Source of the DNA: Haliclystus octoradiatus
Taxonomy: Eukaryota > Cnidaria > Staurozoa > Stauromedusae > Haliclystidae
Direction of reading: 5' to 3'
Assembly (NCBI GenBank): GCA_916610825.1
Contig: OU744449.1
Coordinates: forward strand, 4,880,743-4,944,742
Length of the DNA stretch: 64,000 bases
In this document: one piece after another, positions 1-64,000 of the stretch
Layout: every line of letters begins with the position of its first letter
Position numbering within the stretch: position 1 is the stretch's first letter
Translations under genes and position numbers: made by a program
Notes under the pieces: generated by a model
Told to the model about the DNA's origin: nothing
Database searches by the model: none
What the model saw: only the letters and a program-made list of their open reading frames with translations

Positions 1-209
1 GTTGGCTGTCGTTTTCTTTTTAAACTCAATGGCACATTGTTTTCCAGCTGTGATTTGATATCAACTTTTTGTTTGATTGTGTCTGCGATTTGTGTCTTTC
101 CACAACCAAATTTTGCAGCGATTGCCCTGACTGATATGCCACTTTCGTGAAGTTTCACAACTTCACCACGTTGCTCCAAATTTAAAGCGGTTTGCTTCGA
201 ATTTGTCAT
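1..209 (-). CDS. pogo/Tigger-type transposase, N-terminal fragment
   Basis: The minus-strand reading frame opens with ATG at 209-207 and stays open for 69 codons to the window edge. It encodes a CENP-B/pogo-type helix-turn-helix: MTNSKQTALNLEQRGEVVKL followed by HESGISVRAIAAKFG and a CGKTQI helix. This region binds the terminal repeats in pogo-family transposases. The DDE catalytic domain would lie to the left, outside the window. Whether the gene is intact cannot be judged. The start is chosen because it is the first ATG upstream of the HTH and lies inside the terminal repeat. Confidence 0.65.
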   Translation of the reverse strand, partial: MTNSKQTALNLEQRGEVVKLHESGISVRAIAAKFGCGKTQIADTIKQKVDIKSQLENNVPLSLKRKRQP

Positions 210-685
210 TAAAATTCAGAATAATTCAACAACATGAAAGCCGATAAATTCTGTCTTCAACAGAGACAAGCAAGAATGATCTTGCATTAAAAACGATGTT
301 CTATTTAAGGGTGTAATTTTTAAAGGAACAATTCACAAGTCAAAAGCTATTCGGAGGTGTTTTGTGACAAGGGAGCATCAATTACAATACCATGCCGCGT
401 GAACACTCAAGCGTGCTTCAACACCTACTTTTGGCAAATCGTAAATACTTTTACGCGGAGTGTTGGAATTTATAATTCAATCGAATTGTAGAATTTAATT
501 TTCTAAGAATAAGAAATAGAATGTCCGGCTAACACAGGTATATTGGCCTTAACAGACCATTGAAGGTGTCCGTTGTCCGCGTTAGACAGTGTCCATGTTA
601 CGCGGTGGCAAACCTATTGAAATTCGCAACAGCAGACCTGAAGGTGTCCGGTTAAGACAGTTGTCCGGATGAGCAGGTTCGACTG
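1..685 (-). mobile_element. pogo/Tigger-type DNA transposon, 5' part
   Basis: The right terminus ends in GTTCGACTG at 677-685 and abuts a TA at 686-687. Read on the minus strand this is CAGTCGAACCTG, the usual start of pogo/Tigger terminal repeats next to a TA target. Subterminal blocks with 'gtgtccg' and 'gacagt' motifs fill 520-670, and a transposase start lies at 209. The element runs out of the window on the left, so its length and the second TA are not visible. It sits in or beside the intron of the ZNFX1-like gene. Confidence 0.7.
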
Positions 686-975
686 TAGTTTGTTCCTATT
701 TATTTGGAAGTAATATCATTATTTTGTAGACAAGCAATTTCAGTACAATAGTTTTCATGAAATGTAATTCGAGTGTGACGTGATCTTGAGTTATTTCGTT
801 TGTTCAAGTCTGAATGTCAAAGACACATGAGAAATTTGAATGAATCCAAAGCGACGACGACACAATCAAAGCTTAGAGAACATTGTGCCCTATGACTAAT
901 GAATTAAATATTTTGAATTAATTCAAGTTTAGAATGTTAAAATCTAGGTAATTGTTGTGAAGCAGAAAAGCATAT

Positions 976-1047
976 CCGAGCGCGGGAGTCGAACCCACAA
1001 TCTCTGAATGTACGGTCCAGTGCTCTAACCTTTAAGCTACGCGGTCA
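976..1047 (-). repeat. tRNA-derived sequence (SINE head or tRNA pseudogene)
   Basis: The reverse complement has a good B box (GGTTCGACTCC), an A-box-like TAGCTTAAAGGTTAG, a 5-bp T stem and a 5-bp anticodon stem around a 7-nt loop reading CCGTACA. The acceptor halves pair at only two of seven positions and the base before the would-be GTA anticodon is C instead of the near-universal U. This is therefore a decayed tRNA or the head of a tRNA-derived SINE, not a working tRNA. Confidence 0.6.
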
Positions 1048-1292
1048 CCTGATCTACTTCAACAACAATCGCAAGTCACTCTTGTTACGCCAGCTGTGAA
1101 CTCAACTAGCTACACAGCACGCCGTTAGTTTTGCCGTGCCACATGAGTTGATTTGCCAAGTGTTTAGTGACGACTTGCACTTTCCAACATAGAAAAAATT
1201 TATAAAAAAAGTCTCAGGGGAGGCCCAAAAATCCAAGCATGAGATTCCCCCACGATAATACCGTAATCCAATTAATCACAATTGCGTGAAAG

Positions 1293-2035
1293 TGTCATTA
1301 ACAATGTTTGACGGCGTTATTAACAATGTTTGACAATGTTATTAGCAATGTTTGACAGTGTCATTAACATTGTTTGACCGTCTTATTAACAATGTTTGAC
1401 AATGTTATTAGCAATGTTTGACAGTGTCATTAACATTGTTTGACAATCTTATTAACAATGTTTGACTGTGTTATTAACAATGTTTGAATGCGTTATTAAC
1501 AATGTTTGACAATGTTATTAGCAATGTTTGACAGTGTTATTAAAATTGTTTGAATGTGTTATTAACAATGTTTGATAATGTTATTAGCAATGTTTGACTG
1601 TGTTATTAACAATGTTTGACCGTCTTATTAACAATGTTTGACAATGTTATTAGCAATGTTTGACAGTGTCATTAACATTGTTTGACCATCTTATTAACAA
1701 TGTTTGACTGTGTTATTAACAATGTTTGAATGCGTAATTAACAATGTTTGACAATGTTATTAGCAATATTTGACAGTGTTATTAACAATGTTTGAATGTG
1801 TTATTAACAATGTTTGATAATGTTATTAGCAATGTTTGCCTGTGTTATTAAAAATGTTTGAATGTGTTATTAACAATGTTTGACAATGTTATTAACAATG
1901 TTTGACTGTGTTATTAACAATGTTTGAATGTGTTATTAACAATGTTTGATAATGTTATTAGCAATGTTTGACAGTGTCATTAACATTGTTTGACGGTCTT
2001 ATTAACAATGTTTCACAGTGTTATTAACAATGTTA
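1293..2035. repeat. 22-bp minisatellite, about 34 units
   Basis: Tandem array of the unit GTTATTAACAATGTTTGACA plus 2 nt, period 22. Variant units (ATTAGCAATG, ATTAACATTG, TTTGAATG, TTTGATAA) recur in blocks, for example an ATTAGC unit followed by a GTCATTAACATTG unit at least four times. This implies multi-unit duplications on top of the basic repeat. It lies in the intron downstream of exon 2 of the ZNFX1-like gene. No coding potential. Confidence 0.95.
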
Positions 2036-2140
2036 CACTATATGGAATGTATTTAAAAGCAAACATGAAGTGACCAATTGACGCAATGAAATAATAAAAG
2101 TTTAAATTTTTAACATATATAGCTAAAACTTATCAAATAC

Positions 2141-4250
2141 CTGAGACTTAAGAAACTCCTCTTCTCGATTTGACACAGTTGCCCAAATGACATCATCAAA
2201 CATTCCATTCACAGAGAGACATATTAAATTACCATACATTAGATTACGCACAGTATTCCAATCTTTGATATGCTTCGTCGGTTTGAATTTTAACAAGATG
2301 GATACTGCTCTTCCAATTTCTAATCCCCAGATGGCAACATCTGTGTAAACATCTACATCTAATTGTTTATCATTTGATTTTATCCAATTTTGAATTCCTT
2401 TTTGAATGCTGGAGAATGTATCTGCCCTCATCAGCCTAAAATGAAACACACAGTTACCATTATGAAAAAAAAATTCCCATACAGTTCATGAGCAGTTCAT
2501 CAAGCGGTTCATGAACAGTTCATGAAATTTGTTTCACATGGGTGTCAAAACAAGGATTTTTTTTAAAACATGATAGTTTGGGAAATACATTTCCAAATTT
2601 AATGAATACAGGACTGAACTTTCTGGGATGTGAAATGAATCTGAAACTCAACTTTCTGAGAATCACGTTTTGAAAAATTTATTTTACTTCCAACATGTTT
2701 GGGTTGGTTAATGGCGCCTGTATTAAACTGTTTCATGAACTGTTCATGAACTATTAATAGCCTGTTTTTAATAAACTTTTTCAGGAAAAGTTCATGAACG
2801 TTAAATCGCTTGTTAATCTCATGAACTTTTTCATGAGCGGTCCATAAACAATAAATGGCCTTCAATCTAATTGAATGTTCATGAAAATTGAGATTTTTAA
2901 CGTTCATAACTGTTCTCACAGTGTACTGAGCTTGATTGTTTTGAATTTTAAAATAATCTCCAGATTAAAATAGATCAAGAAAAAATAACTGATCAATTCT
3001 TACCTATACATAGTTTCCATATAATCCTCTCCATTTTCATATGGTATGTCAACTCGAACAGGTCGTAACAAACTATCACTACAGCATAATTGATCAGATA
3101 TTAATTCTTTTGGAGTCATAATTAATGGAATATATTTCCAATTGCAATCTGTTGGTAACATCATGTCTGCCCTTGATCCAAGTATTGTAAGTGCTGACGT
3201 TAATATATCAAGTAATGTTTTATTTTGATTTTCAAGGTTTTGGCACAATGTTATTGAATTAATTATCGGCAAAAGTTGCAATGAATAACCAGGTAATATC
3301 ATCAATATATTGATGCAGAACGTAATAGCAGTTTCTATCATTTCATCGTCTTCAAAATTGATGTCCCCAATTCCTTCTGATTTCAAGACACATTCTATGG
3401 AAAATGGTAGTGCGTTCATAAAAGCATTGCAATCTTTCATAATAATATTCATAATACACATGATTCTTATTAGACATGAATCTCTAGAAAATTTAGAAAA
3501 AGTTTTTAAATCAGTTACACATAACCAGATTGCTTTAATTTTAAGGACTTCTGATAAGACTTGATAATTGATTGTAGATTTAATATCCACTGAAATACGA
3601 TTTAAATATACCATAATGCAATCATATGATCTTTGTTGATATTTTGCAACTTTTGCTTTAATTGCAAATGGTTTTGAAGGATTTTTATCTGATAGTGTAT
3701 ATTGAATTTCATCATCGACTTCTGGTTGTATTGCAAATTGTGATATTTTATCTAAATACATTAAAACGTCTCTCCCCTTATAATCATCTATAAATGCTTT
3801 ATCATCTATCAGCACTCGAATACTACCAACTCTACTTTTACCATTTGATGACCTGTTCATATGCTGATGCTTTGATATGCCTTGTTTACTTGCATTAGGT
3901 GGCATATCTATACATTTTGATGTTTCTAATAAAACCAATTCTGCTCGCTGTTTACCAGGCTTTGAAGGATTATCTTGAAGGTGAGTTTTTACTATCAAAC
4001 CTTCAACCAATTTGATATTGTTCTTTGTCAAATTTCGTACATTATCATAATGAAATATTGCATCAGGTGAATTGTTTATTGATAGGAATCCATGCCTTGC
4101 ACCTACCAATGATTTTATATGCCCATTTGCATTACAACAAATTGCTTTATCCTTGTCAGAAAGATTGGTTGGCTTAAATACCAATGGATTGTGATTAAAT
4201 GATTGTCGGCTTGTTTGTCCCTTGGAGGACTTCGAAAGACATCTGTTCAT
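2141..4250 (-). CDS. ZNFX1-like protein (NFX1-type zinc finger/helicase family), N-terminal part
   Basis: Two coding exons: 4250-3004 (ATG at 4250-4248; 415 codons plus 2 nt; donor GTAAGA) and 2435-2141 (acceptor TTTTAG, donor GTATTTG). Joined in frame they give about 514 residues with phase 0 at the last donor. The first ~390 residues form a Ser/Lys-rich start and a helical, armadillo-like stretch. The last ~120 residues resemble the conserved block before the helicase core of ZNFX1: a Tyr-rich 'YENGEDYMETMYRLMRADTF' element, then 'WNTVRNLMYGNLICLS' and 'ATVSNREEEF'. ZNFX1 proteins are SF1-type RNA helicases with C-terminal NFX1 zinc fingers, active in antiviral sensing and small-RNA inheritance. 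The helicase and zinc fingers are not in this window, so the gene must continue left of position 1 if it is functional. An AG acceptor near 4350 may mark an upstream 5' UTR exon. Identity rests on motif memory, not a search. Confidence 0.62.
2481..2925. repeat. GTTCATGAAC-rich degenerate repeat in ZNFX1-like intron
   Basis: The intron between the two coding exons is filled with variants of GTTCATGAACAGTTCATGA in both orientations (2481-2532, 2727-2757, 2797-2860, 2876-2910). The two best blocks face each other, as in a short inverted-repeat element, but no clear target duplication was found. A single further copy lies near 4728-4752. Confidence 0.5.
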
Positions 4251-6390
4251 TGTCTAAATGAATGTTTGATCGCAATTTGTCTAATTAATTAATTAATTAA
4301 TCTCATACAAAGATTAATGGTCTGGTCTCATTCATCACATCTTGATCTTCCCTAAAAACAAAAGAGAAATACTGGTTAGACTACTATCTTGTACTTTATA
4401 GTGGTTAGTTAAAGGTCAATTATACTCTTAGATTTTTTGTGTGTGAGTGTTATCATTTTACCACAAATGGCATACCACTTGGGCTTCATATCTGATCTCA
4501 AAGGTCAGCTCAGCCTTGAATTGGTCTGTTATGTTCAAATGAATGCCAATTATTGTGCTGACGGTTGAAAAGTCAAGTGGATACTTCTTTGTTATAACAG
4601 TTCAAGAAGTATTTGAATAGCACAATAATAGTTCATTGTTACAGTAAAATAGCCTGCATTCATTTGCCCTGACATACCGCTACCCCTGCAAAAAACCTGT
4701 TGAGTGTATGAATGTTAAATGGCCTGATTTTCATGAATTGTTCATGAACTGCTTGTTGCGTTTGGCATTAATTAAAAAATAGTAATTAAGACGCAGAGCT
4801 TCCAACCTTTGGAGTCTTGAAATATGGAGGCTAGAGTACCGAAGGCACCTTCTGCTAGGGGGATCTTTGAGCATCTTTGAGCAGTTATGCCTAAATAACA
4901 GCTAATGCTGCAATCTGATTGAAGTTTAGCAGAAATAGTCACCTAGAAATTCACTTAGTTGAATGACTTTGACAACAAAAGTGATTTAATTAGTCACAGG
5001 GAGTAGCTATTAGGGCTTCATTGGGACATCAAAAATGACTGCTAAAAACGGAGAAGAACATAATGAAATATCGTAAGGCATTCCCAGCCTTCATTTGAGA
5101 ATTTTAAAGTCTAAATTAAATAGAAAAAGCGTACAAAATATTATGTTACACAAATTTATATTATTTAGGACATACTTTTGAAATATTCTGGACAAAAAAA
5201 ACTTCATTATACAATTTCTTTTGTAAATAACCAACGCGTGAATTATCGGGAGAGTGGGAGTTTGCTTTTGAAAGCGGGAGACTCCCGATGGGATCAGGGG
5301 GGGTGGAAGCTCTGGAGACGGAATCACCCTACTGAAGGCGCCCATACCACTTTTCATTTCTAGAGGAGTGGCTCTTTTCGCAAAAAGCAGCGATTGTAAA
5401 TACTCTTTACTGATCTCAGCCGCGACATTGCAGATCAATTTCAACAGATTTCATGGCATATGGTCCTCGACTGTCAATGCGCAATGATGCCCTGTAGGTA
5501 CTCACAATGTAATTCCCTCTGGATCATTCCATCTGCCATCTAAAGATTTGATGTTTTAGATAAAGACAAGGCTGAGATGGCATTATAAGAGACTTATAAA
5601 TGAATCGGTGACTAGTATGTGTGCTAAAGAAGAATTAAGAATAGTTTATATGAATATAGCCTGATATTGGTACAACGAAATTAATATAATTACTATTGTC
5701 AATACACAGCAACATGCATTCTTAATCTGCGTTGACAAGGGATAAAAATCAGCAATATTTTGCTTGCCTAAAGTCGAATACAGCTCAATAACTGGGACAG
5801 CATTTGGGTTGATACTGCAAAAATCCAACATTTTTTTTAGTTATGTGGTTTTACTGAATCCTTCGCAACACAACAAAGCACTGCAAATTTTGAAAGATAG
5901 AAAATAATATTACAGTTTCAATTGTATATGATTGTGATTGATAATCACGTCACAACACAAGCACATGTTTACGAATTTACAGACAGATGCAAAGAACATG
6001 CGTGCAGCGACGAAGAATCAAACCCTGGCCATTATCATCATCATTATTTATTCAGGACTTGAATAAGCTAACAGCTTTTTTTTCACAAGACTGGTTTAGA
6101 AATATTGCAAACATTATTATAAATATTATAACCATTAGATCGTTTCACTTATGAGCACCAGCATTTGAAATGAGTGACAATGGTTGACTCATTTAAATGT
6201 TATTGTGATAGTGGAATCTTGTTCCTGTGGTAAGTGGTCGTTGAAATAAAGGTCTCCTGCAAAATGATGCTGCCACTAGCTATCTGGATCGGCATGTTTC
6301 TGAAATGATGCGATTTACAATTATTACAGTTTGTGCTTAAATATTGGCTTAAAAGAGATTTTTAAGAGGTCTAAGCACGTATTGTAAGGC
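4251..6390. other. Intergenic, no gene recognised
   Basis: This is the upstream flank of the ZNFX1-like gene. I see only short open frames without family resemblance. A degraded antisense copy of the (TGA)n-tailed short element lies at about 6031-6084 (ATCATCATC followed by TTATTCAG). A GC-richer stretch at 5235-5345 (with a run of seven G at 5297-5303) stands out in composition but carries nothing I recognise. Confidence 0.5.
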
Positions 6391-6510
6391 TATGGATGAA
6401 TGGCGTATTTGAGCTAAAATAATGCAGGCGTATTTAATGCATTATTTACGCCTCAAAATAAAATACGCCTTCAAAATGCTTGGAAATTTGAAGCGCGTTT
6501 AACAGGCGGA
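6391..6510 (+). repeat. Dispersed repeat, 'GGCTATGG...GGCGTATT' family, copy A
   Basis: Starts GGCTATGGATGAATGGCGTA and shares the block GAGCTAAAATAATGCAGG and TTTACGCCT with the sequence at 24389-24605. It is rich in gcgtatt/aatacgc words in both orientations, typical of a MITE. Ends and target duplication are not clear. Confidence 0.5.
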
Positions 6511-7148
6511 AATAAATTAAATTTTCTGATTAATGCGTTTTACATAAACAAACTATTGTTCCCAACGGCATGAGACAAGATATTTGAGTTCGTCACGAGG
6601 CAATATGATATCGTAAGTTTATTCAAAAATTATAAACTAAGTCTTGGAAGGAAATCGTTCACTTTTTCTTTGATTGTTACAAGCCATGTTCGAGATAATA
6701 ATCAACATACAGAAGCAATAAACATACGCTGTTCGAGAAATACCCATCGGAAATGAAAATTACAAACTTAGCTTTGCGATAATGCCGAGAAGAGTTTGCA
6801 TTTAAATAAATATGTTTTTTTAAAAATACAATCAAAATGGGAATGTTTTGAGATTTGATTATTGCAATTTTAAGTCCATGTTTCTGATTTCCAATGATAT
6901 ATGAAATAAAATAAAATTTATAGCAACCTTGAAGACCATTGAATGATGAAATAAATGATTGATAATGAACAATTTGTTGTACTTCAATCCCTGCTCATTT
7001 GTATTTGTTGTTCATTGAATCATTTCCAAGGAGTTGCTATGCTGTTGCTATGCTGTTGCCATGCAACTGCGTCTAAACGAGCAAGTTAAATGTGTAAACC
7101 CCGGTCTTAATAATTTACAAATAATTAAGGATTATTATAGGATTAGCC

Positions 7149-7265
7149 AGTGTTGTGAGTACTCGTTACTTTTGAAGTAATTTTAGGGGTAATTAATTAC
7201 TTTTTTGAGGAAAGTAATAAGTAAGTAATTAATTACTTTTTCAAGTAACGAGTATTCGCAGCCAT
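7149..7265. repeat. Palindromic GTAATTAATTAC repeat (hAT-type MITE)
   Basis: CAGTGTTGTGAGTACTCGTT at 7149 faces AAGTAACGAGTATTCGCAGC at 7242-7261, with GTAATTAATTAC words between. The same CAGTGTTGTGAG start opens the element at 24628. Sequences of this kind are common hAT-derived short repeats in animals. Confidence 0.55.
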
Positions 7266-7573
7266 AAAGTAGTTGACGTTACTTCCCGATTACTTTACAA
7301 AATAATTTATTCCTGTTTTATTTTATTGTTTTGTTATTATGAAGTAGGTATAAATATTTTTCAGTGCATAATTATTGTGAAGTCCCAAATGATTAGAAAT
7401 GATTGTTGTTTGTGTGAAGTTGGTTATTGTTTTCTAAATGTTTTGATTTTGAAATTATATATTACCAGCGGCAAGATTTTCGAAATAAACTATTCCATTG
7501 TTTACATAGAATTTATTCGTCAAGCCATTTGACACTTCTATTGTTCAAAGTTGAAAATGTCAACACATTTAGA

Positions 7574-9669
7574 TAGGGATGCACCGAATATTCGGCCGAC
7601 CGAATAATTAGCCACTATTCGGCCGTTTGGCCGAGTATTCTGTTAGTTCGAATATCAACCCATTATTCGGCCGGTATATTTTAAAAAGTTCAAAATTGAT
7701 CTCTCGAGTATTTATTTCATAATTATTTAGTAACAGTTCATCTTAATAACATAATTAGACATGAGTTGTGCTATTTAAATGTTCTATATGTTTCTTATTT
7801 TTTACTCAAATTCTCATAGTTTTGTGTGACTTGCGAATATTTTTAATGAAGCGTATCGAATATGAAGTGATTCAAATCATTCCAATCTAGCCTGCTCGCA
7901 GACTCACTGTCAAAATGTAAATTTGGTAAACAGTAGAGTCTGCTAACTCGAGGTCAAAAGCTTGCCTTTGCTGAATCAGCACCGGGCGTGGAAAGGTGTA
8001 AAACTATTGTCCTACAAGGGCTGTGATTCGACGCCAAGATTTTCTGGCGACGAATCGGCGAAGAGTATTTCAAAGAGAGGCTTGGTGGGCTAGACTGCAA
8101 TAACTCCCCTTCCTTGTCATTTTTCAGAAAACTTTATGCCTTTCGAAATCGTTTGGAACATTTGCGATAAACTTCAATGCCAAGAATTGAGAACTAATAT
8201 CATTTCCAAGACGTGTTAGAACCATTAACTGTCGTAATTCGGGTCGTAATTGTGTCAATTATTTTTAGTTATATCTCTGATTAGTCTCATAAATGTATGA
8301 AATGTTTTGGACAGCGTTTTTATTCAAAAGCTATTACAAGCGGAGAGGCGCGACACGAAAACAACATGGCAAGGAAAATTAATTCAACAAACAACAAACA
8401 CTTTAGTTCAGCCGCATTATTTAATGGCTATAGAAAGGAAGCTATTGTTGAGCCACTGTTTTTTGTCGTCTTCTTATTTTCATTATGATTACTCTATATT
8501 TGCTTCGTTCATTCGACAAAATAAGTCTATCACGCGGCTAATTCAAATTCGTAGCGGCTCAAGTTTAATTCCGATGGAGTATGAATTAATGCAGTAGACC
8601 ATTTGATCATTACTGATGTTACATTTGAATTTCAGATTTATTGAAAACTAGATATCTTCCCTAAAATTAATTGTGAAATATTAACTGTAAATGAGTTTCC
8701 AAGTAAATTAATAATATGATTGGAGTCGTTGATCTTTTTCTGGGCTTGACTTTCGTGGCCAAGCATTCTTAGCGAAAGCGAGGCAACCAATTTCCACGCC
8801 CCGTGCTGACTCAGCAAAGGCAAGCTTTTGTCTTCGAGTTGGCAGACTCTACTGTTTATCAAATTTACATTTTGACAGTGAGTCTGCGAGCAGGCTATTC
8901 CAATCTCGTTCCAAACCCTATTGTAAAATCTAATGTTAAAACAAAATTTTTTAACGTCTTTATCAATTTGAGTATTCTTCTCAAATAATTTAAACCGTTT
9001 TTCTTTCAGAAACTGTTCTTTGGAATGAAATAAACATTTTGTAAATCTAAAGGAACACGAATCACAACAAAATACTCGAAACCCAACAAGCCAGACTCAG
9101 AGCGTCTTTTTCGTGTTTGAATGGGCAACACAAATCCTCCTAATTAGCATAACAATGGGGCTCTCAAGTTACGCGCCATTGATCCTATTTTGGGCTTCCG
9201 TTGCTATGACAATTAATTGATCGAACAAACATGAGATTTGCAAATCGTTCGATTGATTTTGAACATCAACGAAGTTAATAAATATCTAATGTCAAACAGC
9301 AGTTTTAAATGATATTTCACTTGACATTATAACATTCAAACCAATGAAAGAACTGTAAAATCTTGACTTCTGATATTCAAAGAACTTTCTCCCTATTGTT
9401 TAAAATGTTTTGTTCGCCATTTCAAAGAAAATTGTGTTGCCATGACAACAGAAGATCGAGCTTTCAAAAACATTTTTCAAAACGTTAAATGAGGCAAAAT
9501 TACAATATCATCCGATGAAGAAAAGCCCATCTAACTGGCAGACAATATTCTGATATTTCCAGCATGCATAATAAACCAAACAAATCAATCTTAAATGACA
9601 ATAACAGATCAGGAATTGACTCGAAAATTGGCCGAATACTAGACTTTTCTGGCCGAATACCTGATTCGG
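7574..9669. mobile_element. hAT-type non-autonomous element, main part (second end at 26507)
   Basis: Starts TAGGGATGCACCGAATATTC and contains repeated ATTCGGCCG words at both ends. No transposase frame was found. There is no opposed end nearby: 9661-9669 (CTGATTCGG) runs straight into another element at 9670. The missing terminus, TAGGGATGCACCGAATCAG, is at 26507-26525 in the same orientation, consistent with later inversion of 12235-27374. The flank 7566-7573 (CATTTAGA) matches the reverse complement of 26499-26506 (CATTAGAC) apart from one base deleted. The 16-nt end TAGGGATGCACCGAAT is nearly the same as that of the intact hAT element at 43389-44233. Confidence 0.75.
7888..8897. mobile_element. 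TIR element (hAT-like MITE) nested in the hAT element
   Basis: Opposed termini TAGCCTGCTCGCAGACTCAC and its reverse complement; terminal repeats match for about 105 bp with few differences. It is flanked by TTCCAATC on both sides (7880-7887 and 8898-8905), an 8-bp duplication as for hAT elements. The interior (about 800 bp) has no convincing transposase frame. A shorter relative lies at 52009-52269. Confidence 0.88.
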
Positions 9670-12234
9670 GGCTTACTAAGGTTTGCGAAACGAAACGAAA
9701 CGAAATGAGATTCTTATTTATTAAAGATATCAATAAAATATTACATATTATTGTTAAATCAAACACAATATTTGTAAATTGCCAACTTATTTCATTATTA
9801 TCTTGTTTTAACTAGCAAAATTGGCAAACAGAAAAATGTAAAATATTGTTCATCTACGACGTGTTTTGTGGTATTCACCTCAATGCAACGCCGTGATCCG
9901 TGATAAGCTGTAAAACAAACAAGCCGAACAATCACGACAAATCACAACCTTCCTTCTTGCAAATTGAAAGCAAAAGAAGGCGGTCGTGTCTATGATTCAC
10001 TTGTCAAAATTCTGTATTTTTCGAGAATATCCTAGACTATTGACAGCGTTAGGAGATATTTTATTGAAACTACTGGTTATCTGTTGCAAACCTTGATTTT
10101 TAATTCTGAAAAGTATACTTCTTTCACAGAAAAATAGCAGTGCACCCTTTTTTCCTCTAGATGAAGGATGATTAATTATTGAATATAATATGGAATAAAT
10201 GCTAGAATGAAAGCTGGAAAAGGCGGTTATTAGCAGCACCATTATCGATGGCATCGATTGTTTTTCACTTTCTCGACTTTAAATATTTCTCACACTAAAA
10301 CAATAGCAATACGAGCAATACGATTCACTTCATTTCTTAGTATGTCATACTCCGACATGTATCAAAGCGATTGAAAAAATCTAGATAAAAAAATATCAAG
10401 TTTATATTTGGAAACAGCTGTTTAGGTTGGCCGAAGTGTGATTTCACGTCTTTCAGATTTCGAAAAAGCCGGTTTTTCACTTTCTCGACTTTAAATATTT
10501 CTCACACTAAAACGAGCAATACAATTCACTTCATTTCTTAGTATGTCCTACTCAGACATTTATTGAAATAATTAAAAAAAACTAGATGAAAAAATATCAA
10601 GTCTATATTTAGTAACAGCCATCTACGCTGTCCTATGTTTGATTTCACATCTTCTCAGATTTTGAAAAAGCTGGTTTTTCACTTTTTTCAACTTGGTAGG
10701 TCTTTCAAATGAGAACGAGGCGGGCTGATGACATGATATCACTCTATATGGCTCTCATACATGTGTATCGGATACAATTAAAAGGATTTCATTCAAATAT
10801 ATAACGTTTTTATTCAGATACAGCCGTTTAAGTTGATGTGGGGGGTATTAAATAGGATTTTCAAAATGCCGGTTTTCACTTTGTCCAACTTGCAGGTCTC
10901 TCAAATGAGCACGAGGCCAGCACATCATCCGTTATCGCTAGATATAGTTCTTAGATATATATCGAATTTAATTCAAAATGTTTCATTGTTATACATCTTA
11001 TCTATGTTTAGATACAGTCATTCAAGTTGTGATCTAGTTAGAATTTTAGGGGTTTTCAAAATGCCAATTTTTGACTTTCTCCAACTTGTAGGTCTTGTAC
11101 TATCCGAATGTATTTTTGGCGTTTGCCATTGGGAGTAGGCTCCGAAACTGATCTTTCGTTTGTTCATCCATTTCTGGCATTTTGATTCTTTAATGATTAT
11201 TGTATTTCCAATTAGACTGAATGGCATACCCTTTTTCTATGATTCTGTGTGACATTTTCAAAATTATAAGATTTTCAGGACTTCATGGGTACCAAATCGT
11301 TCCTCTTATCAATCAATCAACATTATATCCATCGAATTACAAACTTGTATTAATTCATTATCAATTTCCACTTACGTATGTATCAACCCAGTAGCCCATA
11401 TTTGCATGAGCATTGATGACACCAAATATATAATTTTAACTTGACTTTGTGACGAATTGATCTATCACAAATCAAAATCTTCTTGTATATTAACCATTAT
11501 GCACCTTTATGTATGCTTGGAATAAATATCAAAACGCTGGTATATGAATGAACCAACAATTATATGTAGAAATTTTCCATATACTTTGATACATTTGTGT
11601 TGAACAATATCTAGTGATATCTAATAATGTGCTGGCCTCCTTCTCATTTGAGAGACCTACAAGTTGGACAAAGTGAAATCCGGCATTTTCAATACCCTAT
11701 AAATACCCCCCATATCAACTTAAACAGCTGTATCTGAACAAAAACGTGATATATTTTCATGAAATCCTTCTACATGTATCCAATACACATGTAAGAGCCA
11801 TATAGAGCGATAGAAGTCATCGGCACGCCTTCTTTTCATTTGAGAGACCTACAATTAGTTGAAGAAGGGAAAAAGTGTCATTTTGAAAACCATAATTACC
11901 CTCAATATCAACTCAAATGGCTGTATCTGAATAAATGCAGGATTAGTTCTCATAAAATCTTTTGAATTATATCCAATACACATCATGTAAGAGCCATACA
12001 GAGCATAGATTATAGAATATTCTATAATCTATGCATAGAGCGATAGAAGGTCGCGTATGGATGGCCCTCATTCGTTCTGACTACCTGGGACACGAAAGTA
12101 GGGCGACAAGATTATAATTATACACTATTGTAACTTGGATAACATTAATTTGTTTAAATGATTGTATCAAGTCGGAAAGGATATGGGCAATTAATGGACA
12201 TTTGAATACGCTATCGTCATTGTGATTTTATACA
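9670..12234. mobile_element. Fold-back/MULE-like element, left 2.6 kb (rest at 26526-27374)
   Basis: Begins GGCTTACTAAGGTTTGCGAA followed by a (CGAAA)n stretch. The same end occurs at 26526 in the same orientation. Five direct ~200-bp tandem units start near 10261, 10473, 10675, 10873 and 11068, each marked by a GCCGGTTTTTCACTTT-like word. Two units in the opposite orientation follow near 11650 and 11845. Three more direct units lie at 26868-27290. If 12235-27374 is flipped back, the element has opposed ends, about five units per arm, total length about 3.4 kb, and a 9-bp duplication CTGATTCGG at 9661-9669 and 26517-26525. Nine-bp duplications with long repeat-built arms suggest a Mutator-like or fold-back type; no transposase was seen. 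Confidence 0.75.
12004..12033. repeat. Perfect 30-bp palindrome
   Basis: CATAGATTATAGAATATTCT plus TATAATCTATG read together as one uninterrupted self-complementary 30-mer centred on the AATATT core. It interrupts a ~200-bp unit of the fold-back element: the flanking words 'gccatacagag' and 'catagagcgatagaag' are continuous in the sister unit near 11800. Confidence 0.9.
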
Positions 12235-13140
12235 CCTGCCATTACTGAATGTTTTACAAACCACGAGGAGATGTCAAGAGACGCCATTATGGAAACATGT
12301 TGCGTCCCAGAAGGAGGCAAGAACTCGAGCACTGCCGATATCGTAGTAGAAGCAGATATTAATGTCAACGATTCAAACGTCCTCGCAAACCAGCAATCTA
12401 CAGAGTTAAGAGATGTTATAAATCTAATTCCAGTTATAACTAATTTACAAGCCGAAATTAAGAACATAAAACAACAACAACTGCTGATATCCCAACAAAA
12501 TGATTGTACTATTAAACAACTTCAAACTGAATTAAAATCGTTAAAAAACGAAATTACGCAATTAAAAGAGAAAAATCAACAGGTGACGACGAAAAGTTAC
12601 TCTTCAGCCTTAAAGTCTACTTTAAATGATGCAGCCCAAATAAATACTGCAGTAATACTAAAACAGGTGAACAAAGAACAAGCAATGCAGAAATATAAAG
12701 AGCATAATATAATAATCACAGGTTTAGAATGCCATACTGACAACAATTTGACTTCAGAAATCGTTGATGAAAAAATAGTGAGAGAAATTGCCGTTGATCT
12801 TGATGTTAATATCACATCTATCATGTTCAAAACGAAACGTGTGGGTAAGGAAGCAACAACTGCAAATGGAAAAACTCAAAAACTGATAGTTACATTAACA
12901 ACTGAGAAACGTTTAGAGTTACTTAAAAACGCAAGGAAATTGAGAACAAAAGCCCGGTGGTCAAATGTTTACTTGGGACCAGATCTCACTCGTGCTGAGG
13001 AAGAAGCGAACTATCTGCTACGCTGCAATTTACGGGAAAGACGGGAGCAAGAGCCAGAGAAACGGTTTTTAATAAAAAGAGGCGAAATTATAGAGTTTCA
13101 TGACAAAGTTTATGATGATGTCCCACAAATCTCCAATTGA
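12235..13140 (+). pseudogene. LINE copy 1 ORF1, 5' end removed
   Basis: Open from the breakpoint at 12235 to TGA at 13138-13140, about 301 codons. It lacks the first ~115 residues, which lie inverted at 27375-27718. The coiled coil and the L1-ORF1p-like RNA-binding and C-terminal regions match copy 2 with a handful of substitutions (for example Met for Lys in the 'TSIKFKTKR' segment). The next in-frame codon after the TGA is already part of ORF2. Confidence 0.85.
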
Positions 13141-15956
13141 CAACCAATAGTAGATCAAAATGAAATTGAATCAATTCAACCATCAAATATTTCTACTGCA
13201 CTATCATCAAGTAAAGTTGAGGTATCGATTTTATTATGGAATGTTGAAGGTCTAAATGGTATTTTGAATACATATCCTCATAATAAAATATTTAATCAAT
13301 CTATCATACTACTTACTGAAACATTTATAACATTATATCCAACAGAATTCCCCGATTACTATCAATTTATATCCCCTGCTAAACTACCTTCTGGAAATTC
13401 TAAGTGTCCCAGAGAAGGATTACTTATTCTCTGTAAAGGCTATCTAAATCCAATCGAAATAGGTTGCGGTAAAAGATGGATTGGTCTGACCACAGAATTT
13501 TTTAATATATTTTGTTTTTATTTCCCTCCCAAGAGTGACACTTCTTCTATTCTTGAGAAAATTACATCTATTTTATCCTCTATTAAGAACGATTTACAAA
13601 TGGTTATATGTGGAGATTTTAATTGCCGAACAGATTCATCAAGTAGAGGTAGATTTTTAATTGAAGGCTTATTTTTACTTGGTTTCTACATGATAAATGA
13701 CCCTTTCAAACCCACTTATATTGGACCTCATGGAAATAGTACAATCGACCTAATTTTTACCAACTTGCCCCCTTTTCATTTACATACCCATTTTATTACA
13801 ACTGAAATTCACAGAAAACATCAACCAGTTCAAACAAATTTTAACTTTTTTTCGGAAAATCCTCCAGCCGAAGAATATTGCAAACCAAATCTAAAGCGCA
13901 CTGTCAACGTAGAATTATTAACTGATCATCCGATGCTTAAAAGTGCCACAACTAATCTGCATAATAATAACATTGACGAATCTCTGCTCTGCATCGAAAA
14001 AGCATTAATTGATTGTTGTCCAGTTTATAACTTTAAACCCAATTTTCACAAGCCATGGTTTGATGAAGAATGCAGAGAAATTAAGTCATTTACTATGTCG
14101 CTACTTAACAATATCAAAGAGCAGCCAACAAATGTAATTATTCGAAAACAGTATATGAATTCTAGAATAAAATACAAGAAATTGATAAAGGAGAAAAAGC
14201 ATAATCACACAGAACGATCAATTTGTGACATTTTGGAAAAAGTTAATAAAAAGCCATGGTTACTATTTACTAAACAAACAAATCAATTTTCTGCTCCAAT
14301 TCCGATCTCTACCCTTTCAACCCATTTCAAATCTCTGCTTGATCCAAATAACAAGCCTCCAGAGCTCAATTTCGATGATATTGACGTGATTAATTTGATT
14401 TTAGACTCAAACAATTTACCTTGGTACAACCACTTATTTACTGAGGAAGAAGTTTTAGAAACAATTCTCAAAACATCAACGAAGAAATCCCCTGGCTTAG
14501 ATAATATTACTAATGAACATTTGTATTATTCCCTGGATATTTTACTTCCTTTCTGGACACAACTGTTTAATCTATGTTTGAAATCTGGCTGTATACCTTC
14601 TCGATGGAGAGATTGTATATTTAAATTATTATATAAAGGAAATGGTTCTGCGCAAGATCCGAATAACTACCGTGGTATTGCCCTTCTCTGTTGTCCCTTG
14701 AAGGTCCTGACCTCATTGCTAAATTTGCGATTAAAGACAAATATTTTCAATCTCATTCCATCAGGACAATATGGATTTCAAGAGGGTAAAAACACTTTGA
14801 TGCCATTATCTATTTTAATTGAAGATATTTATTCTCAATTCTCTTTCTCATATAAATCAACCTACTGCACTTTCATTGACTTCAATAAAGCATTTGACGT
14901 CGTCAATCGAGAAATATTGTTTGCTAAGTTGAAAGATCAATTTGGTATCGATGGTTTAACTTTAAAATTAATTGGTGGTCTCTTGCAAGGAAACTTTATT
15001 CGTATTCACGATGGTATCAGAATCTTTGATTCTATTCGACAAAACCAGGGTGTTGCACAAGGTGACAGTTTATCTCCAACTTTATTTCTGTTATACATCG
15101 CCGATCTAGCAAATAATTTAAAAGCAGTGCATAACCTTAAATATTTATTCTTTGCTGATGATCTGGCAATTTATTCGACCGATCGTAATATACTCCAGCA
15201 TGGAATCGACTTAGTTTCTACATGGTGCAAGTCCAATGTACTCCAAGTAAATCTAAAGAAAACCAACGTTATGAAATTTCGTAAAGGTGGTCGTTTGGCT
15301 AAAGATGATTATTTTACTTACCGCGGTCAAGCTGTAGCATTTTCGAAATCATATACTTATCTTGGTGTTACACTCCAGACCTCTTTGTCATTTACAGAGC
15401 ATATTTCAAAGAAAAAACAAAAGTTTGCTATAGCTATTGGCTTAATTAAACATTTGAGGCGACTTTCAATCAAATCAGCTATAGAAATATTTGAAATGAA
15501 TTTATCTCCGATAATTACATATGGTTTTGAGGTTATTGGCCCTTATCTCTCGTTATCAAACTTGTTTGAACTCAACAAATTAAAAGCTCAGTACTTCAAA
15601 CGTGTTTTAGGTGTGTCTGCCTATTCGTCAAACACATTGGTTTATTTATTTTCAAATGTATCACCATATACTACTGATTTGAATTTACGATATAATTTAA
15701 ACTCCAACCTAATTGAAAACGTATTAAATATTACACAATCTAAGCTAAAATCCAGATTAGAAAGTGATCACCAATATGCTCCAGTCCTAGAGTCAAATGG
15801 ATGGATGATGTCAAACAAAGTAAACAGGCATTTTATAACCAGGCTGTCAATGCATGGGTTTCATCATCTAATTTGCCTGACAAATGGATTTCACAAGCCA
15901 ACTGATGAATGCATATGTAAAAAATGTGGCTCATCTGCATCATATCTATACCATAT
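13141..15956 (+). pseudogene. LINE copy 1 ORF2 (endonuclease-reverse transcriptase), cut by L2
   Basis: Same frame as ORF1, directly after its TGA. It is open for about 938 codons, with endonuclease (WNVEGLNG, LLTETF, CGDFN) and reverse transcriptase (FIDFNKAFD, GVAQGDSLSP, FADDLAIY). The L2 insertion after 15956 removes the last residues, including the final His and Cys of the C-terminal zinc knuckle; the original end resumes at 18806. Otherwise the frame is undamaged, which implies recent activity. It keeps the more usual SLSP where copy 2 has SLSQ. Confidence 0.88.
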
Positions 15957-18805
15957 TAAAACTAAAACAATTAATCGTCAATAATTTTAGATCGTTTGAA
16001 ATGATGGAATTTAGCCTACCCTGCTCTGATATGACCACCCTTAGAATTCTATTGGTTTATCGCCCCCTACCTTCAGCTACTAATTGTCTATCGCCTTCTC
16101 TATTTTTGGATGAATTTTCTACGCTGCTAGAAGCTTTAGTTATTTCAACAGGACGCTTATTAATTGTTGGGGACTTCAATATTCACGTTGATAACAAATC
16201 TGATACCCTTTCGGTAAAGTTTTTAGATTTATTAGACTCGTTTAATCTCTATCAACATGTTGATGCTGCTACTCATAGAAGTCAACATACTCTTGATCTA
16301 TTTATAACTCGTAAAGATGAAATGTTTATTAACAATATTATTATCCACGATCCAATCATATCAGACCATCTAGCATTACACTGCACTCTTTCGCTTAAAA
16401 AACCTCGAAATGAAAAATGTTACATATCATACCGTAATCTAAAGAAAATTGACTATGAAACGTTTTATAATGATCTTCAAGACTCTAGCTTATTATCATC
16501 ACCTACAGCTCATTCCAATCCTGTTGATGCCCTGCATGAGTATGATAAAAATCTCTCTGAACTACTTGATAAACATGCACCATTGAAGAGTCGTCTAATT
16601 ACTGTTCGTCATAATTCTCCTTGGTATTCCAATAATATAGCAATTCAAAAGAACATTAGACGAAAACTTGAACGTCGCTGGAGACACAGCAAACTTTCTG
16701 TTGACAGAGATGCTTATGCTGATCAATGTCATTTTGTCAATAATATGATATGCCAAGCAAAAATGGATTATTACTCAACAATAATCAATGAATGCAAACA
16801 TGACCAGAAGCAATTGTTCAAAAACGTTTCTAAGGTTTTATGTTTAAAATCGACTAGTAACTTACCCACCTTTAGTTCTACTGATGTTCTTACAAACAAA
16901 TTTTCAGACTTTTTCCATGACAAGATTGTTAATATCAGGAACACACTACCTATTCCTGCAACCATCGAAATACTCGAAAACCTTTATTGTGGTCAAACTG
17001 AATTCTTACATTTTACTGCAGTATCTGAAAGTCAACTTTCTAGGCTGATTGGTTCGTCAGGTTCAAAGTCATGTATAATTGACCCTATTCCAGCTACAGT
17101 GTTGAAGAAATGTTACCCTATTCTCTTGCCTAACATCACTAAGATTGTTAACCTTTCTCTAGCATCATCCACTGTTCCAGATGCTATGAAGATTGGTGCT
17201 CTTTCTCCATTACTCAAGACGCCCTCTTTAGACTTCGAACAATTCAAGAACTTTAGACCGATATCAAACCTCACTTTTATCTCAAAATGTACTGAAAAAG
17301 CAGTTGCCTTTCAACTCAACGAACATCTTCATAACAATAACCTGAATGAACTATTCCAGTCTGCCTATAAGAAACATCATAGTACAGAAACAGCACTTCT
17401 TCGTGTTCAAAATGAAATCTTACGAGCACTTGATAGTCGAAGTTCTGTAATTCTACTCCTTTTAGATTTGTCTGCTGCATTTGACACTGTTGACCATCAG
17501 ATTCTATTATCACGACTATCATCCAGATTTGGAATTAAAGGTGCAGCTTTACAATGGTTTAAATCGTATCTCACTGATCGGAAGCAGTTTGTGCATATAA
17601 ATGATTCAAGATCTTCAATTAAAAAACTACACTGTGGAGTACCCCAAGGATCTGTCCTCGGACCAATTCTGTATCTTTTGTACACTTCCCCTATTGGTGA
17701 TATCCTACGGAAGCATAATATTCCATTTCATTTGTATGCTGATGACACCCAATTATTTGTTACTTTTAAACCCTCTGTTGATGGTGAAATTCAGTCTGCC
17801 ATTCATCAAATAGAAACTTGTGCTGCTGAAATTGATTCTTGGATGTCTGTTAATAAGTTAAAACTTAACAAAGATAAAACTGAACTTATACATCTTACTT
17901 CCCGTTTCAGTCACTATCCAACAAAGTTTAATATCAACTTTAGTGGTGAATACATCGCTCCTACTTTATCTGCACGTAATATTGGTGTTATTTTTGATAA
18001 AGATTTGTCAATGGTTGAACATATTAATTCAGTTTGCAAGTCATCTTTTTACAATCTACGTCGTATTTCGAAAATTAGAAGGTACCTTGATATGGGGACA
18101 ACCAAGATTTTAGTCCATGCATTTATTACATCAAAATTGGACAATTGTAACTCCCTATATTATGGTCTACCAAAATATCTAATAAAGAAATTACAACGCA
18201 TTCAAAATGCAGCAGCTAAACTTGTAATGTGCGCTAACAAATATGATCATGTATCACCTCTTTTATATTCACTTCATTGGCTTCCAGTTGAGCAACGCAT
18301 CATCTTCAAAGTTTTATTATTGACTTACAAATGTTTACATAATCTTGCTCCGAATTATTTGAAAGAACTTTTAACTCCTTACAAACCTCAACGCTGTCTT
18401 CGATCATCATCAGAAACTTTATTAACTGTAGTTTCAAGCAATTTAAAATCCTATGGAGATAAGGCATTTTCAGTGACGGCACCTATTTTGTGGAACAAGT
18501 TACCGGAAGTAGTTAGATGTAGTGCATCACTAGATGTGTTCAAAAGTAAATTGAAAACACATTTGTTTTGTGTAGCTTTTGGCAGTTAATAACTCAACTT
18601 TATTTTATTGACACTATATTTTAGGCACATAAATGTGTATTAATCATTATCGTTTACTTTTACTTTTTAATTTTACTAAAGTTCGAAACTAATATGATGT
18701 TAATTGTAAATTTTTATTTATTTTTTTTTACACTTAGATATTGTAAAGCGCTTAGAGCAAATGATATAGGCGCTATAAAAATTTATTATTATTATTATTA
18801 TTATT
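15957..18805 (+). mobile_element. L2-clade LINE, 5'-truncated, inserted into LINE copy 1
   Basis: Inserted between ATAT (15953-15956) and ATAT (18806-18809), a 4-bp duplication of the target as judged from intact copy 2. The 3' end carries the hallmark of L2 LINEs: a stem 'AAAGCGCTTAGAGCA ... GGCGCTATAAAAAT' followed by an (ATT)n tail at 18781-18805. The 5' end is truncated inside the endonuclease domain. Confidence 0.93.
15959..18589 (+). CDS. L2 endonuclease-reverse transcriptase, N-terminally truncated
   Basis: An uninterrupted frame of 876 residues ending in TAA at 18587-18589. Endonuclease remnants are LLIVGDFNIHVD (near residue 70), TLDLFITR and SDHLALHCTL. The reverse transcriptase has FRPISNLTFISKCTEK, QSAYKKHHSTETALLRV, LLLDLSAAFDTVDH, GVPQGSVLGPILYLLYT and the catalytic YADDTQLF near residue 592. 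The C-terminal 'LHWLPVEQRIIFK' block is typical of the clade. There are no stops or frameshifts, so the insertion is young; without its N-terminus and promoter it is not autonomous. This is a fragment of the original ORF, so no start codon is assigned. Confidence 0.93.
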   Translation, partial: KLKQLIVNNFRSFEMMEFSLPCSDMTTLRILLVYRPLPSATNCLSPSLFLDEFSTLLEALVISTGRLLIVGDFNIHVDNKSDTLSVKFLDLLDSFNLYQHVDAATHRSQHTLDLFITRKDEMFINNIIIHDPIISDHLALHCTLSLKKPRNEKCYISYRNLKKIDYETFYNDLQDSSLLSSPTAHSNPVDALHEYDKNLSELLDKHAPLKSRLITVRHNSPWYSNNIAIQKNIRRKLERRWRHSKLSVDRDAYADQCHFVNNMICQAKMDYYSTIINECKHDQKQLFKNVSKVLCLKSTSNLPTFSSTDVLTNKFSDFFHDKIVNIRNTLPIPATIEILENLYCGQTEFLHFTAVSESQLSRLIGSSGSKSCIIDPIPATVLKKCYPILLPNITKIVNLSLASSTVPDAMKIGALSPLLKTPSLDFEQFKNFRPISNLTFISKCTEKAVAFQLNEHLHNNNLNELFQSAYKKHHSTETALLRVQNEILRALDSRSSVILLLLDLSAAFDTVDHQILLSRLSSRFGIKGAALQWFKSYLTDRKQFVHINDSRSSIKKLHCGVPQGSVLGPILYLLYTSPIGDILRKHNIPFHLYADDTQLFVTFKPSVDGEIQSAIHQIETCAAEIDSWMSVNKLKLNKDKTELIHLTSRFSHYPTKFNINFSGEYIAPTLSARNIGVIFDKDLSMVEHINSVCKSSFYNLRRISKIRRYLDMGTTKILVHAFITSKLDNCNSLYYGLPKYLIKKLQRIQNAAAKLVMCANKYDHVSPLLYSLHWLPVEQRIIFKVLLLTYKCLHNLAPNYLKELLTPYKPQRCLRSSSETLLTVVSSNLKSYGDKAFSVTAPILWNKLPEVVRCSASLDVFKSKLKTHLFCVAFGS

Positions 18806-19057
18806 ATATCGTAAATTGTGAAGCTATTAAATCTTACGTTCAATTTGTAAGCAATATAGAGAGTTAAAAATAATTTATAATAGTTAAAAAGTTAAATAAG
18901 ATTAATAAATAAATATTACATACATATTCTTCCTTTAAATAGCAAACTGCTGGCAACTTACTCATATCAAATTATTAATTGGAAACAGCAACAAAAAAAA
19001 AATGCACAATGTACATAACACTAACAAATTTGCTCAGAATAAGAGCGTAAATATATA

Positions 19058-19414
<357 letters not shown>

Positions 19415-19637
19415 CGATTTTTTTATGGCGGTCAGACATGTTTTGATTTGCACGTAAAAATTTCTAGAGAAACTATTATACACTTGCTTTTATCACATTA
19501 TTATTGAAAGAAAATACATGCGATTCAAAGGTGTGCTTAACACTGGATTTTAACAACATCAATTAAACAAATTACATATATTATATTAAGATAAGATACA
19601 ATTTCAGTTGCTTACCGGTCGTCACAGGAGCGTAAAC

Positions 19638-20885
19638 ATGTCGTCCGAAGAGATTACGACAACAATATTGTCAAGTAACAAACGTTTGGGTAAGGAAATA
19701 AGTTTATCTTTCAACACATCAGATCCTCATAGTTGGAAAAAGATGGTTCTGGTGTATTTCCCAGCGAATGGGTTCTTTATCGACGAAGATTTGAATGCAA
19801 ACATAACCCAGAGAGACGAAGGCAGTGGCAGCCGATCTACTATAGAGCACTCAACAGTTGTGAATATCTGCAGGGACATACACCACAAGAAGAAGTATCT
19901 TTCATTCAAGTTTCGGTCATCTGGTAGAGTAACTGTGTCCAACATTGTAGGCTTGCAAGACTTTTCTAGCTTACACTTCCCTGCCATTACTGAATGTTTT
20001 ACAAACCACGAGGAGATGTCAAGAGACGCCATTATGGAAACATGTTGCGTCCCAGAAGGAGGCAAGAACTCGAGCACTGCCGATATCGTAGTAGAAGCAG
20101 ATATTAATGTCAACGATTCAAACGTCCTCGCAAACCAGCAATCTACAGAGTTAAGAGATGTTATAAATCTAATTCCAGTTATAACTAATTTACAAGCCGA
20201 AATTAAGAACATAAAACAACAACAACTGCTGATATCCCAACAAAATGATTGTACTATTAAACAACTTCAAACTGAATTAAAATCGCTAAAAAACGAAATT
20301 ACGCAATTAAAAGAGAAAAATCAACAGGGGACGACGAAAAGTTACTTTTCAGCCTTAAAGTCTACTTTAAATGATGCAGCCCAAATAAATACTGCAGTAA
20401 TACTAAAACAGGTGAACAAAGAACAAGCAATGCAGAAATATAAAGAGCATAATATAATAATCACAGGTTTAGAATGCCATACTGACAACAATTTGACTTC
20501 AGAAATCGTTGATGAAAAAATAGTGAGAGAAATTGCCGTTGATCTTGATGTTAATATCACATCTATCAAGTTCAAAACGAAACGTGTGGGTAAGGAAGCA
20601 ACAACTGCAAATGGAAAAACTCAAAAACTGATAGTTACATTAACAACTGAGAAACGTTTAGAGTTACTTAAAAACGCAAGGAAATTGAGAACAAAAGCCC
20701 GGTGGTCAAATGTTTACTTGGGGCCAGATCTCACTCGTGCTGAGGAAGAAGCGAACTATCTGCTACGCTGCAAATTACGGGAAAGACGGGAGCAAGAGCC
20801 AGAGAAACGGTTTTTAATAAAAAGAGGCGAAATTATAGAGTTTCATGACAAAGTTTATGATGATGTCCCACAAATCTCCAATTGA
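19638..20885 (+). CDS. LINE ORF1 protein (RNA-binding chaperone-like)
   Basis: 415 residues from the first ATG (19638-19640) to TGA (20883-20885). The N-terminal ~120 residues are of unknown fold. A heptad-rich coiled coil spans about residues 183-230 (LQAEIKNIKQQQLLISQQND, then LQTELKSLKNEITQLKEK). Next comes an RRM-like segment around HNIIITGL and KLIVTLTTEKRLELLKNARK, and a basic C-terminal domain (VYLGPDLTRAEEEANYLLR). This order matches L1-type ORF1p, which forms trimers and coats LINE RNA. It shares frame with ORF2 and is separated from it by the stop codon only. The ATG is preceded by a 225-nt 5' UTR. Confidence 0.9.
   Translation: MSSEEITTTILSSNKRLGKEISLSFNTSDPHSWKKMVLVYFPANGFFIDEDLNANITQRDEGSGSRSTIEHSTVVNICRDIHHKKKYLSFKFRSSGRVTVSNIVGLQDFSSLHFPAITECFTNHEEMSRDAIMETCCVPEGGKNSSTADIVVEADINVNDSNVLANQQSTELRDVINLIPVITNLQAEIKNIKQQQLLISQQNDCTIKQLQTELKSLKNEITQLKEKNQQGTTKSYFSALKSTLNDAAQINTAVILKQVNKEQAMQKYKEHNIIITGLECHTDNNLTSEIVDEKIVREIAVDLDVNITSIKFKTKRVGKEATTANGKTQKLIVTLTTEKRLELLKNARKLRTKARWSNVYLGPDLTRAEEEANYLLRCKLRERREQEPEKRFLIKRGEIIEFHDKVYDDVPQISN
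20883..20885 (+). other. In-frame TGA between LINE ORF1 and ORF2 (candidate readthrough site)
   Basis: The codon after ...CAAATCTCCAAT is TGA, followed by CAACCAATAGTAGAT in the same frame, and the frame then stays open for 957 codons. The arrangement is identical at 13138-13140 in copy 1. The first in-frame ATG of ORF2 is about codon 154, beyond endonuclease residues that are normally essential. Confidence 0.8.
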
Positions 20886-23759
20886 CAACCAATAGTAGAT
20901 CAAAATGAAATTGAATCAATTCAACCATCAAATATTTCTACTGCACTATTATCAAGTAAAGTTGAGGTATCGATTTTATTATGGAATGTTGAAGGTCTAA
21001 ATGGTATTTTGAATACATATCCTCATAATAAAATATTTAATCAATCTATTATACTACTTACTGAAACATTTATAACATTATATCCAACAGAATTCCCCGA
21101 TTACTATCAATTTATATCCCCTGCTAAACTACCTTCTGGAAATTCTAAGTGTCCCAGAGAAGGATTACTTATTCTCTGTAAAGGCTATCTAAATCCAATC
21201 GAAATAGGTTGCGGTCAAAGATGGATTGGTCTGACCACAGATTTTTTTAATATATTTTGTTTTTATTTCCCTCCTAAGAGTGACACTTCTTCTATTCTTG
21301 AGAAAATTACATCTATTTTATCCTCTATTAAGAACGATTTACCAATGGTTATATGTGGAGATTTTAATTGCAGAACAGATTCATCAAGTAGAGGTAGATT
21401 TTTAATTGAAGGCTTATTTTTACTTGGTTTCTACATGATAAATGACCCTTTCAAACCCACTTATATTGGACCTCATGGAAATAGTACAATCGACCTAATT
21501 TTTACCAACTTGCCCCCTTTTCATTTACATACCCATTTTATTACAACTGAAATTCACAGAAAACATCAACCAGTTCAAACAAATTTTAACTTTTTTTCGG
21601 AAAATCCTCCAGCCGAAGAATATTGCAAACCAAATCTAAAGCGCACTGTCAACGTAGAATTATTAACTGATCATCCGATGCTTAAAAGTGCCACAACTAA
21701 TCTGCATAATAATAACATTGACGAATCTCTGCTCTGCATTGAAAAAGCATTAATTGATTGTTGTCCAGTTTATAATTTTAAACCCAATTTTCACAAGCCA
21801 TGGTTTGATGAAGAATGCAGAGAAATTAAGTCATTTACTATGTCGCTACTTAACAATATCAAAGAGCAGCCAACAAATGTAATTATTCGAAAACAGTATA
21901 TGAATTCTAGAATAAAATACAAGAAATTGATAAAGGAGAAAAAGCATAATCACACAGAACGATCAATTTGTGACATTTTGGAAAAAGTTAATAAAAAGCC
22001 ATGGTTACTATTTACTAAACAAACAAATCAATTTTCTGCTCCAATTCCGATCTCTACCCTTTCAACCCATTTCAAATCTCTGCTTGATCCAAATGACAAG
22101 CCTCCAGAGCTCAATTTCGATGATATTGACGTAAATAATTTGATTTTAGACTCAAACAATTTACCTTGGTACAACCACTTATTTACTGAGGAAGAAGTTT
22201 TAGAAACAATTCTCAAAACATCAACGAAGAAATCCCCTGGCTTAGATAATATTACTAATGAACATTTGTATTATTCCCTGGATATTTTACTTCCTTTCTG
22301 GACACAACTGTTTAATCTATGTTTGAAATCTGGCTGTATACCTTCTCGATGGAGAGATTGTATATTTAAATTATTATATAAAGGAAATGGTTCTGCGCAA
22401 GATCCGAATAACTACCGTGGTATTGCCCTTCTCTGTTGTCCCTTGAAGGTCCTGACCTCATTGCTAAATTTGCGATTAAAGACAAATATTTTCAATCTCA
22501 TTCCATCAGGACAATATGGATTTCAAGAGGGTAAAAACACTTTGATGCCATTATCTATTTTAATTAAAGATATTTATTCTCAATTCTCTTTCTCATATAA
22601 ATCAACCTACTGCACTTTCATTGACTTCAAGAAAGCATTTGACGTCGTCAATCGAGAAATATTATTTGCTAAGTTGAAAGATCAATTTGGTATCGATGGT
22701 TTAACTTTAAAATTAATTGGTGGTCTCTTGCAAGGAAACTTTATTCGTATTCACGATGGTATCAGAATCTTTGATTCTATTCGACAAAACCAGGGTGTTG
22801 CACAAGGTGACAGTTTATCTCAAACTTTATTTCTGTTATACATCGCCGATCTAGCAAATAATTTAAAAGCAGTGCATAACCTTAAATATTTATTCTTTGC
22901 TGATGATCTGGCAATTTATTCGACCGATCGTAATATACTCCAGCATGGAATCGACTTAGTTTCTACATGGTGCAAGTCCAATGTACTCCAAGTAAATCTA
23001 AAGAAAACCAACGTTATGAAATTTCGTAAAGGTGGTCGTTTGGCTAAAGATGATTATTTTACTTACCGTGGTGAAGCTGTAGCATTTTCGAAATCATATA
23101 CTTATCTTGGTGTTACACTCCAGACCTCTTTGTCATTTACAGAGCATATTTCAAAGAAAAAACAAAAGTTTGCTATAGCTATTGGCTTAATTAAACATTT
23201 GAGGCGACTTTCAATCAAATCAGCTATAGAAATATTTGAAATGAATTTATCTCCGATAATAACATATGGTTTTGAGGTTATTGGCCCTTATCTCTCGTTA
23301 TCAAACTTGTTTGAACTCAACAAATTAAAAGCTCAGTACTTCAAACGTGTTTTAGGTGTGTCTGCCTATTCGTCAAACACATTGGTTTATTTATTTTCAA
23401 ATGTATCACCATATACTACTGATTTGAATTTACGATATAATTTAAACTCCAACCTAATTGAAAACGTATTAAATATTACACAATCTAACCTAAAATCCAG
23501 ATTAGAAAGTGATCACCAATATGCTCCAGTTCTAGAGTCAAATGGATGGATGATGTCAAACAAAGTAAACAGGCATTTTATAACCAGGCTGTCAATGCAT
23601 GGGTTTCATCATCTAATTTGCCTGACAAATGGATTTCACAAGCCAACTGATGAATGCATATGTAAAAAATGTGGCTCATCTGCATCATATCTATATCATA
23701 TCGTAAATTGTGAAGCTATTGAATCTTACATTGATTTTGTAAGCAGTATAGAGAGTTGA
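20886..23759 (+). CDS. LINE ORF2 protein (APE endonuclease and reverse transcriptase)
   Basis: 957 codons from the base after the ORF1 stop to TGA at 23757-23759. The endonuclease starts with SILLWNVEGLNG (near residue 30) and LLTETF (near 58), then CGDFNCRTD (about 157) and the NSTIDLIFTN block. RT motifs: NNYRGIALLCCPLKVL, QYGFQEGKNTLMPL, TFIDFKKAFDVVNRE, NQGVAQGDSLSQTLFLLYI and FFADDLAIYS (catalytic DD near residue 672), with a thumb region YLGVTLQTSL. A CX2C...HX3-4C knuckle (CICKKCGSS ... YHIVNC) lies near 923-940. No ATG lies before codon ~154, so the true start is unclear: readthrough of the TGA, re-initiation, or the TTG near 21009. Only one stop interrupts the whole 1,373-codon frame. 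Confidence 0.9.
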   Translation, partial: QPIVDQNEIESIQPSNISTALLSSKVEVSILLWNVEGLNGILNTYPHNKIFNQSIILLTETFITLYPTEFPDYYQFISPAKLPSGNSKCPREGLLILCKGYLNPIEIGCGQRWIGLTTDFFNIFCFYFPPKSDTSSILEKITSILSSIKNDLPMVICGDFNCRTDSSSRGRFLIEGLFLLGFYMINDPFKPTYIGPHGNSTIDLIFTNLPPFHLHTHFITTEIHRKHQPVQTNFNFFSENPPAEEYCKPNLKRTVNVELLTDHPMLKSATTNLHNNNIDESLLCIEKALIDCCPVYNFKPNFHKPWFDEECREIKSFTMSLLNNIKEQPTNVIIRKQYMNSRIKYKKLIKEKKHNHTERSICDILEKVNKKPWLLFTKQTNQFSAPIPISTLSTHFKSLLDPNDKPPELNFDDIDVNNLILDSNNLPWYNHLFTEEEVLETILKTSTKKSPGLDNITNEHLYYSLDILLPFWTQLFNLCLKSGCIPSRWRDCIFKLLYKGNGSAQDPNNYRGIALLCCPLKVLTSLLNLRLKTNIFNLIPSGQYGFQEGKNTLMPLSILIKDIYSQFSFSYKSTYCTFIDFKKAFDVVNREILFAKLKDQFGIDGLTLKLIGGLLQGNFIRIHDGIRIFDSIRQNQGVAQGDSLSQTLFLLYIADLANNLKAVHNLKYLFFADDLAIYSTDRNILQHGIDLVSTWCKSNVLQVNLKKTNVMKFRKGGRLAKDDYFTYRGEAVAFSKSYTYLGVTLQTSLSFTEHISKKKQKFAIAIGLIKHLRRLSIKSAIEIFEMNLSPIITYGFEVIGPYLSLSNLFELNKLKAQYFKRVLGVSAYSSNTLVYLFSNVSPYTTDLNLRYNLNSNLIENVLNITQSNLKSRLESDHQYAPVLESNGWMMSNKVNRHFITRLSMHGFHHLICLTNGFHKPTDECICKKCGSSASYLYHIVNCEAIESYIDFVSSIES

Positions 23760-23949
23760 AATAATTTATAATAATTAAAAATTAAAGTTAAATAAGATAA
23801 ATAAAATAAATATTACATACATACTCTTCCTTTAAATAACAAACTGCTGACTACTTACTCATATAGAATTATTAATAAAAAACAGCAAAAAACGCATAAT
23901 GTACATAACACTAACAAATTTGCTCAGAATAAGAGCGTAAATATATATC

Positions 23950-24092
<143 letters not shown>

Positions 24093-24205
24093 GAAATATT
24101 TAATTTTTTGATTTCGTTATACTGAGTAGCAACAAATAAAACACACAATAATCTGCAACAATTCATCAATTCAATAATTTATTCTAAAATCATCATCAGG
24201 CAAGT

Positions 24206-24207
<2 letters not shown>

Positions 24208-24238
<31 letters not shown>
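24208..24238. repeat. (GA)n microsatellite
   Basis: About 15 uninterrupted GA dinucleotides. Confidence 0.95.
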
Positions 24239-24239
<1 letters not shown>

Positions 24240-24388
24240 ATGTTTTTTTGGTATTGATTGTCAAAAAATTAAGTACCTTCATTTAATACAATACTATCAG
24301 ATGCTATAATTGCTCTTTCAAAAAATTGGTGTTAATAAAGGCCATGATCGAAGGAGGATAGTATTAATATTTTTCTGAGATCCAGTTA

Positions 24389-24605
24389 GGCTATGGTTAA
24401 ACGGCGTATTTTGAGCTAAAATAATGCAGGAGTATTTTATTTGAGCCTTATTTACGCCTAAAATATGCCTGGAGAACGCCTTATAGCGCGCATTAGATAC
24501 CCCTGTGGCATTTTAATCGGTTAAAATGCCAAAATACACCTTGGCTAGGCGTATTTAAATGCAAATACGCCTTTGAACTATGCAGGCGAAAATGAAGGAG
24601 GAAAA
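24389..24605 (+). repeat. Dispersed repeat, 'GGCTATGG...GGCGTATT' family, copy B
   Basis: Starts TTAGGCTATGGTTAAACGGC and shares GAGCTAAAATAATGCAGG and TTTACGCCT with copy A at 6391. Internal words AATACGCC and GGCGTATT face each other, suggesting a MITE with subterminal inverted repeats. Copies A and B have different right parts. Confidence 0.5.
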
Positions 24606-24627
24606 AATGCCATCCTTGCTAATCCCA

Positions 24628-26155
24628 GTGTTGTGAGAATTACTTGAAAAAGTAATTAATTAGATTACAAATTATTTTTACCAAAAATTCAAAAATTACA
24701 TTACTAATAGACCAATTCGGCTAATGCGTCACGTGACCTGAATGCGGTGTTTGGGTTCTTCAACAACAGAAAGCAATGGTCTCGCGCAACTATTTTTCTC
24801 GCATATTCCTCTTCGTAATTTGCTCTTAAATTTAGTATTTAAATGATTTATGGGAAACTGAAGATGGATTCAAGTAGTTCAAGACCCAATAAAAACGCCT
24901 GGGACCTTAAAATTTATATATCGGTACTCCATCATCGTCAATTATTCCATCAAAAAGTGGCATTTCTTGAAATATTTATTGTGTCTACAATTTCAATTCA
25001 AAAACAAAACTATTTTTGTTGTTGTTGTTTTTTGATTTGATGATATATGATGATGGTATCCAGCATATTTAATGTAATGAACAAAAAAAATCATTATTTT
25101 ACGATCAATATGGCATGTACAGTAGAATTATAGAGTTGATCGTAAACATAGCTGATGACGTAGAACACAGAACTCCATGCGTTTTCAAACATTGAGATGT
25201 GCCGCGCCGTAAAGAAAAAACTAAAACAACATGGCAATTTATAACTGAAGATTATAACATAACATTGAAAAAAATAGATTCCTAGCTTTTCAAATGAACA
25301 ATATAAACATACAACAGTCCTATTTATAGGGAAGGTAATATAAATGAGCAACACAAGTCATTTTAATGAATCGATCAAATCAGAGTTTTGTGAAATTTTC
25401 ATCAAAGCCCTCGCTGTTAGTTCTTCGTAAAACATATCTTTTCTGCTAACAAATGTACATAGAAGACTTCTACATACCATAAATACACTTTCTAAGTCAT
25501 AAATGCTTGGTATTTTATTTAAATAAGCAAAGATTAGTTTGGTTTCAATGCTTCAAAACATCACAAATCATGACATTTTTTCATTCCAAATTTCATAGTC
25601 AATGTACGTAATTTTTCATTATAACAAAACAATATTAAAATCTTTCCAATTCATACTGCATTTTCATCTCCAGTTTACCTTGGCTTGTTTGTTTTTCACT
25701 GTAGTCTATCAAATGCTTTCAAACTATGTTTCAAAATCCATCAACATTTCAGTTCCAATTTTACGGTCATCCAGACATCTACAGCGATCAAAGTTGGTGC
25801 AGCTTCTCTTTAAATAAAGCTTCATCACTCCAAATCGACAGAAAATCTTTTACACACGTCGAATAATACCCCTCCAAATACTACATATTGGACATTTCAA
25901 CTAAATAGGTATTTTAAAATATGTTTCATGAGATCCATAAAAGTACGACTTTCTTGTAAAACAACAAGGCGCGAAAGGACGTTTGCTTGTGAAAGCGCAT
26001 AGTCCCGCATCTGGGTCACGTGATCAGAAAATTGAAGAGTTAGCCGATTTGGTCTATTACTTTTCCGAGGAAAGTAATTAATTACAAATTACTTCGCCGA
26101 AAAAGTAATTAATTACTAATTACTTTGTTACTTTTGGAATATTTGTCAAAACATT
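24628..26155. mobile_element. GTAATTAATTAC-type hAT MITE, split by another element
   Basis: The left half, 24628-24705, starts CAGTGTTGTGAGAATTACTT; the right half, 26059-26155, is rich in AAGTAATTAATTAC. Removing 24706-26058 joins the halves into the usual GTAATTAATTAC-rich short hAT element also seen at 7149. Confidence 0.55.
24706..26058. mobile_element. 1.35-kb TIR element nested in the hAT MITE
   Basis: Opposed ends AATAGACCAATTCGGCTAA and TTAGCCGATTTGGTCTATT (16 of 19 match), with GTCACGTGA words just inside both ends. The apparent target duplication is ACT (24703-24705 and 26059-26061), 3 bp; a TA-based duplication cannot be excluded. No transposase frame is visible inside. Confidence 0.65.
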
Positions 26156-26506
26156 TATGTCTGTAAAGATTCAAAATTATATGTATTTTAGGCTAGACAG
26201 GAAGCGTTTATTATAATATGTTTACTGTCTGTAGCTGAACCATAGTCAAACAACATTGAAATATTCAAAACTTTGAACGATCAAACAATAAATATACGCA
26301 TGTAAAATAGAAATTATAAAATAAATAAACTTTTTCCGAATAGTTCGGTCAAATTAATGTGATTAATCTCAGTGTCAATTTTTGTGTTTATACATTATTT
26401 TTTCTAGCGAAAAATTGTTGCAAAGATTATGTTTTTCATCAATGAAATATCATATTATTCATTCATAAGTCAAAAAATTTATGTGTTTTTGTCATCAAGT
26501 CTAATG

Positions 26507-26525
26507 TAGGGATGCACCGAATCAG
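26507..26525. mobile_element. Detached terminus of the hAT element at 7574
   Basis: TAGGGATGCACCGAATCAG, same orientation as the end at 7574, so the two cannot be the ends of one element in the present order. Positions 26517-26525 are also one copy of the 9-bp duplication CCGAATCAG of the fold-back element. It pairs with the 7574 end once 12235-27374 is inverted. Confidence 0.75.
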
Positions 26526-27374
26526 GGCTTACTAAGGTTTGCGAAACGAAACGAAACGAAACGAAACGAAACGAGATTCTTATTTATTAAAGACATTAAT
26601 AAATTATTACATAATATAGAATTGTTTTGTTAACTAAACAACATTTCATCCAAATTATCGTGTTATGACTTGATTTTCTAAGTTAAAAAGCAAAAACTTA
26701 CATATTTTCAAAACGGCGTAAATCCTTGTGTTTACCACGCGGTCATCTAAATTCGGCGCCGTGATCAGCTGTGGTACAAAGTACACAGTAATTGCGTCAG
26801 CCTCGGTCTTCGTTGAAGCCACTGTTGAAGCTGACAGAACTTCGAAGTTCGATTTTACAGATTTTGGAAAAGCCGGTTTATACCTACCCTTTCTGTAACT
26901 ATTCGGTCTCTCGAATTATATAGAGATACCCAGAGCACTAGGTACAACTAGATATTGTTCTCAGACAAATATTGAATAAAATTTAGATAACAATAAATAT
27001 TATAGCCATTGAGGTTGACAGATGGGCTAAGAGAGGGGGGTTAGTTCGATATTTCGAAAAAGCCAGTTTTTAAATTTCTCCAACTTGTAGGTCTCTCAAA
27101 ATTATATTGAGACAGAACACAATTTATCATTAGATATGGTTCTCAGAAATTTATCGAATTTAATTGAGGAAAGTAGATGAAAATTATCCAGTCAATATTT
27201 AACAATTGTAGCAATCAAAGTTGACAGAGGGGGCTCAGAGAGGGGTTATTTCGAGATTATCAAAAAAAAAAACAGATTTTTCACATTCTGCAATTATATA
27301 TATAAAGTCTCTCCAATCAAATTATGTATGTATTTATTTACAAGTCATTACATCATTTTATGTATTCAAATAAT
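26526..27374. mobile_element. Fold-back/MULE-like element, detached arm
   Basis: Starts GGCTTACTAAGGTTTGCGAA and (CGAAA)n like 9670, and follows the same order of blocks (GAGATTCTTATTTATTAAAG, then ~200-bp units near 26868, 27058 and 27267). It ends abruptly at 27374, where an inverted LINE fragment begins with no sequence typical of either element's end. Confidence 0.75.
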
Positions 27375-27718
27375 GGGAAGTGTAAGCTAGAAAAGTCTTG
27401 CAAGCCTACAATGTTGGACACAGTTACTCTACCAGATGACCGAAACTTGAATGAAAGATACTTCTTCTTTTGGTGTATGTCCCTGCAGATATTCACAACT
27501 GTTGAGTGCTCTATAGTAGATCGGCTTCCACTGCCTTCGTCTCTCTGGGTTATGTTTGCATTCAAATCTTCCTCGATAAAGAACCCATTCGCTGGGAAAT
27601 ACACCAGAACCATCTTTTTCCAACTATGAGGATCTGATGTGTTGAAAGATAAACTTATTTCCTTACCCAAACGTTTGTTACTTGACAATATTGTTGTCGT
27701 AATCTCTTTGGACGACAT
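27375..27718 (-). pseudogene. LINE copy 1 ORF1, detached N-terminal part
   Basis: ATG at 27718-27716, then about 114 codons identical to copy 2 except for a few changes (Lys for Glu in SSKEITT, Glu for Asp in FIEEDLN, Gln for His in DIHQKK). The frame leaves the LINE at 27375 and ends a few codons later in unrelated sequence. Confidence 0.88.
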
Positions 27719-27940
27719 GTTTACGCTCCTGTGACGACCGGTAAGCAACTGAAATTGTATCTTATCTTAATATAATATATGTAATTTGTTTAATTGATGT
27801 TGTTAAAATCCAGTGTTAAGCACACCTTTGAATCGCATGTATTTTCTTTCAATAATAATGTGATAAAAGCAAGTGTATAATAGTTTCTCTAGAAATTTTT
27901 ACGAGCAAATCAAAACATGTCTGACCGCCATAAAAATAGA
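27375..27940 (-). mobile_element. LINE copy 1, inverted 5' fragment
   Basis: On the minus strand it matches LINE copy 2 from its 5' end (TTTTATGGCGGTCAGACATG near 19424) through the 5' UTR to codon ~115 of ORF1 (…SSLHFP). The homology stops at 27375, exactly the point where the copy at 12235 begins. There is no overlap beyond one or two C residues and no gap, so the two pieces together make one complete LINE. Confidence 0.9.
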
Positions 27941-28000
27941 TCGATAGATAGATAGATAGATAGATAGATAAATAAATAAATAAATAACTAAATAGATAGA

Positions 28001-28044
<44 letters not shown>

Positions 28045-28045
28045 C
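27941..28045. repeat. (GATA)n/(AATA)n microsatellite
   Basis: Reverse-strand equivalent of (TATC)n and (TTTA)n, immediately upstream of the 5' end of the LINE fragment. It shows that copy 1 was flanked by TATC-type microsatellite on its 5' side as well. Confidence 0.93.
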
Positions 28046-28133
28046 AAATAAATGGCTGGTAAATAGGTTTTATACATCGAAGGGGTGCTTGTTTCAAACT
28101 GCCTGTGATGGCACACGGTCTTTGCCAACAAAA

Positions 28134-28946
28134 GAATATTCAATTCTTGGAAAACGAGAAAATGTTTTCCTGTTTGGTTCGCGCATGCGCGTCGTTGAAT
28201 TGGTAGAATTTGTTTTCCAGAATGTTCATTCGCGAACAATAGAGCATGGGTGAAGTTATTTCGAAAACTATTATAGTTATAGATAATAATATAGAAAATT
28301 CAGCTATTGTATCAAGATTTCATTTATGTTGGAATATTTAGACTAAAACAAAACAAAATTATTTCGTAGCATTGCAAAAGTACAACAGTACTATTATACC
28401 ATACGTTCGTTAAAAGAAAAATGATAGTCATTACAAAAGTATTGAGGTTTTCTACTTTTCATATAGATCAACTATATACAATTATACACCAGACGTATTG
28501 ATTGGTAAACTCCCTCTAATTAAATGTGTACCGATATAGTAATTTAGATACACTTACCTTCGGGTGTTAGCTATGTATAAACCATGGTTAAACTTTGCAG
28601 TCTTTGAAGAGTTCGCTGTTCGTTCAAACTTAAGGGAAACGCTACATTTCTAAATCTCACTTGTAAAAATAATCTACAGAATAAAAACAAATATATATAT
28701 TTAGTAATTAGTATGAGCTTCGATGTCTTGGTGCAGGCTCTAGCAACTGAAACAACATTTCTTTTCGCATCCACAACTCTTCTCGCTCCGTTTCTACCAT
28801 TCAGACGATGAAATGTCATATGTGGAGATTGGATTCTTGGAAAACGAGAACATTTCCAATCAGGTTGGATTGCGCATGCGTTTGGCAATGTGTCACATTT
28901 TTGTATTGTTACATGGTTACATTATATGTTTTCCAGAATGTCCGGT
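28134..28946. repeat. Two copies of a short repeat (TTCTTGGAAAACGAGAA...TTTTCCAGAATG)
   Basis: Copies at about 28134-28226 and 28831-28941 share TTCTTGGAAAACGAGAA at one end, a central GCGCATGCG, and GTTTTCCAGAATG at the other. The ends are imperfect inverted repeats. Ends and duplications are not resolved; the ~600 bp between the copies holds nothing I recognise. Confidence 0.5.
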
Positions 28947-29706
28947 TTTCATTGAATGAATGAAAGGACTTCTTCTAATAGGGCTCATCTAAGGCAATCG
29001 ATCTATAGATAGATGGCCCTGTGGTCATCCACCACATACGTGTTTTCAGATTCAGTGGGCCGCTAAGTAATGCCTAGCCCCTGCCTACTAATGCATCTGA
29101 ATACCTACAGGGTAAGCAGCAGAACTAGAACTAAAACTATGAAACACTGTAACTGATTATATAATCTATGACGTCATATCCCTGCAATGTGATTTGTCTA
29201 TTAATGTGTTTTTATGACATGTAAAAACAATTGTAAAAATGTAGTTTCTATGTTGCAATTTACATTTACTCATGATTTTAATGATAAAGGGGTGCATTAT
29301 CAAAATATTAGAACATCCGTAACTACCTGCCTCCGACTGGAGACCGAGTATAAGCTTCAGTGCTTCACCTTGAAAATTACATGATCCTGCAATGTAACTT
29401 TTTGCAATTTGGAAATTGCCAAATAAGAATTATAAAACTCTTAAATTGGGGGTGTCGCTCAGGATTTAATGCTGTGCTCTTAGGAGCAGTAGGAGCAGGA
29501 GTTCCTTGTCAGCTTTATAATGCATTGTATTAATTATAAATTATCCCACATCACCACATTGAAGTGTCACAAGCAACTCAAAATATATATGGATGTTTAA
29601 AGATTTGTGCTTTGTGGAATCATCTATATATATATACGCATCTGATTTTTACAAAAAGCTTCTTATGGAGTAATATGATGAGGGAGTTCATGGAGAATAG
29701 TTTTAA

Positions 29707-30135
29707 ATTTTTATTCATAGTAACAACGTTTCGATTGCTTCATGCAATCATTTTCAAATTAAAGTATACAATTTATTACAGGACAAAAAGGATAATAATG
29801 TAATAATACAAAATGAAAGTACAAATAAAATTGACAAGAAATATCTAATTTCTTGTATTAATATCAAATTACTAAATTAATAATAATAATAATAATAATA
29901 ATAATGAATTTATATCGCGCCATTTCTTAGAATAATCCAATGGCGCTTTACAATATAGTTAATTAGTATCGAGAAATTATAATAGAACCCCCATGATAGG
30001 TATGAAGGGTATATATCAGTTAGGTATATTATAACAATATAATATAACCCATAAAAATAGTCATATAATAACATTTTAAACTTTAACTTGAAAATGATTG
30101 CATGAAGCAATCGAAACATTGCTACTATGAATAAA
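29707..30135. mobile_element. Inverted-repeat element with L2-like 3' end inside
   Basis: About 60 bp at 29707-29766 (TTTCGATTGCTTCATGCAAT) reappears inverted at 30075-30135. Between them at 29881-29965, a minus-strand sequence (AAAGCGCCATTGG...GGCGCGATATAAATTC followed by (ATT)n) resembles an L2-family 3' end. Interpreted as a short inverted-repeat element hit by an L2 fragment; boundaries are uncertain. Confidence 0.5.
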
Positions 30136-30866
30136 GTTCAAAAAGTATATTCGTTGAATTTTGTTGTAGAATTATGTATTGCCTTGCAATGAGCTGTGCT
30201 GGGACCCCACGGAACAGGGAACAAAGGGTTCCACGATGGGACCCTTCATTTTGAGGATCAAGATCTGATCTGATGTCAAAACAATTTAGATTCGAATCCT
30301 TATCAGGATACAAAACATTATTCAAAATGGGTTCAAAATAGAATTCAAAATAAATCAAGTCCCGTATTACTTCATATTATTTATATAAAAAGCATCCCTA
30401 AAGTTGATTCGATCAGAAAATTCAACGAATGCAATTTCAGATTTTGCTTCATGGTAACAACTGTTCGGTTTCGATCAAATCTTTTTGATATACTTTGAAT
30501 TTTATGTTCAAATCACATTATTTGAAATCAATTTTTATATGTAAAATGCCGTTTTCAGTAGCGATTCAGAATATCCAAGATTCAAATTGAATTATTTTAC
30601 TGATAAGAATCGATAGCGGAAGTAGGCATATTAAAACCATCAAATAATTCTAGATTCCACATTACAATTATTATATTTTCTGACAAAAAAATTACAAAAG
30701 CTTTATAGTATCTACACCGAATTATTAATGACAAATTATGAAGTCTATTCGAATAAATTGATAAATACAATCTTTACTGGACATGAATGCCATATTATTT
30801 GTATGGGGTTAGGTTAATATCACAATGGATTACATCAGTGTGTGATGGAAGATCGCTTAGAGATTC

Positions 30867-33800
30867 TTAATCTTCTTCATCAGTAGATTCTAATAAAAGA
30901 AACAGAAAATAAGTTACCTATGCAGGGGTGGCATCAGAGGGGGCAAGGGGGCTACAGCCCTTCCGTCGGGAAGTTTTTTTTAGCATATTTCGTAAAAAAC
31001 AATAGGAATTAGCTCCATTCAAGTATTAGAGACTATTGCCAAATGTAACGTGGAAATTAGGCATAGCACCCCTGGATTTCCTGGTGCCACCCCTGTAGCT
31101 ATGATAACAAACAAGCTAAAGTAATGACAGAAGTACGAATCCTGGATTATGAAAGATTAGAGCAAATCTTCATTAGAAAATTGATATTTTTAGGATTTAT
31201 TGGTTAGACTTTACACAAAAACTTTGAGTAGGAAATATTGAAAAGCCTCTATGATTCCAAAACACTGACATGTCAGACGTGAAAATTCAATTTTCAAAAA
31301 TAGTTTGAAATCTAGAATATCAGGATAAATTTTAAAGAATTTCGATGGGAAAGTTAATACACAGAGCTTCACAACATAACGATCAACTATAACAAGCCTG
31401 ATATTTTTATCAGAAATTTAGCTAGATGGTTTATGCCTCTAGATTCCACGGAGGTAAAACCAAAAAAGACCTATCATGATTATAAATGCATACTTTTGAC
31501 AAGCACAGATCCACCAATGAATCTATATGGAGAAAACACCCCCTTATTCCTTGCACATACACTATGAATCTAATTATACACTGAATTATTTGCTTCTGAA
31601 AACATACCGGAATGGGATTGGGTACTGAAACCATACTGAAATTTTAGAGTCACATGTGTGTTTGTCGTTTGTATTGTTTCTGTGCCTGACGCCATGCCAA
31701 AACTTGAAATTTGAAACCACGCAGGACTGATATTGATCTTTGAAGCCAGGACTGATATTGATTTTTGAATTTACGCTAAGCTTAATTCTAATTAAGCTCG
31801 TAGCGACTGCCGGTCAATGTTACTCCTTAAAATGAAGACAACATAAGACTAACCTTCCTCTGCATGCTGTAACCAATGTACCATTTTCTCCATGTGTTGT
31901 AAAAATACAGTTTTACCCTTTGGACCATGGGCCCCATTATACCATTTAATGATTGTGTCTTCACTTAAGACTTCGACTAATTGAAAGAGATAACATTAAA
32001 ACATGAATCAGATATAAAAGTAGGTAAGCTGTTGAAGGCATTTAGGACATAGCACGTTGATGAATTATTAATTCAAAGGCAGCTTTGCAGAGTCATGCAA
32101 GATGCAGCATATTTATATACTGATTCCATTGATATCCAGTAGCACAAATATTGATGTGTATTAACGGTCGTAACAACATGCTCCTGACTGGGGGAGGATT
32201 TATGAGTTTGCCCCAAAAATGGGGGTGTTATATGAGCAACTGGAAGCTTCAGTATTTCAATTCCTTCAAAATTGCACGGTTTTCCAATTTTTCATATCAA
32301 AATTGTCCCAAGTGTTTTTCTAGAAATCTTTATTAGGAGGGTGTAGCCCCCCAATGATTTACAGCCATGCGTACAGTACTGTACTTTGGGAATAACCCAA
32401 TCGCATATTCCAACAAACGTTTTACATTGAACGCAAACATCAATTCTATTAACAAATGTCTTTTAATCGAAATTTCGCTTACAAGACAACGAGAAACTTA
32501 TCATTGTTTAGAATTTCGAAAGTTTCATTGAAATTTTATTGTTTATACTTTTAATAATTTAAAATTTTGTATTTAGCATTTCACTATCTCCCTCTGAAGT
32601 TGTCCAGCATTAACATCAGGTTTCCAGATTTTCTAGTCCGTACAATGCAGCATTATTTCAAATATAAACACTAGGAAATCATTTACAGTTGTTTAATTGA
32701 TATTGACTGTAGTCAGTCTGTTTCTCACTCTTCATGTCAGGTTAATTAATTTTTATAGACAGAGGAGTACCGTCATAGTGACATAAATCACATTTAATCG
32801 ATGTACAATGTTTCCCACAGTAGAGAATAGCTGCAAATGATTATTCCTCGAGCCTAAAGACCATTCTGAATTGTGAGTCACCTGTTGTTTTAATTAATTA
32901 TTAGAGCAGGTTTGTTAATTATAATAAGCTTCACTGTGATAACTCAATATGTTTTAAAATAATTATCATGTTTTTTTACTAAGGACAAGATTAAAGAAAA
33001 AACCGACAGAGCTAAGAAGGAGCTATTACTTAAGAAGATGAAATGGATTTGAAAATAAGTCAAAGACGAGTTTTACCTTTGTAAAAAAGTAATATTATCT
33101 TTTGAAATACTTTCATGAAATTCATATTATCATAGCAGTATTCTTGAACATTCAATAACAGTAGCAATTCAGATTTATCCACTGTTGTGAAGCTTGTCAA
33201 AACGGGGGCATATGCCTAGAAGTTAACAAAATGTCACATTCAATCAGAAGGCAAAAAATATATTGACAAAAAATAGAGAGAAAAATATTGTTAGATAGCT
33301 ATGAACAATAAAACAATCACAATAGTTGCAAAAACAATGCGAGGCACATGAATTCAAGAGATTGCAATCGGACTGCGAAAATTTCTCAATACAATATTTA
33401 CAAAAAATTTCAAGCATTTAAAAGTTCTTGTAAATGTCAGAGCACACTCTATTCAGCCTTGCATGCCAGCATACTATTGCAGAGAAATAATTCCTTTGCT
33501 AAAGGCAGGTCGTCAATAGCTAGGGGATTTGCTTTGTATACTTTTTTGTATCTGCATTTTCCTGGTACCATAAAAAGTTTGTGGGAACGAGAAATAAAAT
33601 AACGATAAAGTGATAATTTAAAGGACAAGAGAATGACAACAAAATATCAAGAGAACAACAAGAAATATTATAAATAATTATTAAAATGAGGAACAAAATT
33701 CAGTCATCAGATAAGATAATAGCGTTACATACACTTGATTGTAAGAAATATTGAGAAACAACGGCATAAATACTATGATTATTGAAAGCAACATTGATGA

Positions 33801-36800
33801 TAATTATTTTTCTAGGTCAGATTAATCCTGTTTTACCTTCAAATGACGCAGTGCCTGTTCAGCAACCAAGTCTTCTTTTTTATTCCATTCAACAGAATTC
33901 ATTACTGTTTTCCAAATCTGTAGACAAATACACAAGCGAAATGAAAAAAATGAATTGAGCTAAACATTTATGATAATCTGTATGGTCACATTAGAAGCAA
34001 TACATTGAAATTGTAGCATTCGTGCACAACTCACATTTGTGCACTGGTAGCTCAGTGGCAGAGTGTCCGCACTCTGTGCGGGAGGTCGCGGTTCAATTCC
34101 TCGTCAGAGCACTCATGTTCATTGTTTGTACCATAAGTTGTATGTAAAATGTGTTAATGTCCCCCAATAAACAGGCACTTGTGCTTAAGGGGTGACTTCA
34201 GTCATGAATGACTGTAACTGTAATATTACATATACTGCCAATCCAATGGCTGACGATTCCAAGCAAAAATTGAAAAGTTGCGTGAATTTTGGAAATTGGT
34301 TATGAATAATAATCACAGGTGAAAACTATTTTTTCTTCAAAACTGAGGGAAAAGGTGACTGGAATTTTTTCATGTGAAAATCGACCTGTGTTTCAGATTT
34401 ATTTATTATTGTTTTATTAATTGTCTACTATGTTTGAGTAATTGCCTATTACAATTAAACAGACATGACAATTGAAATTTCAAAAATAGTCTGAAATCTA
34501 CAATATTTTGATAAATTTCAATGGAATTGAATGGGAAAAAGCAATAACTAGAGTTTCACAAGGCCCAAAATAGCCTGAAATCCGCTAAAAGTCTGAAAAT
34601 TATCATGTCTGATTAAAACAGCAAATAAACATCAAGATGAAATTACAAAATGCATTTGATAGTTTGAATAGATGGTAAAATATTCACAAAGTAGTAAAAT
34701 AAATCAAATGGTGCCATGATGTTGTATTCACCTTATTGATGTCCAAGATTTTTGAATTATTTGACAAACTCCTCTCCTTGATACAAATCTCAAAACATCC
34801 GAAATAATAAACTTCAAATACCTTGACAACTTGCAGTGTGTGATCAAATTCAAAGAAATTGTGACACAAAGCGGGTTTGCAATCAAAAAGCACTAGCCTA
34901 GAAATCGTGATATTATCGAGAGTGATATTAAGCGGGTAAAATTAGTTGCATCTCATAGAAAGCGGTCTCTGGTTTCCGAAAAGTCGTGATAATTGGCGGG
35001 TCGTGATATTAACAATGATATTAATGGGGTTTTACTGTAAAACTTACCAATATGCAGATTTCATGTTCCTCGAGCATATGTTTATCTTTGTACTCAGTAC
35101 AGAGAGCTAACATCTACAAGTAGAAAGAAAAAGCAATAGTTAATAATGAACCAGTGATAAGGAAATCAATTCAGATCATCCTTCTGATAATTTGCATGCA
35201 GAAGGGTAAAGCAGCTCAAGATACAGAGACAAATGATATTCATTCAAAAATTGTTTATCATTATTAATATTATTATTGTTAATATGATTATTATAAATAG
35301 GAGTCAGACTACACATTTCCGTACTATTTTAATATAATTATTATTAGTAGTATATTATTCAAAAGGATGAAACTTTCATGAAGTTTTCATGTATAAATAA
35401 GGTTAGTTTTAATTGATTGAGTAGAAAATTTCTGGTAAAGTATTTGCAGACATTTTTAAGGCAAAATTATGTGGTTGCAGGCACTGAAAAATGTTTTTGA
35501 CCCCTGATTCAAATTTTGAATTATGATGTCTAATGTCGATCTGAACATAGAAATGTGCTTATCTTGCTCATCCCGCCTAATTGACAGCATCTAGAACAAA
35601 ATTAGCTGTCTCAATCACATAACTCTAAATAACATCACATTTGTTAGTCATTGCTAGGTAGTGAAATGAATTAATGTAGCGTTCTTCCTTGTTGAGAAGC
35701 ACATGGACAGTGACTCTCAATTACACAGAATGCATTGATTACCAATTAATTACTTGCTGCCTTTTAAAATTGTATCTGTATTTATTTATGATTTGAAAGT
35801 AACAGTCAGCCATGAAAGAAAACAACTGAGTGTTTCTGATCCATTTAGGATAAACACCCATTTATGCACTAGAAAAGAAAAATATTGAATATTATTGCAC
35901 CTCTTTATTTGTCCCTTCTTGCTCCACCAATTCCTTCAGTGCTTTTCTTAAGTCCTTCTTTACACCAGTAGTATATTGAGAATGCTACCCAAACAAAATC
36001 AAATAAAAAGAATTTATTGAGGGGTATAAATATCACAATTTTCAGATAGCAATTACATACCCTACTGCAACAAAACTGTTACAGCAAAACCTAATACAGT
36101 AAAATCCGGCATATCCCTAGCAAACCGTTATTACCGGCTTCAATGTATGTGTATCGTCCCACGCAACCCTGAATTACATTAATTTTGTTGACCAGGGCGA
36201 CCGTGAGATGAATTAATGTAGCATTCTTCCTTGTTGAGAAACGCATTGAAAGTGACTCCCAATTACACAGAATGCATTGATTACAGAACAGTTAAATAAA
36301 TGTTTCAAAATAAAATGTGATTTAATTTATAACGATGGATCTTGAAATTGATGTTATTATCATTTACCTATTGTGAGTTGTGCTCCATGAACATTGAACA
36401 TTTGTATTTTGTAAATAAGCCTTTTATTGCTATTTGGATATTTAATAAAAATTGATCATCATCATGCTGATAAGTAAGAGTTATAAATTATACTTTTAGA
36501 AATGTTTTCTAATTGTTGTGTAGGAAAGGATATTACTTGCATTGCTGAGTGATACTTTCCAACGGGTCTTGCCTACCCGAATTAAATAATTTGATGCCAG
36601 GCTCAGCATGTGCAATGAAATTGAACAATCTGAAGAACAGCTTTTACAACAGAAACGGTTGAAATATTTGAAAAGTTGGAAAACATGCCTTGTAAAATTA
36701 AGTATTCGACTATTTAAATTGATTTCAAACATATGACGATTCGTGTAAAATGCAAATCAAAAACGTTACGAATATTTGAACAGCAAACAGCAGTGGTCTA

Positions 36801-39800
36801 TTGCGAAGATGAGTTTATATTATTTGATGTCAAACCAAACATACTGCTGTATTTGTATCCCCAAATGTAACTTTTCTGATGACCAAAATCACCATGTGAA
36901 TGTTTTGAATTTTTATTCGATGTTTTCAGGACATTTTATGCAGATGAGGTATAGGCCTACGTTTTGATTGTGTTTTTAATGTTTACCCAAATGGTAACAA
37001 TAGAACAAAAGATTTTGATTTATATTTGATTTAAATCAAATAGTAATCAAATAGTAAATTGTTGATCATTCGATTATCATTTTGTTCGTCCACTTGCATA
37101 CGTAATCAGAATGAAATATGCAATACAACAAGTCATGTTTAATTACTAATTTATAAACTTAGTTATTGAGCTATTTTAATTTATTATAATTCTGTTTCTC
37201 AACAATTCCCAAAAGTACATGTTTATCAATAGCTGTTATACAAATGTGATCCATGAAACGCTAGAATATGACCTAATTGGGATCAATGTCGACTACAGTA
37301 GAAACCGTTTATAGCCGGACCCCAGGGGAATCTAAAAAAAGTATGTTATAGGCGATATGCTGTTATAGCCGATATTATGTCATAATAATAGAACAATATA
37401 AAATGATCTGTCCTCATTTTTTGTTCTGATGACGCATGCGCAGTAGCACAACAAAAACCATGCGGGTAATTTTTCAAGCGTTTTGAAAGAAGAGTGAGAT
37501 CGAAAAAACAACAACTTAACTTCATTATAAACATAACAATTTATGCAGGTTGTCTTATTTGTATTTATTGAGTTAAACAAAACTAAAGAAGTGGAATATT
37601 TTTGAAATGATTGCTGATAAACAGTATTCTTGGTGTTCAATTTACTTTTGACTGGACGTGTATTTATGGCTTTCTTGATTTTATTATTTAAAGATGGCGA
37701 ATGATCAGTTTTGATTTGTTGTTGTTCATAATGTTGCTGTTAATTATCTTTGACTTTGGATTCAATGTTATACGAACAGTGACAAAAATGTTTTCCTTTC
37801 AAATGCTAAGAAACTTCACAGTTTCATTTAGTATTCATTTTGATGTTGCATGTTCAAATAACTTACAGAGAGCAAAGTGTGACAATTTGTACGCTCCATC
37901 GCATCCAGAATACTTTCTCATTGCTGTCCAAAAAAACTATATTGTTTGTATTTGATAATGAAAACAAAAGATTTATGTAAAATAAGACGGTATGAAAGAT
38001 TTTATTAGTTAACGGGAATAAAAATGGGTGACGTTATAAACAGTGACGCTATAACTGATAATTATTAAGAGAAAACCTACTAAAATTTGCCGGGAACAAA
38101 GAATTAGTACTTTATAAACAATAATCCGTTATAAAAGGTGACGTTATAAACAGTTTCTACTGTATCAACTAATGTTGTCTCAATATCTCATCTACTTACC
38201 TGGAACTTAACAATCTCGGTAAGACCAGCATCATTGAAGTATGTTTCAAATGCTTCTTCAGATCTTTTATTTACGGGGAAAAGATCCTGGTAATCGATAA
38301 ATAAATGAATACTGTATAATTATCATCATCATCATAATAATTATTTATTTATTAAAGATTAACTAAAATCAATAAAGCATTTGACAGGGTAAGAGTCAAT
38401 AAGTACGAATACAGTCGAGCTTGGCTACTATCTGTTTTTCAATGTCCCACCTTGCTTAATATCCCCACATAAAGTTGATTTCTATTTTCCATTTTCCCTG
38501 CAAACTCTCATAACCCTACCATGCTTAATACCCCACTTTGTGTGATGTACCATTTTACATCTGTACCAGAGGGGGGGGGGGTTAAGCAAGTTTGACTGTA
38601 ATACTTTTCTATATTGTCAGCCTGTCACATGATTAGATACAAATAAATAAAAATGGCATTCGATAGATGGATTGAACACTATTTGAATTTTTCTCAACCC
38701 CCATCCATTCATATTAAGCAGTAGGTTTTCACATTTTCAAAATGGGTAGTGTATTATGCCACGTATATCAAACATAGAACATTTCCAAGTGTATTATGGT
38801 TTAACTACATTTCGGTTGTCTCGCCCCACGCAACCCTGTATTACATTAAATTTGTTGACCAGGGCGACAGTGAGATGAATTAATGTAGCATTCATCCTTG
38901 TTGAGAAGCACATAGAAAGTGACTCCCAATTACACAGAATGCAGTTAAATAAAACAAAAAAAATTAACAATGCAATATTGATCAGCAATACAGTATCACC
39001 CGCTTGCAACTCATATTGCTAACGACTTATCATTGTACATATCCAAGACTGTTAGACAAGGACTTGACCACAAAATACTTTATAGGGTTTCAAAGTCAGG
39101 TTGAAGATAAGCAGTAATTTCACTTGAGCTATTACAATAAATGTGATTGATATATAAGGGCATATGTTTTGACCATATGACGTCAGTCAGTTTTGGATAA
39201 ATAAGGATATAACCGGGTTTTATGATTTCATCTGGACCGCGCGAATAAATGTTTTACTTTTCACAAGAAACTAAGTTTGTTTGATTGATAATCTGAACCC
39301 TGGAAATTTTCTCGCATTAAAATGAGATGATCCTAAAATAGCTTTTGAGGCCAATTCTCAGTGATTTTGCAATAGCATAAGGGATCAAAATGTTTGGAAA
39401 TGATCGATGTTGGGTCAACAAAGATAGACTTTTGAGGATGTTATTGATGTCGGACAAAGATGCTGTTTTTAAATTTGAATAATTCAATACTTGAGGATGT
39501 TAAATACATTTTATTTGGTTGATTTTTACAAAGGTAAGATAATATTATAGCCTATTTAAAACTCTTCAAAACACAAATCTGAGTTAGACTATCTTGGTTC
39601 TATTATAATATCTTGATATAACATACCAGTAATTTTGTATCGACTTCTGCTTTTTTCAGGGCTGAAATTAAACTATTGACATCTTTTTCTTTGAGCCATG
39701 CTTTGAAGAATTGCGTAATGAATTCCACAGCAATTCCTGCAATACATAATGTGGATTATTAGTTGATTATGTTTTAAGATTATATTACAAAATAAACTTA

Positions 39801-42800
39801 AGTAATATGATAGAAATTTAATACAGGAGGAAAGCATTAACAGTGGATCTTCTTCGCAAATCATACTCGAGAACAACCTTGAAAAATGTTCCTATCAAAA
39901 TGATAAGTATGCGAATGAATTGCTATAACTTTTCTAATTTTCAGCAGTGATATATTATCTTGTTGATTGGTAGCCTTAGTACACTCAATTCAAAGAAGCC
40001 CATTTATAGGGGTTTACCGTTTGTAAAACAAAAATCCCATTCAAATAAAATATGTTTTGTGCGACTTGAAATGGACTGACTCTTGGAGTCCATCAAAACT
40101 AAATATGATTTCTTTCTAAATGACGTCTCTATTAACTAGCAGGGCAAACAACAGCTGCAGCCTTGTCTACCCATAAGTGAATCAGGCACTGGTCAATAGT
40201 GTCATCACATTATAAAGCATGTGTGTGTCAAATATAGGTATTGAAACTAGTACCAAATGTTTCATTTCACGCAACCCTAGCTGGTCAAAACAGCAAAGGC
40301 GACAGTGAGATGATTTAATATAGCATTCGTCCTTGTTGAGAAGCACATGAAAAGTGACTCCCAATTACACAGAATGCTGAAATTGACTCTGAAAATAGTA
40401 AAATCTAAGATTGTAGTACATTATCATGTAATTAAAACAACAATGAAATGAAATCAAACTTTTTAATTTCAACTTGAAAATGCCTCTGAACTGATAAAGT
40501 TGTTGTTCTAAAAAAAATACACTGTTTCGATATTTGTTGTTGAATTGTTCAAGATAAAGTGATATAAGAAAATCTATCATCAAATAGTTTGTAATAATAA
40601 TTTACACGTTTGATTTACCTTCTTTCACAAGATGTTCACTGAAAATGCGAGAAATGACAGTGGGGAGAACCAAATCTAAAAATTTAAAAAATATTATTTA
40701 ATAAATAATATTTTTAATGAAAAGAAAGACATCGAATGAAAATTGTAAAAAAATAATAAATGATTGAAAGAATTCGAATAGAAATGATTTCAGTAACCTT
40801 ATAAATGTTTGCATTCCTTCAAAACAACAAGCATTATTTCAATTTTTTTAAAGTTATTTGAACATGGTTGGCGCTTTTGAAAACTATTTTAATAGCTGTC
40901 TCAAGGATTTCATTAAATTTGTTAGCCACGGCGGCAGTGAGATGAATTAATTTAGCATCCGTCCTTGTTGAGAAGCACATAGAAAGAGAATTTGGTAATA
41001 TTTCGAATCAGACATTTTCTGCACAAAAATACACTTTAGTAATCAATAAGTCCTTACTGGTTGTGATAAAAACCGCTAATGCCATAGCTAGTTTACTTCT
41101 TTGTTCTTCGGTGAAACCTTTCAAGAACAGGAGAATCTATAAGAAGACAAACACAATGTCAGCAAGATCAAATAAAATGTCACTGCTATCATAATGATCA
41201 ACTGGTGTGATAATGATAATGATCTTGTGATAATGATCTTGTGTGCGACTTTGGTGTAGTGGGTAGGGCGTTGGACCACGGCCTGCAGGGTCTATGAAGT
41301 GCCAAAAGGCTCACTACTACTTCTTGTTCGGGGCGGTGCTTGTTTAGAGATCGTGTTACTTGTTTTTGAGATCCCGTTACTTCTCTTTGCGATCGCGCTA
41401 CTTGTTTGGAGTTTACGTCACTTATGAGAGAATCACGTCACATACAAGAATTATAAAAGATAATCATAGCCGTGACAAGTACAGTTGCGGTGATTTATTT
41501 CAATATTTCCAAATCGACATCGTAGAAGATATATAATAAGGATTCGGTAAAAATATAACACTGGGAATAATGTACGAGAAATATTCATTCACAATAGCTT
41601 GTGTGATCATTTTTTTTTAATAGCTGTAATTCATTAAAGGTCATGTTTGTAAATTTGCTGCATATTTCAGTAATGAAGAATATATTATTAAATTATTATG
41701 GTCTAATAATTTACGGATAAGGCTTTTGCCTCATCTCTTTATCAATTCTATTAGTCTAATAATTTATAAATGGAAGTCGACAATTTCTAAAACTGCAATA
41801 TTGTATTTCGATTCGATGGAAACTTATATTCGTTATAAGACTTGATTGACTGGTGTAACGACAATCACCCAACCTACAATTTTTTTCCTTTCCTGTACAA
41901 ACTCTCCTATCAATCATTTTGTTTACTTGAAGTTTTGTGTGGTTTTGAGTAGTATTCGGTAAATTTTAAGACAATTATTCATAATAAACTTGTAAGCAGA
42001 TACTGAGTAAATTTGTAATTCATTCACATTTTCTTCCTATCGAAGCTAAATACAATATTGTAGTTTTAGAAAGTGTCTTCTATGAATATTAAATTAGGCT
42101 ATAATATTGACACAAAATGAGGCAAAATTAAGCCTTTTCCGTAAATTATTAGACTATAGAAATAATTACACAGTATTCGTTATTGAAATATGCAACAAAC
42201 TTACAACATGACAATTAATGAATTATAGTCATTAACAAAAATGATTACACAAGCTATTGTAAATGAATATTTCTTGTACATTATTCCCAGTGTTATATGT
42301 TTACCGAATCCTTATTATATATCTTCTACGATGTCGATTTAGAAATACTGAAATACATCACCGCAACTGTACTTGTCACGGCTATGATTATCTTTAACTC
42401 TTGTATGTGTTGTGATTCTCTCACAAGTGACGGAAACTCTAAACAAGAGCTCGATCGCCAAAAGAAGTAACGAGATCTCCAAACAAGTAGCGCGATCGCA
42501 AAGAGAAGTAACGGGATCTCTAAAACAAGTAACACGATCTCGCAAACAAGTAATGCGATCTTTAAACAAGTACCACGCCGAGCAAGAAGTAGTAGTGAGC
42601 CTTTTGGCACTTCATAAGGGTCTCAGGTTCAATCCCTGGACGGAGCACTATTGTTGGCAATAGGTTGGCGTCAGGAAGGGCATTCGGCTATTAAACGCAC
42701 ACAAGCTTAAACATACTAACCAATTTAACCAACCACCCCGGTGAAAAAGCTTACTCGGTTTGTGAATAAATGATAAATCCAAAAAAAGTAATAATGATCA

Positions 42801-45800
42801 GTTATTAAATGGCAAGGGCGTACAAAAAGACGAGGACAAGCAAACACATTTTGAGAAAAGAATACTTGAATAGCCAGCAGCATCACACAAGTCATTCCAA
42901 GCATCATTTGAATTATCAGTTATAGTTACTAACTTGATGAAATCATGAAATCACAGCTAGTGCCTTCTTCAGTGGGGGTAGTTGGTTAATTGATCAGTAC
43001 CAGTACGTTGGAGTGGTAAAAAAAAGTAAAGTTTCTCTGATAAATTTTTTGTTAACTTTTCTGACGTAAGAGGGTCTAAAAATATTCCATGTAAAGTTTC
43101 ATTCTCATAGAATAACGTTTAGGGGTGGTGCAGCGATCGCTGTTTTTGTTCGATTCATTAAAAATACTGCAAGTTTTTTTTTAAAACAAAAGCTATTGGT
43201 GTAAATAGGAACATACTTCTAATAGAAAGATTTTTTTCTTTTGATCTGAACCACGCATATTTATAATTATGAGCTATCTTTCTGACTTTGCCCGTTTTCC
43301 AACAACTAAATGCAAAACGCCGTATTTCATTCTCACCCATTACAATTGAAATAAGTATTACAGATATTCTGGAATTACATATAATTACTAGGGATGCACC
43401 GAAATTCGGTTCGGCCGAAATATTTCCGGTTTTTCGGCCTCTTGGCCGAAATTTCGGTTCGGCCGAAATTTGGCCTTCAATTTCGGCTGTTTCGGTTAAT
43501 TCCGGCCAGTTTTTAAGAACAAGTAAAATGTAGCCAATAATCACATTTGGTTATCTAAATAAAGATAATGTTCGATACTATATTTCTTTCAATGCATCAT
43601 AAAGTCTTTGATAGGATTATAACAAGGATTTTCGCTGATCGCAGCCATCATCAAGTTTTGCCTCATTTTCAAGTCATCCTCACTTTCAGAAATTCACCTG
43701 ACCATGTGCTCAAAAAAATTCGCCCATGATTGCTTTCGTGAATTTATGTTCCGATGTATTTATTTTTGACTTATATATAATATTTGGAGCATTGTTTTCT
43801 CCAATAAGGTTAAATCAATGATGTGAAGAAACAAGTGGATTAATTTAATTGTTTATTTATTGTTCTCAGTGAAAACAAATGTTATTCAAATCATAATGGA
43901 TTTCTTCACAAGGCAAAAGAAAATAATACTGGAGTAGATCGAGGAGAAATAAAATTGCTCGTTATGGCATGATCTAAACACATGATCTGAAAATCACCAG
44001 GAAAAGCATCATTATTTATCTTCTGTTGCAAGTTACTTACTTTGTTTTCAAAAACTTTTTGTATTCCAATGGAACACATAAATGATTTTAACTCGGATTT
44101 AGTTTGAAATATTCAAAACAGGGGGACAAAAATCGGCCGAAATGAAACCGAAATTTCGGCCGGAATTTCGGCTAAAAAAACCGAAACTGTATTATTTCGG
44201 TGACGGCCGAAACGACGTTTCGGTGCATCCCTAATAATTACTATAACAGTATTTAGTATTTAAAAATATACCTTTCTCATCTCTTCGTCCAATGCCTTCT
44301 CCAAATATTTATACTGTCGAATTGTTCGTGAGAACAACTGAGTGATAATTGATTTGACACTTTCAAGGTCATCATTTGCTTCAAAGATACAGATTTCAGA
44401 CTTTGAATTCGGACCATCTTCTACGATTGAGCCACCGGGCGCTGAAATTCATAATTAAACAATAGCAATCAATTACATTAATGAGGTTAAGAAAATGATG
44501 CTTGATTAATTGCATGCATACAACTTGTTTATAAAATGAAAGGCAAGATAACTCTGATCTATATTGTTTCATTTTACAAATACCTTCAAAGTTGATCGAA
44601 ACAACAAGTGAGAATGTAAAATGATTTTCTATAGTATTCGTCCTTGTTGAGAAGCACACGGACAGTGACTCCCAATTACACAGAATGCATACACTGAGAG
44701 AATACATAACGCAATGTATGTAGCATCAGCCGCGAAGTTGATATTAGATTGAAATTAACGATATGGCTCGTTTCTTATTGAAATTCAAAAGAAAAAGACA
44801 AATATAGAGCTGATAGAAGTAGAAGTATCTGTCAAATTAGAGAACACAAATTTTATGCCTGATTATATACAAAAATATGGCTAACGAAATTGATTTACTT
44901 CTATCGTGTTGCAGTAATTAGAAATCGTTAATTTGATGTTAGTGTTTTTCACTTCAATTACAATGCATGCTGCACCAAAAACACCAAGAACTGTCAACCT
45001 AGAGCCTGAGTTGGACACATACACCATGAGTAAGCAGGTACCCACTAATAGCCTGAGAATACCAAGCTGCCAACAACAATCTGACTTATAGGATCAATCC
45101 ACATTCAAAATCTAAAATCTTACTTACCAAGTGTACCTCCAGCAATCAGAACATCAAACAATGTTTCGTTATAAAGGCGGAAATTCAATTTTCCTCCAGC
45201 TACAATCAGATATTTTGATGCCTAGAATATAATGGAGAATTAGTCAACTGTCGAATGAAGCTAGATCAGTTTAATTAACAAGCGTATTTCATTTCACCAG
45301 TCAAGGGGAACAACAATTTGGTTTGCTGAGGACTCTTGAGTTTTATTTTATGACAACATTGTAAGTTGTTCAATATTCCAGTATGCTTCATTAATATCCC
45401 TACAGAAAACTGATTTCAATTTTCCATTACCCACACAAACAATTTCATGCAGAGATGCACGTAATATTGAGCTGGCAAAATATCATTGATAAAGGTTGGC
45501 AAAACTGATAGCAAATTGTGCCACACTGACAACAAAAAGATTGTAATTTTGTACAGCAACTTATGCTGATATTGCTACATATAAATTGAGATGTCCAAAA
45601 CAGCCTCAAGATTCAAGTCAACGATTTAAAAGTATTCGGACAAATATTATATTGTTTGGTTAGGACACCTCATTCAGTGTTTGTTTTTAAACTTATTAAA
45701 ACAAGTGAGTAAGCCTGGGTTTGTTTGGTGTAATGTTTTCATGGTGTAAACTATTCATGTTAGTCACAGTGGTCAGCGCTGGATTAACATTTCAGGGCCC

Positions 45801-47451
45801 CTAAGCACTCTCCCTCCAAAGGGCCCTAAAATGGGTGTGGCAAAAATAGAATTAGCCTCGCTTCCAAGTTATCATCTCAGTTTGAATATTCATAGTCGCC
45901 ATTTTATTTTTGTCCGAAGAAAAACGATTCACTCAAAAATAAAACGTTGTTATTGCAGTGGTCAGATGATGGTTTTGAAGTATTTAAAAAGGATTTTAAA
46001 AGATTACAAAAGACACAGTATTATTTGTTCTATCAAACCCATTTTGTTTTGCTGTTTGTATTAGCTTTACACTATTCAAAACAATAGCGAATGATGAAAA
46101 CATTTGTTGAATGTTTGGGCCTTCTATTTTTGAAAACTATTATTCGAATTGTTGCTACGGTATTCTATTATCATTTAATATACCATTCAATTCAACAGAC
46201 AGTTAACCACAAAGCCTCCCAATTCTCATTATAATTGATTATTGAATTCCTACATTAATTTTAACTTTTAAAATAATAAAATCTTACAAATTGATTTTTT
46301 TTATGGGCCCTTCAAAAACTGAAGCTTATTTAGCTTACGGGTTAATCCGGTGCTGACATTGGTCACTTCACACAGAGAACAAGAACCAATTCTAAGACCT
46401 TCAACTGTTTAACATCCAGAAAAAAAATGAAGAATATGCAGACTTACCGCTTCCAAATCCCCATCAGCTTCTTTTAATCCAGCAACTATTTGATCTCTAA
46501 ATGTTCCAGGATCGTACTTCTCCTTTTCATCTAGAACGGAAAATTGACTTGTGAAAATAACAAAATATTGGTGATAAAATATAAACAGATTTTAAATAAG
46601 CTTCAATGACATTAAACATTGTACTTAGTGTGTGCAATTATCAGGCTGTGATTTACAGGATGCTATCTATCACTTGATAAATAGAGCATGGCGGTCAATC
46701 AGAATCAAATAGTCAGTACTTTGTGATGCCAATCTAAACAGTTCCTGCTAACGTATGTACGCCAATAACTCTCTAAATTCTCCATCAAAACATATAAAAA
46801 AATTATCATTTGAATCACTGTGTATTTATCTATGATTTTATTTGGCTTGCTTTTTCATTTTTGTACTTTCGTATAGAAACAAAATGTATCTTTTCATTGT
46901 GCGGTCTTTGCAGCTTTACCTCATAACCTGATATTGCTCATGGGGGGTCTCCCATGGATCTCCCTAATCCAACACTGCCCACATTAAACCTGGCAACATG
47001 AGTAGCTCATTGCTGTGACATATATAAAGGGACTCTTCATCCTAGAAATACTTTATGCTCATGTTGCAAGGTGCGGGATTACGGGAACCTGATATGAAAG
47101 GTTTTCAATATCAACATTGTCTTCTTATGTAAATTTATGGTTTTTAGATGTTATACTTTCTATATTAGTTTCAAATTTCATGGTCATCATGCTAAAAAGT
47201 CAAACTTCAGAAATTTGCTAACATTTCTACTCTAAATTATCAAGTATTGTACATTTAACAGCAGCAGGTTATTGATCTATCTGACAACGAGGTTGCCGTT
47301 AAGAATACCCTGATTCTCATACCTCATTGCGTCATATTTGAGATAAACTATATCTAGGTATACTGGAACAGAATACAAGCGTTATCATACCACGTTTGCG
47401 GGTTTTGATCCGCTGTCCGCTGAGTGTTGGTCTTGGCTGCTTCTGACTCAT
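30867..47451 (-). CDS. BZW: BZW/5MP eIF5-mimic protein, complete
   Basis: Fourteen coding exons, all with GT-AG introns and consistent phase: 47451-47391, 46530-46448, 45221-45128, 44441-44272, 41136-41058, 40675-40619, 39736-39627, 38286-38200, 35984-35901, 35113-35048, 33917-33837, 33215-33077, 31976-31854 and 30889-30867. They give 418 residues; vertebrate BZW1 and BZW2 are about 419. The N-terminus [20 protein letters not shown] is the conserved start. A helical MIF4G-like region follows ([32 protein letters not shown]). The C-terminal W2 domain has [38 protein letters not shown] and [20 protein letters not shown], then the acidic tail HAEEESTDEED. The family mimics the eIF5 C-terminal domain, binds eIF2 and eIF3, and raises the stringency of start-codon choice in the cytosol. 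Exon 9's donor GTGCAA is weak. One or both vertebrate paralogues could be the ortholog, so no number is given. Confidence 0.96.
30923..31095. mobile_element. hAT-type MITE in BZW intron 13
   Basis: Ends CAGGGGTGGCATC and GGTGCCACCCCTG are inverted repeats typical of hAT elements. Flanks TACCTATG (30915-30922) and TAGCTATG (31096-31103) are an 8-bp target duplication with one mismatch. Length 173 bp. Confidence 0.85.
34040..34215 (+). mobile_element. tRNA-derived SINE, copy in BZW intron 10
   Basis: The 72-nt head at 34040-34111 folds like a tRNA: acceptor halves TGCACTG/CAGAGCA pair at 6 of 7, A box TGGTAGCTCAGTGGC, B box GGTTCAATTCC. It is followed by a ~100-nt body ending CTTAAGGGGTGACTTCAG. 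A diverged relative lies at 59249-59401. Confidence 0.8.
37296..38162. mobile_element. pogo/Tigger-type element in BZW intron 8
   Basis: Ends CAGTAGAAACCGTTTATAGC and GTTATAAACAGTTTCTACTG are inverted, flanked by TA (37294-37295 and 38163-38164) as required for the family. Repeats of GTTATA/TATAAC lie just inside both ends. No transposase frame was found, so it is non-autonomous; 867 bp. Confidence 0.85.
38412..38598. mobile_element. pogo-like MITE in BZW intron 7
   Basis: CAGTCGAGCTTGGCTA faces TTAAGCAAGTTTGACTG, with TA at 38410-38411 and 38599-38600. The interior has several 'TTAATACCCCAC'-like words and a run of G at 38569-38580. A fragment of the same family lies at about 45385-45435. 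Confidence 0.8.
41243..42740 (+). mobile_element. tRNA-derived SINE interrupted by a fold-back element (BZW intron 4)
   Basis: Left piece 41243-41292 carries the A box (TGGTGTAGTGGGTAG); right piece from 42617 carries the B box (GGTTCAATCCC). Removing 41293-42616 and one AGGGTC copy restores a tRNA-like head of exactly 76 nt whose ends GTGCGAC/GGAGCAC mostly pair. The SINE body continues to about 42740 and ends in AACC-rich sequence. Confidence 0.85.
41293..42616. mobile_element. 1.32-kb fold-back element with near-complete palindromy
   Basis: Ends TATGAAGTGCCAAAAGGCTC and its exact reverse complement, flanked by AGGGTC (41287-41292 and 42617-42622). The left and right halves match as inverted repeats for roughly 550 bp each. 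The outer part of each arm is built of ~20-24-bp units of the type 'GAGATCSCGTTACTTSTTTK', more numerous in the right arm (about eight) than the left (about five). No protein-coding frame other than repeat-derived ones. Confidence 0.88.
43389..44233. mobile_element. hAT-type element in BZW intron 4
   Basis: Ends TAGGGATGCACCGAAATTCG and CGTTTCGGTGCATCCCTA, flanked by a perfect 8-bp duplication ATAATTAC (43381-43388 and 44234-44241). Many CGGCCGAAATTTCGG words lie in both subterminal regions. No transposase; 845 bp. It shares its ends with the hAT element split between 7574 and 26507. Confidence 0.92.
45774..46355. mobile_element. hAT-type element in BZW intron 2
   Basis: Ends CAGCGCTGGATTAACATTTC and GGGTTAATCCGGTGCTG are inverted, with GGGCCC words near both ends. 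Flanks ACAGTGGT (45766-45773) and ACATTGGT (46356-46363) form an 8-bp duplication with one mismatch. 582 bp, no transposase. Confidence 0.85.
46754..47055 (+). repeat. Dispersed ~280-bp repeat, copy 1 (BZW intron 1)
   Basis: Shares several ordered blocks with 62858-63140: TATGTACNCNNATAACTCT, TTCCATCAAAA, GAAACAAAATGTAT and GTCTTTGC. Ends not determined; possibly a SINE or MITE. Confidence 0.6.
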
Positions 47452-48455
47452 ATAATAATCTATAGAGTGAAATGTATTGAAATGTTGAGGTTGTGATATT
47501 AGTGAAGCGTTTATTCTGATTATAATATACAAATTTATGATTGTCAGTGTGATACCGTGGGGCGATTCTTTCAGCATCATTAATTATCTACAGACATTAA
47601 TAGCACGTAGTCCAATTCATACTAGCCTGCGTTACAGACCGCGATTCATTCACAAAAGAATAGGGTCTGTGTGAATTGCTCGGTTTCTCTGTCCATAATT
47701 GAATATTAAAATAATTACTTTATTATGATTTGCAGCTATAACAAAACCACCAAAATTGTGTGACTTGCAATGTGTTGATCTTTAGTGTGATAATAAATTC
47801 TGGCAAAAATAACCTAGCAAGGCACACGTATGTGCAAATTGAGTGCCGGACAGCTATCATTTTGAAATGGTGTCCGGTAATCAGGCCGCTATACATTTCG
47901 TTAATTGCTTGCATTTTACTATTATTTTAAGTCTTTAGTGAAATTGTTCAATGAATTGTAATCCACATCCAGTAGAATCCATGTGTGGAATTACTGGAAT
48001 CTCAACAACATCATGGGTATTTGATGGTAGTGACTCAAAACAGTAGAGCTCAAAGCCTTTTTGAAGTTCTATCTCAAAGCCAAGCTTCTAACTGAAACTT
48101 ATGTCCTGTTGCATAGTTACAGAACCCGCCTTAAATTTAAATTCCTTAATACGAAACTCTGGACAAATTGACTCGTCTTAATGGAGCAGTTCAATAAATA
48201 GATAGAAGATATCAGGAGGTGTAAAATACTGGAAAGACGATTTAGCTTGGCTGTTGCTCACAATTGAACAGTTTGAAAAAAATATTGGCCAGTCGTGAAC
48301 TAATCGTCGATTGATCATCATTATTCAAGAGATTCATCAATTTTCAATTTTTAATTATAATTATTTGAAGGGGCATGCCAACACAAAGTCACACAAGTTT
48401 CGTTGGAGAATCCTACAATGTGAGGCATTCATGATATATATTTATTGATTTTACC

Positions 48456-48600
48456 TGTAGTTAATCTTGAGGATGAACCGACAACTGAATTCGGAGTGCG
48501 TCAGAGTTATCCCTTGAAAGACACAGCCTTTGAAGTGAAGGGTGATTTGAATCGAAGCATCGACGAAACATGGCGGATACAGTGAGAGGTCTGGAGAGAA
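48456..48600 (-). promoter_or_regulatory. Candidate BZW 5' UTR exon and start region
   Basis: On the minus strand a good donor (ACTACAG then GTAAAATC) lies at about 48460. An acceptor (TCTATAG) sits nine bases before the BZW start codon at 47451, so a non-coding first exon around 48460-48600 is likely. The true start site cannot be seen. Confidence 0.4.
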
Positions 48601-48804
48601 GCTAAGTTGAACTCCCGATCGGCATCATGGGAAGTTGGTAATATGGACATCGGATTATCAATTAGTAGATCGGATTGGTAACATTTCTGCTATTCCATGC
48701 TTTGTCTCGTCTCCCATTACTATGTATCGATCATACAATCACTGATCATAGTGTTGAAATTGATGATAAATAATTTTGATACTCAAATTCGTTCCGACTG
48801 TGTA

Positions 48805-48848
48805 TGTCCTTTGAAAAAAAGTTTGTATAACTTAAAGGTTCTGAATAA

Positions 48849-48890
<42 letters not shown>
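48805..48890 (+). repeat. (TGA)n-tailed short element
   Basis: TCCTTTGAAAAAAAGTTTGT, then TAACTTAAAGGTTCTGAATA and about 14 TGA repeats. The same sequence with a (TGA)n tail occurs at 58734-58815, at 52201-52260 on the minus strand, and in decayed form at 51150-51205 and 6031-6084. It looks like the 3' end of a LINE or SINE family whose tail is (TGA)n. Confidence 0.7.
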
Positions 48891-51800
48891 TAATTCTAAA
48901 AAGTAATTACGACGTACGTGTGTCGTGTAGTTCCATCCATCTTTTGATAAATTTAAAATAACGCAACTGGATATGGGGCATGAACAGCTACAGTAGCAGC
49001 TATGCACTTGAAGTAGTAAGTAGAAAATAGTTATGATGATTAATATATGATAATATACGATCATAATTATCCTCTAGCGTTTGAAATAGGCCCTATATAA
49101 CAGCTCAACAGGGTAGTACTGCAGGATATGACCAAATAGGTAGAGAGCACAGAGAGCCAGATTGATAATTTTCTGCTAATGGAATAGAGACCCCCGGCAT
49201 TCGGATTTGGAATCAACATACCTTCGTGTGTATATGTCTAAATTGTTAATGCACAGTGATACACCACGGTTACTCATAGTGTAATTCCTTGGACTGCCAT
49301 TCAACCCGTCATTGCATTACAATCACATATAACCTGCATATTTGAGCTAAGATCGTAACGAAATTGTGACTATTTGAAACGCCAGAATTCAAATAAATCT
49401 GCTGGAGGTGAACCCCAGTGCCCCATTTCAAGTTTTCAATCTTGTTTCAAGTCCAATTTGCCAGTGCAGTTGTAAATATTACGATCTAAAAGCAGATAGT
49501 TCTAACTCATTGAATCGATTTGAAACACTTTTGGTTGAGTGCATGAAATTTTAAATTTTCATTGAGTTATGGATGAAATTGCAAAATTTGAGGCTTTATC
49601 GCCATGGCATATAGGGGGCTCCTATTTAATACAAGACAATTTACTACTTGCAAATACTGGAGCTATTTTTTGCCAACATTTCAACATGACACGAATGATA
49701 GTAATTATGATAAAGTATAATTTTGGGCATAATTGAAATCCAAATTTTTGCTTTGTCCTCGAATAGCAACGTGTTTATGTGCTGTATATTTTCCCATTAT
49801 TCTGATCAAGTGAATTGGGTTCAGGACATACAACTATATAAAAATATATACTCATGCCATGGGGAACTAAGATGGCTGGCGCAAAGGAGTAATAGACCTG
49901 AGCCACATGCTCCTATACTCCACTTTATCAACTACTGTTTCATATAGGGTATGAGTACAGATGTAGAGTAGCGGAATAGTGGGCATTGTGGAGCTAGGCT
50001 ACAAAGGAGTTACTTTATAGCTATTCTTGTTGACATTTGCAAAAGCATTTAACCTTTTCCCAGTCCGTGATCCTTTTTCATCGGAATCATAAAGATACGT
50101 AACAAAATTTCATAACAAGAGAAGCAGATCCAAATGGCTGTAATAAAATATTTAAAATGTCCTGGCTATATATCTCCGAATCCAATCATTTATGTTAATA
50201 TGAGAAGAAGATTACTCATAAATGTATACTTGGCTCTGTTTCAATACAACATGCAAGTGAGGATGTGTACATGTGAACTGAACAAAATCACGTCACCATT
50301 GGCTAAAACAATTATTCTTTGCATGACGTTTAACGTGTGGCTGTATTCATTGAAAACAAAACATTCTTCACAGCACCTACATTCAGTTTCAAGTGTTGAA
50401 TGATGATAATAAAGATGTCAAATAAACTCAGGAAAATTGAAGATCTAAAAACTTAGGCGATTAATGGACATAATTATGCAATTTGGTTGTATTTGCAGTT
50501 CAAGATGAATATAATTTAATTACAATATTATCATGTCCGTTACTATAATAAATAATTTTAAAGGAACGTAATGATGAAGGGAAGTTATTACAGCAAAACC
50601 GAAGGTAAAGTATGTATAATAATCATAACACAATAAAATTTTTATTAAACAACACATCTAAATAAATAAATTCAGCTGAATTCATATAGGCAAATACACA
50701 ATATAAAGTTTTTGTTTATTCTATACTATGTGGATGTATTAAGATCGTTTGTAACGTTTCAAAATATATAGCTTATTACGTCGAATTAGAAGCCGAAATG
50801 GTAGTATTGTCCTGATATGATGTTTAGATTTGCGGACTGCAGGATTTGCGGGATCCCGTTAAAAATAAACGGAATAACAGACTACGGACATGTGGGTGCA
50901 ATGCAAAGAATGATGAAGACTCAAACTGTGTATATATCATGGATAACATACGAACAAATACTTCACTTACAACGCACTTCATTATTTCTGTATTCAATCG
51001 AGTCTCGAAAGTTGTTACCCAACCCAAAGTGTTCTGAAATTTTCACAGGTCAAGTCAAAATTATAAAAACTATAAGTTAAAAAATATATTTCGAATTATT
51101 TCCAGAATCATTTGTAAACACTTGTCAATCAGTCGTTTGAAAAAAAAAATTGTATCTGTTCTGAATAAAAATGATGACGATGATGATGACAATGAGGATG
51201 ATGATAACGAATAAGCTATATTTTGGCTGAATAGTCCGTGTTTCTATAACATTTACATAGTGTTTCCCCTACAATAAAATAATAAATCAACGAGTAAGCA
51301 GATCCATTGTAATGCCTAATGGTAAAATATACAAACTGAACTGCGATCATTTACTGTATATGCATATGTTACCATGACATCATAAATTATAGACAATAAC
51401 AACAAATATGGCGGAATAATTAAATGCAGGTGTTCCCTTATATACAGACATTATAACACAATAAAAATGATTTACTTTTCAATTTACATTCTTTTTTGAA
51501 TATAAATAACAAGAACATTAAGCTGAGAACATAATACAATAGTATTATGTTTAGCTATGAGTGAGTATATCACAGCTGAAAATCATATTTTAAGTCATTA
51601 TATTCTAATTTCATGCATAATATGTTTGCTTGGAATAAGCAAAATAATTTTGTAATAATACTTATCGTGGAAAATGTTGACAAGTATGAATTTGTACTTG
51701 AATTCTTAGATTAAGAATAAATCTGCTTGAATTAAGAATGTTTTATTTATTTTTTGGTCTAATACTGAAATATAATTGATGATTGTTATGTATAATTAAA

Positions 51801-52008
51801 TGATTGGGATTTGCGTACACATATATTTGTATGAGAATAATAATACAGATTTCAGAATTGCTTTCCTTGATATGATTTTTCAAGTCAGTTATTCAATAAT
51901 CAAATTTATCTATATAATAACACCGACAAGTATTAGTTGAGTTGCAGAAGTGACACGAAAATCTTCTGCGTCAGTTTGAAAATGAAATGCAATATATCCC
52001 TCTTCAGT
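48891..52008. other. Intergenic, no gene recognised
   Basis: AT-rich flank between the BZW and TRPM genes. Only short frames without family resemblance and one degraded (TGA)n-tailed element near 51150. It may hold the promoter and non-coding first exons of the TRPM gene, which I could not identify. Confidence 0.5.
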
Positions 52009-52269
52009 TAGGCTGCTCGCAAACTCACTGTCAAAGTGTAAATTTGGTAAATAGTAGATAGCCAAAGTCAACCTGCTTCCAGATGCAGAAGTTCAGCGAA
52101 TAATTGGAAACCCAATGAAAGCTTAACTTAGTAGAACAGTAGACGTCTGCTTCATCTGCTGTTCTACCAAGTTTACATTTTGACAGTGAGTCTGCGAGCA
52201 TAATCATCATCATCATCACCATTATTTGTTCAGAAACCTTTAAGTTATACATAACTTTTTAGCAGGCTA
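52009..52269. mobile_element. MITE related to 7888-8897, with a nested insertion
   Basis: Ends TAGGCTGCTCGCAAACTCAC and GTGAGTCTGCGAGCA...GGCTA match the element at 7888. The flanking duplication is CTCTTCAGT (52000-52008 and 52270-52278). The right terminal repeat is broken at 52201-52260 by a 60-bp insertion with AGCA on both sides. Confidence 0.85.
52201..52260 (-). mobile_element. 60-bp (TGA)n-tailed insertion
   Basis: On the minus strand: AAAAAGTTATGTATAACTTA, AAGGTTTCTGAACAAATAAT, then (TGA)n. Flanked by AGCA at 52197-52200 and 52261-52264. The intact terminus of the host MITE family shows exactly what was interrupted. Confidence 0.8.
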
Positions 52270-52646
52270 CTCTTCAGTGCGTTATGACGATATATATTAC
52301 ATGGACACGGTGCGATATTATACATACGATTGCTTACATTATTCGTTAATAATTTGGCTTTTGCCTACACAAATGTAAATGCATTTTGCGGCGTAAATAT
52401 AGAATTTTGATGGGCCTCATTTTAAACAAAGGTTAGTTCGATAAATTCTGTGATATCACATTTAGATCATATTTGAAATTGATTTGTCTAAAATTTTATT
52501 ATCAAGGCTTAATTGTTGTTATCCGGTATGCATATACGTCTCGATTTATATGTTTGAAAAGATTGATTTCAGTCAATGTTACAATATTAATAAAATATGA
52601 ATAAAAATAAAATATGCTACAATCGGGCATTGGAAAAATGTTAATT

Positions 52647-52722
52647 GGACATCGCTGGGGGTTGAACCGACATATCTGCATATCAAAATTCAGCGTTATA
52701 CGCCTAGACCATGCATCTGTCC
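52647..52722 (-). repeat. tRNA-like sequence, decayed
   Basis: A 76-nt segment whose reverse complement starts GGACAGA and ends GATGTCC (5 of 7 pairs), with an A box TGGTCTAGGCG and a B box GGTTCAACCCC. The anticodon arm pairs poorly, so it is a pseudogene or SINE head. Confidence 0.55.
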
Positions 52723-53097
52723 TAGTGGATGAATGCTTTTAGTATGCACTTATTAATCCTAAATAAAGTAATGTCAGATGGAGCTTTAATGCAAAGTTTG
52801 GTATAGAAGAACAAGGAATGATGTGCATCCAGCATCTGCACTCTTTATGCCATAAGCTGGAGTTCTTCCTCTTTTTACCGTATAGCATGCTTTCCAAAGC
52901 ATTATTCCACATTGGTGCTTCAATAGCAACTGCAACTCCTCTATGAAACCAATGTCTCTGTAATCGATCTACAAAAGGTTATTTTAATATGATAACATGA
53001 TCAGATACATGTATACATGTATACATGTAGCTTCGCGTCTAAGCCATACCAGTTTACAATGCAGTAGCTACGGTAACTTGTATCTTCTCCATTTCAG

Positions 53098-56000
53098 ATG
53101 AACAATATGCCATGTCACTTACAAACGAGGCAATGAAGCATAATAAAATATCAAGCTCTGATGTAGTCTTACCAATGTCTACAGTACAATCATCGTTAAG
53201 GAAAAGGCCAAAAAGACGTGCATCAAAAGATTCAGCATCGAAACAAGGATCATCATTATTTGGAGGGACAAGTAACGTAAGTAAAATATGGTTTTTGTAT
53301 TGCTCGATAAACCGCATTCCGATACATCCAGACCAGATATTGTAATAAATTTCAATAAATCTGATATCTAAAGCATGTTCATGCACTATTCAGTTTTGAA
53401 TGAGAAATGATTGACTGCAAAATATATGGTAGCGAATTTTAATTATTTTATCTGAGTTATCTATATAATGTTTGAATTGTTCCTACTATCAGATATAGAA
53501 ATCGGTTGAGCATTTCATATTTTTATTTGATAGGGCCAAACATATCTTTGATTGGATTATGTTAGATTGATTAGGCTCCAGGAGTCAGCCTGAAACAGTA
53601 TTGAATACAACAATGCACTCCATCCAGATCGCCTAGAAGAATGGTGATGAAAATCCCCATAAAACATAGGACATAAGACATTATATAATACACAATTTGC
53701 CACATTTGGAAATTATTAGTATATCAGGGAATAAGATTGCCCATATAGTACAATTATATCAACAAGCACTTTAATTGCCACCTCATATCGACGTAGTTCA
53801 AAAGTTACGCAAACTATGAAAATTGTAATGGCTTTCATAAACTTCCTCAAAGGAGTTTTTTTAATCATATCAGTAATACTTCAAAACTTAATATCTTCGT
53901 TTTATATTAGGTGAAACGATCTTGGATTGTATCACAGTTTTCTAAACGAGAATGTATCAAATACATCGAGAAAGAGGACAGAAGGACAGGGTAAGCTGCT
54001 GTCCCAATCTCCAAGTCTTCTATTAGAATATGACTAACCCCGATAATAAGCTCCGTCGGAGTTTTTTCTATACTTCCAAAGGGAAAACAGGGGGATAAAA
54101 TCTGCATATGTTTTCAAGTAAAAGAAATGTTGTTTATCCCAGAGCCATCTATTTACAAGAGTTGAGACACTCGAACATATGCAGCTCTCGGCTCAAATTG
54201 GACAAATGCCAGTCACGTGATTGGTACAAAGCACGCGAAAATAATTATCATGAATTCGAAAAGTCTTTTGCTCAAAAGAAAAACCTCATTTTCAATGAAT
54301 GGAACAAAAATGGCAATTTTCGAGCCCCAAAAAGTTGCTTGTCCCAACTCTTGTAAATAGATGGCTCTGGTTTGTCCCCTTTGAGAACAATCGATTTGAG
54401 AAACTCAAACAGAGCTTATTGAAACCCGAAAATAGGATACAATTATATGCATGACTACCCAAAATATGCAGGTCTGTCGAAATCACCATTGAGCAATGAG
54501 CGTTACCGCATTTGTTACAAATCCTAACGCACATCATAAAATGCATGGGACATTACTGACGACATGTGTGATTACAAAAGCATTCACTCTTTGAACAACA
54601 ACCAATAGGTGCCCGGTAGTAAATGATAAATTGTGAAAAATCAATCAATGTCAATCAAATTATGTCAGTTATAATCTATCGAAAAATAGACCCAGGTATA
54701 GTATACATCATCCAGTCCAATCAGAATACATATAAGGTTTCAATTTATCGAACCACACACATGTCTGTTTCTAATAAATCAAAATATATCACAGACCAAA
54801 GTCACCTAGCCGAGTGAGGAAATAAAAAATTACCCTTATTATTAAAAGAATGCTACAAGCATATTAAATTGGAGGATAATAAGGAATTTTCGATACTTAT
54901 AGAATTGGGGTTACATAAGAAAGATATGAAAGTCAAATTAAAAGCAAATAAGTAAACATGGGACTATACAAGAAAGATATACAAGTCATCCAGCCAGTGC
55001 ATATATAGGTGAGGATATAGCATCACAATATACGATTTGAATATTGAATAATAATTTTTTAATTATAGAACAAAATCATGTCAATGTGGTAAATTAATTG
55101 ATGATCATCGTTCAAGTGATTTAATGATTGTAACAGATGGAACATTAAAATGGACACCGGAAACATGTACTAGAAGATTAGCAACTGATGCCTATGGAGA
55201 AATTGAATTTACAGAAGATACAACGAACAGAAAACCAGTAAGGGATAAATACAAGTTTCTTCGTGGTTGTATTATATACTCCTCTCTATATATTCACCCC
55301 AGAGCCATCTATTTACAAGAGTTGGGACACTTATGCCATTTTTGTATCTTTTTGCCTGGACCCGAGCACGTTTTTAACAGTGCGCATGTGCAGGAGAATG
55401 TTGTGTGTTTTTTCAGCCATATTGTATTGTATTTTTTTGCGCGTTTCACTTGAAATGATTGAGAACCTGTTTCCGAAAGAACAAAGATGGTGTCCAAAAA
55501 TCACGTGACTGGCATCTGTCCAATTGGAGACGATAGCGGCACATGAAAACGTGTCCCACCTCTTGTAAATAGATGGCTCTGATTCACCCCGTATACTAGC
55601 ATTTTACTGGGACATATATTATATATAATCAAAATATTGCTGAATAAGATATATTTGAATTTAACTTCATTATGTTGATCAACGATAAGAAGCAAGACTC
55701 AATATTTGCTACAGTTTCGTGTTATTCTAAAACCATCTTGTTTATTCTTTCTGCTATTGCCTGAGGTTGATTTTAGAATGAATCGAAACTGTAGCAAAAC
55801 ATTTTGTCTTGTTTATTATCTCTGTTACTGCCTGAGGATGATTTTAGAATAAATCGAAACTCTAGCAAAACATTGTGTCTTGTTCTTAATCGCTGATCAA
55901 CATTACGAACTCAAAATGCTAATGGAATACTGTAAATAATATCCAGTGACTCAAACTAGTAAAATGTCCGGTTAAAACATGACCATAAACTTGGAATTTT

Positions 56001-58781
56001 TCACTCACTTCTATATCACCAGATAATATAGCAGTTAATAGACCATTTTATTTATTAAGAAATGATTAACACTAAGAAAATAATATTTCTTTCAGTATGT
56101 TCGTGTATCACATGACACAAAAGCCCCATTGATCCTTCGGCTGCTACAAGACCAATGGAAATTAGATGTACCAACTCTTGTCATATCGGTAACAGGTGGA
56201 GCAAAAAGTTTTCATTTACGTCCAAGATTAAAAGAAGCATTTAGTAAAGGTCTAACCAAGGCAGCTGTATCCACTGGTGCATGGATTATCACAGGTATTA
56301 TAAGATACTTAGCCGAGAGTAGTTTCAATAATGAGCCATGTTGCATTATAATTTATTAAAGTATACATTATCTCCATAAATGGGAATAGCTTGAATAAAT
56401 TTTTATGGAACATATTAATTATCTCCATAAATGGGAATAGCTTGAATAAATTTTTATGGAACATATTAATGAATGATTTTTGTCAGTCTGTATACAGTGT
56501 ATATAGTCATTATCATTTGACACACAAGTTTGAAAAATCCTGTTTTACAGAAATCCAGGCGAAAGGGCTCAAAATAACATTATGTTTTGAGAGAGATTTA
56601 TTTCTCATAGGCTACCCATTATTATTTCACTTGTTTTCAGTCTGTTCTCCTTGTTTCGACCTGAAACTTCTTGTTTCCATCTGCAATTAAGCGTTGCGGA
56701 TAGACAAGATATTGTTATTCTCATTGGAGTGTTTTAAAATGGAACAAAAGCGATAATATTTACCAAAAACAAGAAAATAAAACTGGAATGAAATGACACA
56801 TTTTTTCGTTTAAATTTATAATTAACCGACGTTTACAATAAAAATAATAATAACGGGCTATTTACGTCTATACGATAAAAGTTATGTCTTGTGGTATAAC
56901 ACAGACACTGAACTAACAGTAACATCATAGCAATTAAATCATATAATGATATTCATTCTTAGTCATGTAAAGATGACATTGATTATTTATTTGACTTTAT
57001 ATACAACATTATTTATATGATAAATTACGATAAAAAGGCAACATATGATAATAGATAACAAATCACATCACATACACAATATTAACATTACTATGACATC
57101 TGCTATATTAGCACATTTATTTTATATGCAACGACAGCAACAGTAGCAACAATATAATAATGAGAGTAGACAGGCACCCGGGGGTAACTTCCATTGCGCT
57201 TCGATGGGGTTGTTCAAATAGAACTTTTGCATGATGACCATTAAAAAACTTTCTCCATGATGAAAATGATACCCCAAATATATTTATATGGATGACAGAT
57301 TCAACCAAAAAAATGAAAAACATATTTTTTCATAGGCAAAATTTGATTTGCAAAATGAAAAAATTGCAAAGGCGTCAAAAGGATCATACCTCAAAAAATT
57401 TGCATGACTGAGCATACCCTAAAGATTTTTTCTGGATTTTGAAAAAGGTACCCTTAAATATTTGAACGTCCCCGTATACCAAAAGTATGGAAGTTAGCCC
57501 CCCGGGAACAGGCATCAAGAAACAACTACTCAATTAATAGTTAGTCATATAAATTGCAAAGTTTTTAAATAAATATCAATGTATCAAGTTGTTTAAATGC
57601 CTTTGGAATAAACTATTATCTGTTTTTTTTATTATTTTTTATTATTATTATCTGTCTATCTATCTACACAACGTCGCACAGCAGATTAATAATGCAGAAC
57701 CTATAAAAAGTGTGAATAAACAACATTTTTTATTCAACCATGATACCATTTAACATTTCAGGTGGGACAAATACTGGTGTGATGAAGCATGTAGGAGAAG
57801 CAATCAAATGTCATACGAATGCGGGTTTGAATAATTCAAAGATTAATGTTCTGGGTGTGGCACCATGGGGTGTTGTTGATAACTCTCAACAGCTAGCTAG
57901 TAAGGTTAGTTTCGATTGATGATCATATAGAGCTATAGCTGATAATATAAGCACAGCTTTGTTGCCTTTAAATTAGAATTGGGCGAATTAGCACTTCAAT
58001 TAGCGTTTGGATTTCATACCAACCGAGAAATACATTTGCTTGATTTGAAAAGCTTTTGATCAAAATAGCAATATTTCCAAAAATAGTTTTTTTGTAAAAT
58101 CAAGGTAAAAATTTTTCTAGATATGTGGACAATTATTCTATGACAGTAAGTCAAGTAAATGTGTTCTTGTTTTAATAAAGAATATTCCGCAGTGTAGTCA
58201 TTTGTTACCTTTGTTAGGGTTTTATTCTATTTATACACCTCTGTATTAATTAATATCCCTGTTGATTGATTATCATTTAAATATTCTAGTTACTTATTGA
58301 AATATTCGGTCAAATTTGTAAATTTTATATTCTGCATGTCGATATCGAAGTTGGTGATCAGGGGGTAGTCCAAGGAAGCTGTTACAAATCATGTTAACTC
58401 TGAGCACCTTTCCCATTATGTTAAATCTGAGTACAGCATCAGAAAAATTCTCCAAATGATGTGATTCTTATGATTTTTATCCTTAGGATGGGCGTGGTTT
58501 GTATCCAGCCTACTATTCCATGGAAACCTCAGATTCAAATCGTGCCAGCCTCGATTGTAATCATTCCCATTTTATCCTTGTTGATAATGGCACATCAGGA
58601 CAATATGGTGTTGAAATTGGTGTGAGATCTCTTATGGAAGGATCAATCTCAAAGTATATGAAAACAGCCTCAAATTCAACTACAGGTATTAAACTACATC
58701 TCTCAGGTTCACTATAGTTTATAACGTACATCAGTCCTTTGAAAAAAAAGTTATTGTAAAACTTATCAGGTTTCTGAATAA

Positions 58782-58814
<33 letters not shown>

Positions 58815-61800
58815 TATACAAGATATATATATGTTCTATGTGTCTTAGCATGTAACTGAGAACACATTGTGCAATATAGTAGGGGTATCGAATGCCAGTT
58901 GTTCTCTTCGCTATCACATGTTGGTAATCTTTCATGATTGATTGGATTATAAATGATTTATTTCAGGTGCTATTGGTGTTCCAATAGTAATGCTATGCCT
59001 TGAAGGTGGTCCTAATACAATTAAAACGATGAGTGAAGCAATAAAAACTGGTGTCCCTGTTGTTGTGATTGACGGGAGTGGCCGTGCTGCTGATGTCGTT
59101 GCTTTGGCTTATAGGCATCTCGTATAGTAAGTACTATTGACATTAACTCTTATGTCCTTTTTACTGTCAATCAACTGATCGACTTGTTGCTCCAATATAA
59201 AATCGCCCTAGCCAAGTCATTCTTATAAGATGAATCTCTTATTTTATATACACTGATAGCTCAGTGGCAGAGCGTCAGCACTTTTTGTTGAGGCCGGGCT
59301 GGATTTCTCGTCTGTACACACGTATTTGTATTAGTCTGTAAATGTGCAATTATATGTTCCCATATATGAACAAGTACATGTGCTTACGGGGTGATTATCA
59401 GTTATCAATATACAGCTCTCGTACAGATTTCTTTATTTATGTGGGATTCTGAAATCAGCATTTAGTTGAAATTTCTTTTTCAACAGTGACGAACGTCGAC
59501 AAATAAACTGTGTTAACTACGAATACACTAACGAAGTAAAAAGAAAAGTTTGTGAAATATTTGGTGAAAAGAGTAGAGATAGCGTCTTTGATGAAATCGA
59601 GGAGATGTTGAAAGATGAGAATATGGTACGTACAAAAATAACAAAGCTTCAAATCAAATTGAATATGGAATACTTTGAAGACTGAGCCTAAATAGATAAA
59701 TTGTCCCGCAGGTCACGATATTTCGGCTAGACGATGAAAGAGGTTCGCATGATCTTGATTTGGCAATACTGAAAAGTTTATTGAAAGGTAAATAACGATG
59801 TTCCACTTTATATTTAAAGATATATAATATGAATTCAAATATAAGAATTAACATGATTCAATCCATATTCTCTTTACTCGTCTGTATAGCTAATCGCTCA
59901 AGCTTTTCAGCACAGTTGAAGCTAGCACTTGCATGGAATCGAATTGATGTAGCAAAAAGTGAAATCTTCACAGAGGAATTAAAAACGGACAACTTTAAAG
60001 TAAGTAAACAATAAACATTTCATCATCATCATAGAAGCAAAAACACAAACAATGTATTACCTTTCTGTGAAAACTATTAATGCACAGCAGCCCTGTCTAG
60101 CTGTCTGGCAAATTATTTAATTGTTGGCAAAAAGGGGCATTCGACGTTTCGACAGGTATATATGACATCTTCAGAATATAATTTAGAATGAAATGTAAAA
60201 CTATGTTTGAAACTTTTATTTAAAACTATGCTATTTAATTCATGTTATTACATTTGTTTCGCATTGAAATTTTGAAAATTAAATGAAGACGAGGACTACC
60301 AAAAAGATCCATTCATACGCGGTATTAAGTTCTTCAGATGACGCACTCTGTATAACCCCATCGCATTATTCCGAGGTATTTGGCTCGCTATAACTGGATG
60401 GTTCGTAGGTCTGGTGCTCCACGCTCATCTAGCGCATTTCCATTTTACATGGCATAATAGACAGGCTAGTGTTCCAGCATTATTACAAAACAACTAGACA
60501 TCAATATCAAGCTGTCTAACGTCAAAAAGTCAATGAGGTCATCAGAACTTTTGATATACGGGAACGCATTGAATAGTAAGAAAAAAAATTATTTAATTTT
60601 TTCTCCTCGTTTGTTAGGGTATAATATGTCCTTTGAAGACAAATGTTTATTTCTTTCATGGTATGATACATTTTTATAGTACGTCGAAGCGCAATGGAAG
60701 TTACTCCGATCGGGTTCTAACCCCTCTTGACATGTTCTATGCGCCTGAACTTGAACATTTTGAAAATTTTGAACATGTGTAGCGGGTGGAATGAGTCGAT
60801 GACTATTAAATACCACACGCGTACATAGACGTTGATTAGATATATATTTGTGTAATAGTTGTAGCTGGCCACCAACAGGGAGAGGATGAATGAGGGTTAA
60901 TATGACCGTTGATAAACAGAGCCTCTATGAAGGTGGACCAGCTTTGCTATTATAGGTGTTGTCGCCACGAAGGGCAGACGTGAAGAGGGTTGATAAATTA
61001 CATACAGTGATTTTCATTACAAGGTATACGTGATTACAAACGGAAGCTTTACAGTTAACAAAGGAAATACATTATGGATAAGACAATAGACATAAAACAA
61101 TCCACTACACATGTCTAGAAGAGAATTCCTAATTTATTTTGAATTTCTATCTTTTCAGGTTGAATACCTTTACGAGCCAATGTTTACGGCGCTTCTTGAT
61201 AATAAATCAGATTTTGTCTCTCTGTTCCTCAACGAAGGTCTTAATTTAAGACATTTCCTTACCCTTGATGTGTTGATAGCGCTATATAATGGGGTAAGTA
61301 TATTTCATATAATAAATAAAATAATCTAAATTAAATGATGCATATATATTTATAGGAAAACAACTTTTTCCAATTCTTTTGATTTTCTTTCTTTGAACTA
61401 GATTCCAAATGGCAACCCTATTAAAGTATTATTGTCGAAGCAGATGGTAAGAGCATGCAATTATTATTGTGTTTTGTTTCGGGCACACTTCAAAAATTGA
61501 AATTTTATAGGATAGATTTATTTTTCTTGAAATTATTAATTTTTTATAAATTTTGCTAGAAGAGGATCGGTGATAGTTTGTAAAGAGTTTTCTTCATAAT
61601 TCAAGCAAATATTTATGGAAAATGACACACTTAATCATTTTTTTCTTCTAGAAATTGAGGAAAACTTTACTCAGAGTTATTCAACAGTTTCGGGAACAGT
61701 TTCCCGGAACAGTTTGTTTGTTCTTGTTTCAAAGGAACAAATCTTATTCTAAGCACGATTATACTCCTGTGCATATGCATTATTGATATATCTATATATA

Positions 61801-64000
61801 TTGACGTCTTTTAGAATCTGTGTGAGTTTTCCTTTCCCTTTTTTATAGGCGAAAAACGAAAACGCTGCGTTGAATATGGAAGCAGTTGCAAATGTTATTG
61901 AAGATTTAATGGGTGATCGTTTCAAATCAAGATACAAGCATAACCCAGAATATGTTTCAGAGAAAACTGTATTTATTGGAGCTCAAGAAAACCCTTTACT
62001 GAGCAACTCCGGTAAGGCCAGTCAAAGAAGACAATATGATATTCCTAACATTTTTCTTATCTATTGAGCGTAAGATTCTTATAGGGTGGGCATGGAGAAG
62101 ACAGAAAACACACAGTGGCTTCACGCGATAACTTTAATACATCACTTTACAACACTTGGTTGAAAACTGGGCATCAAAAATAAGTCTAAATGTTTGCTCA
62201 AACAACGAATTATGGCTTAAAACAAGTGACTTTGAATTGAAAAAAGGTTTTGCAGGAATCAAATTGCTTCTTTTTAGCACGGTTTGCAAGATCGTAAATG
62301 GTGGCACTGCTACAGTAAGCCCAGTATTGATCACTATCGCATGCGTACAGAGGTTTACACACTAAATTTCACTCCTTTCGACTGTGAAAAAGCATAGTAT
62401 GTGGCCTCTGATTGGACGTGCAATGTTCTTTCACTAGTGAAAATATAAATTGTATGGAGATTTACGAGTTCCTCCTGCTGTAAGATGCACCGTGAAAAGT
62501 GCGATGAAATCCAAAAATTAAATTGGCGTCAAGATGTGTGTAACAGTTTAGTAGCGTTAACAGGTTAGTCGAAGGACAAGGACGACCTAAAAAACTGAAA
62601 GATATCAAATTCTTTCAATTATTTTCATTTCTAATTTGATGGAATCATGATTTTATTTCATAGCCTCGCTTGTTGTTTGATATTTTCGCAGAGCATTTTC
62701 GCAACTCGTGCATAAAAAACGTAGCCTACGCTCACATCAACTATGAAGTATAATATCGATTTTATATGAACAATAATGAATTGCTTTATTAAGCATCCGG
62801 CGCACCAATTAAACCCGTGGTGAAATCTTCACATATAAAAAAAGTTGCTTCAAGCGTATGTACCCTGATAACTCTTCGAATTTTCCATCAAAATGTATGA
62901 AAGTAGTACCATTCGAATCCCCGTGTTTTGATCTGTGTTTTTATATCCCTTTCTGTTTTATTGTTTTATTTTCATTTTTACTCTTTGTATCGAAACAAAA
63001 TGTATATTTCATTTTGCCACCGTCTTTGCGGCATTTACGTCATCACTGCTATAGTTTGCGAGGAATCTCCTCCTCAATCTTTCCAATTCGGCCCTCAAAC
63101 ACTGCAACGTGATAACTCATTCTTATATATGGTGCCCTTCGCGGAAGATATTCTGTTATGTTTGTAGTCACGGGGCTGTTATGTTATACGTTATGTTATA
63201 TTCTGTTATTTTGTTTGATACCATTGCAATTGGAAATAATATAGAAAGAGTCGAAAATGCGGCAAACCTACATAGCCATATTATAATTATGATTTGATGT
63301 ATTACATAACGTGAATGGTGGATTTTGTTGTCCATAGATCGATCAAAGCCACTTTCGGGACCTTGGCTTGATCTTTTTACGTGGGCTGTGTTAACAAATC
63401 GACACCATCTGGCTCATTTGATATGGCAACGAGGTCGTGATAATCTTGCCTCTGCCTTAATGGCAAGTAAACTATTGAAAAGTTTAGCAAGCATAGCTCA
63501 AGATATCCGTGAATTAGCAGACATGACCGAAGACCTAATGGCTCATGGCAGGTTAGATAAAACATCATTTGTATTCTACATCATAACATGGAGTATCAAA
63601 TTGTCAGTACAGTACTTGACAATAGAAAAATATAATTCTAAGTTTCTATGTGTTACGCTTATAGAAGTTTCGTATTATCATCCGTAAAGAGCAAGACAAG
63701 ATATTAGTTTCACTTATACTCGGTCTATATTTTCTGTGTAAGTTTCTTCTTGAATAAGAACAGTGCACCTTGGCATCACGTGAGGTTTCATTGGGCCGTG
63801 ATTGAATGAGGCTACTTCATCGTTGCGTTTATAAAAATATACCAGAAGTGGGGTTCGAACCCACGCGTGCACTCGCACATTGGAACTTAAGTCCAACGCC
63901 TTAACCACTCGGCCATCCTGGTCTTCTGTCTGGTTATTCGACAACGAATAATATAAATACTTTTGTATTTCAGGAAATTTGAAATGATTGCTGTCGGTGT
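53098..64000 (+). CDS. TRPM2-like cation channel, N-terminal half
   Basis: Fifteen exons in consistent phase: 53098-53276, 53911-53990, 55069-55237, 56096-56294, 57762-57904, 58487-58685, 58967-59126, 59487-59625, 59712-59787, 59890-59999, 61159-61293, 61402-61446, 61849-62011, 63338-63551 and 63974 to the edge. With Met at 53112 this is about 674 residues. The N-terminal SLOG/LSDAT region (about residues 60-375) holds SWIVSQFSKREC, CQCGKLIDDH, ATDAYGEIEF, LDVPTLVISVTGGAKSF, STGAWIITGGTNTGVMKHV, CNHSHFILVDNGTSGQYGVE, LEGGPNTIKT and VVIDGSGRAADVVA. Melastatin-homology repeats follow (QLKLALAWNRIDVAKSEIF, LTNRHHLAHLIWQRG). TRPM proteins are tetrameric plasma-membrane cation channels; in TRPM2 this region binds ADP-ribose. 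The pore and any C-terminal NUDT9-H or kinase domain lie beyond the window. The first exon is Ser/Lys-rich and less certain, and an upstream exon is possible because its acceptor leaves phase 2. Confidence 0.93.
54140..54369. mobile_element. hAT-type MITE in TRPM intron 2
   Basis: CAGAGCCATCTATTTACAAG faces CTTGTAAATAGATGGCTCTG; flanks GTTTATCC (54132-54139) and GTTTGTCC (54370-54377), 8 bp with one mismatch. 230 bp. Confidence 0.88.
55300..55581. mobile_element. hAT-type MITE in TRPM intron 3
   Basis: Same terminal repeats as 54140-54369 (CAGAGCCATCTATTTACAAG), with a perfect 8-bp duplication ATTCACCC (55292-55299 and 55582-55589). 282 bp; internal sequence partly shared with the other copy. 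Confidence 0.92.
55700..55892. repeat. Tandem repeat, period about 80 bp, ~2.4 units
   Basis: Units share GCCTGAGGWTGATTTTAGAA, AATCGAAACT and AGCAAAACATTKTGTCTTGT. TRPM intron 3. Confidence 0.75.
56367..56468. repeat. Perfect 51-bp tandem duplication
   Basis: 56367-56417 and 56418-56468 are identical (start ATTATCTCCATAAATGGGAA). A recent duplication inside TRPM intron 4, not touching splice sites. Confidence 0.95.
57177..57507. mobile_element. TIR element in TRPM intron 4
   Basis: CCCGGGGGTAACTTCCAT faces ATGGAAGTTAGCCCCCCGGG; ACAGGCA occurs on both sides (57170-57176 and 57508-57514), a 7-bp or slightly longer duplication. A related fragment (CGAAGCGCAATGGAAGTTAC) lies inverted at 60684-60705. 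Confidence 0.8.
58734..58815 (+). repeat. (TGA)n-tailed short element in TRPM intron 6
   Basis: TCCTTTGAAAAAAAAGTTAT, ACTTATCAGGTTTCTGAATA, then about 11 TGA units, matching 48805-48890. Confidence 0.75.
59249..59401 (+). mobile_element. tRNA-derived SINE, decayed copy in TRPM intron 7
   Basis: Same A-box region (ATAGCTCAGTGGCAGAG) and body (GTGCTTACGGGGTGAT) as 34040-34215, with many differences. Confidence 0.7.
60000..61158. other. TRPM intron 10, mostly unannotated
   Basis: Holds the inverted fragment of the 57177 element family at 60684-60722 (GCGCAATGGAAGTTACTCCG). The rest shows nothing I recognise. Confidence 0.5.
62858..63140 (+). repeat. Dispersed ~280-bp repeat, copy 2 (TRPM intron 13)
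   Basis: Partner of 46754-47055, with the same ordered blocks (CTGATAACTCTTCGAATTTT, GAAACAAAATGTATATTTCA, GTCTTTGCGGC). Low overall identity suggests an old family. Confidence 0.6.
63840..63922 (-). tRNA. tRNA-Leu (anticodon UAA)
   Basis: The reverse complement starts ACCAGGATGGCCGAGTGGTT and ends CCCCACTTCTGGT plus discriminator A. Acceptor stem pairs at all seven positions (one G-U). The D arm is of class II type, the anticodon stem TTGGA/TCCAA holds the loop CTTAAGT (anticodon TAA), and there is a long variable arm and a B box GGTTCGAACCC. A TTTTT terminator lies just downstream (63837-63833). It sits antisense in TRPM intron 14. It appears intact and is probably functional. Confidence 0.93.

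Follow-up and report, generated by a model that had tools for sequence, protein, structure and literature searches.

In Drosophila, breakage at non-homologous sequences has been presented as one of two major mechanisms of inversion (PMC6861252), and inversions of Drosophila buzzatii have been attributed to the fold-back-like element Galileo, which would generate them through ectopic recombination (PMC2775673). Another foldback element, Tetris of Drosophila virilis, is described with target-site duplications (TSDs) of 8-10 bp (PMC4079207). We analysed a window of 64,000 nucleotides (C5:4880743-4944742) belonging to a genome of 262 Mb in 33 contigs. In the copy of the locus carried by the window (hereafter W), the segment of about 15.1 kb between 12235 and 27374 appears to have been flipped after mobile elements had landed in it, and we consider a derived inversion to be the probable explanation (probability about 0.88). 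The reality of the flip is very likely: a nearby and near-identical second copy (hereafter U), located at about 4806-4851 kb of the same contig, 56-72 kb upstream, keeps the unflipped order without those mobile elements. In kind this is known biology, namely a small inversion with both breakpoints within mobile elements, and the case is a well-resolved young example and not a new kind of inversion. A further Drosophila study reportedly also deals with inversions having breaks at non-homologous sequences.

As in the Drosophila inversions outlined in PMC6861252, the breakpoints observed here lie in unrelated sequence, so they do not reflect recombination between repeats; unlike those inversions, as far as that account goes, the segment measures only 15 kb, both breaks are in mobile elements and the un-inverted order is present on the same contig. 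A fold-back-like element at an inversion breakpoint is a feature shared with the Galileo inversions. In the latter, according to the description in PMC2775673, two copies in opposite orientation are involved and are chimeric with exchanged TSDs, whereas here one fold-back is broken internally and its TSD pair is unexchanged; no two inverted copies of one element with exchanged TSDs were found at the breakpoints. With Tetris, as portrayed in PMC4079207, the fold-back of W has in common its internally repetitive inverted arms, the lack of any ORF of at least 150 aa within the element and a 9-bp TSD, a likeness of structure. The interest of the locus is that, for a young inversion, a single assembly provides the exact breakpoints, the two arrangements and the insertion sites in their empty state, so that the relative order of several events follows, and that it shows a route to spotting an inversion in sequence rich in transposable elements, starting from the elements that the inversion has cut.

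The relationship between the two copies was established by genome searches with one query on each side of the right breakpoint. The query outside the segment (28060-29600) has one further near-full-length match, C5:4836250-4837782 on the plus strand, and the query inside it (24100-26500) has one as well, C5:4833438-4835849 on the minus strand; both are located about 72 kb upstream and their relative orientation is opposite to that in W. The inside query also matches many copies of a 1.35-kb repeat (at least 48 matches listed), which are irrelevant to the inversion. The fetched part of U (4820743-4844742) is collinear with W from a point left of the window up to 9672, except for three W stretches that are missing from it (3211-3601, 5894-7607 and 8956-9032). 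Beyond that point come 26526 to 23953 as their reverse complement, an (AATA)n tract at the position of the LINEs of W, and the sequence from 27934 onward, the fold-back and the LINEs being absent. At the empty fold-back site U reads ...GGCCGAATACCTGATTCGGTGCATCCCTA-CATTAGAC..., with CTGATTCGG present once. This arrangement is what flipping 12235-27374 predicts, and the segment is thus reversed relative to an ancestral-type order. The comparison with a second copy had been set beforehand by a first-pass annotation of the window, which had proposed the flip, and U shows both the order and the empty sites that it anticipated. In aligned blocks, the divergence between U and W ranges from 0 to 18 substitutions per kb.

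Table 1. Features of copy W, in window coordinates.
Feature	Position	Strand	Evidence
Inverted segment	12235..27374	.	Order in copy U and continuity of relatives across the breakpoints
hAT-like element, from its left end up to where the fold-back inserted; flank of 8 bp, CATTTAGA, at 7566-7573	7574..9669	+	TIR TAGGGATGCACCGAAT; in U minus the left 34 bp
Fold-back TSD, copy 1, CTGATTCGG	9661..9669	+	Single copy at the empty site in U
Main part of the fold-back: left terminus, ~200-bp units and centre, plus some of the right arm	9670..12232	+	Self-comparison, fold-back relatives
Left junction filler CA	12233..12234	.	Comparison with 25 fold-back loci
LINE copy 1, from the middle of ORF1 almost to the end of ORF2	12235..15956	+	99.25% to 19980-23701 over 3722 bp
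Other-family LINE with endonuclease and reverse transcriptase, inserted in LINE copy 1; (TTA)n at its end	15957..18801	+	RVT_1 6.8e-32, Exo_endo_phos_2 6.7e-7; interrupts the copy-1 match
LINE copy 1, 3' end, then (ATCT)n	18802..19055	+	90% to 23694-24091
LINE copy 2, situated within the (ATCT)n tail belonging to copy 1; ORF1 (19608-20885) and ORF2 (21009-23759) both open	19412..23950	+	RVT_1 4.6e-31 in ORF2
Right terminus of the hAT, at present oriented like the left one; flank GTCTAATG at 26499-26506	26507..26525	+	W/U comparison, genome pattern search
Fold-back TSD, copy 2, CTGATTCGG on the minus strand	26517..26525	-	W/U comparison
Fold-back, terminal part of right arm	26526..27368	-	Fold-back relatives, termini comparison
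Filler at the right junction, minus-strand ATTATT	27369..27374	.	Comparison with fold-back relatives
LINE copy 1, 5' part cut off by the inversion	27375..27946	-	Reverse complement of 19412-19981, 98.8%

Self-comparison of the window reproduced the layout given by the first-pass annotation (Table 1). As it had stated, LINE copy 1 starts in the middle of ORF1 at 12235 and its 5' part lies on the minus strand at 27375, the two parts matching the intact copy at 99.25% and 98.8%. Undoing the inversion makes LINE copy 1 whole and places it head to tail with LINE copy 2, the two being separated by (ATCT)n. The LINE assignment is in agreement with the endonuclease and reverse transcriptase domain matches in ORF2. 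The two fold-back ends at 9670 and 26526 do have the same orientation (83.7% identity over 92 bp); once the segment is flipped, the element shows inverted terminal repeats and internal tandem units, and its TSD CTGATTCGG becomes, as claimed, a perfect 9-bp pair, present twice in W and once in U at this locus. The count of about five 200-bp units per arm holds roughly, about 4-5 being discerned by eye to the left of the centre and about 2 plus 2-3 to the right. The name fold-back is a putative one, resting on termini, arm structure and TSD length and not on a transposase. Its empty site occurs exactly in U and at 2 further places in the genome, and, when up to 3 mismatches were allowed, the uninterrupted, fold-back-free hAT end was found at 22 genome sites, against none with a reversed control pattern.

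The element hosting the fold-back, which we take to be a hAT from its TIRs and TSD length and not from a transposase, is common to U and W and contains no ORF of at least 150 aa in 7574-9669. Its TIRs TAGGGATGCACCGAAT at 7574 and 26507 also have the same orientation, and the proposed 8-bp duplication is imperfect, the flanks CATTTAGA and CATTAGAC matching only with one indel (4/8 position by position), which speaks somewhat against the flip. Both ends of this family were present in 9 of 22 loci with the exact TIR patterns used and indicate a TSD of 8 bp, which by eye is perfect in 6 of the 9, agrees at 7/8 in two and at 6/8 in one. The idea of three nested elements therefore needs revision: the fold-back is nested in the hAT, and the LINE is a separate insertion into a microsatellite, with two further LINEs.

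The continuity of related elements through the breakpoints was then considered. Among the fold-back relatives (best 40 of 190 candidates scored, 30 loci fetched, with a query ending at the right junction), 25 of the 30 loci run contiguously through the breakpoint, and 23 of these are letter-identical at the joint, where GATTTTATA is followed directly by TGAATACAT. The remaining five comprise the window itself, three loci missing one side (L034, L035 and L038) and the diverged locus L036, in which both sides are present and about ten bases are absent at the joint. The LINE is continuous across its breakpoint in all seven loci fetched besides the window, each reading GCTTACACTTCCCTGCCATTACTG.

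In W the left joint reads GATTTTATA-CA-CCTGCC and the right joint, on the minus strand, CTTCCC-ATTATT-TGAATAC. The fold-back has lost 0 bp at its break, and the LINE cytosines corresponding to 19980-19981 are found on both sides. The sharing of one or two C noted earlier is thus accounted for by these two LINE cytosines, to which has to be added that the fillers CA and ATTATT lie at the joints. No other match crosses the left joint among the 88 listed (best 40 of 139 candidates). The lack of breakpoint homology beyond the two Cs, the small loss and the fillers of 2 and 6 nt are in agreement with end joining, as the first-pass annotation had suggested from breakpoints in LINE ORF1 and in the fold-back interior. 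Two double-strand breaks followed by end joining with the middle piece reversed would best explain these junctions; a homology-driven exchange is at odds with breakpoints in sequences that have no relation to each other, and the action of a transposase on element ends is at odds with breakpoints that are internal. Templated fillers, a signature of polymerase theta, find no support: the longest template matches are 5 and 6 nt, and random fillers did equally well in 62% and 46% of cases (1500 trials each).

The fold-back break falls in a hairpin loop closed by a perfect stem of 7 bp, as do 1.8% of the positions of the element (6.2% at stem 6, 14.7% at stem 5 and 0.6% at stem 8); it lies outside any loop at stem 8, and none of the loops with stems of 5, 6 or 7 contains the LINE break. 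The stem threshold was considered after the fact, which makes the hairpin result a hint only. It could be imagined that one fold-back is enough to seed an inversion, no second copy being required: its AT-rich arm, which forms hairpins, would have broken at a hairpin loop and been end-joined to the LINE break, while the ancestral order persists beside it or on a sister haplotype; we regard this scenario as doubtful. If the ancestral order is on a sister haplotype, the inversion would still be segregating.

The first-pass annotation had left open whether the flip is an inversion or a misassembly, in which the segment would have been inserted backwards and the un-inverted order would be true for W too. 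The region is repeat-rich and its neighbouring copy is 97-99.8% alike, which makes it hard to assemble. We nevertheless favour an inversion, because there is no homology beyond the two Cs, no N at the joints and no element base lost; indeed no N occurs in the window or in the fetched regions L071-L074, L076 and L077. Moreover, the short fillers present at both joints are absent from the relatives compared, and both elements are complete, hence two matching false joins would be needed. Since U has neither the fold-back nor the LINEs, its reads could presumably not have templated the joints. An assembly error is on these grounds improbable.

Ectopic recombination between inverted copies of one element, a process carried out by fold-back-like Galileo elements in Drosophila buzzatii according to the work cited (PMC2775673), would have to be reconciled with breakpoints lying in a fold-back and in a LINE, whose sequences are unrelated, and with a fold-back TSD that forms, once un-inverted, an unexchanged pair matching the empty site in U; it is very improbable here. 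The reversal of the 5' part of the LINE relative to its 3' part could also recall an insertion with 5' inversion (twin priming) without any chromosomal inversion. The two parts are, however, 15 kb apart, the same flip displaces the fold-back and hAT ends, and U shows the order directly, which leaves this explanation with next to no credibility. The same holds for a rearrangement driven by a transposase through alternative transposition of fold-back or hAT ends: both DNA elements do stand at one side of the inversion, but the breakpoints are inside the fold-back arm and LINE ORF1 and not at element termini. Recombination between the LINE 5' inverted repeats at 19412-19981 and 27375-27946 was also tried as a candidate and rejected, flipping that interval restoring neither element.

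Taken together with the W/U comparison, the inversion could be placed in a succession of events. A hAT-like element beside an (AATA)n tract was present in the ancestor of U and W, as it is found in both. In W, the hAT end would then have received the fold-back and the microsatellite tract the LINE; another copy of that LINE would have inserted into the (ATCT)n tail of the first, and a LINE of another family into the first LINE. The fold-back, LINE copies 1 and 2 and the other-family LINE are present in W only and absent from U, and we infer from TSD, tails and empty sites that these four insertions were gained by W. Double-strand breaks in the right arm of the fold-back and in LINE ORF1 would have been rejoined with the middle reversed and with fillers of 2 and 6 nt, presumably by end joining, at the junctions observed. 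Since the fold-back and LINE copy 1 are both cut by the inversion, it is younger than at least these two insertions.

The LINE family adjoins a (TATC/ATCT)n microsatellite in both window copies (19056-19358, 23950-24092 and 27934-28050), and such repeats occur within 120 bp upstream of the match in all seven further LINE loci (L002-L008; at least 88 matches listed). The family is possibly microsatellite-targeted; a non-exhaustive search of the literature found no (GATA)n-specific LINE family.

U and W are neighbouring, near-identical copies of at least 44 kb as sampled (C5:4806312-4850700 and C5:4862759 to window position 42229), each with its own mobile elements. U extends from 4806312 or further left to 4850700, which corresponds to window position 42229, and W from 4862759, the match of 4806312, or further left. 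On the right, window 36200-41280 matches C5:4844673-4849752 and the match continues to 42229; for window 42630-43385, no near-identical second copy was found among the best 40 of 1710 candidates. A 16-kb query for the extent of the duplication was dominated by repeats and uninformative (best 38 of 9148 candidates, the window itself not being among the matches listed). The gap between U and W consists at most of a U-specific LINE, 1.76 kb unread (4860743-4862499) and 0.26 kb unplaced. This LINE starts at about 4850701 and is interrupted at 4853669-4860308 by an LTR element, whose ends are identical over 367 bp and which has TCAAC on either side. For U, a tandem duplicate and a retained second haplotype are about equally probable; a contig end would explain somewhat more easily the high-copy LINE found right where the U homology stops. 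If the copies are haplotypes, the inversion and the insertions would be live polymorphisms open to PCR typing; in the case of tandem duplicates, the locus illustrates the speed at which two copies diverge through mobile elements.

Other differences between the copies were observed. In place of 5894-7607, found in W only, U carries about 12-14 nt of other sequence and hence has no hAT left end, a replacement that is perhaps another end-joining scar at the locus. The minus-strand frame at 3000-4250, open over 416 aa in W, is frameshifted in U, where 391 bp are missing; taking this gap and that at the hAT left end together, about 12-15 nt replace the missing sequence. The frame matches no Pfam family, and a search for homologues at E <= 0.001 was negative. 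Because this frame is open in W, the absence of the hAT left end and of the 391 bp would represent losses in U and not gains in W. About 1.6 kb of U (C5:4817547-4819176) separates two matches that adjoin each other in W, and about 300 bp at 34168-34469, single in W, form a tandem pair in U. The window also contains a tandem array at 1287-2034, with imperfect copies at 66-bp and other offsets, and, at the right edge of the U/W homology, a palindromic repeat of about 1.3 kb (41294-42621) that is repeated in the genome.
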